From Aspergillus flavus (Eukaryota; Ascomycota; Eurotiomycetes; Eurotiales; Aspergillaceae): a stretch of 64,000 nt of DNA. The notes under the pieces were generated by a model that worked only from the letters and a program-made list of their open reading frames with translations, did no database searches and had not been told where the DNA came from. Shown here piece by piece: positions 1-64,000 of this stretch (position 1 is its first letter; every line of letters starts with the position of its first letter). The DNA lies in assembly GCF_009017415.1 (NCBI RefSeq), contig NC_092410.1:3472001-3536000 (forward strand), written 5' to 3'. The translations under genes were made by a program, and so were the position numbers.

Positions 1-121
1 TCAAAGGATCAGACAACACAAGAAACAGCTGTAGAAGATGCTGTATCCATATTGGATATGACCTTAGAGCCAGGGCTCACTAGCAAGAGAATATGGTCGC
101 CTCTTAAGCATAGTAAAATCA

Positions 122-2504
122 TTACACCATCTGAGGAGCGCTGAAAGGATCAGGAAACTCGTCAAACACCCAATTAAGGGAATCGAAGATTTCCGCGAAC
201 CCGGCCTCGTTGAAGAAGACATCGCCCTGGGCAAGATTCGGCGGACAAATCATCGTCGGATTCTCCATGGATCCATCGAATTGATCGGGGATCATTGTCG
301 TCGTTGATTCGGTCGGGTTGGCGGTCGTAGCTATATCCTGGTTAGTCGGAGGACAACATAAGGTAGGACGAGCGTGAGAAGGTTAGATGCAGCCGAAACA
401 TACTTTGAGTATCCGAAGGGTCTTTTCTGGGCCGAAACCGGTGTCTCCAACGCCAAACCGTGTCATAGACATGGCTCATACTCATCCGACAGCGGACTTT
501 AAGTTGCAAAATATCTTCTTCGGTGGATTGCTCGTGATCACCTGCATTCCACATCTGCGCTAGCACATCTGCCAGTCGAACAGGGCGGTCGTGGTCCATG
601 ATACTGATTCTTCTCAGGGCCGATATTGCCCCGTTGAATAATAGCTTCCCGTATTCAAAGTCGATATGGTGTCGGAAGGTACTTTTGAGGAGCTTCATTA
701 GACCGAATGCTGCTGAGATTATCATCTGTAGGATGTAGTTTGTCGCGTAGCTGATAAGTTGGCCGGGGGAGGTTTCGAGGTCTAGTACTTGGGTGAGGAA
801 TGAGGTAGTTGCGATGAAAAGCTTTGTAATGTCATTCGTTCTAGGGTTTGAGCCCAGGAATATGAAGTATCGTAAATGGAGTTCTGCGGCTCGGAGGTGT
901 ATCATATTAATATCTGTCCCAGCACGCTGTCAGTTTGGCAATGCCTAAAGGTGGTAATTTCGACGGAATCGTACGAGATATATTTCTGCCAAAGCTAAGT
1001 TCCATATCCCTAAGCTCGTTCTCCAATAGTTGTACTATCAGGAGTCTCTCAGGTCCAATTACCTCTGCCTGATCTGGCCTACTGTTATAGAGAGACTTGG
1101 TGATTCGATCACAGAACTTTTCGATCTGGAGCCGAGTTCGCAAATCTTCTGGAGGATAATAACCGGCATCCTGGAGTGACGCTGGCTCAAGCGCCCAGTC
1201 ATATATCGTCCCTGGAGGTTGTCCGTATCCGGTGGCAACACTGTTGACATTGATAAGCTTGTAGCTCTGCCACGATGGAGGGGTCTCACTTTTGAGCTAC
1301 AATATTACAGACGACCCATGTCTGTAACCGATCCTTCACAGCTTCACTGTGGCCTATTCGAAATGTTGTAAACTCTTCTGCCTGAACCGGGCGATGTAAC
1401 CCCAACTGCATAGAAATCTGCATCATCAGTCCGCAGAGCATAAATGTAGCATCCTTTCGCTGGCTAGTTGTAGGAAGGGGCCAGGTGCACAGAAGGCAGA
1501 GGGCCTTGACAACGGCGTAATCCTGCGGCACGCTGGTGATAGTCGACCATAGTAGTCTGGTGAGCGGACCAGTAAGTGCACCGAGGAGGCCTAGTTCTGC
1601 TGGAGCCCGTCGGCTAGCGACGCAAATTATCGTCCATGCTTGCAATGGACAGCGGCAGAGATAATGTTCTGGTGGTTTTTGAGGGTCTAAAAGTGGAAGA
1701 AATGGATGGTAATATTGAAAAAACCTGCTAGATAATTAGATATCGAATCTCTCGTCTGAGATATAAAGACACAGGGACATACTGCTCAAATAGTCGTGCC
1801 ACTCTTGGCTTAGATAGAGAGACATCTTCCAGTCTCCACATATTATCTTCCTGAAACAAGTCAGATCTATGGTATGCATAGTTTGGAGGTAGTTATGACC
1901 TGTGTCCCGATGCTGGTAGACAAAGCTTTCCCTTGATTCAGCGTTGCTGATGCTGGGTCCCAGATCGCGCTCCCTGCAGGCTGGGACACCCCATCACCGA
2001 CGTTAACTTGGACAGCGTGGCCATGATGATTGGTATTGGTGGCAAGCCGTCGACGGAGCCCGGCGATCTCGCGCTCCATTTCAGCATTTCGCCTATCAGA
2101 ATTAGCATCCAAGAGAAGAGAACATTTTGATTTTGATTATGAGGTACCTTCTTTTGGAGATACGCGTGAAAGACGGTTCAACCTTGCATTCAATCTGGAG
2201 TCCTTTACAACGCGAGCAGGCGTCTGCGGGGGTCTGGACGATATCACAACGAAGCTACCGTATATCAAATCCACCATTGTTCAGTCAAACGGCGAGGTAA
2301 TGAAAGAGCCGAATGGGCGTCCCAAGTAAATAATCCCATTTGGGCAGTTGGGCAGAGGCAGGATGCTTTGGAGGGATGTTGGCTTACCTTTTGCTGTTTG
2401 CACTCGTTGCAAGCTTTCCTTGGACCGCCCCGCTGCTTCTTCGTAGCAGAGAGTGTCTTTTCCATGTCTTTGGGTACTATTCCCGGAGTGGTTCCGAAGG
2501 TCAT
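122..2504 (-). CDS. Zn2Cys6 fungal transcription factor (Leu3-like layout)
   Basis: Nuclear DNA-binding regulator. Exon 1 (2388-2504, 39 codons) ends inside the zinc cluster at CNECKQQK. Exon 2 (2148-2254) resumes with LRCD and completes CX2CX6CX9CX2CX6C, then a basic linker. Exon 3 starts RRNAEMERE, a short coiled coil. Further exons give the fungal_trans hallmark YFQYYHPFLPLLDP (about 1640-1720), a long helical middle domain (blocks 1286-1645, 907-1230 and 342-905) and an acidic, aromatic C-terminus ending at a TAA at 122-124. The start at 2504 was chosen because it lies about 30 residues before the first cysteine; an in-frame ATG lies 13 codons further in. All introns found are spliceable and no inactivating lesion was seen, so the gene looks intact at roughly 650 residues. 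Its target genes are unknown. The nearest gene is a decayed SDR. Confidence 0.88.
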
Positions 2505-2929
2505 TGGGGGATTGTCATCGGATTTGCATGGGTATACTAGGCGATAATCAACCCCCAAACCCCACTTGCAAGTTATCCCGGTGGCGATCTTCCGGGACAG
2601 TGTGAAGCATGTTATTTCTACAGATATATCCCACCTCTCCAACTAGGCTGTCTGGATTGATCTGTGCGAGAGAATTACTGTTCTTCGATTGTTTTAAAGA
2701 TTGTGAGTATTTCTAATGATAGTACAAGGCTTCCTCTCTACTCTGACAAATCCGAATCCCTCGGTTCCTCGGTTCCGCGTGATCTCCCAATTCCCTCGGA
2801 GGATCTCAAGCAGGAAACCAAATTAATATCGCTTCACTTAATCGATCAAGAGTCATTTCAGTTGTTGGAGCTAAAGGATTGACGTCTAGATTTACAGGCG
2901 TCTTCATAAGGTAATACGTAGGGCATTCT
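2505..2929. other. Intergenic, upstream of the regulator
   Basis: No supportable gene. Short open frames here show no recognisable motif. The part adjoining 2504 is presumably the promoter and 5' leader of the minus-strand regulator. Confidence 0.5.
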
Positions 2930-3420
2930 TACTTTGACATGTAGTGAGAGTTGCAGGTAAAGGGGGAGAGGGCTTGCCAGCAAGGTTCAAGGAACGCATC
3001 GACGAGCTTGATCAAATGCTCCAGTTGACTCATCAGCTGGCGACCATTCACGCTGGTATTCAGGTCAGGGACCGGAAAGCTGAAGGTGCTCTGCCACGAG
3101 ATGATAGCGACTCCTCTCGATGGAAACGCTCTCAGTACCGCGCCAGGGTCTTGCATACCTATTTCGAGGGTGGCGTTTATCCATGGTGTGTCAGTGTCCA
3201 GATCAGATCAATATCACGCAAGGCTGAAAGTCTTTGAGGATGTTCAAAGATAACGGCAGCTCTGTTGACAAGAATATCAACGTCGAAAGGAGCAAGTTCC
3301 GTTCCACCGGGAACTGCTTAAGGTTATGCTGGAAACAATTGTGCTTCCCCGGCCACTTTCCGCCCAACTCGAAGCTATCTTCAGAATATGTATAGGGTTC
3401 CCAAAAAAGCAAAGGGACCG
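2930..3420 (-). pseudogene. Decayed short-chain dehydrogenase/reductase remnant
   Basis: On the minus strand around 3200-3310 one frame reads FDVDILVNRAAVIFEHPQ, which resembles the classical SDR motif after the Rossmann beta-4 strand (DILVNNAA). The same frame upstream is SDR-like but broken by stops, and downstream (2929-3156) the frame shifts. The N-terminal glycine-rich cofactor motif and a YxxxK active site were not found. This fits a degraded fragment of an SDR rather than a working gene. The family assignment rests on a short motif, so it is tentative. Confidence 0.4.
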
Positions 3421-3912
3421 TCACTCATGGTCAATGTCGACTTCTCCTTCGCTCAGAAAAACTTCGCGTTCAACGAGGCTACGTGAAGACGTATGAAGCC
3501 TGAAGTCGAGCGATACATCGAGGCAACCGGCATTGCTAACATCACGAATCTGACTACAGTTGGGGACTTTTGCTTCTATAGTCTCGGACTATAAATCATA
3601 TGATATTCCTTACTGTTGACGCTGCCTAATTAGGCCTAGCGCTGTTGTTCTTCCTAAGCGATCTTCTTCCTAGCAGTCATGTTGGATAGATTCAAGCAAT
3701 ATAATCAATCTAATCAAGGAATTCAACCTACGCGATAGTCTGACATTTACTGATCAATCCGGCTTAGCACAAACCCGTTTGTGATATAAAATACAAGGGT
3801 GCCATGCTCTGTATCACCCATCAAGTGACATGCGTAAAAACCTTGGGCTTGAGGTACGTCAAAGCAAACCACTTAATGGAAGGTGCTCCAGCGACCTCTC
3901 CACTATAGGGTT
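3421..3912. other. Intergenic, no feature seen
   Basis: About 490 bases with no convincing open frame, RNA gene or repeat. It lies downstream of the minus-strand gene that ends at 3913. Confidence 0.5.
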
Positions 3913-5610
3913 TCACGAGGACTTATTGGCAGCATCCTTCAACTGTTGCAGATAATCCTCAAGGCTTAGGACTTGGACTGGGACCACCAGCTGGGCGTTC
4001 TGGATATAGGACATGACTGGAGAACAATATCACGTGAGTCGGGAACTCTGTGGCCGGGACTGTCGGGGGTTGGGGATCATCCACCACTCACCGTATTTGT
4101 TCAGCTTGTACCATTCATTCGAGATGCTCTTGAGTTGGCGCTTCGTCATGGACAACCGGGGAATCTTTTCCTCGAACTTTTCAGCCTTGTCGTGGATGAA
4201 CTGGACCTGAGAGCCCATGACGTTCCAGCCGCCTTCCAGGGCCTCGACGGTGTGCATGGCGGGGCCGATCAGATTGCTGAGATCAGTGGCATGACTCTTC
4301 ATGGAGGTGACGTTGGCCTGAAGCGTCTTGTGTAGTTGTTTGCTGGCCTCTTCGTCCTTGATGAGCTTGTTCATTGCCTCGATCTTGCCCTCGTACTTAT
4401 CAATTTCGGCCTGCATCTGAGCGAAGACCACGGGGCCGGCAATGGTGCCCGCGATGGGGCTGATCGCGCATGCCCGCGCGGATGGTTAGCGGCGAGGCCC
4501 GAGCATTTGGAGACGAGGGGACAGAGCTTACATCCAGACGTAGGCGGCGGTCATCTCTTGCTCATACCGATCTGTGGTCGCGGTTAAGTTCGACCGTGGC
4601 TTTCCGCAGACGCGGGTCACTGGGGGTTCACAACATACCATGATCAATGATGGCCTGGTAGCTAGCAATATCATCTTGGTGCTTTTTGATCTCTTTGTCG
4701 AGGTCCTGAATGCTGCCCAGCTCCTGATCCAGGATAGTGGTCATAGACTTTTCCAGACCCTCCAAGGTGCTCTGATTGGTCTGACAGCTGGCCTCGAAGA
4801 GCTTCAAGGCCTCTTTCACCTTGCCGATGTGGGACAGAATCTTGTTCACGTCCCCGAGGAGGTCGTCGGTGAGATCGAGGATGTCCTGGCGGATACTCTC
4901 CTGCTCGGCGGGATCATTGCTATCGTTGTAGTCCCCGCACAGGGTCAGCATGGCCACGTAGTACGAATCGTCCGCGTCGGTGCTGCCCGCATCCTCCGAG
5001 TAGCTGTAGATATTCTGGGCCAGGCTGTTCATTTTATCCCAGGTGCAGAGCTTGTCGAAGTCCGTGTCGTCGTCGTCGGCGGCGGCCGTGACCTTTCGAC
5101 CCGCCTTTCGACCCGCCTTCCATCGCTGGAGCGCCGTCTCGGTTCTGGTGGCAGAGGCCGTCGGATTCGCCTTCCATCGCTTGATCGCGGTGTCCTCATC
5201 GCCCAGGAAACCGGTGCAGTCGGCATGGACCTAAAGCTCAGACGGCATCAGCCAGTTTGATCCTCCGGCTTTGCCCCCGCTGGCCCGGGTAGACCGTTAG
5301 GACTAACCTGTATGTAGGCCTCGATCAACTCATCCACTTTGTTCCAGATCTTGGAGGTGAGCAAGCTGGTATCCACAATGCCCGTTTTGTTGAAATAGCT
5401 GGTGCGATCCAGCGGCAGCACGCGGCCGCCGTGGAGGTATCGGTTCAGGGCCCCCATGTCCGACTGGCCTAGGACGAAGACCACGTCCTCCTCATCGCCA
5501 TCATCCTCGTCGGTGGCCGCTCGCAGCCTCCGGCTCTTGGTCGGGGCCTCGTTGATCGTGGTCTGCCCCTTCGGGAACCACACTGTTTCGTCGTCAAGGA
5601 CATCCGACAT
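3913..5610 (-). CDS. Helical protein resembling an Xax/Yax-type (HBL-like) pore-forming toxin subunit
   Basis: Five exons (5308-5610, 4639-5230, 4532-4571, 4092-4459, 3913-4016) join in frame to 468 residues with canonical GT..AG introns. The N-terminal quarter is acidic and low in complexity. The rest is almost wholly alpha-helical. Two long amphipathic coiled-coil stretches flank a short hydrophobic, glycine/alanine-rich segment encoded around exons 3-4, roughly residues 310-325. That arrangement, long helices around a membrane-inserting hydrophobic patch, is the hallmark of the alpha-xenorhabdolysin/Bacillus HBL superfamily of secreted pore formers, and the length is close to the A subunit. 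There is no classical signal peptide. It is divergent from the 805-residue gene at 6322 and belongs to a three-gene cassette with the gene at 9207-10687. Alternative: a generic coiled-coil protein. The gene model is firm; the family call is pattern-based. Confidence 0.72.
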
Positions 5611-6321
5611 GGTAGAAGGTGGATGGGGATTGTGGTCTGGGAGGAATAGATTAGGGTACGGGCTAGACAGGACTGCGAGACTTGAGGATCAGAGTCAGGG
5701 TGCAATGCTGCGACAGGCAGAGCCTTCTTGTACCTATGTCGCCTGGCGTTCATGTCTCCTCGGGGATGAGGCATTAGATCGACTGACAACTGCATATCGC
5801 TCTCCTTCTTTTTACCGCGCCCCGAGCCCGATGCGGGAGGCGCGCTGTCGGGCCTGCAGCTCGTGAGCGATTTTTGCTATTGGGCCGTGACAGTCAACGG
5901 ACTTCTGATTCTTCTCGAGGAGTTGAAGTCACCATCAGTTTCAGGGTAGTTTCCTGTTTGTCGTGCAGGTGCGGAGGTCCAGGCTTTGATTGAGGTCCGG
6001 ACCGCACCGTGCTAATCCCGTGGTCTGCATGTCGGGGCTCCACCCGTACTCAATAGCGGACTTGGGGGAAGTTGCCAACCAGCAGTGGCCTGATGAACTG
6101 GCCTGGGATGCGAATCGCATGACAGACGTGGCATGGAGCCAGGAGGGGAGAGTGGAGCCAGGAGGGGTCAAGAGGGGCGCCCACCCTGGTCTTGCTTGCG
6201 CCGTTCAACAATGACGCTTTAGGGCTCAGCACCGAATACGATATATCAAGGCGTAGTAGCAGGGGAGAAGTAGGGCTTTTGGCAATCGAAACATCAACAG
6301 CGACGCATAGACTTCCACACA
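5611..6321. promoter_or_regulatory. Divergent intergenic region of the toxin-like cassette
   Basis: 711 bases separate the divergent starts at 5610 (minus) and 6322 (plus), so the region likely holds both promoters. A 15-nt direct repeat (tggagccaggagggg) occurs at 6134-6148 and 6153-6167, followed by another purine-rich stretch. No coding evidence was found. Confidence 0.5.
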
Positions 6322-9037
6322 ATGTTAGCCGACACTCAGCCTAACACCCCCGCCGGCTGGCAGGCCTACGCCTCCCTGAGAGAGGTGACCGAGATCCCTG
6401 CAACTGCAGATGCCAGTCGCGATGAAAGCGGAGTAAGTCTTGGCATCCTCTTCGACTCTCTTTCTGCTGAGGTCGGTGGCTGAGGTCGACAGAGAACGGA
6501 GATTCATCGGAACATCTACCTGGAAGGCGCGGACATTCTCCAGAAGCCGTTGCTCGACTGCGAGATCTACACCGACGTTCTCGCCTTCACTGAGGGAGGC
6601 GAGGTGATTTTGTCTCCGGACGAAGATACGACGATGGAGATCAATGCCCGCGTCCTGACGGCTGATCAGCCGGTGCACCTGAACATGACCAAGGCTGGAG
6701 CTCGGAGCAGCGCCCTGATGATCTACGCGGCGGTGGTCGACCAGCCCATCAGCGTCTCAGTCGAGGGGACCCAGCGCACCACCCTGGATCTGGGCCCCGA
6801 CTCGGGCCATGTTGGTGCGGACATCGACTTCGCCGACGGGCAGCTGAAGGTTTCTTACACCGCGCGGCACGAGTACGACGCCACCGAGATCTACCAAGCC
6901 TTTCTCGCAACGGAGCTGCGCGTAGCCCTTGCCCTCTTCTGGAGCCGGCCGGCAATCGCCATCTCTATCTGCTCCTACGTCGCCCAGTCGACCTACAACA
7001 TCCAGGCACACAGTCTATCCAACGCGCAGGCTGTGTCCCTGGGCCAGCAGCTGGCCGCCCACGCTATGGCGGGCCCCAGGGCCAAGTATGCGCCCACGCT
7101 CCCGTTCCAGCGATACCATGACACCATGAAAGACCAGCTCGAGGCGGCAAAGGTGTTCGAGGACAAATACCAGCGCTTCCAAGACAAGGACTCCGAAGTG
7201 GCCGACAAGATCGCGGCCTGGACCACCATGCTGCAGAACGCGCAGGACCAGCGCGCCACCCGCCTGAGTGTGCAGTCCCAAACCTTGGCCAAGTATCAGG
7301 ACGCCCGCAGCACGGCCGACGCGTGCGCCAAGCAGCTGAGTGACGACGACGACGAGCTCCAGGACGCAAAGGATGTCTTCGATCAAGGTCTTGTGGATTG
7401 GGAGAAAGGACAGATCCTCAAAGCGGCGTTTGCAATCCTGTCTGCCATCTTTGGTGAGCCCTCCTTCTCCCCGCCCACTTTTAGTTTCTCGTTGCCGTTA
7501 TCGTCTTTCAACCTGTCTACCCGAGGCCGCTGATGCTGATACTATCCGCGTTGGGGTCCACTAGAGTTTGCGTTTGGCATCGCCGAATTGTGTATTGGAA
7601 ATGATCCGGGAGGCGCCGCCAAGGGAGTGGAAGACGCCGTCGAGAGTGTGGAAAAGGTCGAGGAAGGAGCAGCCGAAGCCGGCCAGATCATGACCTCAAG
7701 CACCCTGCAGAAGCTATCGACATTCACCGAGGCACTGCAGAAGCTCTACCCGAAGGTCGATGCGCTGGTCGCGGCGGCGAATAAGTTGGCCGCTCTTCCA
7801 GGGGGCGACGAGGTGGATCTTCCCTCCTTGAACGATATCTCTGGCTCCGGAGGCTCCGATGCCGATTCCAGTCTGATCACTAGCCTGGCGGCCTGGGATG
7901 ACTGGGAATTGGAGTGCGATCAGCAGATGGAGTGGGCGGCTGACCAAGAGAAAATTGGCGGCGCCAGCCAGTTTCGACTAGCCCTGCGCAAACACGCGGT
8001 GCATGGAAGAGCGCTGGCCCAGGCCCAGGCCGAAGCCATCAAGCAGGGCCAGCAGTATGTGCAAACAACGCTGGAGGTCCTGCAGTCGGACCAGGATATC
8101 CAGAACCTCCAAACCTTGCTGGATACCTACCATGGCGAGGAGGCGATCTATGCCGCCGGCCAGGCCCAGTTCTACGACCGATTCCTGCAGTTGAAAACCA
8201 GCCTGGCAATTCAGCTCCAATACATCATCGACGCCTATCGCTTCTACGCCCTGCAGGACAGCCAGGTGAGGCTGGAGTCGCAGCAGTCAGTCGGCGACTT
8301 CCAACAAAATCTGTCGACGCTGCAGACGGAGATGCAGAACGTCGATAACCAATATGCCGAGGATTTCACTCGTAAGTCGATGTTGCTCTGCCCGCCGTCA
8401 GGACGCCTGCTGATCATCGTCGTTCTCCCCAGCGTTTAACTATTACGTGTACTCTGATGAGGTGAGTCGAGTCAGTGCAGTTCTAGCCTTTGGACGCTGT
8501 ACTGACCAGGAACTGCCCTTATTGTAGCTGCCCTCCAACTTTCCGCGGCTTGTCATCGATGGGCTCAAAGACAGCAGTCAAGGCCACAAGGCTACCTTCA
8601 CTCTCGTTGCCACGCCACAGGCCAGTTCGCAGGCGGGGGAGCACAATTTCGCCTATCCTTTCACGAATGGCTCTCACTACCGACTAGACGGGTTGGAAAT
8701 CCAGCTCATGGATGTGAAGCCGCGTCCCGAGGCCGTTCACGACGGACGCGCAGTGGTTAGTCTCAAGATCGAGACGTCCGGGTCGTACAGCGACATCCAG
8801 CATGACCAGGTCTTCTACTTCGTCAGCCCAATGCAGCAAAAACGCTTTTCGTATGAAATCGGTCCCGACGGCAGCTTTCTACGCATACGCGACAAGGCCA
8901 TATTCGAGCCGACCAACCATGCGGAACCACCGCCCTTTACCCAGTGGACCATTACCCTGGAGACGCCCGAGAATGTCGACATGAGTACCCTGAACAAAAT
9001 CCAGCTTCACTGGAATGGAAAGTATCGGCCCTACTGA
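6322..9037 (+). CDS. Large beta-coiled-beta protein of the three-gene cassette, function unknown
   Basis: Five exons (6322-6432, 6493-7453, 7565-8371, 8433-8461, 8528-9037) join in frame to 805 residues. The N-terminal third (to about residue 190) is beta-rich and hydrophobic/acidic. Residues about 220-340 form a long charged coiled coil. A hydrophobic helix (KAAFAILSAIF) sits at the exon 2/3 boundary, followed by an Ala/Glu-rich segment and a second long helical region rich in Gln (about 400-620). The C-terminal about 170 residues are beta-rich again and resemble a receptor- or carbohydrate-binding fold. No enzyme motif was seen, and there is no clear signal peptide. Its position, divergent from one helical toxin-like gene and convergent with the other (169 bp gap), suggests a shared role, for example a third component or an immunity or scaffold protein. 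I do not recognise the family. Confidence 0.7.
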
Positions 9038-9206
9038 GAGACAGGTGTGTTGAGAGTCGTCTGGACACAGTCGAAGCAGTAACAAAGGTTCCGCATCCCT
9101 AAGTGCTAGCTGTATCATCTATATACCTACTTTCAGACTCTAGTAATCCTTCCTTTCTAGTTTGTGCGTGCTTCACCTCGTGCAGCCTTGTTCCGTCGTC
9201 CAGACC

Positions 9207-10687
9207 TCAATTCCTGTATGCATTCTTGAACGCGATGACTGTGATGACCGGGGGGTTAGCCTTCTGTCCGTGACGCTGGAATGCGAGGCCCCCGTCCTCG
9301 GGAAGGCCTGCAGAATGACCGTGATAGAAATGTAAAGCGAGTGTGGGCTGCCTACCATGTTCTTGCAGAGTGGCCCATCTTTTCAGCAGGTTCCGCTCAA
9401 CCAGCCCTCCGAGCGGGTTGTCATCCGGATCCACATGCTTATCAAGATAGTCAACTAGGTTCTGAATATCATCCTCAATAAGTGTCGCACTCCCTGCAGT
9501 CATGCCCCAAGTCCAATGAGTCATTGCAGTCCCTGGTTGGAATTCGCCACGCCGCTCACTCACCGGACATCTTCTGCACCTCCTCCAGCGAAGCGCCCAT
9601 ATCGTCCACCATGCTGAATCCATCCAGTAGGCTCTGCATCATGGCGCCTGGTCAGCTCGAACCGTTTCAGGTCCGCTCAACGCTTACCTTGACATTGCCC
9701 AGAGCGTTCAGGTCGTCCTGGAGGTTATCCTGGGCATCATCCTCGATCAACCGATCGCGTAACGCGGAGCCCTGAAAGGGGGCAGCCAGGTCACGCACTG
9801 CCGTCTCGCAATCACCCGCGTCCATGCTGTAGGAATGCAGATCTCTGCTCCAGATGGTGGCTTGGTCCCGAAGAGCCTTGACCTCGGAGTGGCGGTCATT
9901 GACCTCTTGCAGGACCTTCTTGCGCAGGGTCTCGTTGTCGGGATCCTTGCGCAGGGCTTCGAGGTCCGTGAAGAATTTGTCTAGAGGCTGAGAGTCAGTG
10001 GCCGTTAGCGTCGTAGGGTTGTTGCCTCTATTGAGCCCCAGCTCGACATGCTCACCCAAGGGAAGGGGAGCCGGGGAACCAAAAAATCCCCCGGTGGTGC
10101 TGGTTCGACATACCGTAGTCGTCGGGGGCACGGTGGCAAAGGTCCAAGACCTTCTGACAGACGGTGTCTGTGTAGTTATATGTTTCCTGGTTCACGGCCA
10201 AAGTGGTGTCAGCGGACGAGGGCGGTAATCCAAAAGGGGCTCGATAGAGAGAGGACCCGCGGTAGGCTCTTTTCGGTTGAGATCATTGGGACAAGGAAGA
10301 AGAGGATCGTACATTCAGGTTGAGAGCGACGTTCTGCACCTGTGATGCAATTGTCAACGCACATCCCGCCGGTCAGGGTGACTGGGTAGGGGGAATGAAA
10401 TGCGCGAGCCTACTGTCCAGAATTGCTGGGCGATAGGGTTCAGGTAGCTATAGAGCTGTGTCCACCATTAGTTGGTATGCTGGATCTGGGGATTCTTCTC
10501 CTCGTCTCACAATCTGGTAACCGCTCTCCCAAAATCCGGTCTTCTGGCGGAGGCTATCATCGTCCCGGGGCAGGTTCTCCGTCTTCACAATGACATTTGC
10601 GAGCTGCTTGAACGAAGCCAACTTCAGGCAGAAGTTGTCGTTGATGAGGAGATCGCGAGGGCTGAGGAAATCGGCATCACGAGGCAT
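9207..10687 (-). CDS. Small helical protein, possible second subunit of the toxin-like cassette
   Basis: Eight exons (10511-10687, 10414-10455, 10313-10339, 10114-10186, 9688-9980, 9564-9633, 9356-9493, 9207-9307) sum to 921 nt, giving 306 residues with every phase matching. The N-terminus is globular. The centre is a long charged helix rich in Asp, Glu, Lys and Arg. A short segment around exon 6 is Met/Gly-rich and moderately hydrophobic, and a further helix and a basic C-terminus follow. Size and helical layout are like the B-type subunits of two-component alpha-pore-forming toxins (Xax/Yax), and the first gene of the cassette looks like the A-type partner. The intron density is high for about 300 residues, so if the gene came from bacteria the transfer is old. 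Family membership is inferred from architecture only. Confidence 0.62.
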
Positions 10688-12103
10688 GTTGAGCGTTAAG
10701 GGCGTGTAGATGAAACCCAGGGTTTGGCTTGAAGAGTTATTTATTTATTCAAATCACGGGGGGGAATAGCCTGCGAGGAAAATGATCACCATACTTCCTT
10801 CATTCGTGGCCAAGGGTGAAAACCCCGCCCTGCAATGATACATGGTTTATTTCCTGCTAGTTTGCCGTCTTCACCTTGGTGGCATGCGGGTGGCATCATC
10901 CAGCCTAGCTGTGTAGTGGTGGTGGGGCCACCATTGCAGTCGGCATGGATCGTGTAGTCCAAATATCTTCGAGCGACGAGTGAGCTGGTTGATGGAGAAA
11001 CATCATGTGCTGGGGCTTGCCCTGGCTGTTGATTCCGGACGGATAGCTTCGGCGGGGTTCGGATATTTTTAAATAGATCTAGTAGATTTATTAATAATAA
11101 TAATAATAAAAATATAATATCAATATTTTTATTATTATTATCTATTATTATGAAATTTTAGAATTTTTTCTTATAACTAATAGATCTTATTGTAAGAGAT
11201 ACCGCCAGGGCCCGATAAGTCAAATAATTCTGAATTGACGACTCACAATGCCCTGGTCAGGACTATATAATATCATACTTTCTATTTTTTACTACCGAGC
11301 TGTTCCACACTCCAGTAACAGTGTATACTGCGTGTCTTGTACACATCATCCCCAACATCCAGTCTAATGTCCAATGTAAGTGAATGGCAACATCCAACTT
11401 GGGATGTTGTGTGAACCTTGTTTAACAACAAATGCCATTCAAGATACGTTTGAACCAGGTTAGCAATTCAGATACATGTTAGCCCTACGCATCTGATGTA
11501 ATGAAAACGCCTTTATTAAGAAACGAACATAGGGGTAAAGACAGATAGCACAGTAACATTTGAGAAAATAAAATACAATCTTTGTTCTGGTCAAAGTTAA
11601 ATTCCTGCAAATAGGAAGGAACAAGCATAGTTGATGGGAAAACTAACATCAACCAACCTTTAATTGAGCAAGCAAGACAGAAGAACATCGGACCGCTGCC
11701 GTTATTACAACCGGAAGCGTGTTATGAACGCTTCTAGACAGATGAGGTGTGCCGCCGAGGGCTAGACTTTTGAATATGGTCATCAGTCAATATAGGCCTA
11801 GCGCTGTAGTATGGCCATGATTCACTGCCCTAAAGCTCAAAGAATCTTTATATCAGCACTGCGATAGAACTATCCATTGCTTTTCAAGTTAAGCTATGTT
11901 CTGTAGGAAGAATCTGGAACTTGGAAGTTGGGTTGGCTGGTCCTCAACCACCCGTAGGGCAACCAACTCACTATCTAGCCTCTTTGAGGCTTCAATGGTC
12001 AGCTCAGGGTTGTTATACTTCAACATCATTTCCAAGGGTTTTATTGGTGATGTATACCTCTATCGGCTGAGGCAAAAAATATGAAAAAGAATTCAAGAGA
12101 CAC
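10688..12103. other. Gene-free stretch with an AT-rich core
   Basis: About 1.4 kb without a supportable gene. Positions about 11065-11190 are extremely AT-rich with an (ATA/AAT)n microsatellite. The rest holds only short open frames of atypical composition. The part nearest 10687 is presumably the promoter of the minus-strand cassette gene. Confidence 0.55.
11065..11190. repeat. AT-rich low-complexity tract
   Basis: A run of A/T trinucleotide repeats (aat/ata) with almost no G or C, in contrast to the near-50% GC of neighbouring genes. It may be a microsatellite or part of a RIP-degraded repeat. Confidence 0.7.
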
Positions 12104-12229
12104 GTCATCGGCAGGATTCGACTACGAACACGAATGTACTAGATATACCACGCTATATAGTAATGAATTACCTAAATTACTATATGCAATAGTCCAAGTC
12201 TAGCGCCTTAACCACTCGGCCACACTGAC
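12104..12229 (-). tRNA. Intron-containing tRNA-like sequence (Ser/Leu type II, probably pseudo)
   Basis: Reading the minus strand from 12229, the sequence starts GTCAGTGTGGCCGAGTGG, a clear tRNA acceptor/D-arm with A box, then TTAAGG and a 5-bp anticodon stem CTAGA. The pairing partner TCTAG appears after an AT-rich insert of about 45 nt that sits where tRNA introns occur. The 3' part has a B-box-like TCGAATCC and an acceptor strand CGATGAC complementary to the start except at one or two pairs. The T stem does not pair well and the apparent anticodon (UGG) does not suit a type II body, so this is more likely a decayed tRNA or tRNA-derived element. A relative lies at 26709-26840. Confidence 0.5.
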
Positions 12230-12275
12230 AAGGAGATGAGGATGTCGGATGATAAAAGGTTTGGATTTCAGCCCT

Positions 12276-13496
12276 TCAATAACTCCCTGATCCAGTCCGT
12301 CCCAAGCCGACTACAGCAGCTTTCGCCAAGAAATGATGGACGGTTTTCAGCGTAATCCCTCCCTTTTGGCACTCTCGTCGAGTCCACCGCTCAATCGCCT
12401 TCTGCAGCACCGTCCACGCCCGCTCCGTTTCCACCGACTGCCCCCGACCACACAGCTTCGTCAACACGAACACCACCGCATGCCACTGCGGATACCGCTC
12501 GAAGAGCCACGCCCACCGTACGGTCTGCGGATCTGTTTCCAGCAGATAGGCGACTTCCACCACTCCGATGGCGGTCAGCAAGAGTTGGTCTCGTTTGGGG
12601 TCATCGGGCGAGATCCCGATCAGCGGCATCCGGGTCGTCATCGTGCCCTGTGAGATGTGCGATTAACCATGATCGCGCGAGAGGGAGGCGGATCACTGTC
12701 GCCGTTACCCATTGTACAGGGATAGAGGTGTCCCAGTACTGAAAGTATCGATTTTGTAAGTGGGTGCGACTTTCTTCGAACTGGCGGAGACGGTTGTCTA
12801 GGAGGTGTGAGGGATGGCCTTCGCTGTTGCTGGGGTGGGCGTTGAGGAAGGAGCGCCGGTAGAGGACGGTCATTTCGCCGTGGATCAGGCAGAAAGTCGA
12901 TTCTGTGAACTCGATGCGTTCATCAGGAGGTGCGCTTGACTCCGTGGATAGATCTGAGTCGTTGATGTTTAGGGGCAGTTTCGTGTCGTAGCAAGATTCA
13001 GTGATTAGTGTGCCGATAGCATGAAGCTCGGACGATTGACTGTCCAGCGGATAGATCGGCCACTATAAAAATCCAGGCAATAATAAAATAAGACATACCT
13101 GGTTACCAAGACTAATCAGTGCCTCATGTGTAACATACTGAGTAGAGCCTCTTTCCACAATCAACCTGCCGTGCTCATCCTCTACTCGACGGGCATTTTT
13201 CGCAGCTAAAGGAGGGTTGGATAGAGCAGAGGCATCTTGAGAAGCGGCAGCAACAGAACTAGCGGCAGAAACAGGGTCTCCTCTAGACTCTTCAAGCGCG
13301 AGATAAGCTCTCCCTTGAGGGGACGTTTTTTACGCCGAGGAGCACGACCGGGGCCTGGAAATACACACCCCGAAGTGGACTTGAGGCAGCTCTCACATGG
13401 CTGGGTCTTGCTACATCGAACCTTTTTCTGGTTGCAACGATGGCAGCTACGTGGGGTTGATAGAGCGTCATTACCAGGTTACATAGCGTTAGCCAT
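12276..13496 (-). pseudogene. Broken Zn2Cys6 transcription factor
   Basis: The frame starting at the ATG at 13494-13496 meets a TAA at codon 6 (13479-13481) and continues as a normal zinc cluster, SCHRCNQKKVRCSKTQPCES, with a basic linker. After a spliceable intron near 13020-13090, the middle-homology region follows (12601-12980), including DEHGRLIVERGSTQYVTH and VQWVTATVIRLPLARS. A frameshift near 12640-12660 moves the reading into the block 12276-12641, which keeps the family motif LLETDPQTVRWAWLFERYPQWHAV, then ends early. A CAA to TAA change at codon 6, one frameshift and a short C-terminus indicate a dead gene of the fungal-specific regulator family often found in secondary-metabolite clusters. 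Neighbouring genes are also decayed. Confidence 0.7.
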
Positions 13497-13869
13497 GACT
13501 GTCGATACAGTAAATTATCCAAATAGGGAGGCAAACGTTATCGGGATGGGAATAGTCAGTACACTGCATGAGCCCTAATTAATAATTTGGAGTTGAAATA
13601 AAGCCCGAGATCGATAGCTTTTAGTCAGACATTCTTGGTGGCAACAAATCATGGGCCCACTAACTGCTTGCATATAGAAGTAAATCTTAACTAGAACGCT
13701 CAAAATTGGATCAAGAATCCAAGCCCTAATTCTTCTTGCTTGCTCAGCGCCGGCATAGGAAAGCCCGAAGGCCGAGTAAAGATACTTCGATCCCTTTATA
13801 TTTCTTCCCATAAGCTATGTGAATGAAGGCAGATGCCATACTTTCTTCTTTCATTCCACTATTTTCACC
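13497..13869. other. Intergenic between divergent pseudogenes
   Basis: 373 bases between the start regions of the regulator (minus) and the NmrA-like gene (plus). It was probably once a shared promoter. No motif was identified with confidence. Confidence 0.4.
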
Positions 13870-14485
13870 ATGACAGCCGTCTTAATCACCGGTGCAACGG
13901 TTAAACAAGGAGGTTCTCTCATCACAGGCCTCATCTCTCGCAACGCGCCCTTCGAGATCCTCGCCGTCACGCGAAATCCCACCTCTACCTCCACTCAGAA
14001 ACTCCGTAGCCTCTCCCCCAGCATCAAGCTCGTCGAAGGCGACCTAGACAACCCAGCAAGAATCTTCCAAATTGCTCAGCACCTGACCTCCTCTCCCATA
14101 TGGGGGGTTTTACAGTGTCCAGGTTAGCAGTCCCTTTGCCCTCCCTCCAACACATACACATTCACATCACTAACCCCGAGAAGGCAGCAATTGGCAACAA
14201 CGCCGAAGAAACCCAAGGCAAATCCGTCATCGACGAAGAGCACTCCTACACCAACCCCACCAAAATCCCCCACTTTATCAAAAAGCACAACATCGAGCAC
14301 CACCTGGTCGACCGCAGCAAGAACACCTCCATGGAATGGACAATCCTTCGACCAACAGCCTTCTACGAGAACCTGACACCCGACTTCTTCGGAAAGGTCT
14401 TCGCGACCAGCTTCAAGATGGCACTGAAGGGAAAGAAGCTTCGGGGCTTTTGTAGGATACTGTGTAGATTTGAACCTCTGTACTA
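13870..14485 (+). pseudogene. Broken NmrA-like NAD(P)-binding protein
   Basis: Starts with MTAVLITGATVKQGGSLITGL, an N-terminal Rossmann motif close to GxxGxxG, followed by EILAVTRNP and KLVEGDLDNP, typical of NmrA-like/isoflavone-reductase-like proteins. At about 14110 a one-base insertion breaks the frame just before an intron (about 14121-14178). The downstream frame resumes with EETQGKSVID, YTNPTKIPHFIKKHNIEHHL and MEWTILRPTAFYENLTP, all family hallmarks, but a stretch of about 30 codons between two of these motifs is missing and the C-terminal third is absent. Relatives act as redox-sensing regulators or reductases near secondary-metabolism genes. This copy is almost certainly non-functional. 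Confidence 0.75.
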
Positions 14486-15008
14486 ATGCATTTCTTTAAT
14501 ATTTTTGTTTTTATGTTAGACTGACGATAATAGTAGAAGGTGTCGAACACTGGGTCCAGGTCAACATAGACCTTGGAAGGCAAATCTTCGACTCATACAC
14601 AAATGCTGAGATATCTGACCTGCTCCAAACACATATCAACATAATTTGTTTTCTGAATGAGTGAGAGATGAAGATCTGCACGGCTGAGATCTATTACGTC
14701 GAATAGTGGGGAGCTGAGTTCATCCGGATGTATTAGTGGAGATTTCGAGCCCGATGATTCGACCAGGGTGTCTATTCAGCTGTACAGCTCACTCCAATAT
14801 GTTCCACGTATCGGTTATGCGACGGCCCAAGCGAGGTGGGGTTTAAAAGATCGGTGTGACATGGAGGGGTAAATCTCGATATAAACCATCCACGCCCCCC
14901 TTCCATTTTCTTCATATAATCACACCCATCGATACCGTGACTAGAAAAACACTGCCGTGCTTTAACGTCACCCTCCTCCCAGAATCAGATCATTGTCCAT
15001 ACCTCATC
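14486..15008. other. Intergenic, upstream of thioredoxin
   Basis: About 520 bases with no gene seen. The segment nearest 15009 contains C/T-rich tracts typical of fungal core promoters. Confidence 0.45.
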
Positions 15009-15408
15009 ATGGCTGAAGTTACTCCTCTTAACAGGTATGCCGTATAGAATCATTGTAAATAGCCCCAGTCTCCTAAGGAGCACAACTGACCATTTTCCGT
15101 GCTTTACTAGCCTTTCCGAGTTCCAAACTCTCATCAATTCGGGCCAAGTGGTCATAATCGACTTTTGGGCTCCATGGTGTGGTCCATGCCGAATGATAAG
15201 CCCAGTCTTTGAAAGGCTGGCCTCCGATCCACAGTACAGTTCGATCAAGTTTGTCAAGGTGGATGTTGATGACCAGCCGGAAATTTCTCAAGAATGTGGA
15301 ATTAGAGCCATGCCAACCTTCATGGTTTTCAAAGATGGCGCGAAGCTGGACGAGTTTATGGGCGCTCATCCCAATGGCCTACATGACCTTGTTCAGAAGT
15401 ATGTATAA
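15009..15408 (+). CDS. Thioredoxin
   Basis: Small dithiol-disulphide oxidoreductase that reduces protein disulphides using thioredoxin reductase and NADPH. Exon 1 (15009-15034) and exon 2 (15111-15408) join to 107 residues, the usual length. The active site WCGPC sits at residues 31-35 and is preceded by VVIIDFWAP. The cis-proline motif AMPTF and the downstream GAKLDEFMGA are in place. A 76-nt intron with a GTATGC donor splits the N-terminus after codon 8, and the ATG at 15009 begins MAEVTPLN. There is no targeting peptide, so a cytosolic protein is expected. It is intact and stands alone among pseudogenes, which suggests it is under selection independently of its neighbours. It could be an accessory thioredoxin rather than the main housekeeping copy. 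Confidence 0.95.
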
Positions 15409-16464
15409 ATTTTCAGGCCTTGATTAGATATCCTACCTAGTGGTTAGGTAAAGAGAGGCATCAGGGAATGTTATATGAGATCGTTGGTTCTTGGTCATAT
15501 GTCTAGATTATCCTCGTGGGCTTTGTCGTTTGATATTGTTATTATTATAAATGTAGCTCTGGTAGCTCTGCATCTTACTGTAGAGTACACTAGATCTCTT
15601 CTTCTTTTAGTGGTCGGTACATATTAGAATATAATAACTGAAGCTATGATGGTTCTTAGACCTTACTGTGGGGTTTGTTATATCTTACTCTCTTTCTTGT
15701 AGCATCCTGCTATGTTTAACGCTACAGATCTTATTTCTTCATTATGGATACGTTATCTCATGGTTTATCCATCTTTTGATATAGAACTGGCAAAGGTATA
15801 GTTCCAGTATTAACCAGTAGATAGTATGTATAGAATCAATGTACATGGGCGGTATTGGCTTGCCGTCTGGTTTCTGTGGTCCTGAAGGCCTAAAACGCGG
15901 TCTAGAGCGTATACTTGTCAACACACGGAGTATAATGATTTGAATAACTAATTATATAGTTTCTAAAGTTGTCGGAGCGCTCCAAGAACAGAAAGAGATT
16001 CAATCCTGTCGCTGACATTACCCAATATAGACTTCATTTATTTCTGTTTTTGTTTCTCCTGGCGTTGAATGTTCCTTTGCTTTACTTCTTTTTTTTTCTT
16101 TTTTCTTTTTTTTTTTTTCTTTGGTGCAGTTTGGAAGGATATGTTTTGGGTTGATATACGAGGTATGGGTGTTGGAGTGGATGTATCCATGCAAAAGAAA
16201 ACTTGGTGCAAGTAACCTTTTGGCCTGAGCAAACATGCATCTAAGATTTAGGATCAAGATTGTAAATTAGATATATCATCTCATGAAGTAGTAAAGCTGT
16301 TCATCTAAACTCTTGTCCTTTCTGATCCCATATTCTATATACTCCGAATTCAACATTATGTACATGCGTGTATAAAATCATCTAACACCAAATTAGTACT
16401 TTTTAAACAAAATCAATCATACCCTCAAGACAGACCATCTAAGCTATTAAAACAACAAAACAAA
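15409..16464. other. Gene-free stretch with a pyrimidine tract
   Basis: About 1 kb with no supportable gene. A T-rich tract of about 30 nt lies near 16089-16121 and creates long but meaningless open frames on both strands. The 3' end of the thioredoxin transcript probably lies shortly after 15408. Confidence 0.5.
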
Positions 16465-16850
16465 TCAATACCCCTCCTCATCAACAGTAGTCAACCGATA
16501 CGAATCCAAACTCTGCCTCGCAAACCGACTCCTAGCCCTAAGTTCGGCCCCATACCGCATAAACAACGGCGGAACAGCACCAAACACCGTCGCCACGGCC
16601 GCCAAAACCGACACCGCCACATTATTCCCCAACCCGTCAAACATAGCGGGCGCAAACAGCGGCTAAGCAGCCGTAAGCAGCGCACGGAGGAAGGACTGCG
16701 CGGCGAAACCCACTCGCCGCATGGCTGAGGTAGTTATCGGCCAGAGAGCCAGTGAGGACGGTTGTGAATTCACAGTTGGAATAGCCGACGCAGACAAGAC
16801 CGATTATGGAGACGATTGTGTTTTGATCTGTAGTGATACTGCTGAGAATC
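16465..16850 (-). pseudogene. C-terminal fragment of an MFS multidrug-type transporter
   Basis: One minus-strand frame from about 16850 to the TGA at 16465-16467 reads like the last two transmembrane helices of a DHA1-type major facilitator. It includes VCVGYSNCEFTTVLTGSLAD, then ASGFAAQSFLRALLTA, a TAG stop at about 16662, and then PLFAPAMFDGLGNNVAVSVL, AAVATVFGAVPPLFMRYGAE and the basic tail RARSRFARQSLDSYR. The first ten helices are missing and an in-frame stop interrupts the remainder, so this is a truncated remnant. The intact relative would export drugs or metabolites across the plasma membrane. It fits the surrounding decayed cluster-like genes. Confidence 0.75.
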
Positions 16851-17197
16851 AGACCAGCCGTGGATGACGGTCTTTTATGGCTGTCCTACCAGTGGCCAAA
16901 CATGCCTTTGGACGATTCATGGATGTGGATGAATCCCTTGCGGCATTCTCAGCTCTTTGCACACTCGATCGACAGATGGGGAGGATGTTTCAGGCAGTGG
17001 GGATTGAGATCACTAACTACTCGGACGCATACTAGTGATCAGCTATGCATCGTCTATATATAACCCTAGACCCGCTAACCATTGGCTATTATTAGTCCCC
17101 ACATGCTCTGTCGATCTGTCTTGGCCTCTCAGATCGACAAAGTAGTACACGATCGAACGAGGGTTAACGGGGCCGATCCGATCGTCCCTTTAGTTTA
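16851..17197. other. Intergenic, no feature seen
   Basis: About 350 bases between the MFS fragment and the terminal-repeat element. No coding evidence. Confidence 0.4.
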
Positions 17198-17681
17198 CAG
17201 TAAAACTTCGATATAAGGAAAGAATTGAGCTGGCTTCTGACATTGCCTATATTAAAATAACTATACAAGCCCCTCTAAAACATAGATATAGTATAAGAGA
17301 AGTAACATTATATAGTACTCTTAGTAGATTTCTTCTGAACTCCTTATTAAAGAAGGCTAAAAATAAGATAAGATAATAGAATCTTTGTAATTTGCTGATT
17401 GTATTATATTTTTTTTTTATTGTTACTGAGAAGTGTAAGTTGGTCTTCCCGAGAGATACACAAGTGACTGTAACTATTTTAGTAAATTTTTTAATTGGGT
17501 AGTTAGACCCAATATGTCGTGTTATAAGGAATTTTGTGTAGGAGACTGACCAGATTACTGAAAGTTCCCTGTATCGAGGTTTGCTGCAATTTTGTATGGG
17601 AAGCAATAGGAGACAGCCGAGTAGATTGCTTATGTCGAGTATATTGCCTATATCGGAGTTTCTTAGAAAGAGGTTCTACTG
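17198..17681. mobile_element. Possible pogo/Fot1-like element remnant with terminal inverted repeats
   Basis: The left end at 17198 reads cagtaaaacttcgatataag. The reverse complement of the right end at 17681 reads cagtagaacctctttc and then, further in, ctccgatatagg. The outer 12 bases match at 10 positions, and both ends carry a subterminal gatata motif, as in Tc1/mariner-pogo (Fot1) elements of Aspergilli. The left end is preceded by TA. The right flank is not TA, so the target duplication is not intact. The interior (about 480 bp) is AT-rich with no transposase motif. It is best read as a MITE or an eroded, possibly RIP-mutated copy. Confidence 0.4.
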
Positions 17682-18365
17682 GATTTACTTTCGTGGGTTC
17701 TATCCAGGGTCAGAAACCAATAAAAGAAAGGAATTCGCATTGAAAACGTGGTTAACCCCTTTTTACAACCTCGAAAAGCATTACACTGATCCATGCGCCT
17801 ACATCTAGTGATCCACCCTTGTTACCTCGGAAGATTTATGAATAGCCAACCCGTATTACGAGTACATCCATGTTGAAAGTTAAATAAAGCCAAAATATAC
17901 CGCTAAGCTAAAAAAAAATTGAACAAGAATATATATAGAAAAAGTTGTTTATTGGTGACACGTATTTCAATAAACATAGCTAGTTATTCGGGTCGACAGT
18001 TAGTCAATGCTTTGGCTGGTGGTCGAGTTCTTGTGCAGGTATACAGGTGCCGGTGATACCTAGTTGGGCGTGATTAGGGTTTTCTCTCTTATGTTATTAT
18101 GCTGGGGAGAGAATGGAGGGAACTTAACGGTGGGGCCAGGCAGTTTGCATGGCGTCAAGCCTTTGACATGCTGCGAAGGTTGGAGCTTAAGATTAATCTT
18201 GGAAATAGTAAACCATAGTATGGCTGTTATATACTACGTTGACTGCGGCGTCAACCCTACTGCCCCCCAATCCAGTGTCTCTTTTATTCGTAACGTCAAT
18301 ATCTCTCATCCTCTCAATACTCCCAATAACATATATCCACGGCAACACATCCACCATTTTCCACG
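17682..18365. other. Intergenic, AT-rich
   Basis: About 680 bases without a gene. An A-run lies near 17910. A plus-strand open frame at 18064-18414 has no recognisable content and overlaps the promoter of the SDR pseudogene. Confidence 0.4.
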
Positions 18366-19588
18366 ATGTCCAACTCTAAGCACGCTCTACCCAAAGGCTC
18401 TCGAGTCCTGGTGACAGGTGCCAATGGCTACATCGCATCGCATGTTGTCGACTAACTACTCAGCCACGGTTACTTAGTGCGAGGAACTATTCGTGCTCCA
18501 AAACCATGGCTATCCGAGTACTTTGCGCAGAAATATGGCGATGTTTTCGAAGCCGTCCTCGTGACCTGTTTCGAGAACCGAGATGACATCAATCGCGTAT
18601 TAGACGGAGTAGATGGGATCATCCACCTGATAAGTGCAGCTCTTCCTGGTTGGATACATCATGAATCACAAGTGTAACGGCGTCGGACGTGACCCTCAGC
18701 ACGGACCCAGTAGCGGCCATTCCATGGGTCGTCAAAGCCACCACCAATATCCTTGAATCGGCTGCCGGGATGCCAAGTATAAAACGTGTAGTCTTGGTCT
18801 CATCCTCCAATGGATTATCTATGTTGACGCCGAGTCCGAACGGCGGGGTCCTTCATGAAAGCAAGTATGCGGATATTGGATGCTAGAGGTTGATTCTGAC
18901 GTTCATGATAGGCTCCTGGAGTGACGAAGCCGTGAAAGCAGCTTGGGATCCCAATACCCCGGACGAGAGCAAGGGATTCAAGACGGAGGCTGAGCGAGAA
19001 GCATGGACGTGGGTACGAGGTCACAAGCCCGAATATACGTTTAACACTGTTCTTCCGTGCATGACTGTGATACTCTGCAAAATCATCGGGGCAATCACTC
19101 GGTCGGCTGATCAACTGCACAACATGTTGGAGGATCCTTCACCCGGAGATCTTCGGTTCCACGATGGGGTGGACCCGCAAACTCTTGAAAGGAGATCCCA
19201 CGGATTTGTCGGTATTTCTTGACCGTGAGTGATCAATCTAAACGCCACTGTGAGGGCACTACTGAAGATAAATCTGGCAGAATGGTACGTTGATGTAGAG
19301 GACCTGGCCCGACTTTGCGCGGTTGGACTTTCAGACCCCTCTGCGCAATCCGAGCGCATCCTTGCCTTTGCGCAGCAGATGAACTGGTTTGATGCGGTCT
19401 CGCTTCTTCGACAACTTCGTCCGAAGAATACTCCCATCGCTGATGTCCCGGAAGAAAATATCCGGGGCCGTAGGGATTTTTTGCCTCGCGGGGGGCGTGC
19501 AGAGGAGTTGCTTCGGACGTTCTACGGCCTGCCCGGCTGGACTTCGATTCGCGATAGCCTTGAGAAAGGCATTGAAGGCTGTGTATGA
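18366..19588 (+). pseudogene. Broken extended SDR (dihydroflavonol-reductase/Gre2-like)
   Basis: Starts MSNSKHALPKGSRVLVTGAN with GYIASHVVD, the NAD(P)-binding GxxGxxG signature of extended SDRs. Codon 30 is TAA (18453-18455) in place of a likely CAA. The frame continues LLSHGYLVRGTIR and VDGIIHLIS, is disrupted near 18650-18680, then resumes with AIPWVVKATTNILESAA and IKRVVLVSSSNG. Later blocks in different frames (18890-19222 and 19229-19588) carry the C-terminal half, including NTVLPCMTV and WYVDVEDLARLCAVGL. Multiple frame changes and the early stop mean it is inactive. A functional relative reduces aldehydes or ketones with NADPH, often in secondary metabolism. Confidence 0.75.
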
Positions 19589-20081
19589 AGTGGGACTATT
19601 TTGGCAGTCAAGACAACCCTCGTTAAATACGGAGAAGATATATGATAAGGTGTCGGAGATAACCATCGCTATATTCTGTGTCGGAAATACGACTATCGAT
19701 ATTTTCTCATTCACGAAAGGTGACTCACGGACGGTACATGCTGATCTTATGAATATAGAAACGTTACTGAATAGTCCCCTCATCCTATAACTAAATAAAT
19801 CAAAGTGGATGTAACTTTCAGTATTGGCCAAGTATTAGTATGTATAGAAGTAGTGTACAGGAAGGGTGTCGGTTTGTCGTCAGGCGCCTGTGCTCGTGCA
19901 GGGCTGCAGGCATGTATTAAGAGATAGCCGCAAATAAGAAACCCCGATATAAATAGGACTCATCATCTTGTTCACTGCCGCCCCATGTTAAAGAATAAAA
20001 AAGAGTGGCGCTCTCTTCCCTCGTTGTACCAAATCAACAGACAGTGATTGACGGCACAAATGCGAGTTTTAGTGAGGAAGC
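19589..20081. other. Intergenic, no feature seen
   Basis: About 490 bases between the SDR pseudogene and the 3' end of the rhodopsin-fold gene. Open frames here lack recognisable motifs. Confidence 0.4.
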
Positions 20082-21197
20082 TCAGACATACTCGACTCTC
20101 AGCGTGCTGTCAGATGTTTGAGAGACGAACTGAGGGGTCACATAGCCTTTTGGAATATCCTTTTCGTTGGATTTGTTGAAGGAGAAGCCTCGTCGTATGA
20201 CTATAAAACATCCTGCTATGATGCCTAGGCCGGTTTCCACATCGGAACATACCGCGACCATGGTTGTTTCGTCTGACCGAATTGTTAGCGTTGATAGCAA
20301 GAGCTCGAGTGGCATGTCCTTACACAGAAAGCTTTCCTCCGTCATCAGATGTAGAAAGGGGATTCGCGCGATGACGGCTGCACATGCACTGTATGGAGTA
20401 GTTAGCAGCCGGAAGTGATAGATTCGGAGCTATTGGAGACCAACATGCAGCCAAGTCCAAGAAGACCAGCAATGCCGAGCTTGGTGCGGCGATCCAGCTT
20501 GAGTTTGTGTATAAAGATTGCAGGCAAAATGCCAATCGCAATGTCGAAAATGACGTCGATCACACTATAGAAGTACATGATCTTGACCTCAGTATCGGTG
20601 CGACATATACCTTGAACTCCCTCTTTGTCCCAATAGAACGAAATGGGTGAACACTGGAAGATAGCAAAGAAGAATAAAACAGCGCCCGTAATGGTGGATA
20701 ATACCATGATGCCGTAGAGAGAGTACACGTGGATCCTGCTGGACGTAAACCGAAGGAGTGTAAGGCCAATAGATAACCTCATGATTGTAGCGGTAGATGT
20801 GTAGGATAACTGGCCCAGGAACCAGCACTAGATGTATAGACTATCAATACCTTGCATAGACCGGCGGAAACTAGCCATACTTACCATCATTGCGCGTCGG
20901 AAGTTATCAGGCCGATTCTGAAAATACTCCAGCTTTTGACCAATGCCATTAATTCCCCCGATGATTCCACAGAAGGCAAACCACACATTGAGTATCTGAT
21001 TCCATATGATCAGCTATTGATATATAGATACGATCTTATCAAAAGCTCACCATGGCGACGACCATCAGTTTGTCGTCCCATCCAAATTGCCTCACAATCC
21101 GGATGCGCACAAAACATCGGAATCCGACCGTTACTAGTGAAAGACTCCCTAGTACGGCAGGAACGACAACGGCTGCAAGGCTTCTACTACTCAGCAT
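20082..21197 (-). CDS. Pth11-like rhodopsin-fold integral membrane protein
   Basis: Seven-helix plasma-membrane protein of the fungal rhodopsin-like family, many of which are putative receptors. From the N-terminus: helix 1 SLAAVVVPAVLGSLSLVTV, then the family hallmark FGWDDKLMVVAMV; after introns, KLEYFQNRPDNFRRA, MRLSIGLTLLRFTSS, GIMVLSTITGAVLFFFAIFQ with CSPISFYWD, a helix at MYFYSVIDVIFDIAIGILPA, and RRTKLGIAGLLGLGC. A 52-nt intron (donor GTTGGT, branch GCTAAC) joins this to CAAVIARIPFLHL and the last helix ETGLGIIAGCFIVI. A TGA at 20082-20084 ends the protein. The start at 21197 places helix 1 near the N-terminus; an upstream ATG at 21257 would add 20 residues. It has no CFEM domain. Its ligand is unknown. 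Confidence 0.87.
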
Positions 21198-22631
21198 GAT
21201 GGGCACAGCGTGAGGTGTGTGGACGCCTGGGTTGCTCAGAGGTATTGGGGGGTGCACGAGAAGAGGTTGATCGGGAGGACGACTGCGGATTTATATAGCG
21301 ATGTTACCCCAGAAGATCTTTAACCCCGTTAAGATTTGATCGTTTTGAGGTCGTCGGAAATCTTCTCCGAGTTGACGATTATGCATTGATCACACCAGTG
21401 ATCAAAAGTTAAGAGATGGATCGCCACCATGATAGGTCAGAGTGGATCATCTGGCTATTGCCCAACTATTGGAAAGGTTGGGAATAAGCGAACCGGGTGT
21501 GATGCGCCAGGGCGAGATGTACGGTATGATTGTATTACTATCTGATAGGACGATATCCTGGAGCTTGTCGGCATTTCTACTGTAGATGTATACTCCATAT
21601 GGATAGTTGTCTTGTCAAGAGCAAGTATATCCACCAACCGGAGGAGATCGACGACTAGGCGGGAAACCCCAGAAATCTCTTCAAGTAGGACAGATATTCA
21701 TAGACAACAGTCTGATTTAGCGGCAAGGGACTTGACAATATATGCACTTGTTCCTCGTCATCAACCAATACTGCTTGAATACATCGTTCAACGACCCACT
21801 ACGTAGCTCGGCTACACAGTAACGAAAGGCAGTCATTTCAACAGCCAATAACCATATTGTATTTCATATATGTGGTGGCAAGCTGCATCAATAAACTCTA
21901 CCACAACATATAAATTCTGAGGTATCTTGAGAGCATGGCATTGCCGAACAATTTAGGGGAACAAAAGTTGATAATGAGTTCATCCAAGGCATGTGCATAT
22001 GAGCAAAGACCTTCTGTGTCCCAAAGGGTTGTGGGTTGTGCTTGCCGGAGGCGTTGGTAAAAGATATAGATGCGCACCGTGTGTGGATTTGAGACGGGAC
22101 AAATTTTCCCCAGAACTTGTAAGTAATGAACCTTTTTTCTGAGCCATGGCACTGCCATAGGATCTAGTGGGTTAGCCTTAATTAAGCGATTTAATCAATC
22201 ACTCTTGTTTCGTTGACTGTGGACACGCGTCCGCTACGATCAGGGGCACATTTTATTTTATCTGAGAAATAACCATTGGTTGACTGAGTTCATCCTGCAG
22301 ATGGATCATAAACCTAAAGATTTTCAGTGCCGAAGCAAGGGAGCTAACGATAGATAGCTCCTTGGCGGGTGATCGATCTTGTGGGGTATCATCTTCATTT
22401 GTTTAGATATTGTACCAACATGAGGCACGATAGTGGATACATCTGAAGAACTAACATGTTTGCGGAGGGGAAGGTTAAGTGCAAAGTGCCGAAGCCATAG
22501 TTGGCTTTTGATATCATGTCAGCCACCATGTTATTGCGACGATATAGGGTGATGATGATCTAGATACCTAAAGCCTGAGATCACAAGGGAGTTGATCGGC
22601 GAATTGCCTCATAATACCCCAGGACTCCAAG
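21198..22631. other. Intergenic, no supportable gene
   Basis: About 1.4 kb. A minus-strand open frame at 21898-22158 (86 codons) has no recognisable domain. The first part is the promoter of the rhodopsin-fold gene. Nothing else was identified. Confidence 0.45.
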
Positions 22632-24494
22632 CTACAGTGTGTATCTGAACTCGGCCGATCCTTCGAGCAGTGTTGAGCCCCGACGAGCTTTTCGGTTGGC
22701 GAAAACGAAGCACACACTCAACGCTAGTACCAACAAGATGATCAAAGCTGAAGCACTGTTGTCGTATGACCCAGGTTACATATTTATTATAAAAGAATGG
22801 GACAGGGTACTCACACAAGATTGGCATAGATCCCAGGATAGTATTCAGGTGCATCTTGGGAGCGGAAGACCAAGGACCCAGCAATTCCCCCAATTCCACC
22901 CATTCCGATCATCATTGCACTTGAAAAGGCTCGTTTCCACTGACCACGGATGTTGCCCGCCTGGTATGCCAGAGCCGTGGGTGCGCTAGCGTTTACTCCT
23001 CCTGTCACCAGAAACACTCCAAAGTATCGAACTCCATTGCCTTTGGCCAAGCCCATCAATGAAATACCCACCAGTTGCATCAAAGCGTTAACAATAAGGA
23101 TTGGCCCTCGTAGCCGGTACTTGTCACCGAGCCAACCTTCAACAATCATGAGAATACAAGCCCATACGTATGGTGGTGCACTCAGATACTGTGATTCCCC
23201 GACGCTAAACCCCATACCATTGCGTAGGATCAATGGAAGAAAGTACCCGATGGCGTAGGTCACAGTCATCAGGCAACTAATCTTGCTGTCAGATTGTCTG
23301 TTGCCATGTTTGGAGGGGATTCAATACCAAAATATCAAACCGTAGCCCCAGAGCCGAATGTCCGCTGCATGTCGAAGAAAGTTCTTGACCGAGAAGTCCT
23401 CGGGCTCAGCATCGCCTCTGTCTCTATTCACCCGGCGGATGACAAAGGCGCACTCTCTTTCACTGAGAAATTTCCATGAACGATGTGCTTTGTCTGGGAA
23501 ATCCACAAGCATCACAAATGCAAGAAAGCCTATAGCCAACGTGATCTTTCCGAGTTAGAATATTCCTAGGTCAGCCTTCATGTGCAGTAATTAGTGGGGT
23601 TATGCCAACAGACCACGCCTTCGATAATAAAGATCCATCTCCAACCTTCGAGATTCTCGATGCCGTCCATGTAGGTAAGTCCATATGCAAGAATGTTGGC
23701 AATTGCTTGTGAGAAGAGACCAATTGAGTAGAACAACGAAAATCTCTTGTGCATGTCGTCTGAGCCATGTTAGTGTCACTATATTTAGGGGATAGTCATC
23801 ACTGATGCCACTTACATCTAGAATACCAGCATGACAATAGGTATACCACGCCGGGGAAATAGCCACTTTCAAAGGCTCCCATGAATGACCGCGCGATGAG
23901 GACATGCTTCCATGTTTTTGTAAATCCAATGCCCTAGAGGTTTTGTTAGCTATTATGTACCATACAGTGTGAATAACATACAATCGTGATGCCTCCCCAA
24001 CACATAATCATTGTGGTCAGGAAGTTTCGTGGGCCAAACTTTCGAATTGTAGCGGTTGCGAATGGCTGGCAGAGTACATATGGTATGAAAAATATGAGCA
24101 TTACCAAAGACTTTGCAAGACCGGTTAGACAAGACAAATCATGCTCTATCGGGGTCGTAAACTTACATAGCGATACCCTTCAGTCATCTTCAAATCCTCG
24201 TTCATTCTGAAACTATCAGTGACTTCCATGCGAAATTGGAACGCCAATAAGATAAATGAAATGAGTGGTTAGTGCGCAACTATCTTACCCTGCTATCGAG
24301 GCAGTCGAAGCATTAGATCTATCCATCAGGCTGATGCAGTACCCAAGTCCGGCGATAACAACAAGCCTCCGATCGACGCGGTGGACGATTGCTCTTTGCT
24401 CCTCGTAGGTATATTCTTCATCATCGTCAATGTTTGTCAGCTCATGCGCAAGCTTGTTAGTGGGAAAGCCTTTTTCGTTGGAATATGAAGCCAT
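22632..24494 (-). CDS. MFS transporter, anion:cation symporter (Dal5/Tna1-like) family
   Basis: Twelve-helix plasma-membrane permease of the ACS family, which imports small organic anions such as allantoate, nicotinate or pantothenate with protons. The protein starts MASYSNEKGFPTNKLAHELT and has an acidic N-terminal region, then RRLVVIAGLGYCISLMDRSN. Later exons give IPYVLCQPFATATIRKFGPR, GIGFTKTWKHVLIARSFMGA with FESGYFPGVVYL, LEGWRWIFIIEGV, VDFPDKAHRSWKFLSERECA (family-typical D-P in the central loop), YFLPLILRNGMGFSVGESQY, and the ALAYQAGNIRGQWKRAFSSA loop characteristic of this family. About eight short introns interrupt the gene, and the frame ends at a TAG at 22632-22634. No lesion was seen. 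The substrate cannot be read from the sequence. Confidence 0.9.
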
Positions 24495-26708
24495 GATAGT
24501 TAGTATAATAAGGTCAGTAGTAACGAGAGATATCCAGGACTCAGTCGGTCTTTATAATAGCCATCCTTGGGTTCAGCACGGGCTAATCCCCGCAGATTGC
24601 CTCCTCACTTATCTATATGGAAGTAAAAGAGTTTAAGTGGCTATCACTGCATGAGTATAGAATTCTTGGAAGGATTAGGTTGGTCGGTTCGTGTGTGCTA
24701 CTTCTGGAACCGAACCAACAAGGTGATGCTCCTCCCCACCCTTTACATTTGAAAGTGTCTCTGGATTTACAAGCATGGACCTTGCAACATGTTAGCAGAT
24801 TCGATGCTCCATAGGCCACAGGCATTATTTGCAGTGGGAGAGAAGCAATCTTTTCAGGGGGGGGGGATGGGTGGGAAGCTCTACGTATGTCGGGCTACCC
24901 AAATGTGCAATGCTTCTCATCCAGATTCCCTATTCATCTCGGTGCTAGATTTAGTCGCCGTACTACTAGTATCAAACCTACAATAGCATAAGATAATCAG
25001 CAAATGGAAAAGACCCAAAATGCCGAGAAATCGCCCGCTTAATTACTCGGGTGTGATTTGACAGCCTTTCCGCTATCAAAGGGTGTACAAAACAGCCGGA
25101 AGGTACTATTCATATGTCATGGCTCGCAAATCGTATATTTAGTATTCACACCCCTTCGGGATTAGAAGGAGTGACTACTGTAGGTCACTACAGTCGAGGT
25201 AGTCAGTCTTATCCTATCTGAGGAAACAGTTGCTTCTACCTCAGACCGTTGATTTCAAACCTGCGAAGTGCGGAATGTTTAATCAAGATAGGGCATGCAA
25301 TTGGTCCGCCAGATACTCTTCACAGAATCGTGGGTTTACATGTCATCAATTCTGGATTGAGACTAGGGCGCTTAGGTATGTCGATAAACACGTTCTATTG
25401 GTATATTTTGATTTCATAAAACAATCCTCCTAGTATTCCTCACAACCAGCGGGTCATACGTATAAAGGGTGAACAGTTCTACTATTGCTCGATATTTGGG
25501 TGCGGTGCTCATATTTAATGATGTTTACTAGATCAAGAATGAGTGTGCAAGACCTTGACAATGCGTTTGCATGACGATTAGGGAAAACCTTGGACGAAGG
25601 GGTATTTGGGTTTCGATAGTTCTCTATGGAGCACAGGCGCTCGGTGTGGAATTTCCGCACCACGGAAAGCAGTTCCGCTCTCTTTCTCTTTCCATTTCCC
25701 CTTCCCTAACGCACTGACTCCTGTTACTGTGTCGGCTTCTTCCCCCTCATTCAGAATGTATTATGATCAATACAACATGTGGACCTACTGCCCGACTGGC
25801 TTATCTTCTTCAATGTGATAAGACGCAGGATCATTCTCCAGGCATGAGATAAGGAGGCCGTTTGGTGACGAAGGCCCCATTCTCAACGATTATCGCTCTC
25901 TATCACTGGTTCTCTGCTAGTCTCGGGGTCCTTCCCGCCAAAGTGCGGAATTTATCGCTATCTTAGAATGCGGGGAATGGGGTACTATAGCACTTTCCTT
26001 CTTTTTCCATAGAACTGGGCTTGATTTAAGTACATCCTGCCACTTAAATTGCCAGAATATATCTCCGTATGCTTGCAGCTGAACCGCCAGTTGTCAAGAT
26101 TCAAGATCACTGCATCAACAAGAGCCATGTCAAGTTGTTCTATGGCGCTAGCAATCAAGGACTTATTCTCATAAAACGATCCAATTGGCCTCTTTGGGAA
26201 AAGGATTAATGGGTGGTCTTCTTTTTTTAAACTCTTGAATTGATATAACGGACACCAATAGTGCCACTTAATGAAGTCCAGGGAAAGCTGTCTGTAGACG
26301 AAAAAGAGGGCATAGTCATACAGCCCTGATAATCTCATGGACTTCCGCTGAGTATAATATCTAAGCTAAAAACGGTAGTTAGTTGGTCTTTATAATAGGT
26401 CTTTTCTGTCTTGCTTTCTGTCATGGTCGTTATGGTCTTTTTCCACGGCTGCTATTCACCAGACAAGGAGCTTTGGGGCTAGGATGAGTCGATGACTGAT
26501 AAAAAGTTCATACATCCCTTAAGCTGGAGGTTTACGCCACGTTGCGACACTAAACGCCCCCACATATAGTGGGCTACCTCACCGGCGTTAAAACAATGGT
26601 GGGAAACCTACGCAGCATAGCTTTTATTCTTGATCCTCCGAACTGACACCAAATCCAACAATAGGCATAAAAAGAAGAGAAAAGAAAAAAGGGCAACAAA
26701 CGAAATTA
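24495..26708. other. Gene-poor stretch
   Basis: No gene I can support. A minus-strand open frame at 25985-26338 (117 codons) has no recognised domain. A G-run of ten lies near 24860. A short inverted repeat (actgtag..ctacagt) with gactac/gtagtc flanks lies near 25171-25203. Repeated gcggaat words occur around 25270, 25650 and 25945. Confidence 0.4.
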
Positions 26709-26840
26709 GTCGTTAGCAGCAGGATGTGCCCATGAATGGAATTGATCACGAATATGAGAGTTCGCTACGGGTGTTATAAGTGATGATTAATATAGGAACC
26801 AATATACATAGTCAATCCTTAACCACTCGGCCCCACTGAC
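26709..26840 (-). tRNA. Second tRNA-like remnant (type II body, degenerate)
   Basis: From 26840 on the minus strand the sequence reads GTCAGTGGGGCCGAGTGG then TTAAGG, the same acceptor/D-arm as the element at 12104-12229. It then diverges into an AT-rich insert and ends with a weak B-box-like ATCCTGC and an acceptor-like strand CTAACGAC that pairs only partly. Total length (132 nt) is nearly that of the first element. It is most likely a pseudo-tRNA or a tRNA-derived repeat. Confidence 0.4.
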
Positions 26841-27840
26841 ATTTATGATAAGTATCGATGGCAAAAGTTGTAACATATTACTTCTCGGCAGTCTAATAGG
26901 CTAACTAGTACCCAGTAGCAGTATACAAAGTAACCTATTCATCATCCCATCTAAAACTCTATTTCACTGAGATTTAGGTATCAAAATGTCGGTATCAAAC
27001 TCAAGGGCTTCTGAGCACCGCGGTTCTTTGTGCATAATACTCGGCTCGTCTTGCGGTCCTGAACCGGCCTGGCAAGGCATCGCATGGCCGATCAGTCGGC
27101 TTGGAACAGCCTAATAAAGAGTTGCTGAGAGGGTGACTTGGGAACCGCTTGCTAAAAGAAGTTATCAATAATTAGTCAGTGTGATCGAGTAGTTCGGATC
27201 AGACTCAAACTATACCACATGGTATATTTGATCTATTCGTATGCGAAGGAACCCTATTACTCATGTTTATTCTATGTTGAGACTTGAAATGCAAGGCGAG
27301 TACCAGTATCCTGATCTTTGGTTACTTTGGCCCATGCTGGAGGGTATCTATTTCCCATGGGTGATAGATAGGTCCAGTGACTTATGATCATCGCTCCTTG
27401 TTTAAGACGTGTAAATCACGCTCTGCCTTGTTCCACAGCAAACACTGTATGTGTTGGGCCGCAAACCAAGATAGTATTTTTAGTATCCTTTGCATTGTAA
27501 CCGCACACTTTGATGATCTGGTCCCTAACCTGGAGTGACGTCTCCCCCTTGGGTTTGAGATCGCCATAGCACCTTAGGAACATAGTTCCTATAATTCCGT
27601 GCGCAGTTGATATAAACCAGGATATTGCACATTTAAATTCAATTATGGACAGACCGTAATCGATATTCCCTTTATATAGCAGATTCCCGTCCAATCATCC
27701 GATTGAAGAGAAGGGCCTTGGGCTCAGCAGCTCGCCGACGTATCTGAGAGTCTGGCAATCTTTTTACGCCATGCGATCTATCAAATCCTCATAGAAGTAG
27801 AAATCGTTGTTTAATCTGCATAGGAGGTCTTAGCTACGTG
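26841..27840. other. Gene-poor stretch
   Basis: About 1 kb with only one moderate open frame (27416-27694, minus, 92 codons) that I cannot assign. Confidence 0.35.
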
Positions 27841-27845
27841 ACTAT

Positions 27846-29100
27846 CTAACAAAGGCACGCGTAGGCGCGAGGCCGAATCGGGAATCCGCGGTCAACAGTG
27901 ACGATCTCTTTTCCCTTGGAAAGATAAGGCCAAGGACTCGGTGATGTAGTAATGGAGGCTGTTCTTGGAACCATTGCGAATAACCACATTATGCCATCTA
28001 GATGGAGATCATGATGCCCTGTGTGATATAAATACGCTGATTCAAACGGCCTTTCATGGGATTGCACAGCACTGGGATGGTGTAGCAATAGCTTTACTGA
28101 ACAGGCTTATTATAGTCATATCTTGGAAAGTATTCTAATACCCGATCCTGTGTTGGAGGACAAAGACGACATTTTGTATATAGAGATAATTTCCGTGGGG
28201 ACTCATAGTAGGGATTATTATCAAACTCCAGTGCCTGGGTCTTATACTTCTGGAGCATATACACCCGGGGAGTAATGGCTTCAGGGCATATTAACCCGCA
28301 GCTCCTTGGCGCTGATTATGATTCATTAGCTCCGGTTTGAGCGATTTCGTGATGACCTCGTAGTCCCAAAACAGCAGTGCCTTATAGGAGGATAGTCCCA
28401 AGGACTGCTCGACTCTAATGCCTGGGCGCCATCGAGGGAGTATAGTTCCTTCCGGTACACATTCTATACCACTTGGTTTGTCTTAGAGAAAACTGCTCGC
28501 CACACTTTTCACAAACAGGGTCCGAATCAGATACTCATGTTTGCGAGTTGTGAGTTTGCGACAGTCATTGCACCAAATGACTGGCTCTCTACTCCCCGTG
28601 TGGGTGTGTAGTAGGAGCTTTCGATCGATGCCATTTGAGTCTCATCTCAACACGATTGTTTGTCGCACAAGGATGAATGAGGTCACATCTTCTAGGTCCT
28701 TTCTCGACTGATGAGCTCCCTTTCCAAAAAGGCCTTCCTTCCGACCAGCCCTTTTGTGTATAAACACATTGCGGAGAGCCACATTATTGGAGGCAAGTCA
28801 TACAGGAGTGCAAATGACGAATATAGAGGTCCCGTAATCAGAAGATTACAGGTAGCTCGAACCCACGACACAGTTACTCACTGCATTGACTCGGGGTTGA
28901 CGAAGTGTATAAGCCTCGTCAACAATCATTAACCCAAACCGGTCACACAATCGCCCTGGCCAATCAGTAGCCAGCTCTAGGGGTGGCTTCTTTGCATACT
29001 GCCGTCCCTTTGCCTGTCTTCTGGGCCTTTGCAAGATGGTGGCTCAACCTCGGTTTATTGGCCCCCGAGCGCTTCATATGCTAAATATGCGAACTTTTGG
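27846..29100 (-). pseudogene. Faint SNF2-like helicase remnant
   Basis: On the minus strand at 28846-29034 the frame contains DRFGLMIVDEAYTLRQP, which resembles helicase motif II (DEAH/DEGH box) of SNF2 ATPases, preceded by a Trp-containing segment as in that family. Downstream frames down to about 27850 are broken by several stops but keep stretches of biased, protein-like composition. No Walker A or motif VI was found. This is only a suggestion of a heavily decayed helicase gene. Confidence 0.25.
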
Positions 29101-30197
29101 CGCTGAGAAAGCTCTCAAAGCCTAAAGGTTGCTGGGAGATTTGACTACAACTGTTAGCAAAAGGTCTCTAACCGAGGCAGCGATACATACCCAACACTGC
29201 CGGAATCTATGTTCCTACTGACGGCGGCTTCAAAAAGCTCCCTGATCGAGTATTCGCTGCCCTTTCCCGCTTCGAGACAATTGCAACAAGCACCGCCATA
29301 GAAAGCGACTCCTTGGGAATCAGCATGATAAATACTCTATATCTTGCTTCCAGAAATGTTCTTTGTCGTTCGAAAGGATAGAGGCCTTTGTCGCGTTGGA
29401 GGGCAAGACATTATATACGTTGCATCAGCAAACTGAGAGGACGTCTCCACAATGAGGAAGGAGAGATTCAAACATCGATGGTGAGATCTCTGTAGATGAG
29501 AGAATCAAACGAGAGAAGAGTAGCTAATCACTCCTCCGGAGCACATGGGAATTTGCTATATAATGACAAACAGTCAGAACTGGTGGGAAAAGAATTTGAT
29601 TCCATCAAGTATAGAGGTATTCATACTACCTAGAACAAAGGAATTGAGAACAAAGACATCGTGAATAAAGAAACTGGACGCTGACGCTAGACCTGGCGCT
29701 ATCTTGCGTATTCCGTGAAGGTCAAGCTGGGTTGGGGAACTTGACTGGTTCTGGGGAGACAGATATATGAGCACTTATAGCAAGTACTTATAATTTCTAG
29801 AAAATAGGTGACATCGTGTTGAAGATTAATTCAAACGGTTGCATTTCTACTAAGCGGCTACTTGATTACTGAAATCACTCTTTATTACTTACTAGCTTTC
29901 TTAAATGTGTATAGAAGTTATTACTAACATTTTATCAACGGTATTCACTGAAATATGAAGTTTATTATACAACGGTTTGTCGTTCTTAAAGATAAAGTCG
30001 TGGCTCTATTGAGGAATTTTCAGTAATGGAACCCTACAAGTCTTGCAGGATCTTGTCCTGGCCCCGGTGATGGTAACGGCTCTCTCCATGGGGATGCGTA
30101 ATGCATATGAGCCCATTGTTGTACTCGGTGACACACTGGATCGATGGGAGTCAGGCTAGTGACGGTTCGTATTGGCTTGGAGCTAAAGGTAGCCGGT
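29101..30197. other. Intergenic, no feature seen
   Basis: About 1.1 kb, AT-rich from 29800 to 30000, with no supportable gene. It lies downstream of the SGNH hydrolase. Confidence 0.4.
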
Positions 30198-31199
30198 TCA
30201 TAGTATCATATCTGGTACCTCCTGCGGAAGACTACCAACATCCTGAGGGTTGGATGATACAGACAATGGCCCGTCAGGCATGGTTGGGATAGACAGTGGA
30301 GAGACCCCGATGTTTAAATCTTTCACCAGAGTGAGTGTGAATGCACGAGCAATCTGGTATTCGCCCTTAGCATTCGGGTGAAGACCATCATAACCCACGG
30401 GACACGCTATCGGCGCGCAATCATAATTCTCGTGAAGCTCGACCAGTTGGACAGGTGAATCCGGGGTGCTCCATCCGGGAATCGCCTCTCGCAATAACGC
30501 ATTGTATATGTTGGTGCTGACGGGGAGATCTTCCCGACCGCTGATAAAGGTTCGCTGGGGAACATTCGCGATAGCAAATTTAAGTCTCGGATTAGTTGCC
30601 CTGGCATTCAAAATGAATGTCTGCATGCTGTCCACAGTACCTGCGGCGTCGGTGTGAAACCAGGCCATGTCGTTGAAGCCCAGCATCAGAAGTATCAAGT
30701 CGGTAGGGTAGGCGGCGAGAACATCATATATTAGTCCTTTGTCTATTGCGACGGCGCGGCCCCAAATCGCGAAATGGTCCTTATCAAAGTCCTCCGACAC
30801 ACCGGCTGCGTATCCCCCACTCGTTCTGATCTCGCTCTTCCAATGCGACTCTTCCTTGCCTGACGGGGTTGCCGGTAACGAGGGCAGGTCCGACTGTGCT
30901 GTGCCATTATATGGCCCTACAAAGTCTACAGGAAGTCCTTGGTCTTTAAACCACTCCCAGATGCGAAAACGCCAGGTCCAGTCGCCCTCTCGGCCCTGAG
31001 ACATAGAGTCACCCACAATCATGACTTTGAGCGTGGGCTCTAAAAGGCCGTGCGCCGTCATCTCATTGCCCGTCTCTTCCTCGATCGTGTCTCTCATGGC
31101 AGTCATTGTCAACATAACCAAAAGACAAATAATCGCCAAGCAAAAGCAGAGACTAGAGAGAGCTCTTGGGGCTGACAGCCGCCTCAGAGGGAGGACCAT
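30198..31199 (-). CDS. SGNH/GDSL-type hydrolase with signal anchor
   Basis: Single exon, 333 residues. An uncleaved or cleavable N-terminal hydrophobic segment (about 15-35) targets it to the secretory route. The SGNH blocks are all present: GDSMSQ at 63-68 (nucleophile Ser65), a conserved Gly in the IRTSGGYAAG region (about 124-133), GFND at 174-177 (oxyanion Asn176) and DGLHPN at 271-276 (catalytic Asp271 and His274). It is likely a secreted or cell-wall carbohydrate or lipid esterase. Fungal relatives often carry extra C-terminal repeats that this protein lacks. The ATG at 31199 is the only good start. The nearest genes are unrelated, and no obvious operon-like partner exists. Confidence 0.93.
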   Translation of the reverse strand: MVLPLRRLSAPRALSSLCFCLAIICLLVMLTMTAMRDTIEEETGNEMTAHGLLEPTLKVMIVGDSMSQGREGDWTWRFRIWEWFKDQGLPVDFVGPYNGTAQSDLPSLPATPSGKEESHWKSEIRTSGGYAAGVSEDFDKDHFAIWGRAVAIDKGLIYDVLAAYPTDLILLMLGFNDMAWFHTDAAGTVDSMQTFILNARATNPRLKFAIANVPQRTFISGREDLPVSTNIYNALLREAIPGWSTPDSPVQLVELHENYDCAPIACPVGYDGLHPNAKGEYQIARAFTLTLVKDLNIGVSPLSIPTMPDGPLSVSSNPQDVGSLPQEVPDMIL

Positions 31200-32227
31200 G
31201 ATGAATGATACTCGCAGATGTGAGATGCCATTTTCTTGGGTAGCACGGGGCCTTGATTATTTTTAACGCGCAACACTTTCCAAGGCAAGACAAAGAGTCA
31301 AATAGGCTAACGAGCACTAGCTAGAACGACGCTCATTTCATTCAATTCGATTGTGTGAGCACGGATGTTTCATTTGGCTATGAATGGTATATGTTTCTCT
31401 GAGTGGTCACTCTAGTCATAGTAATACATTAGTGGCATTCGCTTCTTGGCTACCAGCTACGGATCACACATTGAAAAGCGCACGATGTAACCATGAACGC
31501 TATCTCAATGATATGATTGAGCATTCAACGCCACGCTATCGCCATACTAAATCACATCAGGAAAAGCCAAGGCCCTAACTTATTAACTTCAATTAAGTGA
31601 GAGGAGAAAAATTCCCGCGGTCCCCTTTCAAGCCCCAACGGAAAGAAGGCCCTTGGAGATACCTTTCAAATAGAACTTAATTGTTCCTTTTTGCCGGATT
31701 CCCCTGTCGAACACTCTGAATACATTTAACGTTGTCTCCACTTGATGCGGTACGATAGCCGGATTGGGCTGCTGTACCCTTGGTTTGCTCGTAAAGACAT
31801 TCAGGATACGAACCACTAACGGCATCAAGTTCAATAGTGGGACGCAATCCGATCATAATGATTCGCAGGCAATCAAGTGCCGATCATGTCTTGACGTCAA
31901 AAACCCCCGTGTTCAGGTTTACACCTTCCTTACTATGCGAATTTTAAGAGGAAATCTCTGCACTGACTTGCATCTACCCGACGCCAATCTGATCCTCGCG
32001 ATGAATTACTCCCACAAGAATATTATTAGGTTCGGCCAAGCTTGCGGTGAACCGGATCGTCAATTTAGAGAATGCAATGTAGATCATGGATTGATTCTGG
32101 TCTAGATCAATCGATCACTGCCGTATCGGCTATTTGAGTTTTCAATAGCAGTGCTTTCTTTTCTCAACCTCCCCTTGGAACAATTCATTCTCTTCATTCA
32201 CCCATCTTGTCCCTTACTCGCAGTTTC
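31200..32227. promoter_or_regulatory. Divergent intergenic region
   Basis: About 1 kb between the divergent starts of the SGNH hydrolase (minus) and the 7-TM protein (plus). It holds both promoters. No coding or repeat evidence. Confidence 0.45.
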
Positions 32228-33172
32228 ATGCATGGGATCAGAGTCAGTCGCTCGATACTTACCACGCGGGCTCCGGACGACGAGCTGTTCCAGCCAAAGA
32301 ATGGCAGCTTCAGCTCCGTGGAGAAATATATCATAGCAGTGTTTGTCGCCATCGCCTGGTACAATGCTGCTGAGCTGATCGTCCTCTGTTTATCGACGTT
32401 CAAGGTCTACCGGGGATGGTACTTCTGGAGCCTGCTCATCGCGTCGCTCAGTCTCTTCCCAATATGCCTGGGCTACATATTCTACATTTTTAACCCCGGG
32501 ATATCGTATTATCTCTCGATCTCGCTGATCATTGTGAGCTGGTCCTGTATGGTAACAGGCCATTCCCTCATTCTATGGTCGCGATTACACCTTATCATCC
32601 GGTCACCCAGAGTGCTCCACCTAACGCTTGCAATTATCATCGTTGACGCAATCATATTCCATGTCTCCACGGCAGTCCTCCTATATGGTAGCCACGCGGA
32701 TAATGTTGCCCTGGCAAACCGATTTGCAAGAGGGTATGATATCATGGAGCGTGTTCAGCTGGTCGTCTTCTGCGTCCAAGAACTCCTGATATCCGGCATA
32801 TACCTGTGGGAAACGGCAAAGATGCTGCGCTTGCATCCCGGTCCACTTCACTATAAAATCCTCAGTCAATTCCTGATTATCAATATCTTTATCATTGTAC
32901 TCGACGTGGCTGTGGTCGGGATTCAATTCGCAGGCTACTATGCCCTTCAAGTGACTTTCAAGCCGGTGGCATATAGCCTGAAGTTCAAACTGGAATACGC
33001 GATTCTGGGCCGTTTAATAGCACTTGCCACGAGTCCATCCAGCTCTGAGCCATTCCCGTCTAGTTCGCTGGGGTCGACTGGCGTAGTTGAAAGCCGGCCT
33101 GCTCATGGAAGGCGACATCGGACCTTTGTGTCGGAACCCTCAGAGCGAGGGCGGGAAAAGCGAAAATTTTGA
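32228..33172 (+). CDS. Fungal seven-transmembrane protein (DUF7703-like)
   Basis: Single exon, 314 residues from the ATG at 32228; the same frame is open upstream from 32207, but without an ATG. Seven hydrophobic segments are visible: YIIAVFVAIAWYNAAELIVL, YFWSLLIASLSLFPICLGYI, ISLIIVSWSCMVTGHSLILW, LTLAIIIVDAIIFHVSTAVL, ERVQLVVFCVQELLISGIYL, FLIINIFIIVLDVAVVGIQF and a final amphipathic helix at LEYAILGRLIAL. The W-Y-N-A-x-E-L-I-V-L opening and Y-x-x-x-Y-F-W-S-L-L motif are those of fungus-specific integral membrane proteins I recall as DUF7703. The C-terminal about 50 residues are Ser/Arg-rich and cytosolic-like. Function is unknown; a receptor or sensor role is a guess. Confidence 0.85.
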   Translation: MHGIRVSRSILTTRAPDDELFQPKNGSFSSVEKYIIAVFVAIAWYNAAELIVLCLSTFKVYRGWYFWSLLIASLSLFPICLGYIFYIFNPGISYYLSISLIIVSWSCMVTGHSLILWSRLHLIIRSPRVLHLTLAIIIVDAIIFHVSTAVLLYGSHADNVALANRFARGYDIMERVQLVVFCVQELLISGIYLWETAKMLRLHPGPLHYKILSQFLIINIFIIVLDVAVVGIQFAGYYALQVTFKPVAYSLKFKLEYAILGRLIALATSPSSSEPFPSSSLGSTGVVESRPAHGRRHRTFVSEPSERGREKRKF

Positions 33173-35147
33173 TATACCTTTTTCATAGACATTTATTATA
33201 AACAGTTTAATAATAAGGGAAATCCCGCAATTTCACACTACTCCCCTGGCTCATGTAACAACCAATATGGAGGTAGTAGTCTGGACTACAGCTCAAGACC
33301 CATATTTGCAATACAGTAGACGTCTTCACCAGTCAAGATATTTTCCCAGCCATGTTAGATCTAACAAAATATCGAAATCACACATACAACACACCCAAGA
33401 GGCCCCAAAAGTCTCAATCAACAATTCATTCTTGAAAGGAAGGGGTTCGTCCCACTTATTAAAAGGAGGGAAGACGCTCTCCCAGGCTTGCTGGTTCAGC
33501 ACAAACACGCCCTATTGTGCTCCGGCTGCTCAATACCAGAACGTTTAGAACTACAGTTTTACTTCTGGCTTGGCAGTATGGTAAGATAGTTAAGCACGAA
33601 ATCAGGCAAACCATGATGAAGCATGATTTTATATTGAATATATTAGCATAGAGCCGTAGAGGTGTTAATGTATTGGTAACTCTGCAAAATATGAAGATAT
33701 ATAATAGAGATTACGAAGAGAACTCTAGTCTCTGTTAGTTGTGGCATGAAGCAATACAATTTTAAAAGTAACAAATGATGGTGTGATCTAGCTAGAATTT
33801 AAATGTGAAATGTACAACATCTAATTCAACTATTAGTCCTCATATACCGGCTAAAGTCTTTCACATTCCTAATTCCTCTTTGCAGTTGGGAGTACATCCT
33901 GGTCTAATATAAACAGATCACATCACACGCCTTGCCGCGTGTTAACACAGATTTGACTTTAATATCCATATACGTCCATAAATCTAAGCTTGACCGGCAA
34001 GACATGTCTCTGAATGAAATGCCGTTATAGCAATGATCGGCATTGGGTCTGAGGGCGTGTCTTCTAAGCGAAATGTTAATATCAACTATCACAATAAAAA
34101 AAAAGAAATCTCTTGCCAATCTGGCGGTCAAGATAAATTTCAAAGTTAGTCAACTTGGTGAAATTGTATTTTAGCATGCAGTATACTGAAACCCTTCTGA
34201 GGTATATAATGTGCATGTCCCTATTTCTGTAAAGTGATTGACCGCGAAATTCTGGTATCTTACTCCGTATACTGATCTGAAAATCTGTATCTTTCACTCA
34301 GCCAGTCCATGTTCCCGTCTCATGGGTAGCGTGCTAATGGGAACATCCTAATAAGATATTCAATTCCCCTTAATATAGGTCTTCGGTTCAGCAAAGAATC
34401 CCTCGATTAGTGGAAGATCAAGATGAGTATAGTAGTAGGTATACTATTTTGATCCCTAGTTCACGCCACATCTGCTGAATATATTCGAAATTATCCTTGA
34501 AAGATACCGGAGAGAATGAGACAGACAATATATCACTGATGCCGATAAATCGGGAGATCTGAGTTAGGGTTCCACCAAGTGGAGACCATGCGCTTATCGC
34601 ATCTAGATTCATCAACAAAGACCTGACGATACAATTTGATATGCTTCGGACTATGACCGAGGTGGAATTTGGCCGATCACCTCCGTACTGAGCCCCGCCA
34701 GATCGGAGGATCTCGAAGGCTGAAGCCCAGAAATTAAACAAAAATCGGGACGGGTCCGGCAGTTCTCAGCCGATCTGCTGGTCTAGCCAAGACTTATGGA
34801 TACAATGATCCACATAGACTAGGGCGGTTGATCCTGGGAGTTCCTGAAAAGACCCCAGAGGGTACTGTGGACGTGATGAATTGTAGCAACCGGTGCTGTG
34901 TTGAGAGAGGCCTTGAACCTTAAACGCTAAGCGAGGGTTTTTCTGAACCTGCCGTGCCACAGTGTGGATGCGACTACTATTGTACAAGATCGACACGGCT
35001 CGCCCGATTGAGATAAATACAGAAGACCCGTCGGATCGCGTGACCTCATGCCCTACGCAGTATTTATTAACCCTGCGGGGCCATGATTTGTCTCTAGACT
35101 ACTTGTTGGAAAAATATTCTAGCTAGAATCGTACGCATAACGACACC
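33173..35147. other. Intergenic with an interrupted open frame
   Basis: About 2 kb. Positions 33560-34400 are AT-rich and empty. On the minus strand 34418-34996 holds two adjacent open stretches in one frame separated by a single TGA near 34767-34769, together about 190 codons with no recognised domain. It may be a decayed gene end. The last part is the promoter of the kinase gene. Confidence 0.4.
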
Positions 35148-36422
35148 ATGCACACCGCAGACACTGTAGAAGCTGTCAAGGCCCCGGCCATCCAAGTGGT
35201 AGAAGAACGAAAACCTGATCCAGATCGTGCCATTCTCGAATCGCTTCGCCACACGGTATATGCCTGCTCTTCGGTCCAGCGAATACACGGGGGATTTTTG
35301 AATGCGACATACCGAGGATCCCTAATCAAACCACTGCAGAATGGGATGCGCACTGTAATCATCAAGCATAGCGAAGAGAAGGACAGCAAAGCCCCGCAAT
35401 TGACGTTATCCCTAACTCGATGCGTACGTTCCATTCACAGATTTTATTACCCAAATTCCAGAGCGGAGTTACAATTAATGTGGCTTTCTTTTCTAGCTTA
35501 CGGAACAGGCCATTCTCAGAGGACTCGGGAGTACCCCATCTCAACAAGTGCAGCATAAGCAGATAACGATCCAAGTTCCCCAAATATATCAATATCTTCC
35601 TGACGATCATACGCAAATCTTCGAAGACTTTTCCAAAAATGGCACACTGCATGAGTTCCTGACAGTGGGTGCTGGAGAGCGCATCACTGCATCGACCGCC
35701 GTGGCCCTGGGTGAGGCCCTGGGGAGCTGGCTGTCCCGCTTCCACGCCTGGTCGAAGACCCAGGTGGATACAGATTTGTGGAGCACCGTTGAACAGAACA
35801 GCAATGGTTTCGACAAAAATCTAAGAGACTTCCGAATTAATAAGCTTCTGGCAATCCAAGCGCAGTGCAAGTCGGAGCAACTAGGACACTACGCGGCGCT
35901 GATGCACTCACGAGAGTTTGGACGGAAGGACACGATAGTTCATGGTGACTTTTCAACCAGAAAGTGAGTTTCTGGCCGACCAGATATATAGCAATTGTTC
36001 GATGCTAACGGACGCCAAACAGCATCCTGATTCAAAACCCATCGTCCATTGACAAGGAGAAAAACACGTCCCTGGCAGTCATCGACTGGGAGGCATGCTG
36101 CTTGGGAGACTACACACGAGACCTGGCCGAAATAGTAGCTGACCTGTATATGCAAACCATTTTATATGGCTCCCAGATTGCACATTCGTTGATCCAGGGC
36201 TTCATCAGTGCCTATCCACCCCTTGACGAGGAAGCGGCCTATCGGACCGTGGCGCAAATTGGGGAGAACTTCTTTTACTGGAATGTATATGCCCCTACTT
36301 GTACAGACGAGCAGGAATCAGAATTGATGCAGCTCGGCACAGACCTGATTTGCAAGGGCGTAACAAGAGACCGTGAGGGGATCAAAACAACATTCTTTGA
36401 GTTCCTTTTCCGGTCTGCTTAG
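35148..36422 (+). CDS. APH/choline-kinase-fold small-molecule kinase
   Basis: Three exons (35148-35423, 35497-35963, 36023-36422) give 380 residues in frame. The N-lobe includes the glycine-rich segment SVQRIHGGFLNATYRG and an ATP-anchoring lysine region VIIKHSEE. The catalytic loop HGDFSTRN lies at 241-248 (catalytic Asp243, metal-binding Asn248) and is completed precisely by splicing exon 2 to exon 3. The DFG-like metal motif IDWE lies at 268-271 (Asp269), followed by CCLGDYTRDLAE. This is the phosphotransferase family that includes aminoglycoside, homoserine, choline and hydroxyurea kinases, so the protein phosphorylates a small hydroxyl compound of unknown identity. It lies 4 kb from the UstYa gene and might belong to that locus. 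No lesion was seen. Confidence 0.92.
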
Positions 36423-37135
36423 TTTTCCCTCTGGAGATAGTATTCATGGCAGAAGGACAAGGTCAACGCTTGAGGAGATGGATGAGAGGGGAGAGGTGTG
36501 ATCGTTATCCATTAGGATAGTTGCCGATAGCTACACCTTGGCGTCGCTTAATCCAAGAAGTAGAAGAAGAAGGAGGAGGAGGAGAGGGAAAAAAAGAAGA
36601 AGAAGAAGAAGAAGAAGAAGAAGAGGAAGAGGAAGAAAAAGAAAATACAAAAACATACCACAGGAAGGGGTCACCTGACTACGACTTAACAACGACGATT
36701 CCACCTTAGGCGAAATTGGGACACACAATGCACGGAGTAGTAGTCAGGTGGACAAGAGTGTTTTATTGGTGTTTGGCTCTCAGCTCAGGCAAGGCTACAG
36801 CAAGGCGACAGGCAAGGCAGTACCTAAACTAGCATCCCAACGAACTCAGCCAGCGGCGTGGTCAGTGGCTAGCCAACGTAAAGAGCCTCAGTTTTGAAGG
36901 CCCTGCCTGCAACTGCAGACGATAAAAGACTGGCATACGCCATTCTCAGCAAGGTGGCTGTGTTGATGGATGAGCTACCTTATTGGCTGTCAGCCTTTGC
37001 CCAACTCATCCTTTCCTGCCTTCGATACATTAAATCCCGAAGCACAGGGTAGTTTAAGCAGAAAATAAAGGTTGGCTAAGTTTTGTCTATGTTGCTGCAA
37101 CTCGTTTGTTCACTTTAGCAGGAAACTAACAGAGA
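36423..37135. other. Intergenic with purine microsatellite and short hairpin
   Basis: No gene. It contains a GAA-rich tract (36555-36650). A short inverted repeat, tcacctgactac near 36670 and gtagtcaggtgg near 36740, could form a hairpin. Confidence 0.5.
36555..36650 (+). repeat. (GAA)n-rich purine tract
   Basis: A stretch of about 95 nt containing only A and G (apart from a few bases), dominated by gaa and gga triplets. It is a simple microsatellite that makes spurious Glu-rich and Leu-rich open frames on the two strands. Such tracts can form triplex DNA. Confidence 0.9.
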
Positions 37136-38242
37136 ATGTCATCCCAAGCGACCCCCCTTCCTCTCTGGGAGGCCCAGCGATCACCGGTAAAGAAGAGTAA
37201 TCACTCCCCAGACCTCCTCTCGTAGGGCATCCAGCAAATAAGGCTCTAATTCTCTGTGAAGTTGAAGACTACCGAGCAGGGTATCCCAGATACATTGCAC
37301 TTCTCTCATCTCATAGTCCACATTCCTATGCAGATCTTTCAACCGCCTTCGAGCTCGAGTCCTCCTGCTGAAGCAGGACAGGCTGTCGCTCCTGGAACAT
37401 AAACTAGATAAGCTTGACCAGGAAGAATCCCGTGATTTATATCTTGGTCGCAGCCGGAACGATAAAAACTTAGAGCGAGTTACCACGCTAGCTGAGATTG
37501 ATTCTTGTCTTATGGATTACGGTAACTACTCTGGTTTAATGATATCAAACTTGCCTAAGATCGTGACGTGGCTTCTTAGATAACTACCTTGAGCGGACAC
37601 GCCGCACATTGGCACTTGGACCCCCATCCCAGAGAGAGACTCAGGCTCTACAGAATTGGCTGGATGGGACAGGCATGATAGCCAGGGAAGAGCGAGCTTA
37701 CCTCTCGCACTCTCGAGATTTAGTCACTGTATCCCCAGCAGATGATACGGCCATGACGCACCTAGAAACATGGGTTGAAGACCAACTGATCCGCTATTAT
37801 CGTGGTTTCAGAAAAGTACAACCCACACGCCCACTCATGGTGGCTGCCTTGCAGAAGGAAAAGTAACTAACTTGGCAATAGGGACGATATCATGATACCT
37901 CGATCGACGCAAACGTATATATCTATTCCGGGCCATTGATCAAACGAGTGGCGAAAGCATTACTTTTATTCGTGATCACGATGCTTCTTTTGGCGCCGGT
38001 TATTCTATGCAATGTCACGACTAGCGCCACACTTCGAGTGGTGATCATTATGACCTTCACCATATCACACCTCCTCATCCTTTCTATCCTGGCTAAGTCA
38101 AGGACCATAGAGCTTATCATTGCAGGGGCAACGTGAGTTTAGTTTCATTGCGTGTTTTATCCTTTTGCGGAGATCCCCTTGCATGCTGATTCTTCTAAGG
38201 TACGCGACGGTGTTGACAGTCTTCCTGTCGAATGGGTCGTGA
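37136..38242 (+). pseudogene. DUF6594 membrane protein with an apparent frameshift
   Basis: The family, fungal proteins with an N-terminal helical domain and three C-terminal membrane helices, is clear. After a short first exon (MSSQATPLPLWEAQRSP, start 37136-37138), the frame gives EDYRAGYPRYIALLSSH (GYPR hallmark). Near 37300-37330 the reading must shift by one base, with a TAG at about 37306 in the second frame, to continue RSFNRLRARVLLLKQDRLSL. A further exon (from about 37577) has TRDx-like LSHSRDLVTVSPADD, and the last exons have KALLLFVITMLLLAPVILC, LRVVIIMTFTISHLLILSIL and YATVLTVFLSNGS with a TGA at 38240-38242. All other splices work, so either a recent single-base indel or an assembly error disables it. 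Function of the family is unknown. Confidence 0.7.
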
Positions 38243-38999
38243 GGATAATTTTTCCCGAAACATCTCACGTTATTGCCGGGTTCGTGTGTTTTTTATATTT
38301 ATCATGTTAGATGTTATTTGCTGGATTGATTACGCGCCTGGTTCGTGATGAACAGAAGGAGGGCCCAATAGCAGAGCTTTGTTCTTCATACCCTATGGTC
38401 GTATGTACCAGCTTGCCCTACTTATTGGTATTACATTTCTTTCCCTTGTTCTTGCAGACAACTGCGTTGGCAATTACAGTGGGTTTATGTTTGTAGCAAT
38501 CAAAGAAGCGGGCTGTTCAATCGATAAAATTTGATATTGCTCCCCGAAGTATGTATACCTCCACTGTCGGCTTATTCCCTTCGAATCAGAAACCTATTCA
38601 CAACATCAGACCATGATAGGACATCCCTAGACTGTCCTTCAAACACAGTTCTCTTTAGAGAATAGCGGCTGTTTATCTTCTCATGTAGCGAGTACCTATG
38701 GTCTAATGTAAATTGAGGGATATGAATATACTGTGACAATGAACAGCTTGAAAGTAGGTCAAGCACTAAAAACTATACCTCTTCGCTTTATGCTGGGGAT
38801 ATGGTAGTCGAGGCGCGACCTTGATGTCATTGGCATCTTGGTCGAGTGGGAATGAGACTTTATACAACATATTTTCTTAGTTACATGCTACCCCTGGCCT
38901 CTAACAGCCTCAGTAAACTCTACAATTATTGACAGTGAGACTCCTACTGCCTTTACCTCGCCCATAGGTGGATGAAAGCGCCACTTCTCCGATTCTAAT
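38243..38999. other. Intergenic, no feature seen
   Basis: About 760 bases with no supportable gene, between the DUF6594 and UstYa 3' ends (convergent). Confidence 0.4.
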
Positions 39000-40032
39000 C
39001 TACTGTGGTGGGCCTGATAACCAAACAGTCTCAGAATCAGGCTCGGGGTCATCATCCGGTAGTGCGTGCTTGTCAGCCCATTCAACAATCTTGTCAAACT
39101 TGCGGCACTTGTGCTCCGTACTAAAGTCAGGATACAGACCCCAGGGATGGACCCAGTTATATGTGACTATACCGACATCGGCTTGGCACATCAGGACCTG
39201 TCGTAACATATCGATACAGTGGTCGACGTGAGCGCGAAGTACAGGTTCCGAGTCAGTAAAAGGCTTGGGTCTGTTCTCTGGGCGGTGGTAGTAGTCTTTG
39301 TAGGTATACTGGCGTATCAAATTCTGTCACTTGTCAACATTTATAGATCCATGTAAAGCTAGAGGTTGACCTCAACATACCAAGCAGTGCATGTGGTGGA
39401 AAACCTCAATGCCAGTATAGTACTGCCCCCCTTGTTCCTTTGGGTACTTGGCGGCTATACGCGACTTTTGGATACGATCTATAACATTGCCATCAACTCC
39501 GGAATTGTTCGCTGGCTATGTCAGCTTTGTATGGTTAACAAAAGGAGATGACTAAGGAAGCTCACTGTGTATAAGGACCTCCCATGCTTCATCGAGCTCC
39601 TTATTTGGCGTGCCCTTGTAGACATTTTGATGTTCCAGGGCACCCTGAAACCTAACGTATTCATATTCGATCGCTCTGGGGTCATCAAACAACGGAGCTA
39701 TTATTGTCAGCCTTGGCCATCATTCATGATATGAGATACCACCTACAGTAGTAAGATGTTTTCGCGGCACATTCGGATTCTGAACACTGATGCTCATAGC
39801 GGTGGGACACGAGCAGTATAACAATAATACTTAGAAGTAGTATAGTGTTAACTGCAGCTACGACCTTCCCCCCCGCCCTTGCCCAAAAAGAAGAGCGAAA
39901 AGGCGTTTTGCGGACACGCCCTAGCAAACCCATATTGTCTTCCTGGTCTTCGGCACCATCGGAGCTTTGTGAAAACCTCTTCTCGTCGGAGGCTAGAGGA
40001 TCATAGGCCGCCTCTTTAGTCTGAAATGACAT
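39000..40032 (-). CDS. UstYa-family (DUF3328) oxidase, RiPP cyclisation
   Basis: Four exons (39747-40032, 39566-39697, 39381-39511, 39000-39323) give 290 residues with consistent phases. The N-terminus is cytosolic and acidic; one membrane helix lies at about 57-75 (KVVAAVNTILLLSIIVILLV). The lumenal domain has the family's Y-x-x-x-FQ and W-x-x-L segments, then the two catalytic metal-binding HxxHC motifs: HHMHC at 178-182 and HVDHC at 215-219. UstYa proteins cross-link side chains of core peptides in ustiloxin-, phomopsin- and asperipin-type RiPPs, in the secretory pathway. The gene is divergent from the repeat precursor at 41089 (1,056 bp between starts), which is the expected partnership. 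Only one UstYa gene is in view, so a single type of cross-link is likely. Confidence 0.95.
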
Positions 40033-41088
40033 TCTTGCGATGAGTAGAGTGCACGACTCAATGTTGCAACTGGAAGCTATGGAAATGAAGGAAGAGCCTG
40101 CTGAAAACACAGTCTTGTGCAAACCAAGCTCCCAATTGCTTTTAGTTTATCCCACTGATTGAGTATAGGGTCCTTCGATCTCTCTTGCTACCTTTACCCC
40201 TCTTTTGCGAGAACCACATCCTAGAGACGCGTAATCATGCAGCTTCTTCATGTAAGACATATTGCGTACTAGAAGTATAGTATTGCAAATATGTGGTAGT
40301 GAAAGATGTCTGCCTACACTGCCCTACCCTTGCTAGATGAGGAGTGGGACGCTTACTACATGCAGGAGTAAAGATGGAACTTGATTGGAGCGATGATGAT
40401 CAAGAAAAAGTAAGCACTAACTAATGATGCAATGTAACCCTAGGCGGGATTGTCTGGGCCACGGTCCGAACCTGATTGTCAGGTTAATCTGCAGTGCCTC
40501 GACCCTATGGGCCCGGTGCAGTAAACCTATGCTTGCGCCATGCAATGCTTACATGGCGATCACACACTTCACCAGACCAAGATCTATCGCCTTTCGCTCA
40601 CCGGCCTTTTACAAGGGTATTGGATTTCATCAAGCCAGTAGTCATACTTCGTGGTTCCGATTGGTATATGATCGACACATAAGACCGAGGCGATGTTGCT
40701 ATAGCTTACGCAACAGCATCAGGAGGGGGGTCTCTAAAGCCTTCTCCTCAACAGGCTTTGTCTTGCTCCAACCGCTGTAGTATATGCAACATGCCAGTAA
40801 AGGCAAGTAGGTGAGGGCCTTTCTCAATTATTTACGGAAATCGCGGTACCCGGACCAGTTCCTAGTGATATCCATTCAAGGCAGGAGGCCTATCGACAGC
40901 CACACATTACGAATCCAAGCCTGTGGGAGCAAATAAATCCCTCACCATCTTTACCATACGTTTATCGGCAGGAAGAAGTTTAAGAACCCATCTATCCGCC
41001 AGCCAGTTTCATTATTATCCAAACAAGCAAGACATAATATTATCATCCATCCTCCTTCCAAGCTTGAAACTCAGACTGCTGCTCCAAG
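40033..41088. promoter_or_regulatory. Divergent promoter region of the UstYa/precursor pair
   Basis: 1,056 bases between the two divergent starts. Open frames at 40424-40780 lack recognisable domains. Coordinated control of the two genes from here is an inference from the head-to-head layout. Confidence 0.5.
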
Positions 41089-41584
41089 ATGCGTTTCACT
41101 GCAGCTTCACTAGTGACTCTCGGGCTACTTGCCTCTGCTCTGGCTTTTCCGGCCCCGGCCAACTCTCTTGGAGTGTAAGCTAGCTATCTTGTCATCGTGA
41201 AGCAGGAACGAGCACTGGTAACTAATATTGGGTAGTCGTGAGCCATCCAAGGAGAAATACGATGTCTACGATGTTCCCGACAAGCGGTCCAAGGAGAAGT
41301 ACGATGTCTACGACGCCGTCGACAAGCGGTCCAAAGAGAAGTATGATGTTTATGACGTCCTCGACAAGCGGTCCAAGGAGAAATACGATGTCTACGATGT
41401 TTCCGACAAGCGGTCTAAAGAGAAGTACGATGTCTACGACGTCGTCGACAAGCGGTCCAAAGAGAAGTATGATGTTTATGACGTCCCTGACAAGCGGTCC
41501 AAGGAGAAGTACGATGTGTACGACGTCCCCGATAAGCGGTCCAAAGAGAAGTATGACGTTTATGATGTCCCCGAGGAAGAGTAA
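41089..41584 (+). CDS. Kex2-processed repeat precursor of a dikaritin/ustiloxin-like RiPP
   Basis: Two exons (41089-41174, 41236-41584) give 144 residues. Residues 1 to about 19 form a signal peptide (MRFTAASLVTLGLLASALA), followed by a short pro-segment FPAPANSLGVREP. Then come eight 14-residue units of form SKEKYDVYD-x-x-D-KR. The seven internal boundaries are Lys-Arg, the Kex2/KexB cleavage signal; the last unit ends PEEE with no KR. SKEKYDVYD is identical in all eight. Only the two positions after it vary (VP, AV, VL, VS, VV, VP, VP, VP). The two tyrosines are likely cross-linking residues for the UstYa enzyme next door. This is the UstA-type precursor layout, but the core differs from the YAIG (ustiloxin) and FYYTGY (asperipin) cores known to me. 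Up to eight peptides per precursor are predicted. Confidence 0.95.
41246..41581 (+). repeat. Eight tandem 42-bp units in the RiPP precursor, with 126-bp higher-order period
   Basis: Units start at 41246, 41288, 41330, 41372, 41414, 41456, 41498 and 41540. Unit 4 is nearly identical to unit 1 (one base), unit 5 resembles unit 2 (three bases) and unit 6 resembles unit 3 (two bases), including shared synonymous codon choices. This points to duplication of a three-unit block (41246-41371 to 41372-41497) rather than one unit at a time. Units 7 and 8 resemble 2 and 3. Confidence 0.93.
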
Positions 41585-41903
41585 AGAACTCGGAACTCTT
41601 TTATGACAGTGGAGAGAGCTTGTTCTCCTGATGTGCCTTTATCTCATCCTTTGTTGTCATGTCGATCTGTAGTAGCCTCGGAATGAAATATGAACAATAC
41701 TTTATCAATGAACCGAATCCCAGCACAAGCCTGAGTTACTCCGAATAGCTTTGATCGATTCACCTAATAATCCATGACGCGTACGTTTAAAAGGACAAGT
41801 ACACCTCCACAATTGTATGAGAACAGTACGCGAAGGTAGCGAATAATGAAAGAATAAACCACCATCATCAAACCCAGTACATACATACAATGTGTCCAAG
41901 CTT
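41585..41903. other. Intergenic, convergent 3' ends
   Basis: About 320 bases between the precursor stop and the GNAT gene's stop. Presumed 3' untranslated regions and polyadenylation signals; nothing else seen. Confidence 0.45.
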
Positions 41904-42668
41904 TCAATTCCCGATCTCCCGTATCATAAAGTACGCTCCATATTCACCAGCACCTCCATATTGCGAGTCATCCTGAATGACTCGATCCACCTCCTCAAAC
42001 CCTAAACGCGCATACACCCCACGACCAGCCTTATACGACATGGTAACAGTCGGCAAGCCGATCGATTCCGCCGCCCTAACACCAGCAGCAACAAGCGCCG
42101 TCGCAATTCCTTTCCCCTTATTCCTAGGATGAACCGCCAGATAGTCAAGCTCTATAGTAACAATCAGCCAACTCAACAAGTTCCCTAACAAGAACTATCC
42201 TCACCCCGCCAACTTACTCATATACGGCCTCTGCACCAGTATACGACGCATAACCTCATCATTCGAATCATCGATCGAATCCATATCACTTCTCCCACCC
42301 CACCACGCCGACTCCGCCAATGCCTGGAATCGTGTTTTCTCCTCGTCGCTCACGTCCGGAATCTGCGCCTCCCCCCACTGCGGAGTCCCATCTTCTGCAA
42401 CAACGTGCGTTTCCGGTAAAATCCACCGCGCGTATCCGACTAACTCGCGCGTGATGGGATCGACAGCCTTCAGGTGACGAGTGTTGTGACGGGAGCTTAG
42501 CAGGCTCCTGGGGTACCGCTTTGCGCATTGGGAGATTAGATAGTCCAGTGTGATTTCCTTGGGCCATAGAAGGATCCATGTTGGGTCTTCCCAGAAGGCT
42601 GACATGTTATTGTCGGCTAAGGCGGGGGCGTCGGCGATACTGCATCGTTCGGTTTTCCAGGGTGTCAT
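41904..42668 (-). CDS. GNAT-family N-acetyltransferase
   Basis: Transfers an acetyl group from acetyl-CoA to a primary amine of an unknown substrate. Two exons (42218-42668, 41904-42151) join to 232 residues using the donor GTAAGT right after the codons for RPYM. Exon 1 covers the N-terminal strands, with MTPWKTERCSIADAPALADN and ARWILPETH. Exon 2 holds the acetyl-CoA motif A, LDYLAVHPRNKGKGIATALV (R-x-x-G-x-G/A), then motif B GRGVYARLGFEEV. An alternative donor two codons later gives a frame break, so the GTAAGT model is preferred. It is convergent with the RiPP precursor, so a tailoring role (acetylating the peptide's amine) is conceivable but unproven. No targeting signal. Confidence 0.9.
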
Positions 42669-43675
42669 GGTTATGCGCGTTGGTTGGGGTTGAGTTGGAT
42701 ATATGGTGGTGAAGAGAATTCTTTCTGAGGGATTGGATTATTTAAGTTAAACCAGTCAAGTGAGGTTCGGGATAAATGGCTCATGATCGACGTAGCCCTA
42801 AATAGTAGGAGTACGTACACCCTTGTTCTCTCTAGTCCAATCGGTCGGGAAACAAAAAAAGGGTCTCAAAGACGCGATTGCAGGGATTCGTGTAGTCAGC
42901 AGAGGGGAAGCAGTAGAGGACGGACCTATCGATCAACTAGGAACCACTCCGATTGTATGTTAAATTGGCTTTCGGGGCACTTTCTGATGTCCCTCGCATA
43001 GTACTATCTATAACACTTCTGGCAAGAAGGGCTTTGAAGCACACAAGCTTATTTATCAAGACTCTAATGCATATGACCACAGGGTTTTATGTCCGCCCCA
43101 CATTTTCAACGCCAATAATGCCAACGATATCTGCGTGGTTGAAGCCATGCTACCTTGAAAATCAGGAACAATCACTGCCCTGGTACATTAGCCGTTGGCA
43201 AAAAATTCTTTTGTTTCAAGTTTGAGCTATCGGCGTTTCGAGATCCATCAGACCGGAAGGTTAACAAGTTCCTATTTCATGAACATATCCCTCTATCATA
43301 GGATACATAATCTACTATGTCATTTAATTACGCAGAGTTTGCCAATTGGTCCAAAGTGGTTGGGCCTGTGTTAGAACAAGTAGCTGTCTTTCATAATAAA
43401 CATATTGATTCCCTGACCTATAGATCCAGAAACTATAAACTATTATATAAACCAACTATAGCACAGAACCCATCCAAACCTGGCACATTACATTACCCCA
43501 CACACTGGGACATAAATTAGATGATTACAGAACGTGGTTGATACATGAATGGTGGTCATCATAAGTCACACTCAGTCTTTTACCAATCCAAAATTGCGAA
43601 GTATATCTTTGGCGGATTGTCTTGCTCGGCCTCTGTTGGCTTGTCGATATACTCGATATGATTCGAATCAGAAGC
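42669..43675. other. Intergenic, no feature seen
   Basis: About 1 kb without a gene. The first part is the GNAT promoter. Short open frames (for example 43317-43520) show no motif. Confidence 0.45.
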
Positions 43676-44464
43676 TTAGAAGTACTTCCTGTTCCTGGCC
43701 GTCGACGTGCTAGTCGAGGATGAGGCCGACGAAGTCTCAGTGGCGGTGCTAGAGGGGGATGCAGAGCTAGAAGTACCACCGCCAGTGCTAGTGGAGTTCA
43801 GGGTTGCGACCAGAGGACCGACGTTAACCTTCTGGCCACAAGGGCCGGAGGGCGCAGTCACGCACTTGTTGAAATAGGTACCCAGCTGGCCGGTCTGATT
43901 ACCGGTCTTGAGGATCTGGTCTGGAGTATAGGCGGGGATCAAAGAGGTGCTGTTCGAGGGGAAGAAGGTGGAGTTCGTCTCAGTACCGAGGTAGGCGGCT
44001 TGGGCGCTGTGCTGGGCAGCCAGACGAGCTAGGAGGAAGGCGACCTCAGGAGACTGGGTGTAGGCGGCCAGGCCGATGAGGCCACCGGCAACGGTCTGCT
44101 CGACCTGCAGGGCGTTCTTGAGGAAGCTGTTGGCGTCCTGAGATTGCGGGATGGTGATGTTGCAACGAGGAGTGGTGAAGTTGGAGAGGTCGTTGCCAAC
44201 CTGCTGCACGGCCCGGATGCCCAGACGGTTCTCACGGGTGATGCCCTTGAAGTTGGGTTCGTAGTTTGCCTGGGAGGCGTTGGTGGCATTGTTCAGGAAG
44301 GTCTGGTTGAGGGATTGAGACGACCAGAACCGTTCGGACAGATGCTGGAGAGCCCAGGCGAACTGAAGGGTCTGGACATCACCAGACTTGGGCGAGCAGT
44401 CGGAGCTCTGGGCGAGAGCAGCTCCGGCCAGAAGGAGGCTGCTCAAAGCAGAGAAGATACGCAT
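43676..44464 (-). CDS. Secreted ferritin-like domain protein
   Basis: Single exon, 262 residues. The signal peptide is MRIFSALSSLLLAGAALAQ, with likely cleavage after ALA. The mature N-terminus is Cys-containing, then FAWALQHLSERFW and, later, LKNALQVEQTVAGGLIGLAA and FLLARLAAQHSAQAAYLGTE, helices typical of the fungal ferritin-like family (Rds1-like, Pfam Ferritin_2). Six or more N-glycosylation sequons (NQT, NAT, NAS, NFT, NIT, NST, NQT) are present. The last about 45 residues are a Ser/Thr/Ala-rich stalk, suggesting cell-wall association rather than a clear GPI signal. Relatives are induced by stress or starvation, and the catalytic status is unclear. It lies near the RiPP locus, but no functional link is visible. 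Confidence 0.85.
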   Translation of the reverse strand: MRIFSALSSLLLAGAALAQSSDCSPKSGDVQTLQFAWALQHLSERFWSSQSLNQTFLNNATNASQANYEPNFKGITRENRLGIRAVQQVGNDLSNFTTPRCNITIPQSQDANSFLKNALQVEQTVAGGLIGLAAYTQSPEVAFLLARLAAQHSAQAAYLGTETNSTFFPSNSTSLIPAYTPDQILKTGNQTGQLGTYFNKCVTAPSGPCGQKVNVGPLVATLNSTSTGGGTSSSASPSSTATETSSASSSTSTSTARNRKYF

Positions 44465-45730
44465 GATTATGTGATTTATAGTTCCAGCCGAGCGGTCCTA
44501 TGGATACAAATTTGTTGCACAGGGACGCAGTAGATGTATGTATAATGTGTTAAGCCAAACACGCAAGCACAAAATTTATTATATCTTCAGGGTAGAGGGA
44601 CGTGAGAAAATCCCTTCAGCCACTCTTATAGATTCACACAGCCGACGTAGATCTGGAATCACTGACCTATCAATGTAACCATATGATGAAATGGCCTATT
44701 TTGGGCTGCCCCAGGCTCCACACCCAAGAGGCGCAGAAGTTTATCGCCGTCCTTTGCATCACGACATCCAGACAATCCTTGTTGGAAGACTGTTCCGCCG
44801 CTAATAGCCAACGCCCACCATGAATTGACTTTGCAAGATGAAGTCTTTTTGCTAAACGAGCCGCCACGGTTCATGGTTCGGCGGCCGGGACTGACGCGGC
44901 ATCGCCGGTCTTACGGCAGTGAAAGGTTATGTCAGGATGAATTCAGTGGCACCAGTGATATCATTAAAGGAGAGTTTTCACTAGGCTCCAGCGATAGAGG
45001 CGGCGGTATCCGCATAGCTCCGGTCTTGCAGCTGTTGTGCGGTGATCGACTGTTTGGAGTCGCGGATCCTATCGGAATTAAAGTAGATGGAGCTAGGCGC
45101 GATCGGGTTTAGCCGCCCGCCTTGCTTGTAGATCATGATTCACGACTATTTCTCCCTTTTCTACTCCGTACTACGAGTAGGACTATTACTACGACTTCTA
45201 CAACTACCACTACTTCTTGACAGAAGCAAGGCTGTGGGAAAACAAGGAAGCCATATATATCCAAAGACTCACTCTCCGTGGATATACCCTAAGACCCCAT
45301 TCTCTTGGCTATGGAGTGTGTTCCATGTTTTCCACGACATTACATCCGAGAGTTCCGCCTCCCACAACAGACTTTTTACGCCTGAACAAGATCTTGACCC
45401 TTGCGTTGCTAATCATAGGAATGACGAGACTTTCTACTACGGCCATGGTACTTAATGCTTCGCTGTCCGAAAGATGGACAATATCTGTAGACAATCATAG
45501 ATTGTCATAAAATTATACATTGTGACATATATCGCCAACACCTCAGGAACTACAAACTCTAATGTAGATCAAACTATCATATTAACTCAAGAGCACATTC
45601 CTTTATACGCCCAATATAAATAACAATACAGAATATAACCCTGAGCCTGGAAAACTTTTGATCTTCGCGGACGTGAAGATGGACAAAGGGTCAGAAAAAT
45701 AAATATGCAGAACAGAAGCTATATGTAAGT
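44465..45730. other. Intergenic, no supportable gene
   Basis: About 1.3 kb. Moderate open frames on both strands (for example 44825-45112 and 45217-45510) show no recognisable domain. This is the border between the accessory half and the conserved half of the window. Confidence 0.45.
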
Positions 45731-48700
45731 CTATGAGTCATCCACAAGCCGTTTATGTTCCCAGGCCTTCTTGGCACCGTCCAAAAGGACCTCCATATTC
45801 CCACTGTTGTCACACATGCCTCGGAAAACACCATCTTCCCGGTTGATAAGGGTCCACGGATGGTCGTACTCCACCACACGGCCGTGATCGAGCACCAGCA
45901 CCTTGTCGTAGTCAATGATCGTCTGCAAGCGGTGTGCAATCGTGATGATAGTGCTGTCCCGGAGTTCACGTAGCGTCTCCTGGATTCTGGCATCGGTGTT
46001 ATAGTCAATGGAAGCCGTCGCTTCATCCATCATCAGTACTTTGGGGTCCTTAAGAAGCGCACGGGCGAGACACATAAGCTGCCTCTGTCCTTGGGACAAA
46101 TTAGATCCAGACTCCGAAATCGGTGTCTCAAGGTTGAGGAAGATGTTCTTATTGTCAAGAACGACAGTGCCATTCGCTGTCGCGACGGGTTCCGCGCTGT
46201 TTACCACAGGAGTTGCAGTTCCTGATGTTCCAGAGCCGATCAAGTGAACCCGACGGAGCGCGGTGAATATTTGCTCATCCGTGAAGAGATTGAATGGGTC
46301 GAGGTTGCTCCGGATGGTGCCTGTGAAAAGAGTCGGGTCTTGAGGCACAATCGTGATAGACTCTCGCAGGTCGCGGAGCCCAATAGAGCCGATATCTACA
46401 TCATCAATGACTATACGTCCCTTCTCAGCTTCAAGGCCACGGAAGAGAGCAAGGGCCAGTGAGCTTTTGCCCGCGCCAGTGCGGCCCACGATGCCGACCT
46501 TTTCACCCGGCTGCACAGTGAAGGAAACGTTGCGAAGAACAGGATCAAGGTCCGGCCGGTAACGTGTAGTGTAGTTGGTAAATTCAACAGCTCCGCCACT
46601 AGGCCAGTGGGCTGGCGGCCTTGACTCGGAAATAACCGCCGCCGCCTCTTGCTCTACCTCAAGATACTCTTTCACTCGTTCAACAGAGTTCATGTTCTGT
46701 TGAACTTCGGAATAGAGACGGACCAACCAGAGAACATTCTCCGTGAATGTAACTGCGTATGTCAGCGCAAGACCAGCAGCGCCGGCGTCAATCTTTCCGA
46801 TACTGAGCAGGACGAAGACAGCAGTAAAGAAGGAGACCAAGGCACCACACCAGTCAACGCGAAGGGCAAGCCAACGATTACTGGCCCAAAGATAAATGTG
46901 CGGCCGGTTGTAGTCGTTGATGCGCCGATGATTGTCCACAATGAACCTAGGCCCGTCGCCGTAGGCACGAATGGTAACAATTCCATTAAGGGTCTCGCCG
47001 AACTGTTGATACAAAGGACTCCTCTGCACAGACTCTAGTCGCTTGAGATCACGAGAGGCATTCAAGTACACAGCTCCCAATGCAAAGTAGACCAACGTAA
47101 TGAAGACAGCCGCAATCAAGAAACCGGGCATAATCACGGAAATCAGAGCCACAATCATTACCACAGTGGCAAGGCAGTGAAGCATACCAATTGCCACCGG
47201 AGCAACTTCTTGGTCGACAGCTTCAACATCCTTGGAAAACCTGTTCATCAATTGACCGAGAGGTGTTGAGTCGAAAAACTTGAACTTAGCATGCATCACG
47301 GCATTCAAAAGACGCTTGTGGATCTTATTGGATGCATGCAGCGAGCCCCAGAACAGAACACCCTCTCTGACCAAGGAAATCATGATGTAAAGCAATCCAA
47401 GAATCGCATATACACCGAGATAGTAGGCAACATTAACATCGCCGTAGGTCCCCGTGGCTACCCGTGTACCAAAGTGGGGGGCACTCTGTGTGGAGGTTCG
47501 TGGGACACCCCCAGCATTGAATGACGGGATCTTGAAACTCGTTATGGCAGCGTAGTCTCCAACATCATCTGTTCCGACATGCTCAGTCTGATAGGAGTTG
47601 GCCCACTGTCTGATCCAAACATTCGTAGATACAGATCCCAGTTGCTGTAAGCAGAAAACGCACAAAGCGCCCGTCCAGTAGTACCATGAGCCCATAGAGA
47701 GAAGGTACATTTTGATGGTTGACCACTTGATACTACCAGTAGCCTTTCCTTCCACCAACTTAGGTCGTGCCTCCTCTTGTTTTTGACCTTTTCCGGCTGA
47801 GCCATTGGTAATTCCACCGTTGGTGGCATGCGACTCGTCCTCATGACGGTCTCCGAGATCGGTCGGCATTCGAGAGGGACGTTGAGAGCTAGACCTAGAT
47901 GTGGGTCGCGACTTGAGAAGTTCGTCGCCCAGCACTCCGGACGCTGCCACCTTGTCCGGACGTCCCTGGGCGACCACCTTACCGTTGTCCAGGACGATGA
48001 CATGCTCCGCTTGCGGGACAGTAAGAGCAATGTTGTGGGTAACAAGCACGCAGGTTCGGTCAAACATCAACGGTCCTAGAAGAGCCTCTCGGAAAATGTG
48101 CTTGGCAGTGTGGGAGTCTACGGCACTCAGACAGTCGTCCAACAGGAGGTGGCGCGCCTTGCTGTAGATGGCACGGGCGAGGGATATCCTCTGCTTTTGT
48201 CCTCCTGAAAGACTGATACCCTTCTCACCTACGATAGTCTGATCACCGGCATCGAGGATACTGAAGTCTCGTTCCAGAGCGCAGGCCTTTACCACAGCAT
48301 TGTAGCGACGTTGATCCCAAGGTGAGGCAAAAACAATATTTCCCTTGACGGTATCATTGACTAGCCACGCTTCCTGCGCACAGTACGCCACGCTCTCCAT
48401 AAGACCCGTCTGTGGGTCGACCGGAAGTTCTGTCCGGCTAGAGGTTCCACCGGGTAAATGAACGCTACCTTCCAGGAGTTTCATTTCTCCCAGGAGTGCC
48501 ATCAGGAGAGATGTCTTGCCAGAGCCTGTGGCTCCAGTAATGATATTTAATTTGCCAGTCCGGAATGATACATCGATATTAATCAAGCGAAATGCGTCCG
48601 TAGTATCACTCTGCGGGTCATCTTTATATTGGCCCTTGGAGCTTCCCCAGGTAAGCGTGGCATTCTCCAGCGCAATCTTAGGTGGCTGTCCAGCAGAGTT

Positions 48701-50782
48701 GCTATCTTCCAACTGATTGTATTTCTGGGTTTCCTCCTCGTTGAGGAATTTATCCACACGGTCCAGAGAGACTTTTGATTCTTGTACGTGAGCCACCATA
48801 TCGGCCAGCTGATCCAACGGAATACGAAGCAACGAAAACATCGACAGGGCCGGGAAGGCAACCGACGGTGTCAGCTTCTTCTCCTCCACAACGGTGTACA
48901 GGAAAAACGAAGCGAAAGTGATAATAAGTGGTGTTCCGTACCAGACGGTTGCTGCCGTGGACCAGATAATGTAGCGGTAGCGTAATGCTTTGAGTTCCGC
49001 CTTGCGTTTCTCGTTGACGGTATCTTCAAAGCGCTGCTCCCATGCGAAATACTTGATGATCCTGATGTTCTGCAGTATCTCATTGGTGGCGTGTATGCGA
49101 GCGTCGGTTGAAGTCAAGATCTGGTTTTGGACCTTTGTAAATTGCTTTGCGATGAACAGGTTCACCGGCAACATGAAAACCATTATGACAATGCCAGCGA
49201 ATGAGCTGAACCCAAGAAGCCGGTACAGAAGCGTGACGGCGATAGTGATCTGCACCGGCACACTAGCCCACAGAAAATGAAGGTAGGCACCCACCTCGCT
49301 GACCTTGAAGGAGTCAATCGCCATCAAGTTGATGATGTTACCTGTATTGGCCGAGTGAGCATCGTCATCTTCTCCAGATTCCTTTGCATTCTGGCCATCT
49401 GCCTCGGGATCTGTCGTTGTGGCCTTCTTTTTCTTTCGACCGAAGGTGAAGACTCTCTTCTTCTTACTGATAGGGGTAGTTTCTTCGGGCTTTTTCTTGC
49501 CCGCATCGCCAGAGGCTCCCGCTTTGCGCCTCAGAGCTTTGGCGTAAATCTCGCCGATGATAATGGCGCGAAGTTTCACGCCCAGCTTGCGCCCTATCCA
49601 GAGAGCTTGTCCATCCGCAACACCCTGAATAGCTCCCGAGCAGAACAACAGAATGGCAAACAGCCAAGCGGCATTCGCAGTGGTTGACCTCGGATCTTCC
49701 ACATATTCCAAGATTGCCTTGAGCAGAATGGTAGGTAAGTACGTAAAAAGGCATGAGAAGATCGTCCATGAACCTTGCCACAAGAGCGTAGGCCAAAAAT
49801 AGCGACCAAGTCTCCAAACTAATGCGCCCTTATACTGCCTCCGGCGAAAGTCTTCCAGCACGGTTGCTGCTTTTTGGGATGAGGTCAAATTCCAAACGTC
49901 GTCGAGTTCCAGAGCTTGTCTATAGCCCTTTAGGATAAGGGGATCTAGCCAGGAAAAGGTTGCTAAGGAGAACAAGCTGGCAGTTGGATGTCTCGCTGGC
50001 TGGATACCATCCTCGTGTGGAACTAATACGGCCTTATTTCCTCTGCGCGTAGTCACTGCAATGAGAAGGAGAAGAGTAGATAGAGAAAACTCCACCGCGC
50101 TGAAGATTGTAGCACGCCTTGAGACGGGATGAATGACGGCAGACCGGAACACAAGAATATTGAACAACCACTGGAGCCCGTACAGGCAAGCGGTGTGATT
50201 CCAAATCCTAGGAAGCAGATGCAAGTCCAGAGTAGAGAGAAGCAAGCGAATCAATGCCAAAAACAGGATATAACTCCACGAAACTAGCTTCGCCACCGCA
50301 GAGAGTTTACCGCTGTTGCCCCAGGTATTTGTCCACAGAACCGCGATGAAGACGGCCACTTCTCCCAGAAGCGCCACTACTTCGAGCGTTATCAGAGCGA
50401 CTTCGCCTCGAGGGCGATCGACTTCAAATTGTAACAATTCCTCTTCCGCGGCCTTGGACAACATCCGATCCGTTTCTTCTCCATGCCCCTCAGCCACTTG
50501 GGCACCAGTTTCCGCAGCATCATCCACGAGGATCTTGTACGAGACACCTTTTCGAGAGACGAAGTAGCAATAAGAGACGCGAAGTACGATAAATAAAAGC
50601 GAGAGCCCACATGCGGTCAGTGGTAAAATGACTTGTAGATAACTGCGATTGACAATGGTGAGTATATGGCTCTTCGATCACATTTAAGAGATGGACTGGG
50701 AAGAGTGTCGATCATACTTGCGTTGAAAGCAACGGGAAACGTCATCGATGGCCCAAATGGGGCCATGGCATTCCGGCGTCAT
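45731..50782 (-). CDS. ABCC-type full-length ABC transporter (Ybt1/Ycf1-like)
   Basis: ATP-driven exporter of conjugates or bile-acid-like compounds, usually in the vacuolar membrane. Two exons (50718-50782, 45731-50642) give 1,658 residues. The short first exon encodes MTPECHGPIWAIDDVSRCFQ, and a 75-nt intron joins it to the TMD0 helix YLQVILPLTACGLSLLFIVL; without it only a non-ATG start is available. Layout: TMD0 (to about 190), TMD1, NBD1 with Walker A GATGSGKT (about 727) and signature LSGGQKQ (about 833), a charged linker, TMD2 with GQLMNRFSKDVEAVDQE, NBD2 with GRTGAGKS (about 1409) and LSQGQRQ (about 1538) then LMMDEATASID. NBD1 has a non-consensus Walker B Asp (LLLDDCLSAVD), as in this subfamily. 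It is intact. Confidence 0.97.
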
Positions 50783-52757
50783 TTCTGACAAGCGGATGAA
50801 AGAAAATAATTGCTATAATAGAAGATCTGATAGATCATCCGCCTCGCGTTCAGGTCCTGGTGACAGAGACCCACGTGGGAGGAGGACGACAGGACGAGAG
50901 CTATACAACAGCCACTCGCGTTATTGGCAGTCTGCGGAGATTGTGTCGCAAGACAAGCCTAGCATGGCAATCGGAGAAAAGCAAACGAAAGACAAGGGAA
51001 ATTCACAAGTGATAACGAAGTGCGAGGGCACCGAGAAGCCCTTGCAGTTCTGTCAGTAACAATGGAATGAAGAGATGGATCAAGGTGAATCCAAGCTCAT
51101 CTGGAAAAGAAAAGACGGAAGGGAAGGGAAAACGACGGATGACGGAAGGGCAGAGAAAGCCAAGAGAGCAGTTAGAAAGAAGTGGGACGGGGGGAGGGAG
51201 AGAAAGCAGGGTGGATTCCCTAGGCTACTAGTACTCGTTCCCCACCGCCTGGTGCGAGGGATCCAGAACCCAGACCAACGGTTATTAATTTACAACGTAC
51301 TCACGTTCGAGTCACTTTTTTCTCTTTCACAGAAATTGACGACAACGGAAGGGGGGAGGGAATCTCAGCCTATTGGCGGCAGAGTTCGTGTGAGACTCGA
51401 AATAATTATCTGATGGCTGCAGCTCCCATGACAGCCCTCATTGGCCTATGATATCACCGCATCTCCTCTACTCAAGGTCAATTCATGGTATATAGAACTC
51501 AGGAAAATATCAAGCTATCTCTGGCGTGGTCTAGTATGTTTATTTGTAATTCTTTTTTTTCCTTGATTTATTTTTCTTATGTTAGTTCCTTTTTCTCCCT
51601 CCATATCTCTAAACTAAACCCTAGATATGTACTATGTACATATGTACGACTAGGGTTGGGAACTCGGAACTAGTGATTCAACGTCTGTGCTTTTACTGCA
51701 TACTACTTTGCATAGTGAAGACGTTGTATGTATGTCAAACTTTCAGTCCCAGGGATCTTGAGTTACCTTTGTTCATTTTCCAGAAGAGATGCCAAGCTAC
51801 TGGCTATTTTTCTGAGTACTTATGGAGTACCGTCCTACCTATGAGATTCGTCATTCCGTTCTCCAGTGTCATCAGCAACGAACCAGGCGTCGGCAGGGAT
51901 AGATTACGGCAGTGAGTCACTTGATGGCAATGTAACCTGCAGGAAGGTCGTAAAAGAGCTCTGACTCAAAAACTTCTTCCCCGACTCCCCAATTGGGTAA
52001 TTCGTATCTCTATCTCCGAGATAAGCGGGATAACTTTGCTCGTACTAGATCCCTTAGAGTATGGACAGCTGCGACGAGGTCGGCTTCAAGCGAACCGGGC
52101 GTAGGTGAAAACCCCACTTGAGAGGAATCCCTCTCCACCTTTGCTCCTCGGCTGATGTGATCCTGTACACCAATGGCATGCGATGATGTCGAGGTACCTA
52201 TCCAGGTCCCCAGGAACGCAGGCGACTGGCCTACGACTTAGTAGAACTAGACTAGATAGAGTCCTTGTGTTAATATTCTCATTCATCGGTTTTTTGGAGA
52301 AACACTACCGAGAGACAAAAGTGGAGAATAACACAGCTGAACAGAAAGAAAAAGTGGTTCGAAACTCACCAGCGACAAGTAACAACACAGTCGTTAGTAA
52401 TGGCACTCTCTTAACACCAAAGAAAAATCTCCTCCGTTATTTGACTTTTTCCTTTCGGTTTTTTCCCTCCCTAAGCGGGTACAGGAACCCACAGCAAAGT
52501 CCCAATTGTTCCATAGCGCCACCCCGGAACTTTCCGTGGGGATTGCCACGCCCAGGCTAGTGTGCAGACGTTGAAAAGGGCGGAATCTTATCGCCTCACA
52601 GGACGATCGTCCCGCCCTTTGACAGAACATCATCCTGTACAGGGGATCCCCTACGCCTCTACGTTATCTGGTGTTTCTAACCCCCAAGTATAGTTCCACC
52701 GCTACTCCCTAACCGCCGCCAGTCTATCCTTCTTTCGTCTCCTCTCTCACTGTCACT
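50783..52757. promoter_or_regulatory. Divergent intergenic region between ABCC transporter and UBC genes
   Basis: About 2 kb. 51075-51230 is purine-rich. 51400-52700 is mixed, with C/T-rich stretches near 52690-52757 like a fungal core promoter. No gene is supportable. Confidence 0.45.
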
Positions 52758-53571
52758 ATGGCCGAACGTATCTTGATGAACGAATACAAGACCCTCGCCA
52801 AGGAGCCTTGGGTCAATATCGAAGTAAGCCTTCCCAGGGTCCTACACCCCGTGTGACTGGGCTTAGCTAACGGTCTTCTGTCCGCCAGCTCGATAACGAG
52901 GACATTTTCAGGTGGACTATCGGATTAATCGTCCTCAACCCCGACTCCTTGTACTACGGCGGTTATTTCAAGGCGTCCATGAAATTTCCCAAAAACTACC
53001 CTTTTTCCCCCCCAGGTAAGCAGCACCGTCAACCCACGGCTCGGAATTCGTAACAGCGACTGACTCGGAATTTTCAACCATAGAGTTCGCTTTTCGACGC
53101 CCGCTGTACCACCCCAATATCTATCCCGACGGGAAACTCTGCATCTCGATTCTCCACGCACCAGGCGAAGATGAAATGTCGGGCGAGCTGGCCTCGGAAC
53201 GATGGTCGCCTGCTCAACGCGTCGAATCTGTCTTGATCTCCATCCTCTCGTTACTAGACGACGCGGAAGTGTCGTCCCCCGCCAACGTCGACGCTGGCGT
53301 GACGCTGCGGAAGGAACCCGAGGAATACAAGTCGCGCGTCCGGAAGGACGTTGAGATTTCGAAGCAAGATATCCCCGAAGGCTTCGTCATGCCGACCCAC
53401 CAACCAGCAACAGTGAAGCCCGTGGAGAAGGACGATTCGGATTTCTGGGCGGAAAGCGATGCAGACGATGACGTGTTCGGAGGAAGCGACTCGGACGAAG
53501 ACATGGACTTTGACGACCAAGATACTGGCAGTGATGAAGAAGAGGAGGAGGAGGAGAAGGAGCGGTCGTGA
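52758..53571 (+). CDS. Cdc34-type E2 ubiquitin-conjugating enzyme
   Basis: Transfers ubiquitin to substrates, typically with SCF ligases that drive G1/S cell-cycle protein turnover. Three exons (52758-52823, 52889-53015, 53084-53571) give 226 residues. The UBC fold includes the HPN motif at 74-76 (HPNIYPDGKLC) and the catalytic cysteine at 84. The Cdc34/UBE2R insertion after the active site (HAPGEDEMSGELASERW, about 88-104) is present and separates this from ordinary E2 enzymes. After the fold (ends about 170) an acidic tail of Asp/Glu-rich repeats (SDEDMDFDDQ, GSDEEEEEEE) matches the tail that Cdc34 uses to bind the SCF cullin. The intron positions and residue phases are all consistent. Nuclear/cytosolic, likely essential. 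Confidence 0.97.
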
Positions 53572-55131
53572 CACTGGGTCTCGTGTGTGAGAGAGACACG
53601 TTCACCTCTCTCTTTTCTTCATCGATCTTTCTTTTTCTTTATTTTGGAATTTTGGCGTAGGACTTCGCAGGCGTTAATTTGTGGCATAGCGCGGGCGCAG
53701 GGACGGCTGAGCTCTAGCATTTCTGGACATATCTCCCATAGCATCCCATTCAAAGGATCTATTCATAAGAAGTACTCCGTAGTTTGTAAGGTACCCAGTT
53801 GTCACAGAATCCCCATGTAGTTTAGCCCCGTGGAGCAAGTCAGGGGGAATCAAAGCCCAGGAATAGTACGAAGCCACCTCTGAAAGAGGAAAAGAAGACC
53901 GAGCCAGTCGACTGAGAAAATGTAGCATACCTGGCACACGCCGGGTGGATCTCTTGCGAAAACCAGCATACCAGGCCCGAATTCCCAGATTCATGTGACT
54001 GAACGTACCGTAGATGTTGAACGCCTCAACCGAACTGATGATTGTGGCAATCACCCATTACCGGCAACCATAGTTCTCTCGTACTCAAGGTAATCATCCA
54101 GATTTCTTCCATGGAACGTTTCATTTCCAGTCCGGAAAGTGACAAGACCGCCCATTGGGTGTGGTTGACCACATGGCCCCCCGTGCGTACTGTACATACA
54201 TACACACTTACCTGTCATTCAGTTCTATGACAACCAAACTACAGAGAAAGCGTTATAATGAGACTACATCCATTGGTATATGTAAGATAAACATCGGAGT
54301 TAATATCACCAGCTTCTCATTTTTTTTTTTTTACTCGTTCCGCCTGAACACTACAAATATATATCTCCAACCGCGAACTGTTTCCATTTAAGGGCGACCT
54401 CCTACGCACACAGAATACACTATATGCCGTAATCTTAGGTAGTAAATATAAACTGGAAAAGCTTATTGATATACTTTTAATGTTGTTGAAACATCCTAAG
54501 CAATTAATAAATATAATGTCGGGTCATCTGCCTCCTCACCCGTCTTCCGATGATGGGTAGTATGTATGCAAATCTAGAACCTGAAAATACAACAGAAGAT
54601 GAGAGGGGGTCATGGGTTGGATTGAACCTGTGGGGGGTTGTGCAATGGTTAGCATGTCTATATGGTCACTAGGAGTGACATATATGATGTAGAATAAGAC
54701 GAGCGTCCATGGTATATGGGCAATCTTCAATATATCAGTCTACTTCTACGACGGGAGCAACCTGGCAGGAAGGGGACACTCCTACCTAATTGGTAGCCAG
54801 CGTTAGACTTTATGGCAGCCTTCAAACCAAGCCACGATTATCTGTGCAGAACAGTCGCATAATTGATTTGGCAGTCTGTTAAAAGCAAGCACATGTATCT
54901 CTAGATAGGATGTCAAAGATTGTTGTGGACATGTATGCTATAATAATAATGAAAGACCAGGTAAACCATGTCAGGATAATGTACCCAATGCAGTCAATGC
55001 ATCGGCTTCTCCGTGTTACCAAAAAGCAGCAGCAAAAACAAATACCAGCGCCAGTGTTCGGTTAGCCAATTCCCATACCCTGCCATAAACGAAACTAGTT
55101 ACGTCACTCTAAATCAAGTCTTGTCTTGCAT
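53572..55131. other. Intergenic, no feature seen
   Basis: About 1.6 kb between the Cdc34-type and PepC-type genes (convergent). T-runs lie near 54322-54332. A minus-strand open frame at 53674-54054 (126 codons) is not recognisable. No gene is supported. Confidence 0.45.
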
Positions 55132-56741
55132 CTATGCAACAACAGCACCCTGGATCTCACTGTAAATAGCTCCAAGCTCCTCAGCGAGCAACTTCTCGGC
55201 CTTGTTGACTAGTCCGTCAAAGCGGTCCTTAAGGTTGTCACTGCCGGCCTTGTATCCACCCTTGGCGACAATCTGGGTGTAGTTGTCGGCACCACCGCCG
55301 TTCCAGGCGAGAAGCTAGAATAAAACAGTTAGCCACTTTCTGTTTCATTATACCAAAATGGATAATATAACTTACGTTGGGGGTGTCAGATGGGATATCA
55401 GTAAGGGCACCCTGGGTGGCGATGGAGATGATATCCTTCTTGAGCTTGGCAGGAGTAAGCTCATCGACAGCGAAAGCAGAGTCCTGAGCAGGCTGCAGAG
55501 AAACGAAGTAGGCCAGCAGACCAGCAATGTGAGGAGAAGCCATAGAGGTTCCAGAGATGGTGTTGACAGCGTGCTTGCTGCCAGTCCAGGTGGAAAGAAT
55601 GTTGAGACCCGGGGCAAAGATGTCAGTGCACTTTCCGTAGTTGGAGAAGTAAGCACGCTCATCCTGAAGGGTCGAGGCACCGACAGTGATGGCATTCTCA
55701 GCGGCAGCAGGGGAGTAGTTGCAGGCATCGGCATTGTCGTTACCAGCAGCAACGGCGAAGTGAAGACCAGCCTCAACACCAGCATTGACAGCAGCCTCAA
55801 GGGTCCTGGACTTGCCACCACCAAGACTCATGTTGGCAACGCTGCCCTTGAAACCCTTGACCTTGCCATCTTTGGCGTCCTTAGCCTTCTTGAGGTGGGA
55901 CTGGACGGCCCACTCGACACCCAGAACGACATCGGACATAGTGCCAGAACCGCTGGACCTCAAGACCTTGACGGCATAGATGTTGGCCTTCTTGGCAACA
56001 CCGTACTTCTTACCAGCAATGGTTCCGGAGCAGTGAGTTCCGTGTCCGTTGCCATCCGCATCCTCATCATTGCTAGGGATGGTCTTTCCCCAGTGTGCTC
56101 GATCCTCGAAATCGACATGCTCAATGTTGATACCAGTGTCAATAGTATAAGCATCGACACCCTCACCGCCTTCCGAAGCATACAGGTACTTGTTAAAGGT
56201 ACCGAACGAGAGGCTGTCACGGTGAGAGATACGAGCCAAGCCCCAGGGAGCATTCTTCTCGGTTGTCTCCTCCATGGTGTGGACTTCGGTGTCTTTCTCG
56301 ATGTATTCAACCTTGAAAATCAAGTTAGACCAAGGGCTCTTCAAAAACGGGTGGGCCGAGGGGGAAACCTACATCAGGATGTCTCCGGACCTGCTCGATC
56401 ACATCCTCATGGAAATGTCCGGAGTAGCCCGCTAGGGACCCGGCGATATCGAAGGTGTTCTTGAGACCGAGGTAAAGGTCATCACTGAAACCAAAAAGAG
56501 AGCGCTTCTTCAGGTCGATGCGTCCAGTCATCGAATCGTGGATGTCCTGCACCCAGGTGTGATGAGCAGCAGCCGTTTCAGCGGAAACATGCTTCTTGAA
56601 GACGACAATGTAAGAGTCTGGAACCTCTTTGGCATTTGAGGCCGAAAGAATGGGAGCCGCTCCGTTGTGGATGGAGTCAACAGCAACGGGGGAGGCCGCT
56701 GCTAGTAGTGGCAGCAGGGAAAGGCCGAGGATGCCTCTCAT
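55132..56741 (-). CDS. pepC: Vacuolar subtilisin-type serine protease (PepC, Asp f 18-like)
   Basis: Proteinase K-like endopeptidase of the vacuole; this type is also a known allergen. Three exons (56373-56741, 55376-56311, 55132-55314) give 495 residues, the usual length. Residues 1 to about 16 form the signal peptide (MRGILGLSLLPLLAAA). The I9 propeptide inhibitor domain (DSYIVVFKKHV, about 37 on) precedes the mature enzyme, which starts after about residue 135. The catalytic triad is in place: Asp181 in DTGIN, His213 in HGTHC and Ser379 in GTSMASPH; the oxyanion-hole Asn is 314. The start at 56741 was chosen over the in-frame ATG four codons upstream because it puts the signal peptide first. 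A large opposite-strand open frame here is a shadow. Regulation is not visible from the sequence. Confidence 0.97.
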
Positions 56742-58337
56742 GATGGGCAACAAGAGTGACGTCTAACACAAGGTACAGAAGGGGGAAAGGAGAGTTCTAA
56801 GAGGAAAGAATACAGATGGAGATTTAAGGTAAAAAGAAAGGAAAGATGGGAGGATGGAACGATGCTGAGTTGGGGGGGTTAAAAGGAAGAAGGAGGAGGA
56901 AGGATGGATGAGGAGTTGGAGAAGAGGAGGATGGGAGCAGGTGTAAGATAGCTGGGCTTAATAGGTCGATCCCCCAAGCAGGCAAGGGCAGCGGAGGATG
57001 ATGCAACCGGGATACGGTAATTTACAATGATGACACAGCTTTACTGAGGAGGTGCCGCGCGTCGATCGCTCCCGATTAGCGCGGTCGCAAGACCTGGGGT
57101 ATGGCGGTAAGAGGGTAATGGATCCCCAAAAAGGGACCTTTCGGAGTGATTAGTCCACCCAGGAATTAACGCTCAGGTTCCATGGGTGGACGCCATCGGG
57201 GGACGAAGGCACAATGGTGTCGAAAAATGAGGCGAATGAGTGGAGTCTGCACCCTGTATTCTGCAAGTATGTTTGAGAGCTCTTCCAAGGATAGCTCGAG
57301 TGGTGAGTCAACGATGGACAAGGTACCCATTCTGGAGTAACTGCCTAGTTGATTCGTTCGGTTTAACCGCCGTTGTAGTACATTATACGGACTCAACATA
57401 CATATATGTCCCTATCAGGGTGAGATATCCCTCTCAACAAAAGCCGAAAGTGATCCTCCAACGATAGGCAGTAATATCCTACGGTACTTTTTGAAATAAG
57501 TCCTAAAATCCTGTTGCCATCAAGGTACTGCAGGTACAGTACCTAACCGACTCCTCAAAGTGGTACTGCTTATTAGGTTCCTGAGACGAAAAGAGTTGGC
57601 ATGTTAGGTAAATGGCGTTAACGACTGGTCGCCACCGCCAACCACCTTCCCGGGCAACCCGAGTCGCGTGCCATGGGAGCACGCCCATCTTCCGTTGTTC
57701 GCCTGACTTTTGACAAGAAGCCGATCGTACGGAAACCGTGGCAGACCATAGACGCATTACCGCCCAGTACAATACAGGTAATACAGGCGGTCGGGCTTTA
57801 CGGGAGATAAGACATACCTCTCTTATCGATACTTATCTCTCCACCAATGAAGGACCGCCGACGGTCGGAGGCTTTTGTCACCTGATAATCCCTAGGTCTG
57901 AGAGCTGGAAAATGCACCCATGCTCCGATGTGCCCCCGCTTAACGGCACTGCCTCTCCAGTGACGTTGGCATAAGACCGTCTATCACATTCAGGAACCAT
58001 CCTGAGGGTGTAGAGGGAATTATTGCTCTCGACTCACAACTCCGACCTTGACCAGGATAACCCTCATCCCGGATGCTGAATTCGACACAATCGGCCTTGT
58101 CCTTATTCCTAGAGTAGTGCAATTGTTGATCGTCTGACTCGTCAGCTCTCCCTTCCGTTCCCCTCCCTCCCACTACGGCTGTGCCATGTTGGAAAACTGT
58201 GTGGATTACATTCACGACTAGCTACCATAACGCATACCAATGCAGACCGCCTTCATCCTTACACTAAGTGCTGGCTCATGGTGTCTGATGGTCTCTGGCC
58301 ATCGAATAGGTAGTCGGGGATAAGCTTCAGCGGCGCA
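56742..58337. promoter_or_regulatory. Divergent intergenic region upstream of PepC and the BEACH gene
   Basis: About 1.6 kb. 56770-56950 is purine-rich on the plus strand (C/T-rich in the PepC direction), which resembles a fungal promoter/leader. No gene is supportable. Confidence 0.45.
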
Positions 58338-61300
58338 ATGAGCCGGTCCACTTCCGCCCTCTCGCGGTCCCCGTCCTCAGCAACCCAACGGCCGGCTGCC
58401 CCCGAATTAAGTCCTGTCCTTGACAAGTTGAAAGTTATCTGCGGGGAGGATATAGTAACGTCCCAGGTCGCCTCCACTGCAACCGAATGTCTGCTTCGCC
58501 TTCGTCACACATTCATCGATAACGAGCATCCAATAGAGGCGAAGGAGGCCTTCCGACACCTACATGGTTTTCAGACCCTGTTAGACCTTCTTCGGAAGGT
58601 CTCACAATGTTATGATTCGCATGGGTCATCCAAGGATGAGAGGAAGGATCTGCTGTCCGTGTACAAAGATGCATTGGCAGTCCTGGCTGAGAGCTTGAGG
58701 GATCATGTCGGGAACAAACGGTATTTCGCGAACCGGATCGCCGGGGGAGGAGAAGTGACATTGGAAGAAGCTTTCACGAATCTGGCTAGGAAAGTAGATT
58801 CCATCCAAGGTGATACGGAGCAATTTTACGGTGCGATCTTAGCAGCGGCCCTTTGCCAGGAGACAGTTGCCAGTATATTCACAACTCTGAGTACTAAATT
58901 CCAAACTGCCGAGGAGCTATCTTTGGATGGCATTAGAGAAGAAGTGGACCGATGCGTAGGAAAATCAGAAACAGTCGAAGTGCCAGAGCTCCTGGGCCCG
59001 TTTGTCCGAGTATGGCTTACCCAGTCGTCTGCCTCCATATCCGAGCACAGAGTCCAGAGACTAGCCGTGCCGGCATGTCTAGTCCAACTCGCCGCACAAT
59101 CCCAGAGGAATATCACGATGTTGCACTCCACTGGCATTATAACACTGATTCTGCCGCTTTTGTTCAATGAGGAGCGCCCGGCACCCGAGAGACAACTCTA
59201 TCAAGAATTGGCAAAAATGCTTTGTACTCTGGGGATAAGTAACTTGAATGATGTGGCTGCTTTATACCGACAAGCCCATGATTGTCCGAAGGTTCTTCAG
59301 TTCCTTGTTGATGTTTTGAAGTGTTCTAAGGAACCTCCCTCGATACAGTTCGATTTATCATTGCATGGATATTGCTCTTTAGAGTTATCAACTATGGGTC
59401 GCTCATTCCCACCTGCAACTTCTTCTGGTTATACGTTAGCAGTCTGGGCACGCTTTGACCAGTTTGACAAGAATACTCACACGACGATTTTTGGAGCCTT
59501 TGATGCTAGCCAAACTTGCTTCTTGCTCGCGTATCTTGAGAAGGATACTCGCAACTTTATATTGCAGACCTCGATCAGGGGATCTCGTCCTAGCGTTCGA
59601 TTCAAGTCTATAGCCTTCGAGCCTAAACGGTGGTACCATATCTGTGTGGTTCATAAAAAACCCAGACCACCGTCATATTCTCGGGCGTCTCTCTTCATAG
59701 ATGGCGAATTTGTTGAACAATTGCGGATTGATTATCCATGCATGCCGGTTACCAGCGCTCCTAATAGGCCGCCTAGAGTTCAATCGTTTTTCGGGACTCC
59801 GCAAGATCTGGCAATGAGGCTTGGCAAGGGGATCTCTACCTCTCGATGGTCCCTAGCTAATGCAATTCTACTTGAAGAAGCATATAGTGACGACATGATT
59901 GCCGTGTTTTACAATCTCGGTCCACGTTACTACGGCAACTTTCAAGACTGTTTAGGTTCCTTTCAGACGTATAAAGCTTCTGCGGCTTTGAATTTACGTA
60001 ACGAGCATATGCATGCTGGTAAAGAGGAGTCATCGGACATTGTTACTGCTATTCGGCGAAAGGCAAGCACTCTTATTCGTGAAGAGTGCATAGCAGTTAA
60101 TGTTTCTCCGCTATCCGTTCTAGATGACGATGATAGTAACAATATTGATGAAACCCGACTCGTCAAGTATCTTTCGAAACAAGCGGCTAAGAACTTGCAT
60201 CAGCTAACAAAGTCTGGAGGAAATGCAGTAGCGGTCAATGGCAGTACCCCTGCTATCAATGATGCTTTAACTCAGGCCCATGGTATCGGTATATTAACGG
60301 GGGACCCTGTAGTCGCGATACCGCAGGCCTTGGATGACGCGAGCTGGCGTATCGGCGGCTGTGCGGCTGTTCATTTGAGCTTGGTACATGCGGCCAGAAG
60401 CGCTGAATCTACACTTTTGGCGGTCGAAGCGCTGTATGAGGCTGTACAGGACAATTGGCGAAATAGCGAAGCAATGGAAAAGGAAAATGGTTATGGAATC
60501 CTTGCGGCATTGTTACGCGAAAAGCTGGCATGGCCTGTAACAGCCGCCACCACGGGCTCGAAGACCTCTAACGTCTGCTCCACATACGAAGAACGATCTA
60601 CATTGGCTTTCGAATTGCTTCGTTTGACTCTCAAGTTCGTCGGCTATGATTTCGATCAACCGAATCGCTCCATCATCACGAACCCGCTAGCATACAGAGT
60701 CCTGCTCGTGGACCTGGAGGTGTGGAGATACGGCGAGATGCCTCTTATTGAGTTGTATTATTCCCAATACTGCATATTTGCCAGTGAAAGCAAGTTTCGT
60801 CGGTTTAATGCAAAGCGCCTCGCCCGCATGCGTAAGCCTCCCCTAGCAATCCATTGGTCATCGCATGTTTTACACTTCCATACTAATGGAAAACAGGTGT
60901 CAATAAAAAGCTGCTTGAGGCTCTTAAGGGAGAAGAATTTACGATTGAGGGACTGCGACTTTTCACTTCGGCCTTTGGATCGTTGATGGAGGGCTGCCTG
61001 TCCGCAGACTTGCTCCGTTTTCTAGCGCTCTTCATCACCTATGGTATCCACAAGCCAAAGGAGCCAAGCAGGTTACAGAAAAAGAAGAGCCTCCGATTCA
61101 ATGCTGCTGCAAGGCTGCCCACGCCCAATCCCGATAAGAAGTACGTTTCAAGCACTACGATAGCGATAGAGATGCTTAGGATGTATTGCTCTCTTCTATG
61201 CAATGCGCATGATGTTGGGCCAATCAAGAGGTTCGCTAAAGCCGTTACAAACAAGGTTCGTAGAGCAGATGTCACCCTCCATGTAACGAGTGTTAACTAC

Positions 61301-64000
61301 TATGCAGTGGCTTTTATACCTCATGTGTGAGGACGAACCCGAGATTGTCGTTTTGGCAACGAAAATCATGGCTCGTTTAATAGTAATCCACGGGGGCAGC
61401 TACAGCAAGAAGTTCAATGATAAGACTGGGGGTTATATTATAATGCGACATTGTCTGAAGAAATGGTGGAGCATCCCTATAATGTGGCCTATCTGCTTTG
61501 CTATACTATTTGGTATTGATATTGGCAAGGCCAACGTTGATAAAACATTCGATCAGCTTTCTCTTTCCGAGCTTTTCTGCCTCAACGGCGAGGCCCAAGT
61601 TGTCTATCCTGAGATGCTCCCAGTCATCTCCGACATGTTGCAGTCTGGGCTGAAGCAAACAGTATTCGCCGAGGAGGTCTCCTTGGTGAATGAGCAGAAC
61701 CATGATGCTCTACAGGATCGCCTCGCTCACCTTGCCAAGTCGTCTATGTCATCTTCCGCACCTGCCGGTACTACGGATGCACAGCTGTCGCTTTTAACCG
61801 CCATTGTTGATTTTTTTGCTGTAGCGCAGATAAAGTCACAAAGCTACCGCGAATTTGCAGCACGTCCTGAATACGTCCAAAGCTTAGTTTCTATCCTTTT
61901 CCCCGTTGTTATTGGCTCCGATTCCGTGAGTCCGAATGTTGAAATGAGCTCTCAGTCTCGTACGGGTGGTCTAGCGTTTGATGATCACAGTTTGGTGCAT
62001 CGGCCACGATCACGAAGGACATCTGAACTACAAACAACGACTGTTGAACAGCCTGGGAGCCAAGATGACAGTGGTGGACCTTTAAGACGTGGTTCATCTT
62101 TCATTTTAGTCACCTCTGATCGAGGAAAGCATATACCATCCTCTCTTCGCATACGTTGTGCTTTCTCTCACGTCAAAATCGACAGCAAAGGCACGACCAA
62201 CCATCCTCTAATAACTGCTATTCTGAATCTAGCGCTTTCCGTGTTTTCAGAACAGTTGCTGGAAAGGAAGGAATTCTCTGGTCTCGGACTCTACCTTAAA
62301 ACGCCTCCGGGATTCCCCGAGCACCAGGCGTACTTCAACTCTTGGGTGTTGCGTAGCCTTCTTTCTACGCTCCAGGATGCCATATTCTCAAGGGTCGAGC
62401 TATTGTCCGAACCACGCGTGCTAACTAACTTGGGGCGCTTCGCAACGCATTTAGGAGAAGCAGTCTACGAAGGTTGGTTTGTTGACGGTGCCACAGCTAC
62501 TCTTGAATTCGCAGGAACAGTTTTGGAATATCTGCAGCGACCTGAGGTCTCGCGTCTAAAAAGTATACGGCTTTGCAGTCAGGCGATAGCGACAATTCGT
62601 TCCACAGTCTTCCGTGTGGTTTTATTCGGGCTATCAGAAGTCGATGGTACAGAGGCACTTTCATTCTTGAAACGGCTATCATATTGGCAAGTAGTCCTGC
62701 TTTCTGGGGAAACTCAGTCCGATCATCTGCAGTTGCTTTGCTATCTTCTCTATACGAAATTGATCGACAAGAATGAAAATGTGCGCCTGGCGGCGGCAGG
62801 TCTTTTTAGAATTATGCTAGTACAAAAGCCGACCGAAATGTCCGCCATCCTTAGCCAAGCAACAGAACCCTTACAGCAACGTCTTTCCGGTGGGTTTGAG
62901 GCTCTTGTTGGCATGGAGGATATTGCATTTTTGCAATGGGTTGACGACCAGGCGGACGATTTGAACGCCTTGTTCTTCGGGATATTATCAAAGGCCTGGG
63001 AGACTTTTGTCCAAGAAGAAAATACGAATCTAGAGTCGTCAGCTCGCACTCGATTATCTAGGCGTCAAGAAAAACTGAAACAGTGGGGTCAGGTGGAAAA
63101 GCTCAGTGACGAAATGATACGTAAGCACGAGGCTACATTCCCTCATTGGGTATCGAACATATCAGCCTCGGAATTTCTGAAATATCAAAGAGCACTACAG
63201 GATCAACAGGATAGCTCCACATTTATGTGGGCGGCACTAGCACATCTAAATATGGACTTGCGACGGTATGGAGGTGTTTTTGCTGAACAGAAGGAGCGAA
63301 GGTGGCGTCTTGACCAAACCGAGGGGCGAAGCCGTATGCGACTACGTACTGTGCCGGATGATTCAAGGGATCGTCAAGATTACCAACCGAAACGAAAGGC
63401 TTCAGAGCCTCCGGTGATGAGGCTAGACACGAATGTCACATCTCCAAACGGTGACTCTCTAGGTCTGACTCCTACCGCCATGGCTGCCGACCACTCAGAG
63501 GGTAATTCTCAGGGTATCGGTCCTGACAGTAGGAGCGTATTTGAAGAAAGCTTCGAGATGATTGACGACCCGAAGGCTGATCTTGAAGACTATGAAGACA
63601 AGAACAGAAAGGTCATGAGAAGCCTGCACCGCGGTGACCAAGTCGATAGCGTATGCAATATGTCTCGTATTGTTGGGTTGGAGGCATGTGAAGGCCTTTT
63701 GATCCTTGGAAAAGACCACATCTACATTCTAGATAATTTTTTCCAGAGGTCAGATGGCGAGATTGTCAATGTCTGGCAAGCCCCTACAGAGGAACGAGAT
63801 CCTTATGTTCGCATGATTACTGGCCGGGAATCCAATGAACGTAAATCACAGGAGCATGAGACTAGAAGTTGGAAGTGGTCGGACCTGATCAGCGTCTCCA
63901 AGAGGCGGTTCCTATTTCGCGATGTGGCCCTCGAAATATTCTTTACCGACGGAACTAGCTATTTGTTGACCCTCATCTCATCGCCCGCTCGGGATAACCT
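58338..64000 (+). CDS. BEACH-family giant protein (neurobeachin/Bph1-like), 3' end beyond window
   Basis: Membrane-trafficking scaffold. The ATG at 58338 begins MSRSTSALSRSPSSATQRPA. Exons 58338-60831, 60897-61255 and from 61308 are joined by two short introns with good branch points. Residues about 30-600 form an Armadillo-like/DUF4704-type helical region that includes a concanavalin-A-like insertion (FDLSLHGYCSLELSTMGRSF, SGYTLAVWARFD), typical of BEACH proteins. Downstream is a helical stretch up to the charged segment rich in Arg and Asp. The last visible part (about 63655 on) is the PH-BEACH domain: CNMSRIVGLEACEGLLILGK then HIYILDN, SWKWSDLISVSKRRFLFRDV and FFTDGTSYLLTL. The BEACH domain and WD40 repeats must lie beyond 64000. 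No lesion was seen; one of the largest fungal proteins, often over 2,500 residues. Confidence 0.95.

What the first reader, a model, noticed from the sequence alone, without database searches (positions are those of the whole stretch)
39000..41584. Candidate new dikaritin/ustiloxin-type RiPP locus
A secreted 144-residue precursor with eight Kex2-bounded repeats lies head to head with a UstYa protein carrying both HxxHC motifs. This pair is the minimal signature of cyclic ribosomal peptides such as ustiloxin, phomopsin and asperipin. The conserved core (KYDVYD, with two Tyr three residues apart and two to three Asp) is not one of the cores I know (YAIG, YVIPI-like, FYYTGY), so the product would be a new acidic, Tyr-cross-linked peptide.
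Basis: partly seen in the sequence, partly recalled or inferred. Interest (0 to 1): 0.92.

Follow-up and report, generated by a model that had tools for sequence, protein, structure and literature searches.

The report
Two-gene fungal cyclic-peptide locus, YxxYD core
An Aspergillus (flavus/oryzae group) gene pair encodes a secreted repeat protein that is probably cut into short tyrosine-rich peptides and cross-linked by a neighbouring copper-type oxidase; it belongs to the known ustiloxin/asperipin kind of pathway, but I found this peptide in none of the open papers I could search, and a related pair seems to occur in a distant fungus.

Summary
A 144-aa precursor (+, 41089-41584, one 61-nt intron) with eight 14-residue repeats, seven ending in Lys-Arg, lies head to head with a 290-aa UstYa/DUF3328 protein (-, 39000-40032, four exons) carrying both HxxHC motifs. 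In the SKEKYDVYD part all differences between repeats are synonymous (106 of 106 codon-pair differences).

New evidence: precursor relatives in A. oryzae, A. parasiticus and A. pseudotamarii (3-6 repeats), and a weak but shuffle-proof one in Nemania abortiva (Sordariomycetes). Its locus tag is next to that of a 64%-identical UstYa, on a contig of the same length, so the pair probably recurs in another class. In these five precursors 23 of 23 repeats keep Y-x-[V/T]-Y-D; the first Asp is not conserved, so the core is YxxYD, not KYDVYD.

Best reading: a minimal asperipin-like dikaritin pathway with one UstYa and no tyrosinase match in the window. Product, cross-link, expression and function are untested. 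It is a new member of a known kind, perhaps already listed unnamed in published survey tables that I could not read.

The parts
39000..39323 (-). UstYa-family gene, exon 4 (to stop), holds second HxxHC
   Evidence: splicing; product differs from A. flavus P0003 only at residue 100, in exon 2
39216..39230 (-). second HxxHC motif (HVDHC, residues 215-219)
   Evidence: sequence; H215, H218, C219 in at least 90% of 43 homologues
39381..39511 (-). UstYa-family gene, exon 3, holds first HxxHC
39384..39398 (-). first HxxHC motif (HHMHC, residues 178-182)
   Evidence: sequence; H178 invariant in 43 of 43, H181 and C182 in at least 90%
39566..39697 (-). UstYa-family gene, exon 2
39747..40032 (-). UstYa-family gene, exon 1 (ATG, disordered N-terminus, probable membrane helix residues 48-80)
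   Evidence: helix 48-80 and pLDDT under 50 for residues 1-4 and 9-47 in the model of P0003
40033..41088 (.). divergent intergenic region, 1,056 bp, presumed promoters of both genes
   Evidence: gene positions; inference, no promoter evidence for a fungus obtainable
41089..41174 (+). precursor gene exon 1; residues 1-19 look like a signal peptide (MRFTAASLVTLGLLASALA)
   Evidence: signal peptide judged by eye, no predictor run; near-identical start in P0002 and P0046
41175..41235 (+). intron, GTAAGC...TAG
41236..41584 (+). precursor gene exon 2 (to stop)
41246..41581 (+). eight 42-nt repeats SKEKYDVYDxxD(KR), seven KR sites (last unit ends EEE), 126-nt higher-order period
41904..42668 (-). GNAT acetyltransferase gene (two ORFs taken as one gene), convergent with the precursor and about 320 bp from its stop; membership of the locus unknown
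   Evidence: Pfam Acetyltransf_7 E=1.7e-07 on ORF 41907-42191, no family on ORF 42204-42668; lichen Clan R2 clusters pair one UstY with GNATs

Best explanation
A minimal dikaritin-type (asperipin-like) RiPP locus. Shown: a repeat precursor with Kex2-type Lys-Arg sites and a UstYa-family protein with both HxxHC motifs and a probable membrane helix, divergently transcribed; synonymous-only change in the repeated SKEKYDVYD; probable recurrence of the pair in Nemania. Inferred: the precursor enters the secretory path, Kex2 cuts after Lys-Arg, a Kex1-like carboxypeptidase removes the basic pair and releases 12-mers SKEKYDVYDxxD. In the Glu-Pro (or Asp-Pro in Nemania) headed copies a Ste13-like enzyme could remove the dipeptide and leave Ser-Lys/Arg-Glu at the N-terminus. 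The lumenal UstYa domain, acting as a copper oxidase, cross-links the YxxYD core, and unknown peptidases trim the ends. Most likely bond: first-Tyr phenol oxygen to the beta-carbon of the Val/Thr two residues on (the Tyr-x-Ile spacing of ustiloxin and phomopsin). Alternative: an ether from one Tyr to the beta-carbon of the other, as in asperipin-2a. The biological role is unknown; my guess is a secreted secondary metabolite or signal made in small amounts.
For: UstYa family with both HxxHC motifs; helices 175-190 and 209-230 of the model carry them, as reported for the copper enzyme CctR (PMC12435403, part 1 of 3 read). Precursor architecture. Synonymous-only change in SKEKYDVYD. Relatives in A. 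oryzae, A. parasiticus and A. pseudotamarii. Nemania precursor relative P0048, tag 266667, next to UstYa homologue P0015, tag 266668, both with contig length 208,535; P0048 scores 37.0 bits against at most 15.8 in 10,000 shuffles (profile built). 23 of 23 repeats of the five named precursors keep Y-x-[V/T]-Y-D. DUF3328 genes are enriched next to such precursors, most of all in the adjacent position (PMC7329392 section 7). One UstYa is present in the asperipin-2a pathway.
Against: No product, transcript or enzyme activity seen. No tyrosinase match in the window, although ustiloxin- and phomopsin-type rings need one. Among 20 ORFs scanned no reductase; the only peptidase is a subtilase 14 kb away (55241-56368) and the nearest transporter an ABC gene 4 kb beyond the precursor, neither with any shown tie to the pair. 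P0047, an unlabelled relative, has Arg, not Val/Thr, two residues after Tyr, and one of its three units has lost both Tyr. P0048 by database E-value is weak (0.073). Adjacency in Nemania rests on tag numbers and contig length; the DNA was not seen. Synonymous-only change can partly reflect copy homogenisation.
Confidence: 0.72

Rival explanations
1. A secreted linear Kex2-processed repeat peptide (signal or effector-like) whose UstYa neighbour does not modify it; UstYa works on another substrate.
For: Many Kex2-repeat peptides are linear and minimally modified (passages of PMC9769878); 6,120 of 7,878 surveyed precursors have no DUF3328 gene near (PMC7329392); the X-Pro dipeptide ahead of the first repeat (P0048) resembles Ste13 sites of pheromone-type precursors.
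Against: Adjacent divergent UstYa here and probably an adjacent one in Nemania; two Tyr kept in 23 of 23 repeats of the five named precursors.
Confidence: 0.2
2. The pair is silent or decaying: an unexpressed relic.
For: No expression data; the A. oryzae protein record starts upstream and lacks the signal peptide; copy number varies from 3 to 8 in the Aspergillus precursors seen.
Against: Open frames, intact splice sites and only synonymous change in codons 1-9 of the repeats; UstYa 289 of 290 identical to A. flavus P0003.
Confidence: 0.05
3. A larger cluster in which the neighbouring GNAT acetyltransferase and ABC transporter modify and export the peptide (an extension of the best explanation, not exclusive of it).
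For: GNAT gene about 320 bp from the precursor stop, ABC gene 45731-50677; lichen Clan R2 clusters combine one UstY with GNAT genes (PMC12048977 passages).
Against: GNAT and ABC genes are common (general knowledge); no test of linkage in relatives was possible.
Confidence: 0.2

Closest known systems
Asperipin-2a pathway (A. flavus)
   Same: Kex2-repeat precursor, a single UstYa-family enzyme, small gene set, several Tyr in the core (passages of PMC6514808; PMC7329392 section 7)
   Different: Different core; that set also has a transporter and an isoflavone-type reductase. Here no reductase was recognised among 20 ORFs scanned and the nearest transporter is an ABC gene 4 kb away
Ustiloxin B and phomopsin pathways
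   Same: Kex2 repeats, UstYa enzymes, Tyr with a beta-branched residue two positions on (ring between Tyr and Ile: PMC7329392 passage)
   Different: They use two or five UstYa proteins plus a tyrosinase and more tailoring genes; no tyrosinase match in this window; here a second Tyr and Asp follow
Epichloecyclins (GigA)
   Same: Repeat precursor with signal sequence and KR sites, Tyr-based cyclisation reported (PMC6514808 passage)
   Different: Four repeats and a heptapeptide ring; no sequence comparison was made here
CctR, cyclochlorotine hydroxylase
   Same: DUF3328 family, membrane helix, HxxHC(x)nHxxHC motif (PMC12435403 part 1 of 3)
   Different: Acts on a non-ribosomal cyclic peptide; hydroxylation, not macrocyclisation

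Membership tests
Kex2-processed repeat protein (KEP) | N-terminal signal peptide | tested here: inconclusive
   MRFTAASLVTLGLLASALA-FPAP judged by eye; no predictor run (sequence)
Kex2-processed repeat protein (KEP) | Tandem near-identical repeats separated by dibasic Kex2 sites | tested here: met
   Eight units, seven KR
Dikaritin RiPP | UstYa/DUF3328 gene close to the precursor gene | tested here: met
   Adjacent and divergent, 1,056 bp apart; Pfam E=2.2e-58
Dikaritin RiPP | Two HxxHC motifs in the UstYa protein | tested here: met
   HHMHC 178-182 and HVDHC 215-219
Dikaritin RiPP | Tyr in every repeated core | tested here: met
   YxxYD in 23 of 23 repeats of five named precursors; in unlabelled P0047 2 of 3 units
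Dikaritin RiPP | Cyclised, post-translationally modified product | not testable with these tools
   Needs LC-MS
Ustiloxin/phomopsin subtype | Tyrosinase in the cluster | tested here: not met
   15 Pfam tyrosinase matches in the genome (counts are lower bounds), none in the window; nearest on the same contig about 2.5 Mb away
Ustiloxin/phomopsin subtype | Two or more UstYa-family genes in the cluster | tested here: not met
   Of 34 UstYa matches in the genome (a lower bound) one lies in the window
Asperipin-2a subtype | Reductase and transporter beside the pair | tested here: inconclusive
   20 selected ORFs of the window scanned: no reductase, an ABC transporter 4 kb beyond the precursor, an MFS match below the curated cut-off at 22.8-23.3 kb; multi-exon genes and the 24-30 kb stretch were not modelled

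The most novel reading that the evidence does not exclude
The pair is the founding case of a separate, class-crossing dikaritin type with a Y-x-[V/T]-Y-D core, in which one copper UstYa enzyme, without tyrosinase or reductase, makes a ustiloxin-like Tyr-O-C(beta) ring on Val/Thr (perhaps plus a second bond at the second Tyr), and which reached the Aspergillus flavus group from Sordariomycetes by horizontal transfer.
Probability: 0.2. Interest if true: 0.55.

Novelty: new member of a known kind. Interest (0 to 1): 0.4.

Why it matters
A 2022 review counts five reported dikaritins (PMC10512285 passage), although 1,758 of 7,878 surveyed Kex2-repeat precursors have a DUF3328 neighbour (PMC7329392 section 7). 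This pair is small (two genes), its precursor also occurs in A. oryzae, a food-fermentation species, and it is probably kept as a pair in a distant fungus. That makes it a tractable case for asking what one UstYa enzyme alone does to a Tyr-x-x-Tyr peptide and whether tyrosinase-free cyclisation at Val/Thr occurs.

Tried and rejected
Known products: the cores printed in the held papers for ustiloxin, phomopsin and asperipin-2a are absent from the translated precursor, so this is none of those loci. Recent paralogy inside the genome: the best-scoring other UstYa match is 37% identical over residues 118-272 (short pieces reach 50% over 58 residues), so no close paralogue. Solved structures: no sequence match and 0 of 58 Foldseek hits at E<=0.001; uninformative. 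Bacterial-type promoter scan of the intergenic region: four sigma-70-like sites against 1.6 expected, no meaning in a fungus. A degenerate DNA pattern found nothing, not even the array itself; badly written, discarded. Horizontal transfer: in a 34-row tree A. flavus UstYa groups with 14 non-Eurotiomycete rows (support 100/99), and holding all 13 Eurotiomycete rows together is rejected at p-AU 0.027, but holding it with the two Penicillium rows P0022 and P0024 alone is not (p 0.058). Nine of 43 rows (long or distant branches) had been dropped and the groups were named after the first tree, so transfer and old paralogy with loss both remain.

Literature: core strings were searched in the held library only (0 papers; 9 papers, by title on other subjects, none opened). 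Passages read in PMC7099791, PMC6339444 and PMC4419862 do not mention this core. Nagano 2016, Ye 2019 and Umemura 2014 were not read and are known only through citing passages.

Full report
What is there. The window is contig 6, 3472001-3536000, of an unnamed 37.74-Mb, 8-contig genome. Its UstYa protein differs by one residue of 290 from A. flavus P0003 (AFCA_009803), so I take it to be the A. flavus/oryzae group; the strain was not determined. The precursor gene runs 41089-41584 on the + strand with one intron, 41175-41235, and encodes 144 aa: a signal-peptide-like start (judged by eye), a short pro-region ending VREP, then eight 14-residue units, seven of them ending in Lys-Arg. TRF shows the 42-nt array and a 126-nt higher-order period, so the array probably grew by three-unit duplications. 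The UstYa gene runs 40032 to 39000 on the - strand in four exons, with 1,056 bp between the two coding regions.

Is it more than chance. Among the eight repeats, codons 1-9 (SKEKYDVYD) differ at eight nucleotide columns, all third positions. Of the codon differences over all pairs of copies, 106 of 106 keep the residue. In codons 10-12 the split is 19 same residue to 35 different; the KR codons do not vary in seven copies. Random drift of the array would not be expected to do this; selection on the peptide is the simple reading, although the pairs of copies are not independent and homogenisation of copies cannot be excluded. A whole-genome search with the precursor at E<=10 matches only its own two exons. 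The genome gives 34 exon-level UstYa matches (a lower bound), one of them in the window.

Relatives of the precursor. Two database searches found P0001 A. oryzae (six repeats; its record starts upstream and lacks the signal peptide), P0046 A. parasiticus (three), P0002 A. pseudotamarii (four, core YAVYD/YATYD), and two weak ones: P0048 Nemania abortiva (two repeats, E=0.073) and P0047, an unlabelled 903-bp contig (E=0.012). One search scored only the 7,989 candidates sharing most words. Against a profile of three Aspergillus precursors (built) P0048 scores 37.0 bits and P0047 32.9, while the best of 10,000 shuffles each reached 15.8 and 15.7. P0048 is F5Y10DRAFT_266667 and the Nemania UstYa homologue P0015 is F5Y10DRAFT_266668, both listed with a contig of 208,535 bases. 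Adjacent tags and equal contig length make adjacency very likely; I could not see the DNA. Nemania is in Sordariomycetes, Aspergillus in Eurotiomycetes. This is the strongest new evidence that precursor and UstYa belong together. Whether the other UstYa relatives (P0004-P0014 and on) have such a precursor beside them was not testable.

What the comparison says about the core. In the five named precursors (window, P0001, P0046, P0002, P0048) 23 of 23 repeats keep Y-x-x-Y-D, and the residue two after the first Tyr is Val or Thr in 23 of 23; the residue right after it is Asp, Ala or Ser (sequences; motif positions). The repeats are related, so the 23 are not independent. P0047 does not fit fully: two of its three units keep YxxYD, both with Arg at the third position, and one has lost both Tyr. 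Papers state that ustiloxin and phomopsin rings join Tyr to the Ile two residues on (PMC7329392 passage) and that asperipin-2a has ethers between Tyr side chains and beta-carbons (PMC6514808 passage). Both geometries fit YxVY. I favour Tyr1 to Val/Thr because of the kept beta-branched residue; this is inference.

The enzyme. Pfam UstYa, E=2.2e-58 (with a query mis-spliced at one junction). In an alignment of 43 homologues H178 is invariant and H181, C182, H215, H218 and C219 are at least 90% conserved. An AlphaFold model of P0003 (mean pLDDT 75.5, pTM 0.63) shows a disordered N-terminus, a long helix 48-80 and helices 175-190 and 209-230 that carry the two motifs. This resembles what is described for CctR, a membrane-associated dimeric enzyme with a binuclear copper centre at HxxHC(x)nHxxHC (PMC12435403, part 1 of 3 read). 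No solved structure matches by sequence at E<=0.1 or by fold at E<=0.001. That this protein binds copper is inference from the family.

Its kin. The listed proteins nearest to P0003 are from Xylariales and a few others: 64-72% identity in alignment A3 for P0004-P0015, 62% for Claussenomyces (Leotiomycetes) and 65% for Coniochaeta (Sordariomycetes), against 32-55% for the Aspergillus and Penicillium proteins in the list. The best-scoring paralogue match in the own genome is 37% identical over residues 118-272, short pieces up to 50%. In a 34-row tree (9 of 43 rows dropped for length or distance) the A. flavus protein groups with 14 non-Eurotiomycete rows, support 100/99. One clade of all 13 Eurotiomycete rows is rejected (p-AU 0.027); a clade with the two Penicillium rows P0022 and P0024 alone is not (p 0.058). 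The groups were chosen after the first tree. Horizontal transfer is possible; old paralogy with loss is equally so.

Neighbourhood. Of 20 selected ORFs scanned against Pfam 12 matched a family and 8 none. The matches are a GNAT acetyltransferase (41904-42668, convergent with the precursor; match on its downstream ORF only), a Ferritin_2 protein (43676-44464), an ABC transporter (45731-50677), a GDSL lipase (30198-31256), a DUF7703 protein (32138-33172), a DUF6594 fragment (37609-37866), a ubiquitin-conjugating enzyme (53020-53571), a subtilase (55241-56368), an Arm_4 repeat protein (58314-60986), a thioredoxin (14941-15408), a fungal rhodopsin-domain fragment (20402-20827) and an MFS match below cut-off (22811-23320). 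No tyrosinase match lies in the window; the nearest on the contig is about 2.5 Mb away. Genes split by several introns and the stretch 24-30 kb were not modelled. The GNAT is worth a test because lichen Clan R2 clusters pair one UstY with GNAT genes (PMC12048977 passages).

How it probably works. Shown: gene structures, motifs, synonymous-only change in the peptide, probable linkage in Nemania. Inferred: secretion, Kex2/Kex1 processing to 12-mers SKEKYDVYDxxD, Ste13-like removal of Glu-Pro or Asp-Pro from the copies that carry it (Ste13 acts on X-Pro/X-Ala: PMC9769878 passages), oxidation by UstYa in the Golgi or a later compartment, and trimming by peptidases encoded elsewhere, as suggested for asperipin-2a (PMC8703953 passage).

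Known or new. It works like, and by the tested features belongs to, the Kex2-repeat plus UstYa class (dikaritins); the defining chemical feature, a cyclised product, was not testable. It fails the ustiloxin/phomopsin subtype on tyrosinase and number of UstYa genes. Surveys report 94 candidates (PMC6514808 passage) of more than 40 types in Aspergillus and 1,758 DUF3328-linked precursors in fungi (PMC7329392), so this pair may already be in a table that I could not open. The string searches gave 0 and 9 papers, the nine by title on other subjects and not opened. Hence: new member of a known kind, moderate interest.

Noticed in passing
window 41904-42668 (-): GNAT acetyltransferase gene ends about 320 bp from the precursor stop, convergent; possible tailoring enzyme in view of lichen Clan R2 clusters.
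   Followed up: partly
G000 contig 5, 114463-121277 and 128300-129046: Dense run of at least five UstYa-family genes with a tyrosinase match about 7 kb further on: a large candidate RiPP or peptide cluster, not looked at.
   Followed up: no
window about 40307-41584, compared with P0001: The A. oryzae record of the orthologous precursor starts upstream of the signal peptide, so automatic surveys that require a signal peptide could miss it.
   Followed up: partly
window 41246-41581; P0001, P0046, P0002: Repeat number varies: 8 here, 6 in A. oryzae, 3 in A. parasiticus, 4 in A. pseudotamarii; the array has a three-unit (126-nt) higher-order period.
   Followed up: yes
P0047 (unlabelled 903-bp contig): A further relative with KEKYDRYD-type units from an unknown organism.
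   Followed up: partly
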